The translations under genes were made by a program, and so were the position numbers. A model generated the notes under the pieces. It did not search any database, was not told the DNA's origin, and worked only from the letters and a program-made list of their open reading frames with translations. A DNA stretch of 40,442 bases from positions 1 to 40,442 of the forward strand of contig JACQPH010000026.1 of assembly GCA_016207645.1 (NCBI GenBank), given 5' to 3'. The DNA comes from Elusimicrobiota bacterium. GTDB taxonomy: Bacteria > Elusimicrobiota > Elusimicrobia > Elusimicrobiales > UBA9959. Position 1 is the first letter of the stretch. Every line of letters starts with the position of its first letter. Shown piece by piece: positions 1-40,442 of the stretch.

Positions 1-1716
1 AGGCTCTACCACCCGATGGCGATCACCGTGCTGATGGCCCTGGGAGCCTCCCTGCTGGTGGCCGTGCTGCTGATGCCGGTGCTGGCCTATCTTTTCCTGA
101 AGGCCCCGGCCGGCGGCAGGGGTGAGGAGATGCTGGTCTACAGGGCTCTCAGGAGGACATACCAGCCGGTCCTGGACGCGAGCCTCAGGCGCCCCCTGCT
201 GGCCCTGGTCCCGGCCCTGCTCCTCTCAGCCGGGGCGCTGTTCGTCTACGGCCGCCTGGGAGCCGACTTCATGCCGCCGCTCGACGAAGGGGACCTGCTG
301 ATCAATTTCACGCGGTCCTCCGACATCGGCGTGGACGCCTCGCTCCGTATGCAGAACAAGAGCGACCTGGTGATAGCCGGCTTCCCGGAGGTGAAGCGGG
401 TGTTCTCCCGGCTCGGAACCACTGAATCGGCGACGGACACCATGGGAGTACACCTTTCAGACACTTTCGTCATTTTAAAGAAGGACCCCTCCCAATGGCC
501 GCCGGACGGGGACGGCCGCCGCCGGACCAAGGGCGAGCTCTACGAGGCCCTCAAGGAGGCCCTCGAGAAGGAGATACCGGGCCAGGAGGTTACCGAGAAC
601 CAGCCCATAGAGATGCGCTTCATGGAGATCCTGGAGGGCAGCCGCGCCGACGTGAGCCTGCGCGTCTACGGCAGGGAACTGCCGGTACTGATCGACCTGA
701 TGGAAAAGTCCATCGCCGTCCTGGAAAAGGTGCCCGGCACCCGGGAGGTGGAAATGGACTCCGTCACCGCCCTGCGAAAGGGTCCGGTGCTGAGCGTCCG
801 CCCCGACTACCAGGCCATCGCCCGCTACGGCCTGGACCTGCGCCGGGTCAACACCCTGCTGGAGGCCGCGATGGGAGGCAAAGAGGTGGGCAGCTTCTAC
901 GAGGACCAGTGGCGCTTCCCGGTGGTGCTGCGGGTGGAGGAAAAGCGCCGCGAGGACATAGCTACGATCAAAGCCCTGCCCGTCGGGATGGACGGCGGTT
1001 CGATCCCGCTCAACAAGGTGGCGGCCTTCGAAAGCAGGGACGAGGTGACGACCATAGCCCATCACTACAACCGGCGCTACGCGGCCGTGGCCGTTTTCCT
1101 CGGCGAGCGCGATATCGCAAGCTATGTAGCCGAGGCGCGGGCGGCCATAGAGAAGGAAGTGAAGCTGCCGGAGGGCTACTCGATGATCTGGGGCGGGCAG
1201 TTCAAGAACCTCGAACGGGCCAGGGCCAGGCTGGCCCTGATCGTCCCGGCCGTGCTGCTGGGCATCCTGCTTATACTCTGGAGGGCTTTCGGGAACCTGC
1301 GCGACGCGGTACTGGTCTACACCTGCATACCTCTGGCCCTGACGGGAGGCATCTTCTCGCTGGCGCTGCGCGGCATTCCGCTGAGCGTCTCGGCCTCCAT
1401 CGGCTTCATCGCGCTCATGGGCGTAGCGATACTGAACGGCATGGTGCTGGTCACCTTCTTCAACCAGCTGCGCGAGAAAGGCCTCAGCCCGGAGCAGGCG
1501 GCTAGGGAAGGCGCGCTGACGCGGCTGCGGCCGGTGGCCATGACGGCGCTGGTGGCCAGCCTCGGTTTCCTGCCCATGGCCCTTAACACCGGGCTGGGCG
1601 CCGAAGTGCAGAGGCCGCTGGCCACCGTGGTGATAGGCGGCCTGGTCACCTCGACGCTGCTGACCCTGGTGCTCCTGCCGGCGCTGTACGCTTATTTCTC
1701 CGTGAAAGAGGGCTGA
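1..1716 (+). CDS. Heavy-metal RND efflux pump, CzcA-like, 5'-truncated by window edge
   Basis: Inner-membrane proton-driven permease of the heavy-metal RND family that exports divalent cations through a three-part pump. The frame is open from base 1, and the visible 571 residues correspond to the second half of a protein of about 1,030 residues. Seen: a periplasmic loop starting DFMPPLDEGDLL, the CzcA-type signature ESATDT...SDTFVILK, then a membrane block with GVAILNGMVLVTFF. The three methionines that line the Cu/Ag path in CusA (in LYMP, APxxM and RIDMLS) are absent here (LLINF, HLSDT, EILEG). This favours Zn/Co/Cd/Ni over Cu/Ag, an inference from family knowledge. Its adaptor and outer-membrane genes would lie upstream, outside the window. 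It ends in a strong bidirectional terminator. Confidence 0.9.
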   Translation, partial: RLYHPMAITVLMALGASLLVAVLLMPVLAYLFLKAPAGGRGEEMLVYRALRRTYQPVLDASLRRPLLALVPALLLSAGALFVYGRLGADFMPPLDEGDLLINFTRSSDIGVDASLRMQNKSDLVIAGFPEVKRVFSRLGTTESATDTMGVHLSDTFVILKKDPSQWPPDGDGRRRTKGELYEALKEALEKEIPGQEVTENQPIEMRFMEILEGSRADVSLRVYGRELPVLIDLMEKSIAVLEKVPGTREVEMDSVTALRKGPVLSVRPDYQAIARYGLDLRRVNTLLEAAMGGKEVGSFYEDQWRFPVVLRVEEKRREDIATIKALPVGMDGGSIPLNKVAAFESRDEVTTIAHHYNRRYAAVAVFLGERDIASYVAEARAAIEKEVKLPEGYSMIWGGQFKNLERARARLALIVPAVLLGILLILWRAFGNLRDAVLVYTCIPLALTGGIFSLALRGIPLSVSASIGFIALMGVAILNGMVLVTFFNQLREKGLSPEQAAREGALTRLRPVAMTALVASLGFLPMALNTGLGAEVQRPLATVVIGGLVTSTLLTLVLLPALYAYFSVKEG

Positions 1717-1755
1717 GAGCGGAGTTCGGGCACCCGGCGGTCCGCCGCTGGTCAA

Positions 1756-1791
1756 AAAGCGCTCCCGCCGTATAACCGGCGGGAGCGCTTT
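1756..1791. terminator. Bidirectional intrinsic terminator
   Basis: Perfect 15-bp stem (1756-1770 with 1777-1791), 6-nt loop TATAAC, flanked by A-rich and T-rich tracts on either side. It sits between the convergent RND gene and the trypsin-like protease and can serve both. Confidence 0.85.
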
Positions 1792-1809
1792 AATTATCAG
1801 GATAGGTTC

Positions 1810-2646
1810 TTACTTCGCCGTGGCGTCTATCCAGTCTATCACCGAGCTGACCTTGGAATAAACGCCGTACTTTTTGGGCCTGGCGCAGCCTTCGCCCCAG
1901 CTTACCACGCCGGCCAGCACGCGGGCGTCGCCGGTACCGGTCAGCAGGGGGCCGCCGCTGTCGCCCTGGCAGGAATCCTTGCCGCCTTCGTCAAAGCCCG
2001 CGCAGACCATGCGGTCCGTTATGCTGTCCGGATAAGCCTTGGAGCAGACCTTGGCCGAAACCAGCGGGACGGTCACTTTCCTGAGGGCGTTCTCCACGTC
2101 GCCGTTCTCCATGGTATAGCCCCAGCCGGCGGTGACGAAATCTACCTTGCCTGACAGCGCCTTGCGGTTAAGGACCGCGGGGGGGAACTTTGACTCGCTT
2201 TTGAGGTGCAGCAGGGCGAAGTCATAATCCTGCGGCTGTTTGTTGTAGTCGGGATGGCCGATAACGTTATCCACCTCTAAAGTCTCGGCCTCCGCCTCCT
2301 GGCTCTGCTCGTGCAGGCCGATGACCACTTTCTTGATCCCGCCGGGGATACAATGGGCCGCGGTAAGCACCCAGTCCTTCTTTATAAGGGAGCCGGCGCA
2401 GAAATGCCCGCCGTAGTCGCCGCGCAGGGAGACGATAAAAGGGAACTCGCCCCTTTCAGCCTCCACGCCGCCCACTATCTTCAGGCCGGCGGCCAGGCGG
2501 GGGGTAGGCAGGCCCGGCGCCGGGACCGCGGCCTCGATGCCGGCCTTGTCCAGGGCGTTAAGTTCCGTGCCGTCCGTCGCGCCGGCCAGCCCGGGCAGGG
2601 CCGCCAGCGCCGCTATCGCTATCAGTTTTTTTGTCATCTCTTTCAT
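1810..2646 (-). CDS. Secreted trypsin-like serine protease (S1 family)
   Basis: Exported endopeptidase of 278 residues. Start chosen at 2646: AAAGGAG lies 7 nt upstream, and the protein then begins with a typical signal peptide (MKEMTKK, hydrophobic core, cleavage near AGA, residue 23). A propeptide of about 33 residues follows, ending in K56 before the classical IVGG N-terminus, which implies activation by cleavage after Lys. Catalytic triad: H98 (TAAHC), D142 (DFALL), S230 (GDSGGP). D224, six residues before the serine, sits at the S1-pocket bottom, predicting cleavage after Lys/Arg. Six cysteines fit the conserved pairs C83-C99, C201-C215 and C226-C254. A possible longer start at 2703 has no signal peptide and is rejected. 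A decayed paralogous fragment lies at 4054-4170. Confidence 0.93.
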   Translation of the reverse strand: MKEMTKKLIAIAALAALPGLAGATDGTELNALDKAGIEAAVPAPGLPTPRLAAGLKIVGGVEAERGEFPFIVSLRGDYGGHFCAGSLIKKDWVLTAAHCIPGGIKKVVIGLHEQSQEAEAETLEVDNVIGHPDYNKQPQDYDFALLHLKSESKFPPAVLNRKALSGKVDFVTAGWGYTMENGDVENALRKVTVPLVSAKVCSKAYPDSITDRMVCAGFDEGGKDSCQGDSGGPLLTGTGDARVLAGVVSWGEGCARPKKYGVYSKVSSVIDWIDATAK

Positions 2647-2789
2647 ACCATATCTCCTTTGGAGCGGTGCCGCTGAAGGGTCACATAAGGCCGACTCTGA
2701 CAATTAGAGTTTACGATAGTCTTTGAGCGATGTCATGGGCCGAAGGGCCCAGGCACAACTGGGCATTATGGATCAGGGCGGCCTCTAAA

Positions 2790-2820
2790 TGGAAACGCCC
2801 CGTTAAACGGGGCGTTTCCA
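2790..2820. repeat. Perfect inverted repeat (hairpin)
   Basis: 15-bp arms (2790-2804 and 2806-2820) read TGGAAACGCCCCGTT and its complement, with essentially no spacer. No T tract follows on either strand, so it is not a standard terminator. It lies between the two protease genes. Confidence 0.6.
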
Positions 2821-2824
2821 GCGG

Positions 2825-2878
2825 AATAAGGTGACACACAACTTAATTGTTTCCAATTAAATTGTGTGTCACCTTATT
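2825..2878. repeat. REP-like palindromic element
   Basis: Long imperfect palindrome: AATAAGGTGACACACAA at 2825-2841 pairs with 2862-2878, and after one mismatch TTAATTG (2843-2849) pairs with 2854-2860. That is 24 pairs around a 4-nt loop. The lack of a T tract and the GGTGAC-type ends resemble small mobile palindromes (REP or MITE-like). A differently worded element of the same architecture occurs at 19827-19910. Confidence 0.6.
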
Positions 2879-2904
2879 TAGGCTTTGTCACCTTATTTAG
2901 GCTT
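2867..2904. repeat. 19-bp tandem direct repeat
   Basis: TGTCACCTTATTTAGGCTT occurs twice with no gap (2867-2885, 2886-2904). The first copy includes the right end of the palindrome; the second reaches the stop codon of the adjacent protease gene. This looks like an end duplication of the palindromic element. Confidence 0.65.
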
Positions 2905-3965
2905 CAGTCGAATTTAACGGTGGGGATATCTTTCGCTTCCCGCCTGGTTTCGGAAGCGTCCACCGCCACGCCCACGGCCACGTCCGCGTACTTCCCGGCA
3001 GGTATTTCCGGGATCGCGTCCTTTAGAAAGCGCAGCCGTGTTACACCGGTGCCGATACCCTTGTTCTGGTCCACGGTGTAGGCTATGGTGCAGCCCGCCG
3101 GGCTTTTCACGAAGTCCTGGCCGCCGAGCACCAGGATGCCTTCTATCATTTTCGTCCGGGCGTTGAAGACGGGCCCGCCGGAATTGCCGCCGAAGGCGTC
3201 AAGATCGGTGATGTAATAGGACTTCGGGCCGTCGTTGCGCACCGCGGCCCCGCCGGCTACCTTAAGCGGCAGACCCACGGGGTGGCCGATGGTGAAGAGC
3301 GGCGTGCCATTGCCGGGCTCGGCGCCGCGGTTCACGGGGAGAGGACGGTGGCCTTCCACTTTCCTGTCCAGCTGGATAAGGGCGTAATCGGGGCCCATCC
3401 TGTTCGTAATGTTGGCCAGCACGGAAATAACCGTGCCGAAAAAACCCGAGGGGGGCTTGTCCAGGTCGCGCTTGACTATCTTTTTGCAGCCGTAGACCTC
3501 GCCGGCGGGCAGCGTGGTGGCGGCTTTGCCGCCGCTCTGCTTAACGGCGTAGCCGAAAACGAATTTAGTGTCCGCGCAGGCGGCTTCGTCGGTTACGCAG
3601 TGCCCGGCTGTCATTATCATATCTTCGCCTACAAGGGCACCGGAGCAGAAAGCCCCCAGGGGCTGCTCGCGGAACCTTTCGGAGGGGCAGAGGTTCAGGG
3701 CTTCGCCGAAATTCGCGTGCGCGAGGCTGGCTTTATCGCCGGTAACGGAAACATGTTTCGCCTTCCACAGGGAAACTACGGAATCGGCGAGGACCTGCAT
3801 GTCGGCGGGGGCCTCGTAATAATCCAGCCTGTTATCCGCGCCGTATACGGTCTTGGCGGAGTCAGCCAGGGCGCCGGCCGGCAGCGCGGCCGCCAATGCG
3901 GCGGCTAAAGAAACGGCTTTGGTGCTGTTCAGGAACGGCTTTGCTGGTGAAGGTGTTTTTGTCAT
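2904..3965 (-). CDS. Secreted V8/trypsin-fold serine protease
   Basis: Exported serine endopeptidase of 353 residues. An N-terminal signal segment (hydrophobic residues 18-34, cleavage near ALA, residue 34) precedes the protease fold. Triad: H122 in TAGHC, D193 in DYALIQL, S262 in GGNSGGPVF. The NSGG form and the SGALVG...TAGH layout resemble glutamyl endopeptidase/V8-type S1 proteases rather than classic trypsin. There is no IVGG motif and no Asp six residues before the serine, so specificity is not predicted. No clear ribosome binding site precedes the ATG, and no other Met is suitable. The region after residue 300 has no evident active-site role. It is transcribed in the same direction as the downstream trypsin, about 260 bp away, and probably separately. 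Confidence 0.88.
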   Translation of the reverse strand: MTKTPSPAKPFLNSTKAVSLAAALAAALPAGALADSAKTVYGADNRLDYYEAPADMQVLADSVVSLWKAKHVSVTGDKASLAHANFGEALNLCPSERFREQPLGAFCSGALVGEDMIMTAGHCVTDEAACADTKFVFGYAVKQSGGKAATTLPAGEVYGCKKIVKRDLDKPPSGFFGTVISVLANITNRMGPDYALIQLDRKVEGHRPLPVNRGAEPGNGTPLFTIGHPVGLPLKVAGGAAVRNDGPKSYYITDLDAFGGNSGGPVFNARTKMIEGILVLGGQDFVKSPAGCTIAYTVDQNKGIGTGVTRLRFLKDAIPEIPAGKYADVAVGVAVDASETRREAKDIPTVKFD

Positions 3966-4053
3966 GTTGATAGTTTAAGAGATATCGGCGCGAAAGGGGA
4001 GTGGCTTTGGTCCCAGGGGCTGGTAGGCATGGGGCCCAGTGAATAATAGGTCC

Positions 4054-4170
4054 TTACTTAGCCCCGGCCGGCGGCGGGAAACCCGGACTCGCCTTGAGGT
4101 CCGGGAGGGCGAAGTCATGATCCCGCGGTTGCTTGTTGTAATCGGGATGTCCGGTAATATTTACTAGAAT
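4054..4170 (-). pseudogene. Decayed fragment of a trypsin-like protease gene
   Basis: The minus strand from about 4170 to a stop at 4054-4056 translates to a short frame containing GHPDYNKQPRDHDFAL and FPPPA, closely matching GHPDYNKQPQDYDFAL and FPPA of the trypsin encoded at 1810-2646 (its residues 130-157). DNA similarity is also plain against 2190-2270. The fragment keeps the triad Asp region but has no His or Ser region, no start and no signal peptide. It is best read as the remnant of a third, paralogous protease gene, now filling the upstream region of the sigma-factor gene. Confidence 0.8.
4165..4170 (+). promoter_or_regulatory. Possible -10 box for a leaderless sigma-factor mRNA
   Basis: TAGAAT ends 9 nt before the GTG start at 4180, so transcription would begin at or within 3 nt of the start codon. 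There is no recognisable -35 at 17 nt. Weak evidence. Confidence 0.3.
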
Positions 4171-4179
4171 ATCCTTTAA

Positions 4180-4767
4180 GTGACCGGCAACGAGAACGAG
4201 TTCGAGCTATTGCGCCGCTTTTCGGAAGGGGACGAAGCTGCCTTCGCCGCCGTACTGGCGCGCTGGGAAAAGCCGCTTTTCAATTTTATCTGCCGCCTGC
4301 TGCCGGAAAGGACCGAGGCGGAGGACATAGCCCAGGAAGTGTTCCTTAAAGTGGCCGCCGCCGCCGGAACCCTGCGGGAGCGGGCCAGATTCTCTACCTA
4401 TCTTTTCCGCATCACCTACAACCTCTGTATCGACCGGATAAGGCGCAGGACGGTCAGGGCCGCCGGCGCGTCCTTCGTGAGCCTGGACGAAACCGCCGAG
4501 AGCGGCTCGGGCGAAAAGCTGTCCAGGCAGGTCCCGGACCCTTCCGACCTGCCGGCCGACCTCCTCCGGGAGAGGCTGGAAACGAAAACCTCGGTAGAGA
4601 AAGCCCTTCTACAACTGCCTGAGAACCAGCGGGCGGCTATAATGCTTAAAGTGTACGAAGACCGCCCCTACGCGGAAATAGCCGAAATACTCGGCGTTTC
4701 CCTGCCGTCGGTAGAATCCCTCCTGTTCAGGGCCCGCCAAAACCTGAAGAACCTGCTTAAACAGTAA
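4180..4767 (+). CDS. ECF-type RNA polymerase sigma factor
   Basis: Extracytoplasmic-function sigma factor of 195 residues that would redirect RNA polymerase to stress promoters. Region 2 spans about 24-92 (EAEDIAQEVFLKV then FSTYLFRITYNLCIDRIRRR, the core-binding and -10 recognition helices). Region 4 spans about 138-192 (LPENQRAAIMLKVYEDRPYAEIAEILGVS, helix-turn-helix for the -35). Start: a TAA stop lies directly before GTG 4180, so this GTG is the first usable codon; there is no Shine-Dalgarno. Four genes later comes a zinc-finger anti-sigma (6116), so the two are probably a regulator pair, here separated by two metal-related genes instead of being adjacent. The context suggests control of the metal-resistance genes that follow. 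Confidence 0.92.
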   Translation: MTGNENEFELLRRFSEGDEAAFAAVLARWEKPLFNFICRLLPERTEAEDIAQEVFLKVAAAAGTLRERARFSTYLFRITYNLCIDRIRRRTVRAAGASFVSLDETAESGSGEKLSRQVPDPSDLPADLLRERLETKTSVEKALLQLPENQRAAIMLKVYEDRPYAEIAEILGVSLPSVESLLFRARQNLKNLLKQ

Positions 4768-4800
4768 CCTGCCCTCCCCGCCGCTCCCGTGATCCCCTGG

Positions 4801-4828
4801 CCGCAAGTTTTTGAAGAGTTTTGCGTTT
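4801..4828 (+). promoter_or_regulatory. Candidate ECF sigma promoter or operator, copy 1
   Basis: CCGCAAGT-N9-GTTTTGCGTTT, shared with 6067-6094 at 22 of 28 positions; the differences fall in the middle. A GCAAGT block followed about 14 nt later by GCGTTT has the spacing of an ECF promoter (-35, then CGT-type -10). Transcription would start near 4835, giving a leader of roughly 33 nt before the ATG at 4868. It also contains the inverted pair CGCAA-N14-TTGCG, so a dimeric regulator site is an alternative. Confidence 0.6.
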
Positions 4829-4867
4829 AACGATCGCGGATATTTAAGGAACGGGAGAACAATTATA

Positions 4868-5404
4868 ATGAACACTAAACCGATACTGCCGGTAATAGCG
4901 GCTCTGGCTTTGAGCTCGGCGCAGGCTTTTGCGGGCTCCGGGATGCAGGAACATAAAGGCCACGCGGCGGCGGAGAAGGGCCACATGTGCCCTCACCAGG
5001 AGAAAGAGGCGAAAACGGTGAAAAGGGCGGTGGAGAACGGGATAGAAATAACTATGACGTCGGAAACTCCCGAAGGAGCCGCCGAACTGCGTAAAAAAGC
5101 GGCCGCCGAGTACAACTCCAAAGAGTGCCCGATGATGAAGGGGAGCAAAGAGGTCAAGCTGGAGGATATCGAGCGCGGTGTAAAGGTGACCATTACCTCC
5201 AAAGACCGCGCGGCCGTTAAAAAACTCCAGGCCTCGGCGAAACCGGCCAGGAGCTGCTGCGGAGAGGGCGGGCATGAAAGAGCGGCTTCGGCGAAAAGTT
5301 CGAAGAAGCACGCCTATAGCTGCCCGATGAACTGCGAAGGGTCCGGCTCCGACAAACCCGGGCGCTGCCCCAAGTGCGGCATGAACCTGGTAAAGAACGG
5401 GTAA
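4868..5404 (+). CDS. Exported heavy-metal-binding protein with HMBD motif
   Basis: 178-residue periplasmic protein, probably a soft-metal buffer or chaperone. Start at 4868 gives a clean signal peptide (cleavage near AFA, residue 22); GGGAG lies about 10 nt upstream. The C-terminus (150-176) carries the heavy-metal-binding motif YSCPMNCEG...GRCPKCGMNLVK. The middle contains two related segments, VENGIEITMTS (55-65) and IERGVKVTITS (102-111), each followed by a charged helix, which suggests an internal duplication. Extra Cys/His/Met groups (HMCPH at 39-43, CPMM at 87-90, CC at 130-131) add ligands. It is preceded by the 28-bp shared element, so it is likely a direct target of the sigma factor encoded just upstream. 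Confidence 0.82.
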   Translation: MNTKPILPVIAALALSSAQAFAGSGMQEHKGHAAAEKGHMCPHQEKEAKTVKRAVENGIEITMTSETPEGAAELRKKAAAEYNSKECPMMKGSKEVKLEDIERGVKVTITSKDRAAVKKLQASAKPARSCCGEGGHERAASAKSSKKHAYSCPMNCEGSGSDKPGRCPKCGMNLVKNG

Positions 5405-5511
5405 GCGACCGGCGAATGCCGGAACCGCGCTATTATTCTGGTGGAAACGCTTTATTTTAGTATCCACTGCGGGGGGATCTTTCCCTCTTCGAGGCGAGAA
5501 AAGGGGGGGAA

Positions 5512-6066
5512 ATGGACTTTTCTTTATTCGGTTTCAAGGCGGCCGGCGAGTTATTCAATATCCACCCGCTGTTCGTGCATTTCCCGGCGGCTTTCCTGCC
5601 CGGCGCCTTCCTGCTGTACGGCCTGGGGCTGTTTTTTAAAGAACCCGAGCTCGACTTCGCGGGAAGGGCTTGTCTTTACCTGGCCGCAGCGGGCGCGCTA
5701 AGCGCGGTAATAACCGGCCTTATTGCCGCGGACAGCTTTCCCCATAACGAAGTCATACACCAGCTGATGGGAACGCATCAAACCCTGGGCTGGGTCGTGC
5801 TCTCCCTGTCGGGCGTCCTGAGCGCGTGGAGTTTTTTTCAGACTGAACACCGCCCGAAAGCCGCCTGGGCTTTCCTCGCGCTGCTGGGGCTGGCCTGCCT
5901 GGCCGTCATGCAGGGAGCGGACATAGGCGCGCGGATGGTCTATCTGGAAGGCGCCGCCGTGAAGCCGGCGGTCTCCGTGATAGCCGCGAAAGAAGGAACG
6001 GAGCCCGGGGCGCCGCGGAAGGCCGCGGCTCCCGCCGGCCACGAGGGGCACCGCCACAAACACTGA
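5512..6066 (+). CDS. DUF2231-type four-helix membrane protein with His-rich tail
   Basis: 184-residue inner-membrane protein matching the look of the DUF2231 family: NIHPLFVHFPAAFLPGAFLLYGL (first helix with conserved His), a second helix ending near ITGLIAADSF, HQTLGWVVLSL, and the closing GADIGARMVYLEG motif. Four hydrophobic segments span about 17-40, 50-73, 87-106 and 115-135. The C-terminal tail ends in GHEGHRHKH, six metal ligands in a short stretch. The family's function is not established; it often lies near metal or redox genes. A G-rich ribosome binding site (AAGGGGGGGA) precedes the ATG. It sits between the metal-binding protein and the anti-sigma gene. Confidence 0.8.
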   Translation: MDFSLFGFKAAGELFNIHPLFVHFPAAFLPGAFLLYGLGLFFKEPELDFAGRACLYLAAAGALSAVITGLIAADSFPHNEVIHQLMGTHQTLGWVVLSLSGVLSAWSFFQTEHRPKAAWAFLALLGLACLAVMQGADIGARMVYLEGAAVKPAVSVIAAKEGTEPGAPRKAAAPAGHEGHRHKH

Positions 6067-6094
6067 CCGCAAGTATTTCGCCGGTTTTGCGTTT
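6067..6094 (+). promoter_or_regulatory. Candidate ECF sigma promoter or operator, copy 2
   Basis: Second copy of CCGCAAGT-N9-GTTTTGCGTTT, beginning right after the stop of the preceding gene and ending 21 nt before the ATG at 6116. Transcription from it would give a leader of about 15 nt for the anti-sigma gene and what follows. Confidence 0.6.
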
Positions 6095-6115
6095 GAAAGA
6101 ATGCGAGGTCACATT

Positions 6116-6697
6116 ATGCCTGAAAATTGTAAAGAGAGCCCGCGGGACCTTTCGGCCTACCTGGACGGGGCGCTGGCCGCGGAAAAACGGGCCGCGGTGG
6201 AAGCCCATTTAACCGCCTGCGCTTACTGCGCCGCGGAATTAAAGCTCCTGTCGGAGACTGACGCCCGCATAAAACAGCTTCCCGCTATAGAACCTCCGCC
6301 CTTTTTCGCGGCCAGGGTCGCCGCCGCCGCCCGCTCGGCTAACCGGTACGGCGCCTCTTTGCGCCGCTACCTGCGCCTGCCGGTGCCCGCCATGACCATA
6401 ATGGTGACCGTCATCCTGCTCAATATTTTCACCTTCGCCTTCAACATCAACGCGATGGAGAACGGGACGCGCCGGGAGCTCGCCGGCAAAATAGTGGAGC
6501 AGTTCACCCAGCCGGCCAGCCTGATAAACCCGGTGGCGCTGGTCCGTCTCTGCGACGAATGCTCGAAGTACATGTGCCGCTGCACGCACAAAGCCGGCAA
6601 GCAATGCGCCTGTCCCTGCAAAAACTGCGAACTGGCGAGGGAAGATGCCGGAAAAACCTGCGATACGGAAAACATGGAGGAAGCCGATGTCCACTAA
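6116..6697 (+). CDS. Zinc-finger anti-sigma factor with cysteine-rich extracytoplasmic tail
   Basis: 193-residue membrane-bound anti-sigma. The N-terminal zf-HC2/ZAS domain (about 5-45) has LSAYLDGALAAEKRAAVEAH, then the zinc motif H31-x3-C35-x2-C38. A single membrane helix spans about 91-110. The part after the helix should be periplasmic and ends in an unusual block with nine cysteines in 37 residues (C146, C149, C154, C156, C164, C166, C168, C171, C182). Such a tail could bind Cu, Ag or another thiophilic metal and signal through the helix to release the sigma factor; this is inference. Start at 6116 chosen for GAGGT 6 nt upstream (an ATG at 6101 lacks one). The end overlaps the next start by 11 bp. 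Confidence 0.85.
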   Translation: MPENCKESPRDLSAYLDGALAAEKRAAVEAHLTACAYCAAELKLLSETDARIKQLPAIEPPPFFAARVAAAARSANRYGASLRRYLRLPVPAMTIMVTVILLNIFTFAFNINAMENGTRRELAGKIVEQFTQPASLINPVALVRLCDECSKYMCRCTHKAGKQCACPCKNCELAREDAGKTCDTENMEEADVH

Positions 6698-6941
6698 ACT
6701 CGCCGCCGCGGCTCTCGCCATGGGCGCGCTCTCTTTCGTGCACTTGTTCGGCATGGAAAAAGCCTCCCTGGCGGTGGCTTTCGGCGTACTGGCCCTCAGG
6801 GACCCGGAAATAACCTCGCGCGGCCGGAAGCTGGCTAAGGCGGCGGTAATAACCGGGCTGGCCTACCTGGTCCTGATAGCCGGCCTTTTCCTCCACCATC
6901 TGCCGATGTTGAACAGCATGGCCTCGAAGCTGGCGAAGTAA
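6687..6941 (+). CDS. Small two-helix membrane protein
   Basis: 84 residues with two hydrophobic segments (about 4-36 and 50-70) around a short basic cytoplasmic-type loop. The start at 6687 has GGAGG 6-7 nt upstream, lies inside the end of the anti-sigma gene and is probably translationally coupled to it. Not recognised as a known family; it lies between the anti-sigma gene and the efflux genes and may be an accessory of either. Confidence 0.7.
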   Translation: MSTKLAAAALAMGALSFVHLFGMEKASLAVAFGVLALRDPEITSRGRKLAKAAVITGLAYLVLIAGLFLHHLPMLNSMASKLAK

Positions 6942-6953
6942 GGCATCATATTT

Positions 6954-8252
6954 ATGAAGACAGCGACCATAGCCGTATTTATTTCATTCGTTTGCGCCGC
7001 TACGGGCGCCCACGGCCAGACTGTCCAGGACAGGCCCCGGCCGCGGACGGAAGCCGCCGCGCCCGCAACCGCGGCCGCCGCCGAACTGAGCCTCGCCGAG
7101 GTCCTGGCCGCCGTCCGCGGCCGGAACCCCGACCTTAAGGCCGCTTCGGCGGTTTCCCTGGCCTATAAGAACCGGATAAAGCAGGCCTACCTGCTTAAGG
7201 ATCCGGTGATAGAATTCGAACGCATGTACACGCCTTCCGGAAAGAGTTTCCTGGGCGGCGACGGCGAAAGGAATATCTCCGTCAGCCAGATGATAGACAA
7301 CCCCTACAAGCTGCTGCTCCGCCGGGACCTCGCCAAGGACGAACACGCTTTTTATTCTACCCTCTACGAGGCGAAAGAGCTGGAACTGATCTCGAAAGCC
7401 AAGGCGCTTTTCTACGAATATTACATGGCCTCCAAAGCCGAGCTCATCTATAACGAGACGGTGGACATCCTGCGCGGTTTTTCGAAGATAGCGGAGGCGA
7501 AATATTCCGTCGGGAACGCCTCGCAGAGCGACGCGATAAAGGCCCAGGTGGAGCTTTCCAAAACACTTAACCTGCTGGTGACCGTTACCCAGGAAAAAGA
7601 AACCGCCAAGGCCATGCTGAACGCGCTGATGGACCGGGACACCCTGTCTCCCCTGCCGGCGCCGCAGGAACTGGAACCGGCGCCGCCCGGCCCGGCTTAT
7701 GAAAAACTGCGCTCCGCGGCTCTGGCCTCCAACCCGGGGCTGAAAGCCTACCACTATAAGATCAGCCAGGCCGAACGCCGCCTGTCGCTTTCCAAAGCGG
7801 ACTACCTGCCCGACTTCATGCTCCTCTACCGGAAAAGAAAAGCCCCCGGCTCGGAGATGAACAACACTTACGATATCTCGCTGGGCCTGACCGTGCCGCT
7901 CTGGTTCTCCAAACAGGGCGCGATGGTGAAAGAGACGGCCGCCGAAAAGGAAATGGCCCACGCGGAATACAGGGCGGCCCGCAACGAATTGTCCTCCTCG
8001 CTGAGGGAAGCGGACATTAAGGCGGGCAGCAGCCTGCGGCTGGTGGAACTTTACCGCGCCAGCGTGATTCCCCAGGCGGAAGAAGCTTTGAAGATCGCGC
8101 AGAGCGGCTACCAGGCCGAGAAGACGGATTTCATGGACCTGCTGGACGCGCAGCGCACGCTGCTGGAGTTCAGGATGGACTATTACCGCTACGTCGTGGA
8201 CTACCAGACCTGGCTGGCCCGGGTCGTACAGCTTACAGGGGAAATTAAATGA
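6954..8252 (+). CDS. Outer-membrane efflux channel, TolC/CusC family
   Basis: 432-residue outer-membrane factor that forms the exit duct of the tripartite metal pump. Signal peptide at 1-21 (cleavage near AHG). Two OEP repeats are visible, each with the long helical hairpins of TolC proteins: ELSLAEVLAAVRGRNPDLKAA (about 45) and YEKLRSAALASNPGLKAYHYK (about 245), and the typical ending AEKTDFMDLLDAQRTLLEFR. It is slightly shorter than E. coli CusC and has no lipobox cysteine. Its stop overlaps the adaptor start by ATGA. It is followed by adaptor and pump genes in the order C-B-A. Confidence 0.92.
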   Translation: MKTATIAVFISFVCAATGAHGQTVQDRPRPRTEAAAPATAAAAELSLAEVLAAVRGRNPDLKAASAVSLAYKNRIKQAYLLKDPVIEFERMYTPSGKSFLGGDGERNISVSQMIDNPYKLLLRRDLAKDEHAFYSTLYEAKELELISKAKALFYEYYMASKAELIYNETVDILRGFSKIAEAKYSVGNASQSDAIKAQVELSKTLNLLVTVTQEKETAKAMLNALMDRDTLSPLPAPQELEPAPPGPAYEKLRSAALASNPGLKAYHYKISQAERRLSLSKADYLPDFMLLYRKRKAPGSEMNNTYDISLGLTVPLWFSKQGAMVKETAAEKEMAHAEYRAARNELSSSLREADIKAGSSLRLVELYRASVIPQAEEALKIAQSGYQAEKTDFMDLLDAQRTLLEFRMDYYRYVVDYQTWLARVVQLTGEIK

Positions 8253-9517
8253 ACGCGAAAAAAACCGTTTTGCTGGTCCTGGGACTTTTACTGCTGGCCG
8301 CCATCCCCCTCGGGATAAAGTATTACCGCGGCCACGGCGGGCACGACGCCGCGCGGCAGGAAACCTATTATTGCCCGATGCACCCCACCTACACCTCCCA
8401 CCGGAAGGATGATTCCTGCCCTATCTGCGGCATGAACCTGGTGAAAAGCGAAGAGGCCCCGGCGGAGAAGAAGCAGGCTATGTATCACTGCCCGATGCAC
8501 CCCACCTACACCTCCCACCGGAAGGATGATTCCTGCCCTATCTGCGGCATGAACCTGGTGAAAAGCGAGGAGCCCGCCGCCGGCGCGGGAGGGAAGGTAA
8601 AGTTCTACCGCAATCCTATGAACCCGGCGATAACCTCCAAAACCCCGATGAAGGACGAGATGGGCATGGACTATGTGCCTGTGTACGAGGCCGAGGGGGA
8701 AGCCAAAGAGGTGGGCGGCAGGGCGCCGATAAAGATGGACAACGCTAAAAGGCAGCTCATCGGCGTGAAGACCGCCCGTGCCGCCTACCGGACGCTGACC
8801 CATACCGTAGCCAGCTCCGGCAAGGTGGCCTATGACCCGGACCTGTATCAATCCATTTCCGAATATAAGGAAGCCCTCGTAGCCCGGCAGAAAGTCAAGG
8901 ACAGCTCCTGGCCCGAAGTACATGAAAGGGCCGAAGCCCTGGTCCGGGCCTCCGAACTGCGCCTCAGGCAGGCGGGCCTCTCCGAAGACCAGATAACCGA
9001 ACTGAGCGTGAACGGCGAGACCCACGCCAACCTGCTGCTGCCCGGCGCGAAGGCCTGGCTTTACGCTCAGATCTACGAATACGAGATAGGCCTGATAAAA
9101 GCCGGACAGGAAATAGAAGCCGCCACCCCGGCCTATCCGGGCAAGGTTTTCCGCGGCGTCATAAAAGCCGTGGACTCCATCCTTTCCGCCGAGACCCGTA
9201 CGCTGCGCGTCAGGGCGGAAGTGGAGAACCCGGACAATATGCTCAAGCCCGAGATGTACGCCGAGATCAAGATAAAGATCACGCTGCCCTCCCGCCTCTC
9301 GGTGCCGCTCGGCGCCATCGTCAACACGGGCGCCCGCAAGCTGGTCTTCGTGGACAAGGGGGAGAAGGGCTTTGAGCCGAAGGAAGTGAAGACCGGTTTC
9401 GAAGGCGACGATTACGCGGAGATCCTGTCCGGCATAAGGGCGGGGGAAGAAGTGGTGACCTCCGCCAATTTCCTGATAGACTCGGAAGCCAGGATCAAGT
9501 CCACGGTGGCGGAATAA
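8249..9517 (+). CDS. cusB: CusB-like periplasmic adaptor with duplicated heavy-metal-binding domains
   Basis: 422-residue membrane-fusion protein linking the CusA pump to the outer-membrane channel. An N-terminal hydrophobic anchor spans about 5-23. Two nearly identical HMBD units follow (39-68 and 78-107), each YxCPMHPTYTSHRKDDSCPI then CGMNLVKSEE, and then a third, CusB-type metal site (117-146) with FYRNPMNP and GMDYVPVYE. The adaptor body runs from about 155, with the barrel-sandwich strand VASSGKVAYDPD, a helical hairpin (205-245), and beta-barrel and membrane-proximal parts to the end. The HMBD duplication is exact over 80 bp. In CusB the N-terminal methionines pass Cu(I)/Ag(I) to CusA; two Cys-type units added in front suggest extra metal capture (inference). 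Confidence 0.92.
   Translation: MNAKKTVLLVLGLLLLAAIPLGIKYYRGHGGHDAARQETYYCPMHPTYTSHRKDDSCPICGMNLVKSEEAPAEKKQAMYHCPMHPTYTSHRKDDSCPICGMNLVKSEEPAAGAGGKVKFYRNPMNPAITSKTPMKDEMGMDYVPVYEAEGEAKEVGGRAPIKMDNAKRQLIGVKTARAAYRTLTHTVASSGKVAYDPDLYQSISEYKEALVARQKVKDSSWPEVHERAEALVRASELRLRQAGLSEDQITELSVNGETHANLLLPGAKAWLYAQIYEYEIGLIKAGQEIEAATPAYPGKVFRGVIKAVDSILSAETRTLRVRAEVENPDNMLKPEMYAEIKIKITLPSRLSVPLGAIVNTGARKLVFVDKGEKGFEPKEVKTGFEGDDYAEILSGIRAGEEVVTSANFLIDSEARIKSTVAE
8372..8568 (+). repeat. In-frame 117-bp tandem duplication with 80 identical bases
   Basis: Bases 8372-8451 and 8489-8568 are identical without a single substitution, offset by 117 bp (39 codons), and together encode the two HMBD units of the adaptor. 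Complete identity including third codon positions points to a recent duplication or ongoing gene conversion. Confidence 0.9.
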
Positions 9518-9519
9518 AC

Positions 9520-12500
9520 ATGATAAAGAAGATCATCGCGTTCTCCGCCCACAACAAGGCATTGGTCATTATTTTCACCCTGGTGGCCACGCTGGGCGCT
9601 TATTATTGCGTAAAGAACATCTCGCTGGACGCTATCCCGGACCTGTCCGACACGCAGGTCATAGTCTATTCCCGCTGGGACCGCTCCCCCGATATCATGG
9701 AGGACCAGGTCACCTATCCTATCATCACGTCCCTGCTGGGCGCGCCTAAAGTAAAAACGATCAGGGGCTTTTCGGATTTCGGCTTTTCCTACGTCTACGT
9801 TATTTTCGAGGACGGCACGGACATTTACTGGGCCAGGGCCCGCGTGCTGGAATACCTGAACAAGATACAGGGCCGGCTCCCCGAGGGCGTGAAGACGGAG
9901 ATAGGCCCCGACGCCAGCAGCGTCGGCTGGGTGTTCCAGTACGCGCTGGTGGACAAGAGCGGCAGGCACGACCTGTCCGAACTGCGCAGCTTCCAGGACT
10001 GGAACCTGAAGTATCATCTGCAGTCCGTGCCCGGCGTGGCCGAGGTGGCCTCCATCGGCGGCTTCCAGAAGCAGTACCAGGTGAACCTGAACCCCAACGC
10101 GATGGCCGCCTACAATATCCCTCTGGAAAAAGTGCTGGAGGCGGTAAAGGACGGGAACAACGAAGCGGGCGGCCGGCTGATAGAATTTTCGGGCGCGGAA
10201 TACATGATCCGCGGCAAGGGCTACGCCAAGTCGGTGAGCGACATCGAGGACATCGTGGTGGCGCGCGACATGAACGGCACGCCGGTGCTCATCAAGAGCA
10301 TAGCCCGGGTGGAGACCGGCCCCGAGATCCGGCGCGGCATAGCCGACCTGGACGGGGAAGGCGATACCGTGGGCGGGATCGTCATCATTCGTCACAAGGA
10401 GAACGCGCTGAACGTGATAGAGCGGATAAAGGAAAAGCTGGAGCAGATAAAACCCTCCCTGCCCGAAGGCGTGGAGGTGGTGACCACCTACGACCGCTCC
10501 GGCCTGATCTACAAAGCCATAGCCACGCTGAAGCGGCAGTTGACCGAAGAAATGATCATCGTCAGCCTGGTCATCCTTATTTTCCTCTGGCACGTGCCTT
10601 CCGCGGTCATCCCGATCGTCACCATCCCGGTCTCGGTCTTCCTGGCTTTCATCCCGATGTATTTCATGGGCATCTCCTCGAACATCATGTCCCTGTCCGG
10701 CATAGCCATCTCCATCGGCGTGCTGGTGGACGGCGCCATAGTGGAGGTGGAGAACGCCTATAAAAAACTGGAGCTCTGGAATAGCGGGGGGAGGAAAGGC
10801 GATTTCCACGAGGTGAGGCTGGAAGCCCTGCAGGAAGTGGGCCCGTCGGTCTTTTTCTCGCTGCTGGTGATAGCCGTGGCTTTCCTGCCCATCTTCACTC
10901 TGGTGGACCAGGAAGGCCGCATGTTCAAGCCGCTGGCCTATACCAAGAACCTCTCCATGTTCATGGCGGCCCTGCTGGCCATCACGCTGGACCCCGCGCT
11001 GCGGATGATGTTCGCACGGATGGACCCTTTTCCTATCAAGCCGCTCTGGCTGGGGAAAGTAGTGAACACCGCCGCCGTCGGCACTTATTACCCCGAAGAG
11101 AAGCACCCCATCAGCAAGGTCCTTTTCGCCGTCTACGAGCCGGTCTGCAAATGGGTCCTGAACCACCCGCTGAAGACCCTGGCCTTCTCGCTCCTCCTCG
11201 TGCTATCCACCATCCCCGTCTACCTGAAGCTGGGCTCCGAGTTCATGCCGCCCCTGAACGAGGGAACCATCCTCTACATGCCCACTACCCTGCCGGGGCT
11301 ATCGGTCACAGAAGCCCAGAGGCTGATGCAGTTGCAGGACAGGATCCTTAAGAGCATACCGGAAGTGGAGCGGGTGTTCGGCAAGGCCGGGCGCGCAGAG
11401 ACCTCCACCGACCCCGCCCCTTTCTCCATGATGGAGACCACCGTGGTGCTCAAGCCCCACGACGAGTGGCGGGCCAAGCCCCGCTGGTATTCCTCCTGGG
11501 CGCCCGGTTTCCTGCGCGGGATACTCAGCCATATTTGGTACGACAAGCTGACCTGGGACGAGCTTATCACGGACATCGATTCGAAGATGAGGTTCCCCGG
11601 CGTGTCCAATGCCTGGACCATGCCCATCAAGGCCAGGATAGACATGCTTTCCACCGGCATCCGCACGCCGATAGGGATAAAGATCTACGGCGCGGACCTG
11701 AACGTGATACAGAAGATAGGCGTGGAAGTGGAACAGCTTATCACCCACGTCAAAGGCACCCGGAGCGCCTTCGCCGAGCGCACCGCCGGCGGCTACTTCC
11801 TGGACTTCACGCTGAAGAGGGACCAGCTCGCCCGCTACGGCCTCTCGGTGAAGGAAGCCCAGATGGCCGTGATGTCCGCTATCGGCGGCGAGCCTATCTC
11901 CACCACCGTCGAGGGGAGGGAGCGCTATTCCATCAATGTGCGCTATGCCCGCGAGTACCGCGACGACCTGAACAAACTGGGCCGGGTCCTGGTCACTACG
12001 ATGGGCGGCATCAATGTACCGCTGGCGCAGATAGCCGACATCCAGATGCGCCAGGGCCCCGCGATGATCCGCGACGAGAACGGCCTGCTCTCGGGCTACG
12101 TCTACGTGGACATAGAGGGCATCGATGTCGGGACCTACGTGAAGAACGCCAAGGCGCACGTGCTCTCGCAGATAAAACTCCCGGCCGGCTATTCCCTGGA
12201 ATGGAGCGGCCAGTACGAGAACATGCTCCGCGTGCGCGAAAGGCTGAAGATCGTGCTGCCGCTCACGCTGTTCATTATTTTCATACTGCTGTACATGAAT
12301 ACGAAGTCGGCGGTGAAGACCTTCATCGTGCTGCTGGCCGTACCTTTCTCGCTGATCGGCGCGGTCTGGTTCCTGTACTTCCTGGACTATAACGTCTCCA
12401 TCGCCGTCTGGGTGGGCATGATAGCGCTGATGGGCCTGGACGCCGAAACGGGCGTATTCATGCTGCTGTTCCTGGACCTTTCCTACGACGATATGAAGAA

Positions 12501-12765
12501 GGCCGGCCGGATGAACAACAAGGCCGACCTGAAGGAAGCCATCATGCACGGCGCGGTCAAGCGCGTGCGCCCGAAGATGATGACGGTGGCCGCGGCCTTC
12601 ATGGGCCTGATCCCCATCATGTACGCGCTGGGCACCGGCTCCGACGTGATGAAGCGCATAGCCGCACCCATGATCGGCGGCCTCGCCTCCAGCTTCGCGC
12701 TGGAGCTGCTGGTCTACCCGGTGGTGTTCTACCTTTGGAAGATGAAAGAGAACGACTTCAGGTGA
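9520..12765 (+). CDS. cusA: CusA-type Cu(I)/Ag(I) RND efflux pump
   Basis: 1,081-residue proton-driven inner-membrane pump. The N-terminal signature (SLDAIPDLSDTQVIVYSRW) and SSVGWVFQYALVD are those of CusA/SilA. The three porter-domain methionines that bind Cu(I)/Ag(I) in CusA are present: M587 in LYMPTTLPG, M637 in APFSM, M709 in ARIDMLSTG. The membrane half includes VDGAIVEVENAYKKLE and GLDAETGVFMLL, with charged residues of the proton relay. It is longer than E. coli CusA partly through an insertion of about 23 residues between M637 and M709 (aromatic-rich, near residue 650-675). It starts 2 nt after the adaptor stop. Together with the two upstream genes it makes a complete CusCBA-type exporter. 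Confidence 0.95.
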   Translation: MIKKIIAFSAHNKALVIIFTLVATLGAYYCVKNISLDAIPDLSDTQVIVYSRWDRSPDIMEDQVTYPIITSLLGAPKVKTIRGFSDFGFSYVYVIFEDGTDIYWARARVLEYLNKIQGRLPEGVKTEIGPDASSVGWVFQYALVDKSGRHDLSELRSFQDWNLKYHLQSVPGVAEVASIGGFQKQYQVNLNPNAMAAYNIPLEKVLEAVKDGNNEAGGRLIEFSGAEYMIRGKGYAKSVSDIEDIVVARDMNGTPVLIKSIARVETGPEIRRGIADLDGEGDTVGGIVIIRHKENALNVIERIKEKLEQIKPSLPEGVEVVTTYDRSGLIYKAIATLKRQLTEEMIIVSLVILIFLWHVPSAVIPIVTIPVSVFLAFIPMYFMGISSNIMSLSGIAISIGVLVDGAIVEVENAYKKLELWNSGGRKGDFHEVRLEALQEVGPSVFFSLLVIAVAFLPIFTLVDQEGRMFKPLAYTKNLSMFMAALLAITLDPALRMMFARMDPFPIKPLWLGKVVNTAAVGTYYPEEKHPISKVLFAVYEPVCKWVLNHPLKTLAFSLLLVLSTIPVYLKLGSEFMPPLNEGTILYMPTTLPGLSVTEAQRLMQLQDRILKSIPEVERVFGKAGRAETSTDPAPFSMMETTVVLKPHDEWRAKPRWYSSWAPGFLRGILSHIWYDKLTWDELITDIDSKMRFPGVSNAWTMPIKARIDMLSTGIRTPIGIKIYGADLNVIQKIGVEVEQLITHVKGTRSAFAERTAGGYFLDFTLKRDQLARYGLSVKEAQMAVMSAIGGEPISTTVEGRERYSINVRYAREYRDDLNKLGRVLVTTMGGINVPLAQIADIQMRQGPAMIRDENGLLSGYVYVDIEGIDVGTYVKNAKAHVLSQIKLPAGYSLEWSGQYENMLRVRERLKIVLPLTLFIIFILLYMNTKSAVKTFIVLLAVPFSLIGAVWFLYFLDYNVSIAVWVGMIALMGLDAETGVFMLLFLDLSYDDMKKAGRMNNKADLKEAIMHGAVKRVRPKMMTVAAAFMGLIPIMYALGTGSDVMKRIAAPMIGGLASSFALELLVYPVVFYLWKMKENDFR

Positions 12766-12840
12766 CGGCGGAGAAAAACAAGGGAGAGAGCGGCAAACCC
12801 GGGGACTGCCCGATGCGGAAAGAACAGGAACGAGGTTCAA

Positions 12841-13032
12841 ATGATGACCGGCGGAATAATTGTCATGGCGGTAATGATGGGCGTAATGTTCCTTCTCGGC
12901 GGGCACGGGAAAAAGCATAAGCACAATGAGCACGCTTCCCCCGAAACAGCCGTATCAAGCTCGACCGCCGCGGCCGCACCCGCCGCCCCGGCGCAGGCCG
13001 GGGAGGAAAATGACGCGGGACACGCGCATTAG
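12841..13032 (+). CDS. Small membrane protein with His-rich tail
   Basis: 63 residues: one N-terminal membrane helix rich in Met and Gly (about 3-20), then GGHGKKHKHNEH, an Ala/Pro-rich linker and a GHAH terminus. An ACGAGG-like site lies 5 nt before the ATG. The Met-rich helix and His clusters suggest a metal-handling accessory of the adjacent Cus pump. No family recognised. Confidence 0.65.
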   Translation: MMTGGIIVMAVMMGVMFLLGGHGKKHKHNEHASPETAVSSSTAAAAPAAPAQAGEENDAGHAH

Positions 13033-13072
13033 ACTATTTACAGCGAGACTGAGCATCTATAAGGAGAATACC

Positions 13073-13246
13073 ATGGAAGAAATAAAGAAAGACTGCTGCC
13101 AGAAAAAACATATGTGCGACCTGATGGCCGACAAAAACGCCTTCGAAGCCGTAAAAGAGGCGGCTAAAGACGCGCAGTTCATCTGTACGGCCTGCGGCCG
13201 GTCCGCCAAAACAGAGGACAGCCTCTGCGTACCGGTGAAGCTCTAA
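13073..13246 (+). CDS. Small cysteine-rich protein (putative metal binding)
   Basis: 57 residues, start at 13073 supported by AAGGAGA five nt upstream. No signal peptide, so likely cytoplasmic. Cysteines occur as CC (8-9), C15, a CTAC pair (38-41) and a late C; together with H13 and Met they could bind a zinc or copper ion. The CTACGRSAKTEDSLC segment looks like a small zinc ribbon. The stop codon shares one base with the start of the next gene (TAATG), so the two are coupled. Unrecognised; the location in the copper island suggests metal buffering. Confidence 0.65.
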   Translation: MEEIKKDCCQKKHMCDLMADKNAFEAVKEAAKDAQFICTACGRSAKTEDSLCVPVKL

Positions 13247-13968
13247 TGCTGGATCTACGCAAGTTCGCGGGCTTTATCCTGTCCCTGTCGGTAATAGCCC
13301 TGCCGGCGCTCAACGGGACCGCCTTCGCCAGCGGGGCCTGCTGCAGCGTTTCCGGAGGCGACCCGAAAAGGCTGAGCCTCACCGTGGTCGGGGCCTCGGC
13401 TATGAACCATGAGGCTATCGGCGCCGATACCTATGAACTCAGCCAGCAGGCGCTTCTGCTCAAGCTGGGGAAACCGGTCGGGCGCGGCTTTGTCCTTCAG
13501 GCGCAGGTAGGCCTGCCCGCGGCCACCGAGCTCTCCCACGAGCAGATGGAGCTCAGCGGCAGGGGCGGCCTTATTTACGGCGCCGGCGTCGGGTATAAGC
13601 TGCCCCGGTTCCTCGAGCCCGTGGACCTTACCGTGTCCGCGAGTTTTTCCCGCTCGCTCGGCTACCTCGACAAAGACATGGCCGGGACCATCGACCAGTC
13701 TTTCCGCATAAACGAGTTCCAGGTTTTGTTCATAGGCGAAACGGCCCTGTCGGCGAAAACCGCTCTTTACGCCGGGCTGAGGGCTTATTCCGGGAAGAAC
13801 CAACTGAAGGACAACAGCACCGGGGCCAAGGTCAACGGAGACCAGGAAGGCAGCCTGGCGGCCCTGGCCGGTATACGGTACAACCTCGCTGAAAAGCTCA
13901 GCCTGGTGGCGGACGCCGGTTTCGGCCATACCAGGGTGATAGGGATCGGCGCCGTATTCTCGTTCTAG
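13246..13968 (+). CDS. Putative outer-membrane beta-barrel protein
   Basis: 240-residue exported protein. Signal peptide at about 1-29 (cleavage near AFA). Just after it lies GACC, a possible metal-binding cysteine pair at the mature N-terminus. The rest alternates hydrophobic and polar residues in short beta strands separated by glycine-rich turns (GGLIYGAGVGYKL, LSLVADAGFGHTRV) and ends in phenylalanine (GAVFSF), the usual C-terminal signal for outer-membrane barrel assembly. Size suggests 8-10 strands. The function is unknown; it is coupled to the small Cys-rich gene and lies in the metal island. Confidence 0.7.
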   Translation: MLDLRKFAGFILSLSVIALPALNGTAFASGACCSVSGGDPKRLSLTVVGASAMNHEAIGADTYELSQQALLLKLGKPVGRGFVLQAQVGLPAATELSHEQMELSGRGGLIYGAGVGYKLPRFLEPVDLTVSASFSRSLGYLDKDMAGTIDQSFRINEFQVLFIGETALSAKTALYAGLRAYSGKNQLKDNSTGAKVNGDQEGSLAALAGIRYNLAEKLSLVADAGFGHTRVIGIGAVFSF

Positions 13969-14016
13969 AAGTACCAACGGGTCATTTTCGGTCAAGATAG
14001 TTTATAGGAGACAACC

Positions 14017-14574
14017 ATGAAAAGAAAACTCACGCTGCTGCTGGGATTCGCCGTAACTCTCGCGTATTCTCCGGCTTTTGCCGAAGAAACCGCCGCTAAA
14101 GGAGAGCACGCCATGCAGACGGCCGCGGACGCCCCCGCGCCCAAAGCCAAGGACGCCAGGACGGAGAAGAAAGTCCAGGCGGAAAAAGCCGTCTACCGCA
14201 AAATAACTGCGGAGGAAGTCGGAATGGAGTCCGTCTGTCCCGCTACGGGAGAAAAGTTCAAAGTAACGGAGAAAACGCCTTCTGTTTCCTACAAGGACAA
14301 GAATTATTTCTTCTGCTGCCCCGGCTGCGACAAGTCCTTTATTAAAAACCCGGAGAAATACCTCGCAAAGAAAACTGAAGCCGGGAAGCGCTATGCCTGC
14401 CCCATGGGCTGCGCGGAATCCGACAAGCCGGGGAAATGCCCCAAGTGCGGCATGAACATGACGGAGAAAAAGGCGGCACGGAATAAAGCATATGTCTGCC
14501 CCATGGGCGAATACGAAGGAAGCAAACCCGGCAAGTGCCCCAAATGCGGCATGAACCTGGTGGAAAAGAAGTAG
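14017..14574 (+). CDS. Exported YHS plus double HMBD metal-binding protein
   Basis: 185-residue periplasmic protein. Signal peptide at 1-22 (cleavage AFA). A charged, Ala/Lys-rich linker follows. A YHS-type domain (about 72-117) has CPATGEKF and the ligands YFFCCPGCDKSF. Two HMBD units (125-152, 158-185), each YxCPMG...PGKCPKCGMN, complete the protein. A good ribosome binding site (AGGAGA) lies 5 nt upstream. The YHS and HMBD domains are known to occur together in copper/silver resistance proteins. It shares the HMBD motif with the proteins at 4868 and 8249, which suggests that one module spread within this island. Confidence 0.82.
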   Translation: MKRKLTLLLGFAVTLAYSPAFAEETAAKGEHAMQTAADAPAPKAKDARTEKKVQAEKAVYRKITAEEVGMESVCPATGEKFKVTEKTPSVSYKDKNYFFCCPGCDKSFIKNPEKYLAKKTEAGKRYACPMGCAESDKPGKCPKCGMNMTEKKAARNKAYVCPMGEYEGSKPGKCPKCGMNLVEKK

Positions 14575-14583
14575 AATAAAGCT

Positions 14584-14611
14584 TTCCGGGCCGGCTCGTA
14601 CAGGCCCGGAA
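14584..14611 (+). other. Stem-loop upstream of the peptide gene
   Basis: 9-bp stem (14584-14592 with 14603-14611, TTCCGGGCC and complement), 10-nt loop, no T tract. It lies between the HMBD gene and the 27-codon gene and could be an RNA processing or stability element rather than a terminator. Confidence 0.45.
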
Positions 14612-14637
14612 GAAGTAGAAAGCAACGGAGGTAACGC

Positions 14638-14721
14638 ATGCTGTTCGAAGAACACCACGAAGTTGCGGTTGCCGTCGTGAGCGAGGAGCACTGCGACGCG
14701 ATGGGCTGCAAGCCGTCGTAA
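14638..14721 (+). CDS. 27-residue peptide, candidate RiPP precursor
   Basis: Short gene with the best Shine-Dalgarno in the region (GGAGGT, 5 nt before ATG 14638) and a TAA stop. The peptide has an acidic/His start (EEHHE at 4-8), a hydrophobic Val/Ala middle (9-14) and the tail EEHCDAMGCKPS with C19 and C24. It lies about 100 bp before a radical SAM/SPASM gene, separated by a terminator-like hairpin. This arrangement (short, highly translated peptide, leaky terminator, peptide-modifying radical SAM enzyme) is typical of RiPP loci, where the tail Cys residues are made into thioether links. No known precursor family was recognised. Alternatives: a regulatory leader peptide, or a small metal-binding peptide (H6, H7, H18, C19, C24). 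Confidence 0.68.
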   Translation: MLFEEHHEVAVAVVSEEHCDAMGCKPS

Positions 14722-14738
14722 GTGTAACTGAAGTAAAC

Positions 14739-14812
14739 GGAGGCAGCCTCCGCGCAAGTCTGTGCAAGCGCAAGGACCCGCGGAGGCTGCCCTCCCAATA
14801 TTTTCTAATTTT
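14739..14812 (+). terminator. Terminator/attenuator-like hairpin between peptide and radical SAM genes
   Basis: The 13-bp stem GGCAGCCTCCGCG (14742-14754) pairs with 14779-14791; three more pairs close the base after a bulge, the loop is 24 nt, and a TATTTTCTAATTTT tract follows. Each arm can also fold on itself (GGAGG-CAG-CCTCC at 14739-14751 and GGAGG-CTGC-CCTCC at 14782-14795), so two competing structures exist. Expected effect: much peptide mRNA, less enzyme mRNA. Confidence 0.6.
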
Positions 14813-14817
14813 AGCAC

Positions 14818-16032
14818 ATGAGAATAAAAGACTGCGTTGTAAAACGCTCCCTGGACGGCATCTGGCTGCATCATACCGCCAGCGCTTACAGAGTAAAGAT
14901 GAACCCGGAGGCGCTGGATGTCCTTGAGTCCATGGCCGCGCGCCGTGGCGCCGCCGAGATGGCGGAAAAAGAAAAATTCATCTACGAGAAGCTGGCGGCC
15001 AAAGGCATAGCCGGAGAAGACACCGGACTTGAGGAGGACCGCCAAATCGTAATCAAGGATAAAAGCCGCCTCGACATCGTAGACCTGGAATTCTCGGGCC
15101 GCTGCAACCTCCGCTGCGCTCACTGCTTCGCCTCGCTCTCGCAAAAAGACATGACCCGGGAAATCCTCGAGAAGGTTTTTACCGGTATAGACGCCCTTGA
15201 ACCGGTAAGCCTGACGATAAACGGCGGGGAACCTCTACTGAACCCGCTGCTCCCCGAGGCGTTGCGGCTAGCCCGGGCGCGGAGGCTGCGCGTCACCCTA
15301 ATGTCCAACGCTACGCTGGCCACTGAAAAAACAGCCGACCTACTTAAAGACAACGCTGTGGCAAAAATACAGGTCAGCCTGGATTTCTTCGAAGAGACCC
15401 ATGACGCCCTTCGCGGTAGAGGAACCTTCAAGAGAGCGGTGAACGGCATAAAACTCCTCGTTTCCCGCAAAGTCCCTGTCACCATAGCGGCCCTTGTCCA
15501 GGAAAGCACAGCGGGGCGAGTCGAGGAATTTAAGGATTTTTGCCTCGGCGAACTCGGAGCCTCAGGAATAAGATTCTCCTCTGTCTCCCCGATAGGCAGC
15601 GCAAAGGATTCACCCGAACTGGGGCTCTCCGCCGCGAAAACAAAAGAACTATACAATAAGGGGCTGATAGCCGCTCCCGGGGATGGCGACGGCGTTATCG
15701 CCAGATTTGCCGGAGGACGCAATTTTTATTGCAAGGCCGGAGTGAATCAGTGTTTCATTTCCGCAGACGGCCAGGTTTACGCCTGCCATTATTTCCAGAA
15801 CCTCGGTGAAAGCATGGGCAGCCTGGCCGACAGATCTTTGGAAACGATATACAGGGACTATCAGGACAGCCGGGCCGTGCCGGTGGACCTGGACTGGAAC
15901 AAGCTGAAAAAGTGCAAAGCCTGCGCCCATTTCGCCATGTGCATGGGCGGCTGCCGCGCGCGCGCCAAAATACTTACCAGCAAGTGGTACGATCCTGACC
16001 CTTTTTCCTGCGGCATCTACGGCGTGGAGTAA
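14818..16032 (+). CDS. Radical SAM/SPASM peptide maturase with RRE-like N-terminus
   Basis: 404-residue radical SAM enzyme, probably modifying the peptide encoded just upstream. Residues 1-70 look like a PqqD-type peptide-recognition domain (strands, then YRVKMNPEALDVLESM and a helix ending LAAKGIAG). The radical SAM core starts at about 88 with C96-x3-C100-x2-C103 and NGGEPLLNP (135-143). The SPASM domain is canonical: C305-x12-G318-x4-C323, then C366-x2-C369-x5-C375-x3-C379, and C398, enough for two auxiliary 4Fe-4S clusters. C312 is extra. The ATG at 14818 is the first after an in-frame TAG and has no Shine-Dalgarno. It is followed by a strong terminator, so the peptide-enzyme pair forms a unit with no transporter or protease alongside. 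Confidence 0.88.
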   Translation: MRIKDCVVKRSLDGIWLHHTASAYRVKMNPEALDVLESMAARRGAAEMAEKEKFIYEKLAAKGIAGEDTGLEEDRQIVIKDKSRLDIVDLEFSGRCNLRCAHCFASLSQKDMTREILEKVFTGIDALEPVSLTINGGEPLLNPLLPEALRLARARRLRVTLMSNATLATEKTADLLKDNAVAKIQVSLDFFEETHDALRGRGTFKRAVNGIKLLVSRKVPVTIAALVQESTAGRVEEFKDFCLGELGASGIRFSSVSPIGSAKDSPELGLSAAKTKELYNKGLIAAPGDGDGVIARFAGGRNFYCKAGVNQCFISADGQVYACHYFQNLGESMGSLADRSLETIYRDYQDSRAVPVDLDWNKLKKCKACAHFAMCMGGCRARAKILTSKWYDPDPFSCGIYGVE

Positions 16033-16050
16033 ACCGCCTGCGCTTCAAGC

Positions 16051-16088
16051 AAGACTCCCTCAGGCATTCTGAGGGAGTCTTTTAATTT
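16051..16088 (+). terminator. Intrinsic terminator after the radical SAM gene
   Basis: Perfect 13-bp stem AAGACTCCCTCAG (16051-16063) with 16069-16081, 5-nt loop GCATT, followed by TTTTAATTTT. It closes the peptide-maturase unit. Confidence 0.9.
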
Positions 16089-16169
16089 TGATACAATCAC
16101 ATTATACTGCGGGGAACGCTTTCAGGAATATAAGGCGACAGGAGCCTTTAGGCTGACATAGGGAGAAAT

Positions 16170-17561
16170 ATGATCTTAAAAACAGTAGAAAACATGCAGA
16201 CAGTAGACACCGTGCTGGACCTCATAGGGAATACCCCGCTGCTGAAGGTAAAACACCTGGACACCGGCAAATGTGAACTTTTTCTTAAGCTGGAATGCCA
16301 GAATCCCGGCGGGTCTATAAAAGACCGCATCGCCCTCTCCATGATAGCCGCCGCAGAGAAGGAAGGCAAAATAACAAAAGGGGGAACGCTGGTGGAAGCC
16401 ACCGCCGGGAATACCGGCCTGGGCCTGGCCCTGGTAGCCGCCCAGAAAGGCTACAAGCTTATCCTCGTCATCCCGGACAAGATGAGCCAGGAGAAGATCT
16501 CCCACCTGCGGGCTTTAGGCGCGCAGATAATAAACACCCGCTCCGACGTGGAAAAGGGCCACCCCGAATACTACCAGGACATGGCGGAAAGAATAGCCCG
16601 CGAAACGCCCAACGCCTACTTCATAAACCAGTTCGCCAACCCCGCCAACCCCGCGGCCCACGAAGAGACCACCGCCCCGGAGATCTGGGAACAGATGGAA
16701 CACCGCGTCGACGCGGTCGTCTGCGGCGTGGGGTCCGGCGGCACGCTGACCGGCTTCGGCCGTTTTTTCGCGCGCGTCTCGCCCGAGACGGAAATGGTGC
16801 TGGCCGACCCCGCCGGCTCGGTGCTGGCCGACTATGTAAAGACCGGCAAGCTCGGGAAGGCGGGCTCCTGGTACGTGGAGGGGATAGGCGAGGATTTCAT
16901 ACCCTCGGTCGCCGATATGGCTATGGTCAAGAAGGCTTACACCATAACTGACGGTGAGAGCTTTACCGCAGTGCGCGAACTGCTGAAGAAAGAAGGCGTC
17001 CTGGCCGGTTCCTCGACCGGCACCCTGCTTGCGGCGGCGCTGAAATATTGTCGCGAGAGCAGGACTCCCAAACGGGTAGTCACTATCGTCGGAGACAGCG
17101 GCAATAAGTATCTCTCCAAGATGTTCAACGATTACTGGATGGCCGACCAGGGCTTCATTAAAAGAGAGGAATTCGGCGACCTGAGGGACCTGGTAGGGCG
17201 CCCCTGCTCGGCCGGCTCGGTGGTCTCGGTGAAGCCCGGCGACGCGCTGGTAACGGCCTTCCTCCGGATGCGGCTGTACGAATACTCCCAGCTCCCGGTG
17301 CTGGAGGATGGCCATGTGGTCGGCATGCTAGACGAGTCGGACATCCTGATGGCCGTGCACAAGGATATCTCCAACTACCGCAAACCGCTGCGGGAACATA
17401 TGACGCATAACCTGGTCACGGTGCAGCCCTCGACTTCCCTCGAAGAGATTACGACCATCCTGAACAAGGGCCTGGTCGGGCTCCTCAACTGCGACGGGAA
17501 GTTCTACGGCTTAATAACCCGCGTGGACCTGCTCAATCACCTGCGCAGGACGCTGGCCTAG
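16170..17561 (+). CDS. Cystathionine beta-synthase with C-terminal CBS pair
   Basis: 463-residue PLP enzyme joining homocysteine with serine (or O-acetylserine) to cystathionine. Fold-type II core: K51 in NPGGSIKDR binds PLP; TAGNTG (78-83) binds the substrate carboxylate; GSGGTLTG (188-195) holds the PLP phosphate; SSTGT (281-285) contacts the pyridine ring. Two CBS domains follow (about 342-400 and 405-460), the regulatory module of beta-synthases. There is no N-terminal haem domain. The start at 16170 has GGGAG close upstream; M9 is an alternative. It is 10 nt before the cystathionine gamma-lyase gene, so together they run the transsulfuration route to cysteine. A plain cysteine synthase role cannot be excluded. 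Confidence 0.9.
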   Translation: MILKTVENMQTVDTVLDLIGNTPLLKVKHLDTGKCELFLKLECQNPGGSIKDRIALSMIAAAEKEGKITKGGTLVEATAGNTGLGLALVAAQKGYKLILVIPDKMSQEKISHLRALGAQIINTRSDVEKGHPEYYQDMAERIARETPNAYFINQFANPANPAAHEETTAPEIWEQMEHRVDAVVCGVGSGGTLTGFGRFFARVSPETEMVLADPAGSVLADYVKTGKLGKAGSWYVEGIGEDFIPSVADMAMVKKAYTITDGESFTAVRELLKKEGVLAGSSTGTLLAAALKYCRESRTPKRVVTIVGDSGNKYLSKMFNDYWMADQGFIKREEFGDLRDLVGRPCSAGSVVSVKPGDALVTAFLRMRLYEYSQLPVLEDGHVVGMLDESDILMAVHKDISNYRKPLREHMTHNLVTVQPSTSLEEITTILNKGLVGLLNCDGKFYGLITRVDLLNHLRRTLA

Positions 17562-17583
17562 GTAAAACCTAATGGAGATGAAA

Positions 17584-18723
17584 ATGAAATTCGAGACAGC
17601 GCTGATACATGCCGGCCAGGAAGCGGACAAGGAGACCGGGGCCGTCAACATCCCCATCTACCAGACTTCCACCTATAAGCAGGACGGCATAGGCAGGGAC
17701 CGGGGCTGGGAATACTCCCGCACCGGCAACCCAACGCGCAAAGCGCTGGAGGACTGCATAGCGGCGCTCGAAGGGACCAGGTACGGCATGGCCTTCGCTT
17801 CCGGCCTCGCCGCAGAAGCCACGGCCTGCCTGAGCCTGCTAAAAAAAGGCGACCACGTGGTGTCCGGCGACGATATTTACGGCGGTACCTACCGGCTGTT
17901 CGAGAAAGTGTTCAGGAAGTGGGGCCTGGAGATCACCTACGCGGATTCCAGGAGCCCCGCCTCTTTCAGGAAAGCGATGCGCCGCAACACCCGGCTGATC
18001 TGGGCCGAAACTCCCACCAACCCGCTGTTGAACATCACCGACATAGAGGCGCTGGCCGGGATCGCTAAAAAGGGCAAGGCCCTGCTGGCTGTGGACAACA
18101 CCTTCGCCACGCCTTACTTCCAGCGGCCGCTAGAGCTGGGGGCGGACATCGTCGTGCACAGCTCCACCAAGTACCTCGGCGGCCACAGCGACGTGATTGG
18201 CGGCCTGATGGCCGTGGCGGACAAGAGAGTTTACGAGGAGATAAAATTCTCCCAGAACGCCGCCGGCGGCGTGCCGGGCCCCTGGGATTCCTGGCTGACG
18301 CTGCGCGGCATCAAGACCCTGGCCGTCCGCATGAAGGCCCACGAGGCCAACGCCTTCGCCGTCGCGAATTTCCTTTCCTCCCACCGCGCCGTCTCCAAAG
18401 TGTTCTATCCCGGGCTGGAGTCTCATCCCGGGCACAGCCTCGCCAGGAAACAGATGCACGGCTTCGGCGGCATGGTCAGCTTCGAGCTCAAAGGCGGCAG
18501 GCCCGCCGCCGAGGTTTTCTTCAAAAAGCTGAAGATCTATATGCTGGCAGAAAGCCTGGGCGGGGTGGAATCCCTGGCCTGCTACCCGGCCACGATGACG
18601 CACGCCTCCATACCGGAAAAAGAGCGCCTGAAGCGCGGCATCACCGCCGGGCTGGTGCGGCTCTCTTCAGGCATAGAAAATTCGGACGACCTGATAGGGG
18701 ACCTGGAGCGCGCGCTTAAATAA
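17584..18723 (+). CDS. Cystathionine gamma-lyase/synthase (PLP, Cys/Met metabolism)
   Basis: 379-residue fold-type I PLP enzyme. Motifs: YSRTGNPTRKALE (44-56), SGLAAE (73-78) for the cofactor phosphate, DNTFATPYFQRPLELGADIVVHSSTKYLGGH region with K196 as the PLP lysine, and late SLGGVESL. Start set at ATG 17584 because GGAG lies 6 nt upstream and family members begin at this point; ATGs at 17572 and 17578 overlap the ribosome binding site. Being paired with a beta-synthase favours the lyase direction (cystathionine to cysteine, 2-oxobutanoate and ammonia), but gamma-synthase or other sulfur-lyase activity is possible from sequence alone. Confidence 0.9.
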   Translation: MKFETALIHAGQEADKETGAVNIPIYQTSTYKQDGIGRDRGWEYSRTGNPTRKALEDCIAALEGTRYGMAFASGLAAEATACLSLLKKGDHVVSGDDIYGGTYRLFEKVFRKWGLEITYADSRSPASFRKAMRRNTRLIWAETPTNPLLNITDIEALAGIAKKGKALLAVDNTFATPYFQRPLELGADIVVHSSTKYLGGHSDVIGGLMAVADKRVYEEIKFSQNAAGGVPGPWDSWLTLRGIKTLAVRMKAHEANAFAVANFLSSHRAVSKVFYPGLESHPGHSLARKQMHGFGGMVSFELKGGRPAAEVFFKKLKIYMLAESLGGVESLACYPATMTHASIPEKERLKRGITAGLVRLSSGIENSDDLIGDLERALK

Positions 18724-18726
18724 GCT

Positions 18727-19821
18727 ATGCCGCTTTCAAAAGAAGAGCTGATACGCTACTCCCGGCAGTTGGTAGTTCCCGGCGTAGGGCCTGAAGGCCA
18801 GGAGAAAATCAAGGCCGCGAAGGTCGCCGTTGTCGGGGCCGGCGGCCTCGGCTCGCTGGTGCTCGGCTACCTGGTCGGGGCGGGAGTGGGCGAGATCGGA
18901 GCCTTCGACTTCGGCCCGGTGGAACTTTCCAATCTGCACCGCCAGCTCATTTACGGCACCGGCGATATAGGCCGGCTTAAGACGGAACTGGTGGAACAAC
19001 GCCTGCGGGAGATCAATCCTGAAGTAAAGGTCAATACGGGTGAAGGCCTCCTTACCGGCGAGAATATCGAAGCCGCGCTGGCCGGCTACGATTATATAGC
19101 CGACTGCACCGATAATTTCACGACGCGCGCCGCCATCAACAAAGCCTGCCTGCGGCTGAAAAAGACTTATGTGCACGGCGCCGTTTACCAGTTCGAAGGG
19201 CAACTGGCGGTTTTCGAGCCGCATAGCGGTCCCTGCCTGGGCTGCCTGCTGCCAGGCGCGGAGAACCAGGAGAACCAGGCCTGCGCCGAAGCCGGCGTGA
19301 TGGGCCCCGCCGCCGGGGCCGTAGCGTCCATGCAGGCCCTCGAGATACTAAAACTGATACTCGGTTTCGGAACCCTGAAAGGCAAGTTCGCGATGCTGGA
19401 CTTCCAGTTCGCCGACTTCAATGTCGTCGAGCTGAAAAAGCGGGCCGACTGCCCGGTCTGCGGCAAACCGGGACGCGACAAAAAATTCATAGACTCGCTG
19501 GCCGTGGATTTCATCACCCCTGAAGAACTGAACAAGCGGCTGGCCTCCAAAACGCCGCCGCGCCTGCTGGACCTGCGCTATTCCTGGGAGCACGACCTCT
19601 GCAATATAACCGGCGACACCTGGCTGGACTTCGACGAATTGATGAAGAACGGCGCCGGGCTCAAGGCGGGGGAAGAACTGGTCCTCTACTGCAAAGCCCA
19701 GAGCAAGTCCGCCGCGGCCTGGCGCTCCCTCCGCGCCAAAGGCTTTAAAAACATTTCTGTCCTGAAAGGCGGCCTGGACTCCTGGGCCGAGAAGATAGAC
19801 AGTAAAATGACCAGGTATTAG
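18727..19821 (+). CDS. E1-like adenylyltransferase fused to a rhodanese domain (MoeB/ThiF type)
   Basis: 364-residue two-domain protein that would adenylate the C-terminus of a ubiquitin-like sulfur carrier (MoaD, ThiS or CysO type) and transfer sulfur to it. E1 domain at 1-250: nucleotide loop GAGGLGS (37-43), SNLHRQ (68-73), DCTDN (126-130) with the catalytic Asp, and a zinc site from CLGC (170-173) and CPVC (242-245). C186 lies where MOCS3-like proteins have the sulfur-linking Cys. Rhodanese domain at about 262-360: LLDLRYSWEHDL and the active-site loop YCKAQSKS with C322 as persulfide carrier. It follows the transsulfuration genes by 3 nt. No sulfur-carrier gene is present in the window. 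Confidence 0.88.
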   Translation: MPLSKEELIRYSRQLVVPGVGPEGQEKIKAAKVAVVGAGGLGSLVLGYLVGAGVGEIGAFDFGPVELSNLHRQLIYGTGDIGRLKTELVEQRLREINPEVKVNTGEGLLTGENIEAALAGYDYIADCTDNFTTRAAINKACLRLKKTYVHGAVYQFEGQLAVFEPHSGPCLGCLLPGAENQENQACAEAGVMGPAAGAVASMQALEILKLILGFGTLKGKFAMLDFQFADFNVVELKKRADCPVCGKPGRDKKFIDSLAVDFITPEELNKRLASKTPPRLLDLRYSWEHDLCNITGDTWLDFDELMKNGAGLKAGEELVLYCKAQSKSAAAWRSLRAKGFKNISVLKGGLDSWAEKIDSKMTRY

Positions 19822-19826
19822 GGTTA

Positions 19827-19910
19827 AGGGGACGCTGCACGATAACTTGATTGTTTTTCATCGGATGTGTAATCTCGTAAGAGTTATCGAGTTATCGTGT
19901 AGCGTCCCCT
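19827..19910. repeat. REP-like palindromic element with GGGGAC ends
   Basis: Terminal inverted repeats AGGGGACGCTGCACGATAAC (from 19827) and its near complement ending at 19910 match at 22 of 24 positions, one difference being a G-T wobble. The interior includes an 8-bp tandem duplication GAGTTATC (19881-19888, 19889-19896). It occupies most of the gap before ubiD. No open frame inside. AGGGGAC-type ends resemble palindromes mobilised by REP-associated tyrosine transposases (family knowledge). Confidence 0.65.
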
Positions 19911-19953
19911 GATACTGATACTGCCCCGACGGCCGATACCTGCGGAGCTGCTT

Positions 19954-21468
19954 ATGGCCTATAAAAACCTGCGGAAATTCATCGACATGCTCAAAGCGTC
20001 CGGAGAACTGCGCCGCGTTAAAGCCGAGGCCGACCCGGAACTGGAGATAACCGAAATAGCCGACAGGGTCTCGAAGGCCGGCGGCCCCGCCCTGCTGTTT
20101 GAAAAGGTGAAGGGCACGGACTACCCGCTGCTGATAAACGCTTTCGGCAGCTACAAGCGCATGCAGGCGGCGCTCTCCTGCGGTTCTTTCGACGAGATAG
20201 CGGCCAGGATAGAGACGAACATTAAAATGCGCCCGCCGGAAGGCCTGGCCGGGAAGATAAAGATGCTCTTCACCCTGAAAGAGCTGGCCGGCTTCATGCC
20301 TAAAAAAGTGAGCTCCGCCCCCTGCCAGGAGAAAGTTTACACCGACGGCCCCCTGCTGGACCGGCTGCCCATCCTGAAATGCTGGCCAGGCGACGGCGGC
20401 CCTTTCATAACCCTGCCCGCCGTAGTAACCAAAGACCCCGAGACCGGCGCTCAGAATATTGGCATGTACCGGATGCAGAAGTACGACAATGCTTCCACGG
20501 GGATGCACTGGCAGTACAATAAGGACGGCACCCGCCATTTCGACAAATACAAGAAGCTGGGCCGGCGCATGGAAGTGGCCGTGGCCCTGGGCGGCCCGCC
20601 CTCCGTCACTTACGCCGCGTCGGCGCCGCTGCCCCCTGACATAGACGAATTGCTTTTAGCCGGCTTCATAGATTCGAAGCCGGTAGAGGTAGTTAAAGCG
20701 AAGACGGTGGACCTGCTTGTGCCCGCCGAGGCCGACTTCATAATCGAAGGCTACGTGGACCCTGACGAGGAACGCATGGAAGGCCCTTTCGGCGACCATA
20801 CCGGCTTTTATTCCGCCGCCGATAAATATCCGGTCTTCCACGTTACCGCGCTCACCGCCAGGAACGACGCGGTCTACCCGGCCACTATCGTTGGGAAGCC
20901 GCCGATGGAAGACTGCTACATGGCTAAGGCCACCGAAAGGCTTTTCCTGCCGCTGCTGAAGATGGTCATTCCCGAAGTTGTGGACATGGAACTGCCCGTA
21001 GAAGGCGTGTTCCATAACTGCGCCCTGGTTTCGATAGACAAGAAATATCCCGGCCAGGCGAAGAAGGTCATAAACGCTTTCTGGGGCCTGGGCCAGATGG
21101 CCTCGACCAAGTTCATCGCCGTCTTCGACAAGGATATAGATCTGCGCGACTCCGGGACCGTGCTGTGGAAGCTGCTCAACAATACCGACCCGAAGCGCGA
21201 CCTGCTGCTGTCGGAGGGGCCGCTGGACGCGCTGGACCACAGCGCCCCGCACGCCAATTTCGGCGGGAAGCTGGGAATAGACGCCACCCGCAAGACCCGC
21301 GAGGAAGGCATGGGCAGGGACTGGCCGGAAGAAATAGTGATGTCCCCTGAAATAAAAGAGAAAGTCACCCGCCGCTGGAAAGAGTACGGATTTGTAACCC
21401 CCACCTCAATCCTCCCCCACAAGGGGGGAGGAAGGGAAGAGGGGGGAGGAAGGGAACAAGGGACCTGA
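19954..21468 (+). CDS. UbiD-family prenyl-FMN decarboxylase, menaquinone pathway
   Basis: 504-residue decarboxylase using prenylated FMN; in a futalosine gene cluster it is the likely MqnL-type enzyme removing the ring carboxylate after prenylation. Motifs: NIGMYRMQ (about 168-175) for prFMN binding and the catalytic region EERMEGPFGDHTGFY (about 270-284) with the conserved Glu. GGAG lies 6 nt upstream of the ATG. The family usually ends near VTRRWKEYGF; here the frame continues for about 30 residues of Gly/Arg/Glu-rich tail encoded by a GC-palindrome repeat (21398-21461), so the natural stop was probably lost by repeat insertion. It is followed by the UbiA gene after 9 nt. Confidence 0.92.
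   Translation: MAYKNLRKFIDMLKASGELRRVKAEADPELEITEIADRVSKAGGPALLFEKVKGTDYPLLINAFGSYKRMQAALSCGSFDEIAARIETNIKMRPPEGLAGKIKMLFTLKELAGFMPKKVSSAPCQEKVYTDGPLLDRLPILKCWPGDGGPFITLPAVVTKDPETGAQNIGMYRMQKYDNASTGMHWQYNKDGTRHFDKYKKLGRRMEVAVALGGPPSVTYAASAPLPPDIDELLLAGFIDSKPVEVVKAKTVDLLVPAEADFIIEGYVDPDEERMEGPFGDHTGFYSAADKYPVFHVTALTARNDAVYPATIVGKPPMEDCYMAKATERLFLPLLKMVIPEVVDMELPVEGVFHNCALVSIDKKYPGQAKKVINAFWGLGQMASTKFIAVFDKDIDLRDSGTVLWKLLNNTDPKRDLLLSEGPLDALDHSAPHANFGGKLGIDATRKTREEGMGRDWPEEIVMSPEIKEKVTRRWKEYGFVTPTSILPHKGGGREEGGGREQGT
21398..21461. repeat. CCCCACC...GGGGGG repeat inserted in the 3' end of ubiD
   Basis: Contains CTCAATCCTCCCCC facing GGGGGGAGGAAGGG, then a second tandem copy of GGGGGGAGGAAGGGAA (21423-21438 and 21441-21456). 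The same pattern, CCACCCTAACCCTCCCCC then GGGGGGAGGGAAGGG, is at 28040-28086, so this is a dispersed family. Confidence 0.6.
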
Positions 21469-21477
21469 ATTGTTAAT

Positions 21478-22320
21478 ATGGATTTTAAAAAAGCCGCGGC
21501 GCTGATCATGCCGGAGCAGACGCTCTTCGCGCTGCCTTTCGCCTGGCTCGGCCTGCTCTTCGCGCGCGGGCACGGCTTCCGCATCTGGCTGCTGGTCACC
21601 GTAGCGCTGGCCGCCGCCCGCACCGCGGGCATGGCTTTCAACAGGGCCATCGACGCCCGCATAGACGCGGCCAACCCGCGCACAAAAGACCGCGCCATAC
21701 CAAAAGGCGAGGTGAGGATAATAGAGGCCGTCGGGCTAGGAGTGTTCTCCAGTCTGACCCTTATAGGCACCTCTTTTATGCTGAACCCGCTTTGTTTCTA
21801 TCTTTCATTCCCGGCGGTGGCGCTGCTCGCCGGCTATTCTTACTTCAAGCGCTTCTCCGCGTCGTCGCATTTCTGCCTCGGCTTCACCGAAGCCGCTGCG
21901 CCGATAGGAGGCTATCTCGCCGTCACCGGGCGGCTGGACCTGCTTTCCTTGGTCCTCGGGGCGGCCATCATGCTGTGGATAGCCGGCCTGGATATAGTTT
22001 ACGCGCTGCAGGACAAGGAGCACGACCGGCAGGCCGGGCTGCACTCCATCCCGGCGGCTTACGGCGAGAAACTCGCCCTGCTCACCTCCGCGCTCTGTTA
22101 CGGCGCTTCTTTCAGCGCCCTTGTAGCCGCGGGGCTGATGACGCGGATGACTTTCCCGTACTGGGCCGCGCTGGCCTGCGTGGCGGTTTTTTTCAGCTAC
22201 CAGCAGCGGGCCGCCCGGGGTGCGGACATCCTCGCGGCCATGCCGAAGATCTTCAGGGTCAACATGTTCGTGTCGCCCGCTTTGCTCGCCGGCGCTCTAG
22301 TCGACAGTTTGCTCAGATAA
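21478..22320 (+). CDS. UbiA-family prenyltransferase (MqnP-like)
   Basis: 280-residue integral-membrane prenyltransferase that attaches the polyprenyl tail to the naphthoate ring. Two Asp-rich Mg-diphosphate motifs: NRAIDARID (55-63, a variant of NDxxDxxxD) followed by NPRTKDRAIP, and DIVYALQDKEHD (171-182). About eight to nine hydrophobic helices; shape and length fit UbiA/MqnP. Between ubiD and ubiX homologues in a futalosine cluster, the menaquinone role is well supported by context. The substrate is presumed to be 1,4-dihydroxy-6-naphthoate (known for the pathway, not shown here). Confidence 0.9.
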   Translation: MDFKKAAALIMPEQTLFALPFAWLGLLFARGHGFRIWLLVTVALAAARTAGMAFNRAIDARIDAANPRTKDRAIPKGEVRIIEAVGLGVFSSLTLIGTSFMLNPLCFYLSFPAVALLAGYSYFKRFSASSHFCLGFTEAAAPIGGYLAVTGRLDLLSLVLGAAIMLWIAGLDIVYALQDKEHDRQAGLHSIPAAYGEKLALLTSALCYGASFSALVAAGLMTRMTFPYWAALACVAVFFSYQQRAARGADILAAMPKIFRVNMFVSPALLAGALVDSLLR

Positions 22321-22367
22321 CGCCCCGCGCTTTTTCCGGAAGCCGGTCTGCGGGACCAGGAGAAAAC

Positions 22368-23006
22368 ATGATCGCAGTCGCTATAACCGGGGCCAGCGGC
22401 CCGATACTCGGGATCCGGCTGGTGGAGGAGCTGTTAAACTCCGGGCAAACAGTTTACGCCGTAGTTTCCGACGCCGCCTGGAGCGTGATAGGGCACGAGC
22501 TTTCCTATAAAAAGACCGGCCCGTCGCCGCTGGCTTCGCTGCTTAAGAATAGGGGGAAGACGGCGGGGCTGAAGCTGCTGAAGGAATTCGACAGCCATGA
22601 CCTCTTCTCGCCGCTGGCCAGCGGCTCCACGCCTTTCGAGGCCCTGGTGGTGGCGCCTTGCTCCATGAAAACCCTTTCCGCCGCCGCCAACGGCTACGCT
22701 GACTCGCTCATCACCAGGGCCTGCGACGTGGCGCTCAAGGAAAAAAGAAAGCTTATCCTGGTCCCGCGCGAAACCCCGCTCAGTTCGATACACCTCGGGA
22801 ACATGCTGAAGCTTTCTCGCGCCGGCGCGGTCATCCTTCCCCCGGTAATGGGCTTTTATTCGCGCCCGGAGACTATCGGCGAGATGGTGGACTTCGTGAC
22901 CGGCAAGGTCCTGAACCTGCTGGGGATCAAGCACTCGCTTTTCACCGGCTGGGACGAACAGGTTTCCCGCGGCGCGCCCAGGCCGGACAAGCGCAAGGCC
23001 GCCTGA
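22368..23006 (+). CDS. ubiX: UbiX-family flavin prenyltransferase
   Basis: 212-residue flavin prenyltransferase that makes the prenyl-FMN cofactor needed by the UbiD-type enzyme two genes upstream. Motifs: ITGASGP (6-12) for FMN, APCSMKTLSAAANGYADSLI with the conserved Ser, and the end block LILVPRETPLSSIHLGNMLKL. Start at 22368 chosen for CCAGGAG a few nt upstream. It is a little longer than typical (about 190) through a Lys/Arg-rich C-terminal tail. It probably corresponds to what is called MqnM in futalosine clusters. Confidence 0.93.
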   Translation: MIAVAITGASGPILGIRLVEELLNSGQTVYAVVSDAAWSVIGHELSYKKTGPSPLASLLKNRGKTAGLKLLKEFDSHDLFSPLASGSTPFEALVVAPCSMKTLSAAANGYADSLITRACDVALKEKRKLILVPRETPLSSIHLGNMLKLSRAGAVILPPVMGFYSRPETIGEMVDFVTGKVLNLLGIKHSLFTGWDEQVSRGAPRPDKRKAA

Positions 23007-23086
23007 CAAGCATAGCTCCCGGTCGTCCGAGGCGAATAGCGCTTGTTACGGCATGGCCATAGGCCTGATACGGTACCTGCATAGCA

Positions 23087-24187
23087 ATGAAACCACTTCC
23101 GGACACGATAAAAGACCGCGCCCTGCGCCCGATCGCCAGGAAGGTTTACGAGGGAAAACCCGTAACCCCGGCCGACGCGCGCCGGCTGCTGACCACCAAC
23201 AGCGTCCTCGACCTGGGCAGACTGGCCTCGCACGCGCGGGAGCGGCTGCATGGGAACAAGGCCTTCTACGGCGTGAGCATGAACCTGAATTTCACCAATA
23301 TCTGCGCCCTCCGCTGCCCGCTCTGCGCTTTTTCCCGGGACGGCGGGGAGGAAGGCGCTTACCTGCTTACCCTCGGGGACGTAGAACGCCGGGTAAAGGA
23401 GGCCGCTTCAGCCGGCGTGGACGAAGTTCATATTGTCGGTGGACTCAACCCCGGGCTTGCGCTTTCCTACTTCGAGGAGATGCTGCGGCGCATAAAGAGG
23501 ATAAAGCCGAATATTTTCATCACCGCCTTCACCGCCGTGGAGATAGACTATTTCGCGCGCCGCGAACAAATCTCCGTCGAGGAAACCCTGGCGCGGCTGA
23601 TGGCGGCCGGCCTCGGGGCCATGCCGGGCGGCGGCGCGGAAATATTCTCGCCGCGCGTAAGGAAGATCATAGCCCCGCTGAAAATACCGGGAAAACGCTG
23701 GCTCGAGATCATGCGGCTCGCGCATCAGGCCGGCCTGAAGACCAATGCCACGCTGCTCTACAACCACCTGGAAACCACGGCGGAGATAGTGGACCATCTC
23801 TCCAGGCTCAGGGACCTGCAGGACGGGACCGGCGGCTTCAAGACCTTCGTGCCGCTGCCCTTCCACGGAGAGAACACCGGTATCGCCGCCAGGCGGGCCT
23901 GCACCACCGGCTATGACGATATCAGGCTCTACGCCGCCAGCCGCATTTTCCTGCACAATATCCCGCATCTGAAAGCCCTCTGGATGTACCTCGGCGAGAA
24001 AATGGCGCAGGTGCTGCTGCGCTTCGGGGTGGACGATCTCTCCGGCACTTACGCCGGCGAGAAAGTGGTGCACGCCGCCGGCGCCTCCACCGCCGACCGC
24101 GGAACGGAGGCCTCCCTGCGAAGGCTGATACTGAACGCCGGGCTGAAGCCGGTGCGCACTACGGCGGGTTATGGAGCTCTCGAATGA
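23087..24187 (+). CDS. mqnE: Aminofutalosine synthase MqnE (radical SAM)
   Basis: 366-residue radical SAM enzyme joining the chorismate-derived enolpyruvyl benzoate with SAM to give aminofutalosine. C73-x3-C77-x2-C80 (NICALRCPLCAF) binds the 4Fe-4S cluster; HIVGGLNPGL and GGGAEIFSPRVR are characteristic of MqnE. Start at 23087 as ATG AAA CCA; no clear Shine-Dalgarno precedes it. The end overlaps the mqnA start by 4 bp (ATGA). An 80-bp gap separates it from ubiX. Confidence 0.94.
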   Translation: MKPLPDTIKDRALRPIARKVYEGKPVTPADARRLLTTNSVLDLGRLASHARERLHGNKAFYGVSMNLNFTNICALRCPLCAFSRDGGEEGAYLLTLGDVERRVKEAASAGVDEVHIVGGLNPGLALSYFEEMLRRIKRIKPNIFITAFTAVEIDYFARREQISVEETLARLMAAGLGAMPGGGAEIFSPRVRKIIAPLKIPGKRWLEIMRLAHQAGLKTNATLLYNHLETTAEIVDHLSRLRDLQDGTGGFKTFVPLPFHGENTGIAARRACTTGYDDIRLYAASRIFLHNIPHLKALWMYLGEKMAQVLLRFGVDDLSGTYAGEKVVHAAGASTADRGTEASLRRLILNAGLKPVRTTAGYGALE

Positions 24188-24993
24188 AGCTGGGCTGCAT
24201 AGACTATCTGAACTGCTATCCCTTCTATTACCACATGCTGGAGAAGGAGCCGCTGAAAGGCGTTACCGTCCACCCGGCCCTGCCCTCCGCCCTCAACAGG
24301 CTGATGGCGGAAAAAGAGCTGGATATGAGCCCCGTTTCCGCCGCCGCCTATGCCGACCTGGACCGGGAGGTTTTCCTGCTGCCGGATTTCTGCATAAGCT
24401 CCACCGGGCTGGTCAGGTCGGTGATCCTGGCCTCCAATTTTCCGATAGAGGAGCTGAACGGCAGGACGGTGGGACTGACTTCGGCCTCCAGCACCTCCGT
24501 CGTTTTGCTCAAGATAATCCTGAAGAAATTCTACGGCAGCGGGCCGGTTTACCGGGCCGCCGGTACGCGTCCGGCCATTAAAGATTTCGACGCTGTGCTG
24601 CTGATAGGCGACGACGCGCTGACCAGAGAGGCGGACGCGGCTCCTTACCGGTACGACCTGGGCGAGTTATGGCTGAAACTGACCGGGCTGCCGGTGGTCT
24701 TCGCCGTTTTCGCCGTAGCGAAGGAAGCCGCGGCCGGGAAGCAGGCCGCGGTAAAAGCCGTGGTCGGCTCCTACAGGGCCTCGCTGCGCTGCCTTATCGA
24801 AGAAAGGCCTGAGCTCGCGGCCGGGGCGGCGCTGAAATACCCGGGCCTCACCTGCGATATCAACGGCTACCTGGAAACCCTGCGCTACGAATTCACGAAC
24901 AACCGCAAGGACGCCCTGAAATTCTATTTTACTGCCGCCGCGGAGCTCGGCCTGCTTAAAGAAGTGAAAAGACTTCAATTCATCGGCTTATGA
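24184..24993 (+). CDS. mqnA: Chorismate dehydratase MqnA
   Basis: 269-residue periplasmic-binding-protein-fold enzyme that dehydrates chorismate to 3-[(1-carboxyvinyl)oxy]benzoate, the first step of the futalosine route. Signature CIDYLNCYPFYY (5-16), then LDMSPVSAAAYA and the ligand-site stretch GLTSASSTSVVLLK. No signal peptide, as expected for the cytoplasmic enzyme. Overlaps mqnE (ATGA) and mqnC (ATGA). Confidence 0.93.
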   Translation: MKLGCIDYLNCYPFYYHMLEKEPLKGVTVHPALPSALNRLMAEKELDMSPVSAAAYADLDREVFLLPDFCISSTGLVRSVILASNFPIEELNGRTVGLTSASSTSVVLLKIILKKFYGSGPVYRAAGTRPAIKDFDAVLLIGDDALTREADAAPYRYDLGELWLKLTGLPVVFAVFAVAKEAAAGKQAAVKAVVGSYRASLRCLIEERPELAAGAALKYPGLTCDINGYLETLRYEFTNNRKDALKFYFTAAAELGLLKEVKRLQFIGL

Positions 24994-26072
24994 CGGGGAA
25001 AGAGAAACTGAGAAAGAAGATCTTCTCCGGCGGGCGCGTTTCGCCGGCGGAGGCGGAAACCCTTTTTTCCTGGGACCTCCTGGAGCTCGGCGAGGCCGCG
25101 GACCTGCGGCGCAGGCTGATCCACCCGGCGGACACCGTCGGCTTCATCCTGGACCGCATCGTTAATTACACCAATATCTGCGAAGCCGCCTGCGGCTTCT
25201 GCGCTTTTCATTCGGGCGCGGCGCTGAAGCCCTATGAACTTTCCCTGCCGGAGATACTAGCCAAGGTAGGCGAGCTCTCGGCACTGGGCGGAACCCAGGT
25301 GATGCTGCAGGGCGGGCTGCATCCCGGGCACCAGCTCGGTACCTACGCCGGTATGCTCCGGGAGATAAAGAAGAATTTCCCCGCGATCTATCTGCACTCT
25401 TTCTCGCCGAGCGAGCTGGCTCATATAGCCGTAAAAAGCTCGCTTCCGCTGGACACAGTCATAAAAGAACTGCAAGAGGCAGGCCTGGATTCGGTCCCCG
25501 GCGCGGCGGACCTGCTGGTGGACCGGATCCGCGCTAAAGTCAGCCCCCGCAAGATCGGGAAAGACGCCTGGGTCGGGATCATGCGCTCCCTGCACCGCCG
25601 CGGGATGAAGTCCTCCGCCACCATGACCTACGGCATGGGGGAAACTGAAAAGGAAAGAATAGCGCATCTGGCCGTGGTCAGAGGCGTGCAGGACGAGACC
25701 GGCATGTTCAGGGCTTTCATCCCCTGGTCCTTTTCGCCCGGGCGCACGAAACTTGAGAGGATGGCGCCGGCCACCGGCATAGATTATCTGAAGGTCGTGG
25801 CCGTCTCCCGCATTTTCCTGGACAATGTCCGCTACATACAGGCGGGCTGGCTGACCGAGGGCCTGAAGCTGGCGCAGCTCGCCCTGGCCATGGGCGCGAA
25901 CGATATGGGCGGGGTATTGACGGAGGAGAAAGTGGTGCAGGCCACCGGCTCGGGCACAAAGGCCGGCATGGCGGAATTCATAGACCTGATAAAGAACGCC
26001 GGAAAAATACCGGTCCTCAGGGATTCGGATTACAGGATAATCGACCGCCGCCCGGGGAGGAGGCTGAAATGA
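24990..26072 (+). CDS. mqnC: Cyclic dehypoxanthine futalosine synthase MqnC (radical SAM)
   Basis: 360-residue radical SAM enzyme that cyclises dehypoxanthine futalosine. C64-x3-C68-x2-C71 in NICEAACGFCAFH binds the cluster; MLQGGLHPGH, HSFSPSE and GMGETEKERI are typical of MqnC. It is homologous to the mqnE product in the same operon, differing in the QGGLHP versus VGGLNP loop. Start overlaps mqnA by 4 bp, and the stop overlaps mqnD by 4 bp. Confidence 0.94.
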   Translation: MTGKEKLRKKIFSGGRVSPAEAETLFSWDLLELGEAADLRRRLIHPADTVGFILDRIVNYTNICEAACGFCAFHSGAALKPYELSLPEILAKVGELSALGGTQVMLQGGLHPGHQLGTYAGMLREIKKNFPAIYLHSFSPSELAHIAVKSSLPLDTVIKELQEAGLDSVPGAADLLVDRIRAKVSPRKIGKDAWVGIMRSLHRRGMKSSATMTYGMGETEKERIAHLAVVRGVQDETGMFRAFIPWSFSPGRTKLERMAPATGIDYLKVVAVSRIFLDNVRYIQAGWLTEGLKLAQLALAMGANDMGGVLTEEKVVQATGSGTKAGMAEFIDLIKNAGKIPVLRDSDYRIIDRRPGRRLK

Positions 26073-26863
26073 CTTCCCTTACGCTGGCCTTCTCACCCTG
26101 CCCGAACGACACTTTTATTTTCCACGCCCTGCTGCATAAGCGCATAGACACCGGCGGTTATTCTTTTTCCACCCATATCGACGACGTGGAGGCCTTGAAC
26201 ACGGCCGCCTTCGCCGGACGTTTCCAGGTGACCAAGCTTTCCGCCGGCGCCTGGCTGCGCCTGAGGGAACATTATGAGCTGCTCGATTCCGGCGCGGCGA
26301 TGGGCTTCGGCTGCGGGCCGCTGGTGGTAGCCGCCGCCGGACATAAGCTCTCGGCGGCCTCGCGGCTAGCGGTGCCCGGGGCCAACACCACGGCCCTGCT
26401 GCTGCTGAAAAGCTGGAACCCGCCGCTGAAGAACCTCGCCGAGGAACGCTTCGACCGCATACTGCCCGGGGTCAAGTCCGGCAAGTACGACGCCGGCCTG
26501 GTGATCCACGAAGGCAGGTTCGTCTACAAGGATTACGGCTGCGTGAAGATCGCCGACCTGGGCGACTGGTGGGAAAAAGAGACCGGCTGCCCCATACCCC
26601 TCGGCTGCCTCGCCGTCAGGAAGGACCCGGCCACCCTAGCCCACCGGGAGAACGTAGAGCGCCTGATAAGGGAATCGGTGCTCTACGCACGCGCGCATCC
26701 CGGAGCGTCCCGAGCCTTTATCCGCAGCCACGCGCCCACGGCGAGCGACGGGATAATAGACGAGCATATAAAACTTTACGTGAACGATTATTCCGTCTCG
26801 ATGGGGGAGACCGGAAAAAAAGCTTTCAAGGTCCTGGAGGAGAAATGCAAAAAGAACCTGTGA
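26069..26863 (+). CDS. mqnD: 1,4-dihydroxy-6-naphthoate synthase MqnD
   Basis: 264-residue enzyme releasing 1,4-dihydroxy-6-naphthoate from the cyclic futalosine product. Signature SPCPNDTFIFHAL (9-21), DVEALN, GFGCGPLVVA, GKYDAGLVIHEGRF with the catalytic-region His, and PIPLGCLAVRKD. Fold related to MqnA. It overlaps both neighbours (4 bp with mqnC, 19 bp with mqnB). Confidence 0.94.
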   Translation: MTSLTLAFSPCPNDTFIFHALLHKRIDTGGYSFSTHIDDVEALNTAAFAGRFQVTKLSAGAWLRLREHYELLDSGAAMGFGCGPLVVAAAGHKLSAASRLAVPGANTTALLLLKSWNPPLKNLAEERFDRILPGVKSGKYDAGLVIHEGRFVYKDYGCVKIADLGDWWEKETGCPIPLGCLAVRKDPATLAHRENVERLIRESVLYARAHPGASRAFIRSHAPTASDGIIDEHIKLYVNDYSVSMGETGKKAFKVLEEKCKKNL

Positions 26864-27462
26864 CCTGCCTTATCCTGGCCACGCTGCTGGAGGCGAAGCC
26901 GTTCATAAAAGGGCTATCCCTGGTCAAGTGTTCCGGCAAGCCTTTCCCCGTCTTCCGGGGGGGGAACCTAACCGCTGTTATTTCCGGCATAGGGAAAGCC
27001 AACTGCGCCATGGCTACCGCCTACGCCTGCCTGGAACTGGCCCCGCGGGTCCTGGTCAACCTGGGGGCCGCCGGCGCGACGGATAAAATCCTGCCGCTGG
27101 GGGCGAACCTGCACGTTTACCGGGCCATTGAAGCCGACAGGCCGGGCTTAAGGACGAAGGCGCCGCACGAGCATATTCCCGACGTTCTGAAGGGCTTTTC
27201 CCTGGCCGCGATCGCGACCCTGGACCGGCCGACGCTGGATTGCGCCGGGAGGCGGGCGCTGGCTGAAAAAGCCCGCCTGGTGGATATGGAAAGCGCGGCC
27301 TTCATCCAGGCCTGCCGGAAGTTCGGCGGGAAATGCTATGTCTTCAAATTCGTCAGTGACACACCCGCTCACGATCACGGAAGCGCTATAGTTTCCAATA
27401 TAGAGAAATACCGGGACAGTTTCTTCGAATTTTTCCGGCTGTCCGTCCTGCCCCGCCTTTGA
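26845..27462 (+). CDS. mqnB: Futalosine hydrolase MqnB (nucleosidase family)
   Basis: 205-residue nucleoside hydrolase that removes the purine base from futalosine/aminofutalosine. Start at 26845: GGAGG sits 4 nt upstream, inside the end of mqnD; a longer frame upstream has no support. Motifs of the nucleoside phosphorylase/hydrolase fold: ISGIGKANCAMATAY, NLGAAGAT and VDMESAAF (about 146-153), with a late SDTPAHDHG. Placement at the end of the mqn cluster makes futalosine hydrolase more likely than methylthioadenosine nucleosidase. The converging gene ends about 20 bp away without an obvious terminator. Confidence 0.9.
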   Translation: MQKEPVTCLILATLLEAKPFIKGLSLVKCSGKPFPVFRGGNLTAVISGIGKANCAMATAYACLELAPRVLVNLGAAGATDKILPLGANLHVYRAIEADRPGLRTKAPHEHIPDVLKGFSLAAIATLDRPTLDCAGRRALAEKARLVDMESAAFIQACRKFGGKCYVFKFVSDTPAHDHGSAIVSNIEKYRDSFFEFFRLSVLPRL

Positions 27463-27481
27463 ACCTGCCGGCTATTACCGG

Positions 27482-27997
27482 TCAGACGACCCTGCGGCCA
27501 TGAGCGCGCGAGGCCGGATGCCGCGGCGCGGCCAGCAGAAAAGAGGCCAGGCCCGCGATAAGGAACCCCAGGCAGGCCTGGAAAGCCAGGAAGGAGCCGA
27601 TCTTCAGCCAGGCAAAGCCAGGGTGGACGAAGCGCACCAGCCAGCCGGCGCCCTCGCCGAGCAGGGCGGAAAGAAAGGAAGCCGCGATGAAGAAGCGCTG
27701 GAAGCGCTCGGAGTAGGGCGCAAAGAGCAGCAGATGCGTCAGCAGCAGCAGCACCACGCCCATGACGGGCAGATGCGCGTGGGTCGTCTCGAGCATGGAC
27801 CCGGCGCTGCGCGGCTGGGAGTATTCCTCCTCGGAGCCCAGGTAATAGCTCTGCACGGAGGAAGGCGTAAGGCCCATCCTGGAGAAATACATGAAGACGT
27901 TCGTAACCCAGAGCCCGGAGATGAAGAGCAGCGCCCAGAACAGCGTCAGGCGCATGAGCGGATGGTTTTGAAAGTCGCCGGTTTGCATGTATTTCAT
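27482..27997 (-). CDS. Four-helix membrane protein with intramembrane histidines
   Basis: 171-residue inner-membrane protein with four hydrophobic segments (about 15-38, 72-93, 102-125, 133-157). The second begins ETTHAHLPVMGVVLLLLTHLLLF, with three histidines placed as in haem-ligating helices of cytochrome b or oxidase-like proteins. A periplasmic loop between helices 1 and 2 has SYYLGSEEEYSQPR. Not assigned to a family. It is the last gene of the Fur-ApbE-porin-FMN set on this strand, after a gap of about 90 bp holding a repeat. A role as the membrane electron donor (quinol side) to the flavinylated protein is plausible but inferred from context only. Confidence 0.7.
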   Translation of the reverse strand: MKYMQTGDFQNHPLMRLTLFWALLFISGLWVTNVFMYFSRMGLTPSSVQSYYLGSEEEYSQPRSAGSMLETTHAHLPVMGVVLLLLTHLLLFAPYSERFQRFFIAASFLSALLGEGAGWLVRFVHPGFAWLKIGSFLAFQACLGFLIAGLASFLLAAPRHPASRAHGRRVV

Positions 27998-28033
27998 ATT
28001 CTTTATTCGTAACTGCTCAGGTTTTTCCGGAAA

Positions 28034-28086
28034 GCGCCCCCCACCCTAACCCTCCCCCTCGGGGGGGGAGGGAAGGGAGGGGGTGG
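28034..28086. repeat. GC-palindrome repeat, intergenic copy
   Basis: CCCCCCACCCTAACCCTCCC faces GGGGGGAGGGAAGGGAGG and GGGGTGGGC. It shares its pattern with the copy inside the ubiD 3' end at 21398-21461. It lies between the FMN-binding gene and the membrane-protein gene and could form a strong RNA hairpin in either transcript. Confidence 0.6.
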
Positions 28087-28090
28087 GCAG

Positions 28091-28672
28091 TTACCTGTAT
28101 TCTACCTTTTCAGTGTGCAGGACGGCATGGACGGCCAGGATCCGGCGTACGCCGTCGGTAAGGGCCTGCGAGGTCAGAGAAGAGCCGGTGATGTTGCGTA
28201 TCCCGCGGCGCACCAGCAGGTCCGCGTCCAGCCGGCGCCCGCCGAATAAGCCGAGCCAGCGCGGCCCGGGCAGATAGTCGTCGGGCTCCAGGAAAGCCAG
28301 CAGCTCCACGAAGCGCAGCCGGCCGCCGGGCTCCACTACGGCCATGAAGGTCTCCGGCATGGTGCGCACGACGTGCGTATCGAAGTAGGCGTAGCCTTCC
28401 ACGCCTTTAGAGGAAATACCCACGTAATAGGTCCAGACGCGCGACTCCACCTTCACCCGGCCCGCCTCCCGGGCGCGCTTTACCTGTTCCGGGTTCAGGT
28501 AGGCCGTCCTGCGCTCCACCGCGAGCCCCGGGAAGGCCAGGGCCAGGGCCTGCTTCTGGGAGAGCAGCACCCGCGCCGAAGCCGGCAGGGCGCAGAGGAG
28601 CAGCAGGAGGGCGAGTTTTTTCGAAGCTATGCCGAGTGCCGCACAACGAGCTATACTCATCAAAGCGGCCAT
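28091..28672 (-). CDS. Exported FMN-binding domain protein (RnfG/NqrC-like motif)
   Basis: 193-residue periplasmic protein with a signal peptide (hydrophobic 17-32, ending ASA). The C-terminal half has the FMN_bind look, with VEGYAYFDTHVVR, MPETFMAVV and the attachment motif TGSSLTSQALTDGVRRIL. In NqrC/RnfG the motif is SGATxTS and FMN is attached by a phosphodiester bond to the Thr of GAT; here that position is Ser (TGSS), a residue ApbE is reported to accept. The apbE gene two genes upstream would supply the FMN. Start at 28672, one base past the porin stop; 28660 is an alternative. Likely a small extracytosolic flavin electron carrier. Confidence 0.8.
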   Translation of the reverse strand: MAALMSIARCAALGIASKKLALLLLLCALPASARVLLSQKQALALAFPGLAVERRTAYLNPEQVKRAREAGRVKVESRVWTYYVGISSKGVEGYAYFDTHVVRTMPETFMAVVEPGGRLRFVELLAFLEPDDYLPGPRWLGLFGGRRLDADLLVRRGIRNITGSSLTSQALTDGVRRILAVHAVLHTEKVEYR

Positions 28673-28673
28673 C

Positions 28674-29966
28674 TCAGAAGATGTAGCCCAGGCCCAGATT
28701 TACCTGGTTAGCGCCGGTGCGGGCCTTGTTGGTGATCCACTGATGGTCCAATTTTACGGCCACCTGCGGTATGGGTTTGTAGGTCAGGCCGCGCGTGTAC
28801 TCCGTGCGGCTGTTGGCCGGGTTCTTTGCGAAGCCGGCGGGAGTGCGCCACTGTGTGTCATAACGCTCGTAGCGGACGAAGAAAGCCAGGTACTGGCTGG
28901 TCTTCGCTCCCGACAGAACGTTGAACGCGCCTTCCAGGTAGCCGCCGAAGAACTTGCTGCCTACCGAGTTCTTGGCTATATTAGTGTAGCCCTGGGCGGA
29001 GTTGAGGTTGGCTGCATTGCCGACGGAACCATGCGCGTACAGGGCTTTCAGTTCCAGGCCGCGGTACTCCGCCTGGCCGTGAACTTCCCTGAGGGTCACC
29101 GGAACGTCCCTGGCGGTCAGGTTCTGATCGGCCTCTCCGGTATAGAGCGAAGTCCCTACTTTCACTCCTTCCACCGGGGAGATATCCAGACGTCCCACCC
29201 AGGCCAGGTCCTCGGCGAAGCTCTTGGCCCCGGAGGAACGCCCGCTGCGCAGTGCTGTGGAGTCGTTGAAGCCTTTCACCCCGGTGTTCGAGACGGCCTG
29301 CAGCCCTGTCATTATATAGGACCGGTAGGACAGAATGCCAGCCTCGCCGAAGATCCCCAGCCCGTTCTCGCGCCAGGTGGTAGGGATGATATTAGTCTCC
29401 ACGCCGGGCCGGAACACGCCATGGAAGGTGGTGGGTTCATGCACCTCGTTGGTGATGCCCACCGGCACGATAAGGGTGCCCGCCCTGACGCCGAAGGGCC
29501 GGGAGAAGCGGAAGTCGATATAGGCCTGCTCCACGGAAACCTCGCCGCGGGTATTACCCGTAGTGCCGTGCTCGAACTCCAGCTCCGAGTTGAACAATAC
29601 CCAGTCGTTGAATTTGTAGCCTACGTAGAGGATGGCGCGCTGGAAGTCGGCCATGTCGCGCACCCCGGACGCTGCGCCGTCCTGGCGGCGGTTCGAAACG
29701 CTCTTATAGACCATCTCCCCGTAGCCGCCGATGGACACCTTGTTCTGCTGCGCGCGGTATACCTTGGTGGCGGCGGGGGCGTAACCGAAGGTTTTCGCGT
29801 CCGCCTGGGGCTCGGCCGCCGCTTCCCCCAGCTTGAGGCGCTCCACTTCCTGCGACAGCGCGTCTATCTTGCTTTCCAGTTCGAGAAGCCTGTCCGGCGC
29901 CTGCTCCTGCGCCGGGGCCGGCGAAGCCAGCCCCATGGCGAGGGCGATCATCGCTATGTGTTTCAT
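28674..29966 (-). CDS. Outer-membrane porin with N-terminal coiled coil
   Basis: 430-residue outer-membrane protein. Signal peptide at 1-20 (cleavage near PAQ), a heptad-like segment (about 25-46, LLELESKIDALSQEVERLKL) and then a beta-barrel of about 350 residues with alternating strands such as KVSIGGYGEMVYKS, QRAILYVGYKFND and WVLFNSELEFEH, ending LGLGYIF with terminal Phe. This pattern fits phosphate-selective porin O/P-type barrels. The substrate is unknown; in a Fur-linked set it may pass iron chelates. The ATG overlaps the apbE stop (ATGA) and has AAGGAG 7 nt upstream. Confidence 0.82.
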   Translation of the reverse strand: MKHIAMIALAMGLASPAPAQEQAPDRLLELESKIDALSQEVERLKLGEAAAEPQADAKTFGYAPAATKVYRAQQNKVSIGGYGEMVYKSVSNRRQDGAASGVRDMADFQRAILYVGYKFNDWVLFNSELEFEHGTTGNTRGEVSVEQAYIDFRFSRPFGVRAGTLIVPVGITNEVHEPTTFHGVFRPGVETNIIPTTWRENGLGIFGEAGILSYRSYIMTGLQAVSNTGVKGFNDSTALRSGRSSGAKSFAEDLAWVGRLDISPVEGVKVGTSLYTGEADQNLTARDVPVTLREVHGQAEYRGLELKALYAHGSVGNAANLNSAQGYTNIAKNSVGSKFFGGYLEGAFNVLSGAKTSQYLAFFVRYERYDTQWRTPAGFAKNPANSRTEYTRGLTYKPIPQVAVKLDHQWITNKARTGANQVNLGLGYIF

Positions 29967-30802
29967 TTATGTTCTCCTTTATTTACATACGTGCAAAGCG
30001 AACAGGCGGCGAAGGCGGGGGGGAGCCTGCCTCCGGTGACATAAAGGGCGGTGGACCAGGCGTCCGCCTCGGCGCCCGTGGGCGCGATCACCGTGGCGTC
30101 CGGGCCGCGTACCGGCCGGCCGGTCAGGGGCGAAATGATATGGCCGGGCCGCTCGCCGTAGCCGGAGGTGGAGACCGAGGCGTCCTTGACCGCAAGGGGT
30201 CCGGCGGCGGACTCCACCGTCCAGGCGCCCAGGGCCGAGACCTGCCCGCCGAAGTTCAGCAGGGCTTCGGAGACGCCGTGGGCCCTGAGGCGCCGGACGG
30301 CATGGTCCAGGGCCAGGCCTTTGCCGATGCCGCCGAAATCCAGCCGCAGGCCGGCTTTCATGAAACGTACCGTGCGCCCGACCGGCTCGAGCCGTACCTG
30401 CAGGTAGCCGCGCGGCTGAAGGGTGGGGTCAAAAGAGCCTTCGGAGCGGCGGGCCATCTCCAGGGCGGCCGAGACCGCCTCCCAGAGGCCCGGGGAGGCC
30501 GGAAAGGGCGCCTTGGCCGCCTCCCTGTTCATGCGGGAGGCCTCGCTGTCTTCCTTATATAAGCTCAGCAGCCGGTCCCAGCGCTCCAGTTCACCGAAAG
30601 CCGCCTCCACTCCCGGGCCCGCCCCCGGCCCGCGCGCCGTGATCTCGCAGACCGTGCCCATGACATAGCGCGCCCGGGTCACGCCGGTCCCGGCCGCGGC
30701 CGCGAAGCCGGCGCCGAGGCAGAGGGAGAGAAGAAGCGCGAGCTTCCCCGCGCGCAGGAGCGCTGCTGAAAGCCGGGAAGCGCCGGATATTGTACTGCTC
30801 AT
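29963..30802 (-). CDS. apbE: FAD:protein FMN transferase ApbE
   Basis: 279-residue exported Mg-dependent flavin transferase that attaches FMN from FAD to Ser/Thr of target proteins. Signal or anchor segment (hydrophobic about 13-36). Motifs: YVMGTVCEI, LDFGGIGKGLALD, LLNFGGQVSALG, VSTSG, and the metal-site end APTGAEADAWSTALYVTG. Start: ATG 30802 or 30817; the shorter one is used because the extra five residues derive from a Fur-box-like sequence. Its target is probably the FMN-binding protein encoded two genes downstream. It is 35 bp after fur and overlaps the porin start. Confidence 0.92.
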   Translation of the reverse strand: MSSTISGASRLSAALLRAGKLALLLSLCLGAGFAAAAGTGVTRARYVMGTVCEITARGPGAGPGVEAAFGELERWDRLLSLYKEDSEASRMNREAAKAPFPASPGLWEAVSAALEMARRSEGSFDPTLQPRGYLQVRLEPVGRTVRFMKAGLRLDFGGIGKGLALDHAVRRLRAHGVSEALLNFGGQVSALGAWTVESAAGPLAVKDASVSTSGYGERPGHIISPLTGRPVRGPDATVIAPTGAEADAWSTALYVTGGRLPPAFAACSLCTYVNKGEHK

Positions 30803-30816
30803 GATGATCGTTATCA
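30802..30816 (-). promoter_or_regulatory. Weaker Fur-box-like site before apbE
   Basis: Minus-strand TGATAACGATCATCA, a 7-1-7 near-palindrome sharing TGATAA and ATCA with the Fur consensus (about 13 of 19 over the long form). It overlaps the apbE start region, as the strong box does at fur. Confidence 0.4.
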
Positions 30817-30837
30817 TTTGTATCTTTAAAAAATATC

Positions 30838-31314
30838 CTATTCCACTATGCGGGCCCTGCGGCGCAAAGCGCCCCGGGCCGCGCCCGTACCTGCGCAGCC
30901 GGCGCAAAGGCCGTAGATCTCGAGCTTATGGCTGGAGATCCTGAAGCCGTGCCTGGCGGCCAGCCTGCCCTGGAGGCGCTCTATCTCCGGGTCCACGGCC
31001 TCCAGGAAAGAACCGCAGGAGGTGCAGATCAGGTGGTCGTGGTGGGCGCGGGAACCGGCCGGCTCGTAGCGGGCCACGCCGTCCGCGGGGATGAACTCCG
31101 CCGCCTTGCCGCAGCTGCACAGGCATCTGAGGGCCCGGTAAACCGTGGCTATGCCTATCTTCGGCACGCGCTTCCGGGCCGCCCTGTAGATCTCCTCCGC
31201 GCTCAGATGGCCGGGGCCCGAGGTCAGCACGTCGAGTACGGCTTCGCGCCTGGCGCCGCGGCGGGTGGCGCGGCAATCGCAGTTCTTCCGGGCTGTTAAA
31301 GGTTTCTTCGACAT
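30838..31314 (-). CDS. Fur-family ferric uptake regulator
   Basis: 158-residue metal-sensing repressor. Winged helix at about 20-85 (LSAEEIYRAARKRVPKIGIA then TVYRALRCL). Metal site HHDH (91-94). Structural zinc pairs C97-x2-C100 and C137-x2-C140. Start at ATG 31314; a longer reading from 31338 would translate the Fur box itself (MIMIIVIN) and is rejected. Extra cysteines (12, 14, 64, 66, 68) are more than usual. Iron sensing is favoured over Zn or peroxide by the near-consensus Fur box upstream, which also predicts autoregulation. It is first gene of the ApbE-porin-FMN set. Confidence 0.9.
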   Translation of the reverse strand: MSKKPLTARKNCDCRATRRGARREAVLDVLTSGPGHLSAEEIYRAARKRVPKIGIATVYRALRCLCSCGKAAEFIPADGVARYEPAGSRAHHDHLICTSCGSFLEAVDPEIERLQGRLAARHGFRISSHKLEIYGLCAGCAGTGAARGALRRRARIVE

Positions 31315-31317
31315 ATT

Positions 31318-31336
31318 GATAACGATTATCATTATC
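31318..31336 (-). promoter_or_regulatory. Fur box
   Basis: Minus strand GATAATGATAATCGTTATC matches the 19-bp Fur consensus at 18 positions. It ends 3 bp before the fur ATG and includes the -10 hexamer (GATAAT, 31331-31336), so bound Fur would block transcription directly. Confidence 0.88.
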
Positions 31337-31360
31337 ACACAATAGACGGGGCCCTGTCAA
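31331..31360 (-). promoter_or_regulatory. Promoter of the fur-apbE operon
   Basis: Perfect -35 TTGACA (31360-31355 on the minus strand), 18-bp spacer, -10 GATAAT (31336-31331). Transcription would start near 31324, leaving a leader of only about 10 nt before the ATG at 31314 and no room for a Shine-Dalgarno. Confidence 0.7.
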
Positions 31361-31432
31361 GCGGACGGCGCGGAAAGAACGCGCCCGGCCCGAAAAAAGC
31401 GCCATGGACCGGCGGAGCGCTCATTATTTTTA

Positions 31433-31438
31433 TATAAT
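31433..31438 (+). promoter_or_regulatory. Possible -10 box for the Crp-family gene
   Basis: Perfect TATAAT 60 bp before the ATG at 31499, in an AT-rich patch. No -35 match at the usual distance (GC-rich there), so an activator or another sigma factor may be needed. Confidence 0.35.
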
Positions 31439-31498
31439 TACAAAACGGCGTTCATAGAGCGGCGGCCGGATGATAAACCATGAGGGAGAATAAATAAA

Positions 31499-32170
31499 AT
31501 GGGATCCACCCTTCTAAAGCAGGTCTCTTTTTTCAGCGGGCTGAACAACGCCGAACTGAACAAGGTGCTCTCCATAGCCGGCGTAAAGAAGTACGCGGCC
31601 GGCCAGATGGTCTTCGCCAAAGAGGACCTGGGCAACCAGTTCTTCGTGGTGAAGTCGGGCCGCATCAAGATCTTCACCTCGGTCGGGCCCGAGAAGAAAA
31701 AGACCTTCGCCTTCCTGAAGAAAGGCGATTTCTTCGGAGAGATGTCGCTGCTGGGCGGCAAGACCCGCTCGGCCTCGGCCCAGGCCGCGGAGAACAGCGA
31801 GCTGTTCGTCATCCCGAAGAAGAACTTCAAGAGGCTGATACTGGAGAACCCGGACTTCACGCTCAAGCTGCTCCACACCCTGGTGGAGCGCCTCAATAAA
31901 TGCAACAAGGACGTGGAGTCCATGCTGTTCCATAACATCCTCGGCCGGCTGGCCGACGCCATACTGGAGCTCTCCAGGGACAAGCACTCCAAGCCGATCA
32001 AGATGGCTATCAACCAGAACGAGCTGGCGCAGTACCTCGGTACCACCCGCGTCCCCGTCTGCCGCGCCATCAGCACGCTCAAGCGCAGCGGCGTCATCGA
32101 CTACCGCCGCGGAGAACTGATAATACTTAACTCCGCCCGCCTGCACTCCATAGCCGGCAAGACCAACTGA
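31499..32170 (+). CDS. Crp/Fnr-family transcription regulator
   Basis: 223-residue regulator. Cyclic-nucleotide-binding-type beta-roll at about 10-125 (FFVVKSGRIKIFTS, KKGDFFGEMSLLGG, KTRSASAQA), a dimer helix (about 125-150), then a winged helix at about 165-215 (NQNELAQYLGTTRVPVCRAISTLKRSGVI). The GEMSLL and RSASA pattern is close to the cAMP-binding RTA(T/S)A region, though Arg-Ser replaces the usual Arg-Ser/Thr pair loosely, so the ligand is uncertain. No N-terminal Cys cluster, so not an oxygen-sensing FNR. GGGAG lies about 10 nt before the ATG. It is followed by hisS after 8 nt. Confidence 0.88.
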   Translation: MGSTLLKQVSFFSGLNNAELNKVLSIAGVKKYAAGQMVFAKEDLGNQFFVVKSGRIKIFTSVGPEKKKTFAFLKKGDFFGEMSLLGGKTRSASAQAAENSELFVIPKKNFKRLILENPDFTLKLLHTLVERLNKCNKDVESMLFHNILGRLADAILELSRDKHSKPIKMAINQNELAQYLGTTRVPVCRAISTLKRSGVIDYRRGELIILNSARLHSIAGKTN

Positions 32171-32178
32171 ACGCCGGC

Positions 32179-33429
32179 ATGATCAATTCCCTGCGCGGCT
32201 TCCGCGACCTGCTGCCACCGGAGTCGGACCTCTTCGCGCGCATCGAAACCGCCGCGCGGGAGGTCTTCGGCCTTTACGGCTACCAGGAAGTCCGCCTCCC
32301 CGTCCTTGAAAAGAAGGAACTGTTCGTAAAATCCACCGGCGACACCACGGACATCGTGGAGAAAGAGATGTACGCGTTCACCGACGGAGGCGGCCGCGAG
32401 GTCGCCCTGCGGCCGGAAGGCACGCCCGGCCTGGTGCGCGCCTACATAGAGCACAACCTGGGCCAGACCGGCCGCAACGGGAAATATTTCTACATCGGCC
32501 CCATGTTCAGGGCCGAGCGCCCCCAGGCCGGCCGCTACCGCGAATTCACGCAGATAGGCGCCGAGAACATAGGCAACAGCTCCCCGTACGCCGACGCTGA
32601 AACCATAGCGATGCTGGTGCGCCTGCTGGAGAAAGCCGGAGTGGCGGGCTGCTCCGTAGTGCTGAATTCGCTGGGCTGCGGCGACTGCCGCAAAGCCTAC
32701 CGCGAGCTCCTGCTGGCCTTCCTGCGCGGCCGCTCGGAAACCCTCTGTGAGCCCTGCCGCGGCCGCATCGAGCGCAACCCGCTGCGCGCCCTCGACTGCA
32801 AAACGGACGGCCCAGCCCTGGCGGAGACCGCCCCGAAGCTCTCCCTCTGCCCCGCCTGCGCCGAACATTTTTCCAGGACGCGGGAACTGCTGAAAATTTC
32901 CGGCGTGGAGTTCCAGGTCAATACCAGCCTGGTGCGCGGGCTGGATTATTACACCAGGACGGTCTTCGAAGTGCGCTCCGCCGCGCTGGGCGGCCAGGAC
33001 GCCGTCTGCGGCGGAGGCCGCTACGACGACCTGGTCAGGTCCATGGGCGGCCCCGCCGCCCCCGCCATAGGCTGGGCCGTGGGCGTGGACCGCATGGCCC
33101 TGCTCCTGAAGGACAAGCCCGCCCCCGACACCGCCCCCGGGGCATTCGTGGTCTCCGCCGCCAAGGAGGCGGGAGAGAAAGCCTTCGCCCTGCTGACCGC
33201 CCTGCGCGCCGCCGGCATCAGCTCCGATTACTCCAGCTTCGACCTCAGCCTCAAATCCCAGATGCGCTCCGCCGACAAAAGCGGCGCCTCCTTCGCCCTG
33301 CTGATAGGCGAAGACGAGCTGAAGGCCGGCGCCGTAACGATAAAACCTCTTAAAGAGAAAAGCGGCCAGTACACTGTCCCGATAAAGGACGCTCCCGCGG
33401 AAATAGAAAAGCGGCTGCCGAAGCTATGA
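32179..33429 (+). CDS. hisS: Histidyl-tRNA synthetase
   Basis: 416-residue class II synthetase. Motif 1 and 2 regions (REVFGLYGYQEVRLPVLE; PMFRAERPQAGRYREFTQIG), the HisRS-specific LVRGLDYYTRTVFE, and motif 3 (AIGWAVGVDRMALLL). A C-terminal anticodon-binding domain runs from about 325. Length matches bacterial HisRS. It overlaps aspS by ATGA, a common hisS-aspS arrangement. Confidence 0.97.
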   Translation: MINSLRGFRDLLPPESDLFARIETAAREVFGLYGYQEVRLPVLEKKELFVKSTGDTTDIVEKEMYAFTDGGGREVALRPEGTPGLVRAYIEHNLGQTGRNGKYFYIGPMFRAERPQAGRYREFTQIGAENIGNSSPYADAETIAMLVRLLEKAGVAGCSVVLNSLGCGDCRKAYRELLLAFLRGRSETLCEPCRGRIERNPLRALDCKTDGPALAETAPKLSLCPACAEHFSRTRELLKISGVEFQVNTSLVRGLDYYTRTVFEVRSAALGGQDAVCGGGRYDDLVRSMGGPAAPAIGWAVGVDRMALLLKDKPAPDTAPGAFVVSAAKEAGEKAFALLTALRAAGISSDYSSFDLSLKSQMRSADKSGASFALLIGEDELKAGAVTIKPLKEKSGQYTVPIKDAPAEIEKRLPKL

Positions 33430-35204
33430 CGACAACGAACCCTTCAAAAGCCACCGCCCTCCGCACCCACACCTGCGGCGAGCTCAACGCCTCCCACGCC
33501 GGGCGGACCGTCACCCTCGCCGGCTGGAACGACGTCAAGCGCAACCATGGCGGCGTCCTCTTCATCAACCTGCGCGACCTCTACGGCGTCACCCAGGTGG
33601 TAGCCGGCCCCGGCAGCCCCGTTTTCAAAACAGCCGAAGAAGCCAAAAGCGAGTACGTCCTCCGCGTCACCGGCAAGGTCGCCCTGCGCCCCGGCGCCAA
33701 CGCCAACAAGAACATGCCCACCGGCGAAATAGAGCTGGAGGCCTCGGAAATAACCGTCCTCAACCCCTCCCAGCCGCTGCCTTTCGAGCTCGGCGAGCAT
33801 GCCGGCGTCACCGAAGAGACCCGCCTCAAGTACCGCTTCCTCGACCTCCGCAGGCCCCGCATGGCGAAGAACCTGGTCCTGCGCAGCCGCCTTTCCCAGG
33901 TAGTGCGCAACTACCTCTACAGCCTCGATTTCAACGAGATAGAGACGCCCCTGCTCACCCGGTCCACCCCCGAGGGCGCGCGCGACTTCGTCGTGCCCTC
34001 CCGCAACAACCCCGGCGAATTCTACGCCCTGCCCCAGTCCCCGCAGCAGTTCAAGCAGGTGCTGATGATGTCCGGCATGGACCGCTACTTCCAGCTCGCC
34101 CGCAACTTCCGCGACGAGGAACTGCGCTCCGACCGCCAGCCGGAGCATACCCAGATAGACCTCGAGATGTCCTTCGTGGACGAGCAGGATATAGCCCGCG
34201 TCGTGGAAGGCCTGATGAAAGCGGTCTTCTCCCATCTTGGCGAAGAGATAGCCGCCCCCTTCCCCGAGCTGGAATACTCCGACGCGATGCTCAAATACGG
34301 CTCGGACAAGCCGGACCTGCGCTATGGCCTCGAGATAAAGGACTGCTCCGGTATCTTCAAGAGTTCGGGCTTCAAGGTCTTTTCAGAAGCCCTGGCCGGC
34401 GGCGGCGTCGTCCGCGCCCTCAAGGGAGAAAAAGCCGCCGCCTTCAGCCGCGGCGACATGGACAAGCTCACCGACCTGGTAAAGGCCCGCGGCGCCAAAG
34501 GCCTGGTCTGGCTCCGCTTCAAAGAAGGCAAATTCGAATCTCCGACGCTCAAGTTCATGACGGAGGCGGAGCTCGCCGCCCTCAAAGACCTGCTGGCGGT
34601 CGCCGAAGGCGACGCCGTGTTCATAGCCGCCGACAAGGCCGCCGTGGCGGCGCCCTGCCTTGGGGCGCTGCGCACCGAGCTTATCTCCCGCCTGAAGCCC
34701 GCGCAGGAAAAGAAGCGGGCCTTTCTCTGGGTCCGCCATTTCCCGCTGCTCGAGAAGGACCCCGACAGCCCCCACTGGACCTTCACGCACAATCCCTTCA
34801 CCGCGCCGCTGCCCGGCGAGGAGGGCAAGCTCGACACCGACCCGGGCAACGTCCTCTCCTGCCAGTACGACCTGGTCCTCAACGGCGTCGAGCTCGGTTC
34901 CGGCTCGGTGCGCAACCATAGCCGCGCGCTGCAGGAAAAGATCTTCGCCCTGATGGGCTACGACCGTGAGCAGGTCCAGCGCCGCTTCGGCATGATAGTC
35001 AACTCCCTCGACCTCGGCGCGCCGCCGCACGGCGGCATCGGCATCGGCTACGACAGGCTGATAGGCCTCATCTGCGGGACGGACTCCATCCGGGACGTGA
35101 TAGCTTTCCCCAAGACCACCAGCGGCGCCTGCCTGATGAGCGATGCCCCGTCGCAGATAGACGAGAAACAGCTGAAAGAGCTGCACCTGCAGATCACCAA
35201 GTGA
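33426..35204 (+). CDS. aspS: Aspartyl-tRNA synthetase
   Basis: 592-residue bacterial-type class II synthetase. N-terminal OB-fold anticodon domain (about 10-115, VTLAGWNDVKRNHGGVLFIN), class II core with RYRFLDLRRP (motif 1) and FRDEELRSDRQPEHTQID (motif 2), the bacterial GAD insertion (about 290-410), and motif 3 (GIGIGYDRLIGLICG). Because asnS is also present at 38423, direct Asn-tRNA formation exists; whether this AspRS is discriminating cannot be told. It overlaps hisS (ATGA) and lipA (GTGA). Confidence 0.97.
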   Translation: MTTTNPSKATALRTHTCGELNASHAGRTVTLAGWNDVKRNHGGVLFINLRDLYGVTQVVAGPGSPVFKTAEEAKSEYVLRVTGKVALRPGANANKNMPTGEIELEASEITVLNPSQPLPFELGEHAGVTEETRLKYRFLDLRRPRMAKNLVLRSRLSQVVRNYLYSLDFNEIETPLLTRSTPEGARDFVVPSRNNPGEFYALPQSPQQFKQVLMMSGMDRYFQLARNFRDEELRSDRQPEHTQIDLEMSFVDEQDIARVVEGLMKAVFSHLGEEIAAPFPELEYSDAMLKYGSDKPDLRYGLEIKDCSGIFKSSGFKVFSEALAGGGVVRALKGEKAAAFSRGDMDKLTDLVKARGAKGLVWLRFKEGKFESPTLKFMTEAELAALKDLLAVAEGDAVFIAADKAAVAAPCLGALRTELISRLKPAQEKKRAFLWVRHFPLLEKDPDSPHWTFTHNPFTAPLPGEEGKLDTDPGNVLSCQYDLVLNGVELGSGSVRNHSRALQEKIFALMGYDREQVQRRFGMIVNSLDLGAPPHGGIGIGYDRLIGLICGTDSIRDVIAFPKTTSGACLMSDAPSQIDEKQLKELHLQITK

Positions 35205-36097
35205 ACACCGGTCCCATGACCCGATTCCCGAAATGGATAGTGGACGAGGTCCGCGCCAGCAAGGCCGGCCTGCGCGGCTCCGCCGCCGCCGGCACCGCGG
35301 CCGAGCTCGCTAAGCGCTCCCTCCACACCGTCTGCGACGAGGCCCGCTGCCCCAACAAAGGCCGCTGCTTTTCCGAAGGGGAAGCCACCTTCCTGCTCCT
35401 GGGCGACAGCTGCACCCGCCGCTGCGGCTTCTGCGCCGTAAAGAAAGCCGCGCCTCCGCCGCCGGATCCCGGCGAGCCCCGCCGCGCCGCGGAGCTCTGC
35501 CGGCAGTGGAAGCTTAAATACGCCGTCTTCACCTCGCCCACCCGCGACGACCTGCCGGACGGCGGCGCCGCCCATTTTGCCGGGACCAACCGCCTGATAA
35601 AAGAACTTTCTCCCGGCATAAGGACGGAGCCCCTTATCCCGGACTTCCGGGGCGACATCAAAGCCCTGGAAACCGTGCTGCTCTCGAACCCCGACGTGCT
35701 GGGGCATAACCTGGAAATGGTCTCCGGCCTCTACGCCGGCGCCCGCGCCGGGGCCGACTACGCGCGCTCGCTCCGGGTCCTCTCCAATTCAAAAAGACTC
35801 AGGCCGGACATACTGACCAAGTCCGGTCTCATGCTCGGCCTCGGCGAGAAGCCCGAAGAACTGCGGAAGGCGCTGGAAGACCTGGCTGCGCATGGCTGCG
35901 ACCTGCTCACCCTGGGCCAGTACCTGGCCCCCTCGAAGGAGCACAGGCCGGTAGCGAAATATTACACAGGGGAGGAATTCTCCCGCTGGGCCGATAAGGC
36001 CAGGGCGGCGGGATTCAGGGCCGTGCTGGCCGGGCCCCTGGTGAGGAGCTCCTACAGGGCCAGCGCCCTCTACGCCGAGGCCGCCGCCAGGCCTTAA
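35201..36097 (+). CDS. lipA: Lipoyl synthase LipA
   Basis: 298-residue radical SAM enzyme inserting two sulfurs into octanoyl groups on lipoyl domains. Two clusters: auxiliary C45-x4-C50-x5-C56 (VCDEARCPNKGRC), and radical SAM C71-x3-C75-x2-C78 (SCTRRCGFCAV). The C-terminal RSSYRA motif supplies the Ser ligand of the auxiliary cluster. GTG 35201 overlaps the aspS stop (GTGA), a spacing common here; ATG 35216 is an equally possible start. No lipB, lplA or lipoylated subunit gene is nearby. Confidence 0.95.
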   Translation: MNTGPMTRFPKWIVDEVRASKAGLRGSAAAGTAAELAKRSLHTVCDEARCPNKGRCFSEGEATFLLLGDSCTRRCGFCAVKKAAPPPPDPGEPRRAAELCRQWKLKYAVFTSPTRDDLPDGGAAHFAGTNRLIKELSPGIRTEPLIPDFRGDIKALETVLLSNPDVLGHNLEMVSGLYAGARAGADYARSLRVLSNSKRLRPDILTKSGLMLGLGEKPEELRKALEDLAAHGCDLLTLGQYLAPSKEHRPVAKYYTGEEFSRWADKARAAGFRAVLAGPLVRSSYRASALYAEAAARP

Positions 36098-36109
36098 GCC
36101 CTTAACCCG

Positions 36110-36820
36110 ATGGATAACCTGGAAAAGGACAAAGCGGCTTTCACCTGGCTCACGCTGGCCTGGGACGACTACGCCGCGAACTTACCCTTCCTGCTGCCGT
36201 TGCTCGTTGTCCAGGCCGCCCTTTCGGCCGGCACCTTCTACTGCGTCTGGCGCTTTCATTCCCTGCTCCACGCCCTGCCTTACATGTTATTCGTCCTGAC
36301 ACCCGTTTCCACGGGCATGAACCTGGTCTATATCAAGCTCGCGCGCGGGAGCGGCGCGCGTTTCCTCGATCTTCTGGGCGCTTTCCCGGTCTATCACCGC
36401 GCGCTGGCGGTCAGCCTGGGGCTCGGCCTGGTCACGCTGGGGGGCGCGCTCATGCTGATACTGCCCGGCATCGTCCTCTACCTGGCTTTCTGCTTCAGCG
36501 AATACGCCGTAGTGGACCGCCGTACCGGCGTCAGGGAATCCTTCGCGCTGAGCGCGGCCGTCACCGAGGGCTGGAAAAGCCGTCTTTTCGCCGTCTTCAT
36601 CCTTATCGTCTCGGTCAACGTGCTGGTCCCGGATATCTACGTCATTTCCGGCCCGCTGAAGAGCCCGGCGGCCTCCCTCGACCTGAAGCCCTGGACCGTG
36701 GCGGCCGCGGCGCTCAAAACTTTCGTTTTCCTGCCCTGGCTGGGCCTGGCCATGGCCCGAGCCTACAATTTCCTCCTTTCACCGCCCGCCCCCGCCCCGG
36801 AAGAGAGCCCGGTTGACTAA
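36110..36820 (+). CDS. Multi-pass membrane protein of unknown function
   Basis: 236 residues with about five to six hydrophobic helices (about 25-45, 52-75, 98-130, 155-172, 200-220). The layout, including VDRRTGVRESFALSAAVTEG after a membrane pair, recalls YciC/DUF975-like integral proteins, but the match is loose. The ATG follows the lipA stop by 12 nt without a visible Shine-Dalgarno. It ends in a Pro/Ala-rich tail. Confidence 0.72.
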   Translation: MDNLEKDKAAFTWLTLAWDDYAANLPFLLPLLVVQAALSAGTFYCVWRFHSLLHALPYMLFVLTPVSTGMNLVYIKLARGSGARFLDLLGAFPVYHRALAVSLGLGLVTLGGALMLILPGIVLYLAFCFSEYAVVDRRTGVRESFALSAAVTEGWKSRLFAVFILIVSVNVLVPDIYVISGPLKSPAASLDLKPWTVAAAALKTFVFLPWLGLAMARAYNFLLSPPAPAPEESPVD

Positions 36821-36863
36821 AGTCATAGGCACTACGGCCCCGCCGGACCAGCCCTTTATGCTC

Positions 36864-36892
36864 TTATGGAAACCGGGGGGAAAAGGTAGAAT
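36864..36892 (+). promoter_or_regulatory. Possible promoter for the 36928 gene
   Basis: TTATGG (36864-36869), 17-bp spacer, TAGAAT (36887-36892), about 35 bp before the ATG. The -35 is poor. Confidence 0.3.
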
Positions 36893-36927
36893 TAAACCGT
36901 AGTTAAAGTTAACAGGAGGAATACCGA

Positions 36928-37788
36928 ATGAAAAGATCAGCACTGATAGCGTCCGCCCTGCTGAGCGTTTCCGCGCTCAGCGCCGCGGAACTCAATACTA
37001 TTTCCGCCGTGGACATCAGGATCTCGAAACCCGGCATCCCCGTCCCCGTGCTACAGGCGGGCGAAGCCGGGAACAGCGGCTTCGTCTCCGGCGAGATCGC
37101 CGACCTGCACCTGCTCGCCCGGGCTTCGAAGAACGTGCTCTTCACCTACGCGAAGACCGACGCCCAGTTCAGGGAATTCACGGACAAGTGGACCCCCATC
37201 CTCGGCAAGTTCGGGATAAAAGTGACCGGCACCGAGTACAAGAACGAGTTCGGCATACTCAGATACGAATCCCCCGACGGCCGCGTTATACGCGATTTCA
37301 TGGCGGACGGCCTGCACTACGACGCGCTCAGCTCCACCACCATAGCCAGGCTGCAGCACGAGCTGCTCGAGCCCCTCGAACGGAAAGGCCTGACGCCCAT
37401 CGCTTCCTTCACCATCAAGAACGAAGTCTTCCGGCCCACCTTCAGCGTCTACTACCTGACCAGGCCCGAAGAGAACATGGACCACGAGGTCCAGCTGCGC
37501 CAGCTTAAGAACGGCGAGGACATAGACTTCGACCTGCTGGCCAATGCCGTCACGCTGGTCAGGAAGGACGCTTCCTTCTCCATGGTCTATATCGGCAAGC
37601 TGCTGGGCTTCAAGTCCAAGCTGGCCACCGACACCGCCGCGGCCGCGGCCGGCCTGGAGAAATACAAGACATTCCTTGCCGAGAACAATAAGGAATTCAT
37701 AGCCTCCCGGACGATAAAAATGAACGAGCCGTTCACCTCCGGCGACCACACCTTCAACTACGTGCTTAACATGTATTTCTTCCAGTAA
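36928..37788 (+). CDS. Exported protein of unknown function
   Basis: 286 residues, excellent ribosome binding site (AGGAGG, 8 nt before ATG) and a signal peptide (1-19, cleavage near LSA). The mature protein has no cysteine and mixes helices and strands; it includes LTPIASFTIKNEVFRPTFSV and YLTRPEENMDHEVQLRQLKNG. No family recognised. It stands alone between a possible promoter and a terminator, so it appears to be a single-gene transcript that is efficiently translated. Confidence 0.8.
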   Translation: MKRSALIASALLSVSALSAAELNTISAVDIRISKPGIPVPVLQAGEAGNSGFVSGEIADLHLLARASKNVLFTYAKTDAQFREFTDKWTPILGKFGIKVTGTEYKNEFGILRYESPDGRVIRDFMADGLHYDALSSTTIARLQHELLEPLERKGLTPIASFTIKNEVFRPTFSVYYLTRPEENMDHEVQLRQLKNGEDIDFDLLANAVTLVRKDASFSMVYIGKLLGFKSKLATDTAAAAAGLEKYKTFLAENNKEFIASRTIKMNEPFTSGDHTFNYVLNMYFFQ

Positions 37789-37812
37789 GGTCCGGGATAG
37801 CCGCGGAAGTAA

Positions 37813-37843
37813 AGAGCCCGTCCGCCTTAGGCGGACGGGCTCT
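37813..37843. terminator. Bidirectional hairpin terminator
   Basis: 15-bp arms AGAGCCCGTCCGCCT (37813-37827) and complement (37829-37843), with A-rich and T-containing flanks, between converging genes. The U tract is short on either side. Confidence 0.7.
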
Positions 37844-37860
37844 ACATTTAAACCGGTTTC

Positions 37861-38418
37861 TTACAGGCCGAGGTCCGCGGAGATCTCCCGCATGGCGCCC
37901 AGGGAGAGCTCCACGAATTCATCCAGCTTAAGTCCCACGGTCTCGCATTCCATTATTATCCCGCGGTCCACCGAAGCGGCGAACCGTTTGTCCTTCATGC
38001 GCTTCGTGACGGAGGAAGCCTTCACGCTGGAGAGCTTCCTGTCCGGGTAGACCAGCGCGGTGGCCGTGATCAGGCCCGTTACGGTCTCGCCGGCGGCCAG
38101 CGCCTTCTGGAACGTTTCCGAGCGTTTCTTCCCGGCGTGGGCCGCTTCGTTATGCAGCTTCACGGCCTCGATAAGGTCTTCGGGGAGGCCCTGCTCTTTA
38201 AGTATCCTCGCGGCTTCATGGGTGTGGCGCGCCAGGTCCCCGGCGGTAAGCTCCACGTCTATATCGTGCAGCAGCCCCGCCAGGCCCCAGAGAGCGGGGT
38301 CGGCCCCCAGGCGCGCGGCCAAAGCCCGCATTACCGCCTCCGACGCGAGGCAATGCCTGAGCATGTTCTCGTTCTTAACGTGCGCTTTGAGCAGTTCTAA
38401 AGCTTTATCTCTTTCCAT
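37861..38418 (-). CDS. HD-domain phosphohydrolase-like protein
   Basis: 185-residue cytoplasmic protein of the HDIG type. Metal ligands: H22, H51-D52 (GLLHDID), H65, H67 and H89 (KLHNEA). The order H...HD...H...H fits small HD hydrolases acting on nucleotides or other phosphates; the substrate is unknown. Weak ribosome binding site. It starts 4 bp after the asnS stop, so it is co-transcribed with asnS. Confidence 0.85.
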   Translation of the reverse strand: MERDKALELLKAHVKNENMLRHCLASEAVMRALAARLGADPALWGLAGLLHDIDVELTAGDLARHTHEAARILKEQGLPEDLIEAVKLHNEAAHAGKKRSETFQKALAAGETVTGLITATALVYPDRKLSSVKASSVTKRMKDKRFAASVDRGIIMECETVGLKLDEFVELSLGAMREISADLGL

Positions 38419-38422
38419 ACTT

Positions 38423-39823
38423 TTAAAATTCCGCGTAGCCGGGCACGCGCGGGTAGGCGCTTACGTCGCGGATGTTGGAGATGCCGGTTATCAGCATCAT
38501 CAGGCGCTCGAAACCCAGGCCGAAGCCGGAGTGCGGCACGCTGCCGTAGCGGCGCAGGTCCAGGTACCACCAGTAGGCCTGGGGGTCTATCTTGAAAGCG
38601 GCCATCTTTTGCTCCAGCACGTCGAGGCGGTTCTCGCGCTCGCTGCCGCCCACGAGCTCCCCGATGCGGGGGACCAGCACGTCCATGCCGCGCACCGTGC
38701 GCCCGTCGTCGTTGAGCTTCATATAGAAGGAGCCGACTTCCTTGGGCTTATTGTACAGGATGACCGGCTTCTTGAAGTAGTTCTCCACCAGGAAGCGCTC
38801 ATGCTCCGAAGCCAGGTCCGCGCCCCAGCTCACCCTGGCCTCGAAGCGGGCGTTCTCCGGCTCCAGGAGCTTCACGGCCTCGGTATAGGGCAGGCGCTCG
38901 TACTTGTTCTCCGTGACGTTGCGCAGATTGTCCAGCAGCGCCGGCTCCACGAACCTGGCGAACAGCCCGAGGTCCGAGGGACATTTCTCCAGGACGCTCT
39001 TCGTGACGGCTTTTATGAAGCTTTCCGCCAGGTCCATGTCGTCGTCCAGCTCGTAAAAGGCCATCTCCGGCTCTATCTGCCAGAATTCCGCGCAGTGGCG
39101 GTAGGTGTTCGAGTTCTCCGCCCGGAAAGTGGGGCCGAAAGTGTAGATCTTCCCCAGCGCCAGCGCCAGGCTCTCGCCCTCCAGCTGGCCGGAGACCGTC
39201 AGGTAGGTCTTCTTGCCCAGGAGGTCCTTCGAGAAGTCTATCTCGCCGCCTTCCGTCCTGGGCAGCGCCTTCAGCTCGGAGAGGTCCAGCGCCGTGGCGG
39301 TGAACATCTGGCCGGCGCCTTCGCAGTCGGAGGCGGTGAGGATGGGGGTATGCACGTAGAAAAAGCCGTTGTCGCGGAAATAGGTGTGCACCGCGTAGGC
39401 CAGCTCCGCCCGTATGCGCAGCATGGCGGCGTACTTGTTGGTGCGCGGACGGAGGTGCGCCACGGTGCGCAGGAACTCGTCGGAGGCCTTCTTCTTCTGT
39501 ATAGGGTATTTTTCGGGGTCGCAGCCGCCGTAGAGCTTCACCTGCCTGGCCCGCAGTTCGTACTTCTGCCCGGCCGCCGGGGAGGCGACCAGGTCGCCCT
39601 GTATCTCCACCGCCGCGCCGCTCACCAGGGAGGGGAGTATGGCGGAGAAATCGCCGTTCTCCCGGCAGAACACCGCCTGCAGGCTCTCGCGGCAGGAGCC
39701 GTCGTTGAGCTCGGCGAAGGACATCACCTTGGAGTCGCGGCGGGTCTTTATCCAGCCCCGCGCGACGGCCCCGGCTTTCGGGCCGGGGCTGTTGAGCAAT
39801 TCACGTATGGTGGGGAGCGCCAT
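38423..39823 (-). CDS. asnS: Asparaginyl-tRNA synthetase
   Basis: 466-residue class IIb synthetase, the same length as E. coli AsnRS. OB-fold anticodon domain (about 15-110, RGWIKTRRDSKVMSFAELND), motif 1 (FFYVHTPILTASDCEGAG), motif 2 (FGPTFRAENSNTYRHCAEFW) and motif 3 (GFGLGFERLMMLITGISNIR). The NSNT element of motif 2 and the pattern after it are AsnRS-like. Start at 39823 with AAGGA 7 nt upstream; the frame extends upstream without support. Confidence 0.96.
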   Translation of the reverse strand: MALPTIRELLNSPGPKAGAVARGWIKTRRDSKVMSFAELNDGSCRESLQAVFCRENGDFSAILPSLVSGAAVEIQGDLVASPAAGQKYELRARQVKLYGGCDPEKYPIQKKKASDEFLRTVAHLRPRTNKYAAMLRIRAELAYAVHTYFRDNGFFYVHTPILTASDCEGAGQMFTATALDLSELKALPRTEGGEIDFSKDLLGKKTYLTVSGQLEGESLALALGKIYTFGPTFRAENSNTYRHCAEFWQIEPEMAFYELDDDMDLAESFIKAVTKSVLEKCPSDLGLFARFVEPALLDNLRNVTENKYERLPYTEAVKLLEPENARFEARVSWGADLASEHERFLVENYFKKPVILYNKPKEVGSFYMKLNDDGRTVRGMDVLVPRIGELVGGSERENRLDVLEQKMAAFKIDPQAYWWYLDLRRYGSVPHSGFGLGFERLMMLITGISNIRDVSAYPRVPGYAEF

Positions 39824-39846
39824 GATGCCGTCCTTGGCTGGGGGGG

Positions 39847-40377
39847 TTACTTCCTGCCTTTTTTCTTTTCCTCGGGCGCCTTTGAGACGGCCAGGAGCTC
39901 CAGCTCGCAGGTCTTGTCTTCGCCGTTGTATTCCTCGAGGATGTAGCCGACGCCCGGGGCGTAATAGCGCACGGACTTGCCGGCGTCGCCGCCGCCCAGC
40001 ATGGTGACTATCTTCATGCACCTGGCGAACTTGCCCGCCCTGATGGAAACCTTGTCGGAGAGGGAAACAACTTCGCTGGAATCTCCGTATTCCTCCCACT
40101 TCGCTCCTTCCCTGGCCGGGAGGGGGAACTCGCGGCGGCCTCCCGTTATCACCCCGTCGGCGGTGGTGAGCCATTTGGCGTCGCGCGTGATCGTGTATTC
40201 GGTGGTATGGGAATCGCGCAGCTCGAAGATCATGCGGGCCCGGGCTACCAGCCTGCCGGCCTTCTTCTTCACCTCCAGGATGTCGATATTGATCCTGGCT
40301 TCGCCTTCGAATTCGGTGCTGGTGAACTTGTATTCGTAGCGGGTCTTTTCTTTAAGCGGGAAATAGTCTGCGGCCAT
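39847..40377 (-). CDS. Hypothetical beta-rich protein
   Basis: 176 residues. It opens with DYFPLKEKTRYEYKFTS and has RYYAPGVGYILEEYNGEDK near the end, features of extracytoplasmic beta-sandwich proteins of unknown role that usually carry a signal peptide. None is present here, and no upstream in-frame ATG was found before the tRNA. The C-terminus is Lys-rich (EEKKKGRK). It ends 23 bp before asnS and starts about 36 bp after the tRNA, so it may be read through from the tRNA promoter. Confidence 0.7.
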   Translation of the reverse strand: MAADYFPLKEKTRYEYKFTSTEFEGEARINIDILEVKKKAGRLVARARMIFELRDSHTTEYTITRDAKWLTTADGVITGGRREFPLPAREGAKWEEYGDSSEVVSLSDKVSIRAGKFARCMKIVTMLGGGDAGKSVRYYAPGVGYILEEYNGEDKTCELELLAVSKAPEEKKKGRK

Positions 40378-40413
40378 TTGTGGTGCCCCCGTAGGTCGGA
40401 TGACTGGAAAATC

Positions 40414-40442
40414 TGGTGGACGTGACAGGGATCGAACCTGCG
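40414..40442 (-). tRNA. 3' end of a tRNA (cut by window edge)
   Basis: Minus strand holds a T arm GCAGG-TTCGATC-CCTGT with the GGTTCGATCC consensus, the 3' acceptor strand CACGTCC, discriminator A and an encoded CCA (40416-40414). The anticodon lies outside the window, so the identity is unknown. Confidence 0.85.

Follow-up and report, generated by a model that had tools for sequence, protein, structure and literature searches.

A candidate RiPP family with an HC...C core, a radical SAM/SPASM enzyme and copper-efflux neighbours in Elusimicrobiota

The 40,442-nucleotide stretch of Elusimicrobiota DNA analysed here (contig JACQPH010000026.1; hereafter, the window) contains a 27-codon reading frame that follows a copper/silver island and precedes a gene for a radical SAM enzyme (Table 1). 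This arrangement raises the questions of whether the short frame is a gene, whether its product is the substrate of the enzyme, and what a modified peptide would do beside metal-efflux genes. Sactipeptide and ranthipeptide maturases are SPASM radical SAM enzymes that act on short, linked Cys-containing peptides, and radical SAM RiPPs have usually been studied as antibiotics, signals or redox cofactors. The genome of the window (G000; 2.8 Mb in 167 contigs, 81% complete) was compared with others of the phylum, 340 genomes in all.

Table 1. Features of the window around the peptide and enzyme genes
Feature	Position	Strand	Basis or remark
TolC-type outer membrane efflux protein	6954..8252	+	Pfam OEP
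CusB-like adaptor	8249..9517	+	best NCBIfam match CusB, below cut-off; HMBD-like repeats by eye
CusA/CzcA-family heavy-metal efflux RND pump	9520..12765	+	above cut-off
Heavy-metal-binding protein	14017..14574	+	HMBD above, YHS just below Pfam cut-off; signal-peptide-like N-terminus by eye
Inverted repeat TTCCGGGCC-N10-GGCCCGGAA, between HMBD/YHS gene and peptide	14584..14611	+	absent from the sequence-only reading
GGAGG ribosome binding site of peptide gene	14627..14631	+	read from sequence
Putative 27-aa precursor peptide gene	14638..14721	+	ORF MLFEEHHEVAVAVVSEEHCDAMGCKPS; putative leader MLFEEHHEV, core around AVVSEEHCDAMGC
Hairpin between peptide and enzyme	14739..14795	+	covariation; absent from the sequence-only reading
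Radical SAM/SPASM protein, 404 aa, putative peptide maturase	14818..16032	+	Pfam Radical_SAM and SPASM above cut-off
RRE-like N-terminal domain, residues 1-85	14818..15072	+	predicted, fold only
CxxxCxxC radical SAM [4Fe-4S] motif (C96, C100, C103)	15103..15126	+	alignment
SPASM domain, full Cys set C305 to C398	15730..16011	+	Pfam, alignment
Intrinsic terminator-like hairpin 3' of enzyme	16051..16081	+	14 pairs
Cystathionine beta-synthase-like PLP enzyme with CBS domains ("CBS")	16170..17561	+	best NCBIfam match, below cut-off
Cys/Met-metabolism PLP enzyme ("CGL"; synthase or lyase)	17572..18723	+	above cut-off of cystathionine gamma-synthase model
ThiF/MoeB-type E1 with C-terminal rhodanese domain	18727..19821	+

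Conservation of the short peptide

A profile of 11 relatives (11 rows, those of genomes G186 and G213 not among them) returned 16 strong places in 11 of the 340 genomes, which are the genomes of the family minus G186 and G213. The divergent peptide of G213 was spotted by eye upstream of the enzyme, with its stop 90 nt before the enzyme gene; that of G186 is the sole short frame with HC-x(2-7)-C within 16 kb and has two possible starts. With both rows included in the profile, the family comprises 18 copies, 24-47 residues long, in 13 of the 340 genomes; its weakest member scores E 3e-9, and the next match, with second cores of members set aside, E 0.006. The peptide is conserved in sequence, position and reading frame across five genera in three families, and a GGAGG-type site lies 5' of the start in all 16 copies displayed. 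All relatives come from this single phylum; those whose records have a title are metagenome-assembled. The peptide had no match in plasmids, and 17 of the 18 peptides had no match better than E 0.05 in an NCBIfam scan.

The codons of the peptide are under purifying selection and are not drifting: pooled over codons 1-19 of 16 of the 18 peptides (G213 and G186 left out), pS was 0.487 and pN was 0.140 (pN/pS 0.29), and pN exceeded pS in the two other frames over the peptide. Within G142, and likewise within G143, the two copies show 4 synonymous and 0 non-synonymous differences over the same codons. The pair in G150 has 4.5 synonymous and 3.5 non-synonymous differences, which implies that constraint on the peptide is not uniform. 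Together, purifying selection and conservation of the family rule out a chance ORF and show that the 27-codon frame, noted earlier from the window sequence alone, is a real gene.

Beyond the family, the profile matched 14 weak places (E 0.006-0.5), 6 of them with HC-x(2-7)-C close to the matched stretch. All 14 lack the family start M-[LIY]-[FY]-x-E, and the genomes that hold them all lack the enzyme (E up to 1e-40); these places were therefore taken as chance. The nearest look-alike is a 48-residue frame on the minus strand near the middle of L105 (genome G308), which has an MIF start and HKAHCDTGAC at E 0.11 and lacks E5; this frame probably arose by chance as well.

Six positions are invariant in all 18 peptides: M1, E5, V11, H18, C19 and a second Cys, which is C24 in the window peptide. 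Both cysteines that the sequence-only reading had singled out are thus constrained. Its C-x4-C tail stood as to the two conserved cysteines and failed as to their spacing, which is x4 in most copies, x2 in G186 and G213 (the only CxxC peptides), x3 in G111, and x6 in both G142 copies, G144a, G144c and G141; the invariant feature is HC...C, within a core of the pattern V-x-V-V-[S/T]-x-x-H-C-x(2-6)-C. Such a variable loop between invariant cysteines is easier to reconcile with a ligand set, or with modifications independent of each other, than with a crosslink to a residue whose position between the cysteines is fixed. The segment around AVVSKPHCADMGC is repeated, and MLFEEH is single, in four copies (G151, G144b and two in G150), and this duplication of one part without the other suggests where the boundary between leader and core lies.

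The linked radical SAM/SPASM enzyme

The window enzyme was confirmed as a radical SAM protein with a full set of SPASM cysteines, both Pfam domains scoring above cut-off. Its SPASM cysteines follow the pattern C305-x12-G-x4-C323 ... C366-x2-C369-x5-C375-x3-C379 ... C398, and these and the radical SAM cysteines are invariant in 13 aligned members. The enzyme matched 78 NCBIfam families, and none of the best 25 reached its cut-off. The top score was to MftC (110.2 bits, cut-off 265), and the matches to StsB (101.2/625), PapB (90.2/340), PqqE (74.7/381.35), SkfB (64.2/300) and AlbA (59.7/850) were likewise below cut-off. A mycofactocin or PQQ system was rejected on the MftC and PqqE scores. Among plasmids, the best match to the enzyme had about 28% identity and is annotated mftC. 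The best PDB matches by sequence were SkfB, anSME and 5wgg, which we take to be CteB, and the best fold matches of the enzyme model include structures of SkfB, CteB, SuiB and PqqE. The model has a mean pLDDT of 77, with values below 50 at residues 255-266, 286-303, 364-378 and 396-404, and is thus poor in parts of the SPASM region.

The sequence-only reading had also assigned a PqqD-like domain to the N-terminus. The predicted topology of the first 85 residues (three strands, then helices) fits an RRE, and a PqqD-like domain was not detectable by sequence in the N-termini of seven members searched against Pfam, six of which gave no match and one only unrelated sub-threshold matches. With the N-terminal part alone, the five best Foldseek matches were leader-binding proteins or SuiB (E 0.38-0.70), and unrelated proteins followed from E 0.75. 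Because these E values are not significant and PqqD gives no sequence match, we treat the RRE as a prediction from the model. Genes for PqqD are located elsewhere in 11 of the 13 genomes. In G000 itself, PqqD-like (RRE) frames occur on contig C38 and on contig C86 (1263-1463); the one on C38 lies slightly ahead of a same-strand radical SAM match (C38 positions 947-1147 and 1722-2606), which suggests a second RiPP-like system in this genome. Contig C15 of G000 (L002, L007, L009, L010) has four radical SAM-like matches to the window enzyme within about 5 kb, possibly another peptide-modification or cofactor cluster.

Enzyme and peptide occur together. The enzyme family has 15 places in 13 of the 340 genomes (E up to 1e-40), and at 12 of these places a peptide starts 124-245 nt upstream on the same strand. 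At a thirteenth, in G186, the peptide starts 1.3 kb 5' of the enzyme, both genes point the same way and two XdhC-family genes intervene, and the enzyme on G144:C36 has a peptide about 4 kb off on the opposite strand. The sole place lacking a peptide, in G135, is a 5'-truncated remnant whose match begins at residue 196 directly after a ThiF gene; since this assembly is in 450 contigs, misassembly is possible. By genome, 12 have a full enzyme and the peptide, one has only the peptide, one has only the enzyme remnant, and 326 have neither. In the peptide-only genome, G141, the last peptide codon is 95 nt from the contig end. These counts support the proposal of a precursor with its radical SAM/SPASM maturase and answer the check it invited, namely whether homologous enzymes are accompanied by a conserved upstream peptide. 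Judged from its genes, the unit would qualify as a radical SAM RiPP system: a short precursor gene is linked to and conserved with an enzyme that has CxxxCxxC plus the SPASM auxiliary-cluster cysteines, and none of the family models compared is passed (the best 25 for the enzyme; 17 of the 18 peptides).

The association of peptide and enzyme also bears on the reading that the peptide stays unmodified as a small metal-binding protein and that the enzyme modifies another protein. An invariant His and two Cys with a variable loop do resemble a ligand set, and an HMBD/YHS gene is a neighbour. However, the closest folds of the enzyme include RRE-bearing peptide maturases, enzyme and peptide co-occur, and the double-core peptides follow one enzyme clade: they are found only with the enzymes of G151, G150 and G144b, which form a single clade with the G135 remnant (support 96/98). 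We therefore regard an unmodified metal-binding peptide as very improbable. The length of the Cys-Cys loop does not track the enzyme tree neatly, and x6 peptides (G142, G144a, G144c) and x4 peptides (G000, G149) mix in one enzyme clade.

A hairpin follows the peptide in all 16 copies folded (G213 and G186 were not among these). In the alignment of 13 of the 18 copies, all from one genus, its pairing is kept, with compensatory change at 9 of 19 predicted pairs. Behind four copies (G142b, G150b, G144b and G143b) there is no enzyme gene; three of these (G142b, G150b and G144b) end in a hairpin plus T-run, and G143b, which is faced by a gene on the opposite strand, does not. Among 11 copies with the enzyme behind them, by our own reading, the U-tract is weak in seven and better in four (G143a, G228, G230 and G111). 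The element is probably a leaky terminator or an mRNA-processing element that lowers expression of the enzyme relative to the peptide. G142 and G150 each carry another peptide gene beyond the enzyme, in convergent orientation, and at L042 (1991-3710) and L037 (8078-9710) the enzyme sits between two copies of the peptide-hairpin segment that are convergent and have diverged in sequence (79% identical over 217 nt and 85% over 109 nt). The inverted repeat upstream of the window peptide has no T-run; of the 9 copies with a YHS/HMBD gene before them, 6 have a like stem predicted, by a count made by eye. Rfam gave one match only, sub-threshold and inside the HMBD/YHS gene. The terminator expected after the enzyme is present as a terminator-like hairpin.

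A short frame with His-Cys codons and a strong hairpin before the enzyme, near genes of cysteine metabolism, could instead be a regulatory leader peptide, in which ribosome-mediated attenuation senses Cys or His supply, the terminator controls the enzyme gene, and the enzyme acts elsewhere. Against this reading, the N-terminus is strongly conserved along with HC...C, cores are duplicated in four peptides, and there are no consecutive Cys codons. Moreover, two XdhC-family genes stand between the peptide and the enzyme of G186, and the four stand-alone copies have no enzyme behind them. On these stand-alone copies, attenuation was rejected as the main reading, and we give it very little chance.

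Copper and sulfur genes around the unit

The link to a copper/silver island proposed for the window was found in other genomes as well. CusA is present at 14 places in 12 of the 13 peptide genomes (E up to 1e-200; none in G230), and in 10 of these 12 a copy shares a contig with the peptide, at a distance of 0.6-17 kb; the CusA gene of G228 and that of G150 are on a different contig. Likewise, CGL is present at 12 places in 11 of the 13 peptide genomes (E up to 1e-60), and 11 of these places, in 10 of the 11 genomes, share a contig with a peptide gene, 0.6-13 kb off. G186 is the exception, its peptide contig carrying a CBS gene instead, and G150 has only a CGL fragment at a contig edge. The HMBD/YHS gene, which ends 63 nt before the peptide in the window, lies 57-64 nt 5' of the peptide in 9 of the 18 copies. 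Both CusA and CGL are mostly single-copy, and this low copy number served as the yardstick of linkage in place of a random-locus control: by our own estimate, in a genome of 2.4-4.6 Mb the chance that a single-copy gene falls within 17 kb of a chosen position is about 1%, the genomes being related.

Among 32 genomes of the genus, island-type CBS, a class that is our own reading of the matches, was found in 7 of 9 genomes with the unit (G135 remnant counted) versus 2 of 23 others (Fisher p 3e-4, kinship ignored). Without G135, the counts were 6 of 8 versus 3 of 24 (p 2e-3, kinship likewise ignored). In G213, which belongs to another family, the peptide is directly preceded by a gene for a Cu/Zn exporter of the SO_0444 family (341 bits against a cut-off of 300), which adjoins a gene for a metal-sensing repressor resembling CsoR/RicR (above the cut-off of its Pfam family and below that of NCBIfam RicR). 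The two parts can also occur apart. Contig G143:C4 (11 kb) carries peptide and enzyme and no island gene, and in G134 and G136 the island is present and the unit is not, which implies that the island works without it.

Dedicated exporter, immunity and leader peptidase genes were not recognised. The statement in the sequence-only reading that there is no protease was not quite right, as two trypsin-like genes lie at 1810-3965 on the minus strand of the window; relatives of these trypsin-family genes recur close to the unit or the island at three loci (L038, L081 and, for one of the two genes, L082), and they show no link to processing of the peptide. Window positions 4180-6697, upstream of the Cus genes, encode a sigma-70-family factor and HMBD, DUF2231 and zf-HC2 proteins, perhaps including a metal-responsive sigma/anti-sigma pair. 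Other neighbours are XdhC-family genes, which adjoin the unit in G186 and its remnant in G135, and the molybdenum-cofactor genes of MoaA and MoeA type that precede the peptide in G111 (L048 5053-9481). XdhC was rejected as a specific partner: it was found in all 16 genomes tested, and its adjacency to the unit therefore says little.

These neighbourhoods weigh on the reading in which precursor and maturase are correctly identified and the copper island is no more than a shared mobile neighbourhood, the product being a redox or catalytic cofactor, as with PQQ and mycofactocin, or a signalling or antimicrobial peptide. MftC as the best-scoring NCBIfam model (far under its cut-off, 110 vs 265 bits), the XdhC and MoaA/MoeA neighbours, and the stand-alone unit on G143:C4 would be compatible with such a product. 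In mycofactocin systems, the short precursor MftA adjoins MftC and has a C-terminal core; the tail of the present peptide differs. Moreover, linkage to CusA, to CGL/CBS or to both persists across five genera and three families while order and orientation are shuffled, XdhC is in every genome tested, and no exporter or immunity gene was recognised. A cofactor, signal or antimicrobial product thus appears unlikely, although it is the most serious of the alternatives weighed here.

A candidate metal-handling RiPP

The reading that we favor, and hold to be rather probable, makes the unit a new family of RiPPs in which a modified HC...C core takes part in the homeostasis of copper/silver and possibly of sulfur; its chemistry, its product and its metal are what we infer from the genes. 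The acidic N-terminus (M-L-F-E-E-H) would be the leader, gripped by the RRE-like domain of the enzyme. The enzyme would then modify the V-x-V-V-[S/T]-x-x-H-C-x(2-6)-C core, and, by analogy to SkfB and CteB, the modification would most likely be at Cys sulfur, as a thioether or by other C-S chemistry. The post-peptide hairpin may keep the peptide in excess, with leaky read-through into the enzyme gene. The product most likely would be retained, intracellularly or in the periplasm, as a ligand of soft metals (Cu/Ag) or a carrier of sulfur or metal and would work beside Cus efflux and the HMBD/YHS metal-binding proteins, and CBS, CGL and the ThiF-rhodanese protein may supply cysteine or sulfide.

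The known systems closest to the unit include the sactipeptide and ranthipeptide maturases (SkfB, CteB, SCIFF-type and PapB); structures of SkfB and CteB rank high among the PDB matches of the enzyme by both sequence and fold. They differ in that the present enzyme falls under the StsB, PapB, SkfB and AlbA cut-offs and its precursor has two Cys per core, as HC-x(2-6)-C. Captophorins and bufferins are RiPPs tied to excess copper and are made by MNIO enzymes, whereas the enzyme here is a radical SAM protein (PMC13097082, PMC12452194). An MNIO-type copper RiPP was rejected: 12 of the 13 peptide genomes had no match to MNIO (PF05114), and in G228 the match (26.0 bits, cut-off 25) is on a contig without the peptide. 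The GRC-type RaS-RiPPs of streptococci resemble the window in having a radical SAM and a ThiF-like enzyme near a Cys-containing precursor; their ThiF-like enzyme has an RRE domain and their cluster has a transporter, whereas the ThiF protein here has a rhodanese domain (PMC12250964). In the stretches of limited length available, a ThiF gene was not seen beside the copies of G151, G186, G213, G111, G230, G228 and G143:C4. Action of the E1 on the peptide C-terminus, as in GRC peptides, was rejected because the C-termini differ among copies.

More specifically, and tentatively, the family may be a radical-SAM-made class of Cu/Ag-handling RiPPs, an unrelated parallel to the MNIO-made captophorins and to methanobactins, in which one or two HC-x(2-6)-C cores are modified by a dedicated RRE-SPASM enzyme, sulfur is supplied by transsulfuration and the E1-rhodanese protein, and metals are exported by the Cus pump of the island. 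At the level of titles and abstract openings, no such family was found described in the open literature. If the favored reading is true, a family fixed in copper-efflux islands would point to a role of radical SAM RiPPs in metal homeostasis, would offer testable chemistry on a 24-residue substrate, and would connect a RiPP family with the physiology of the Elusimicrobiota, of which few have been cultured.
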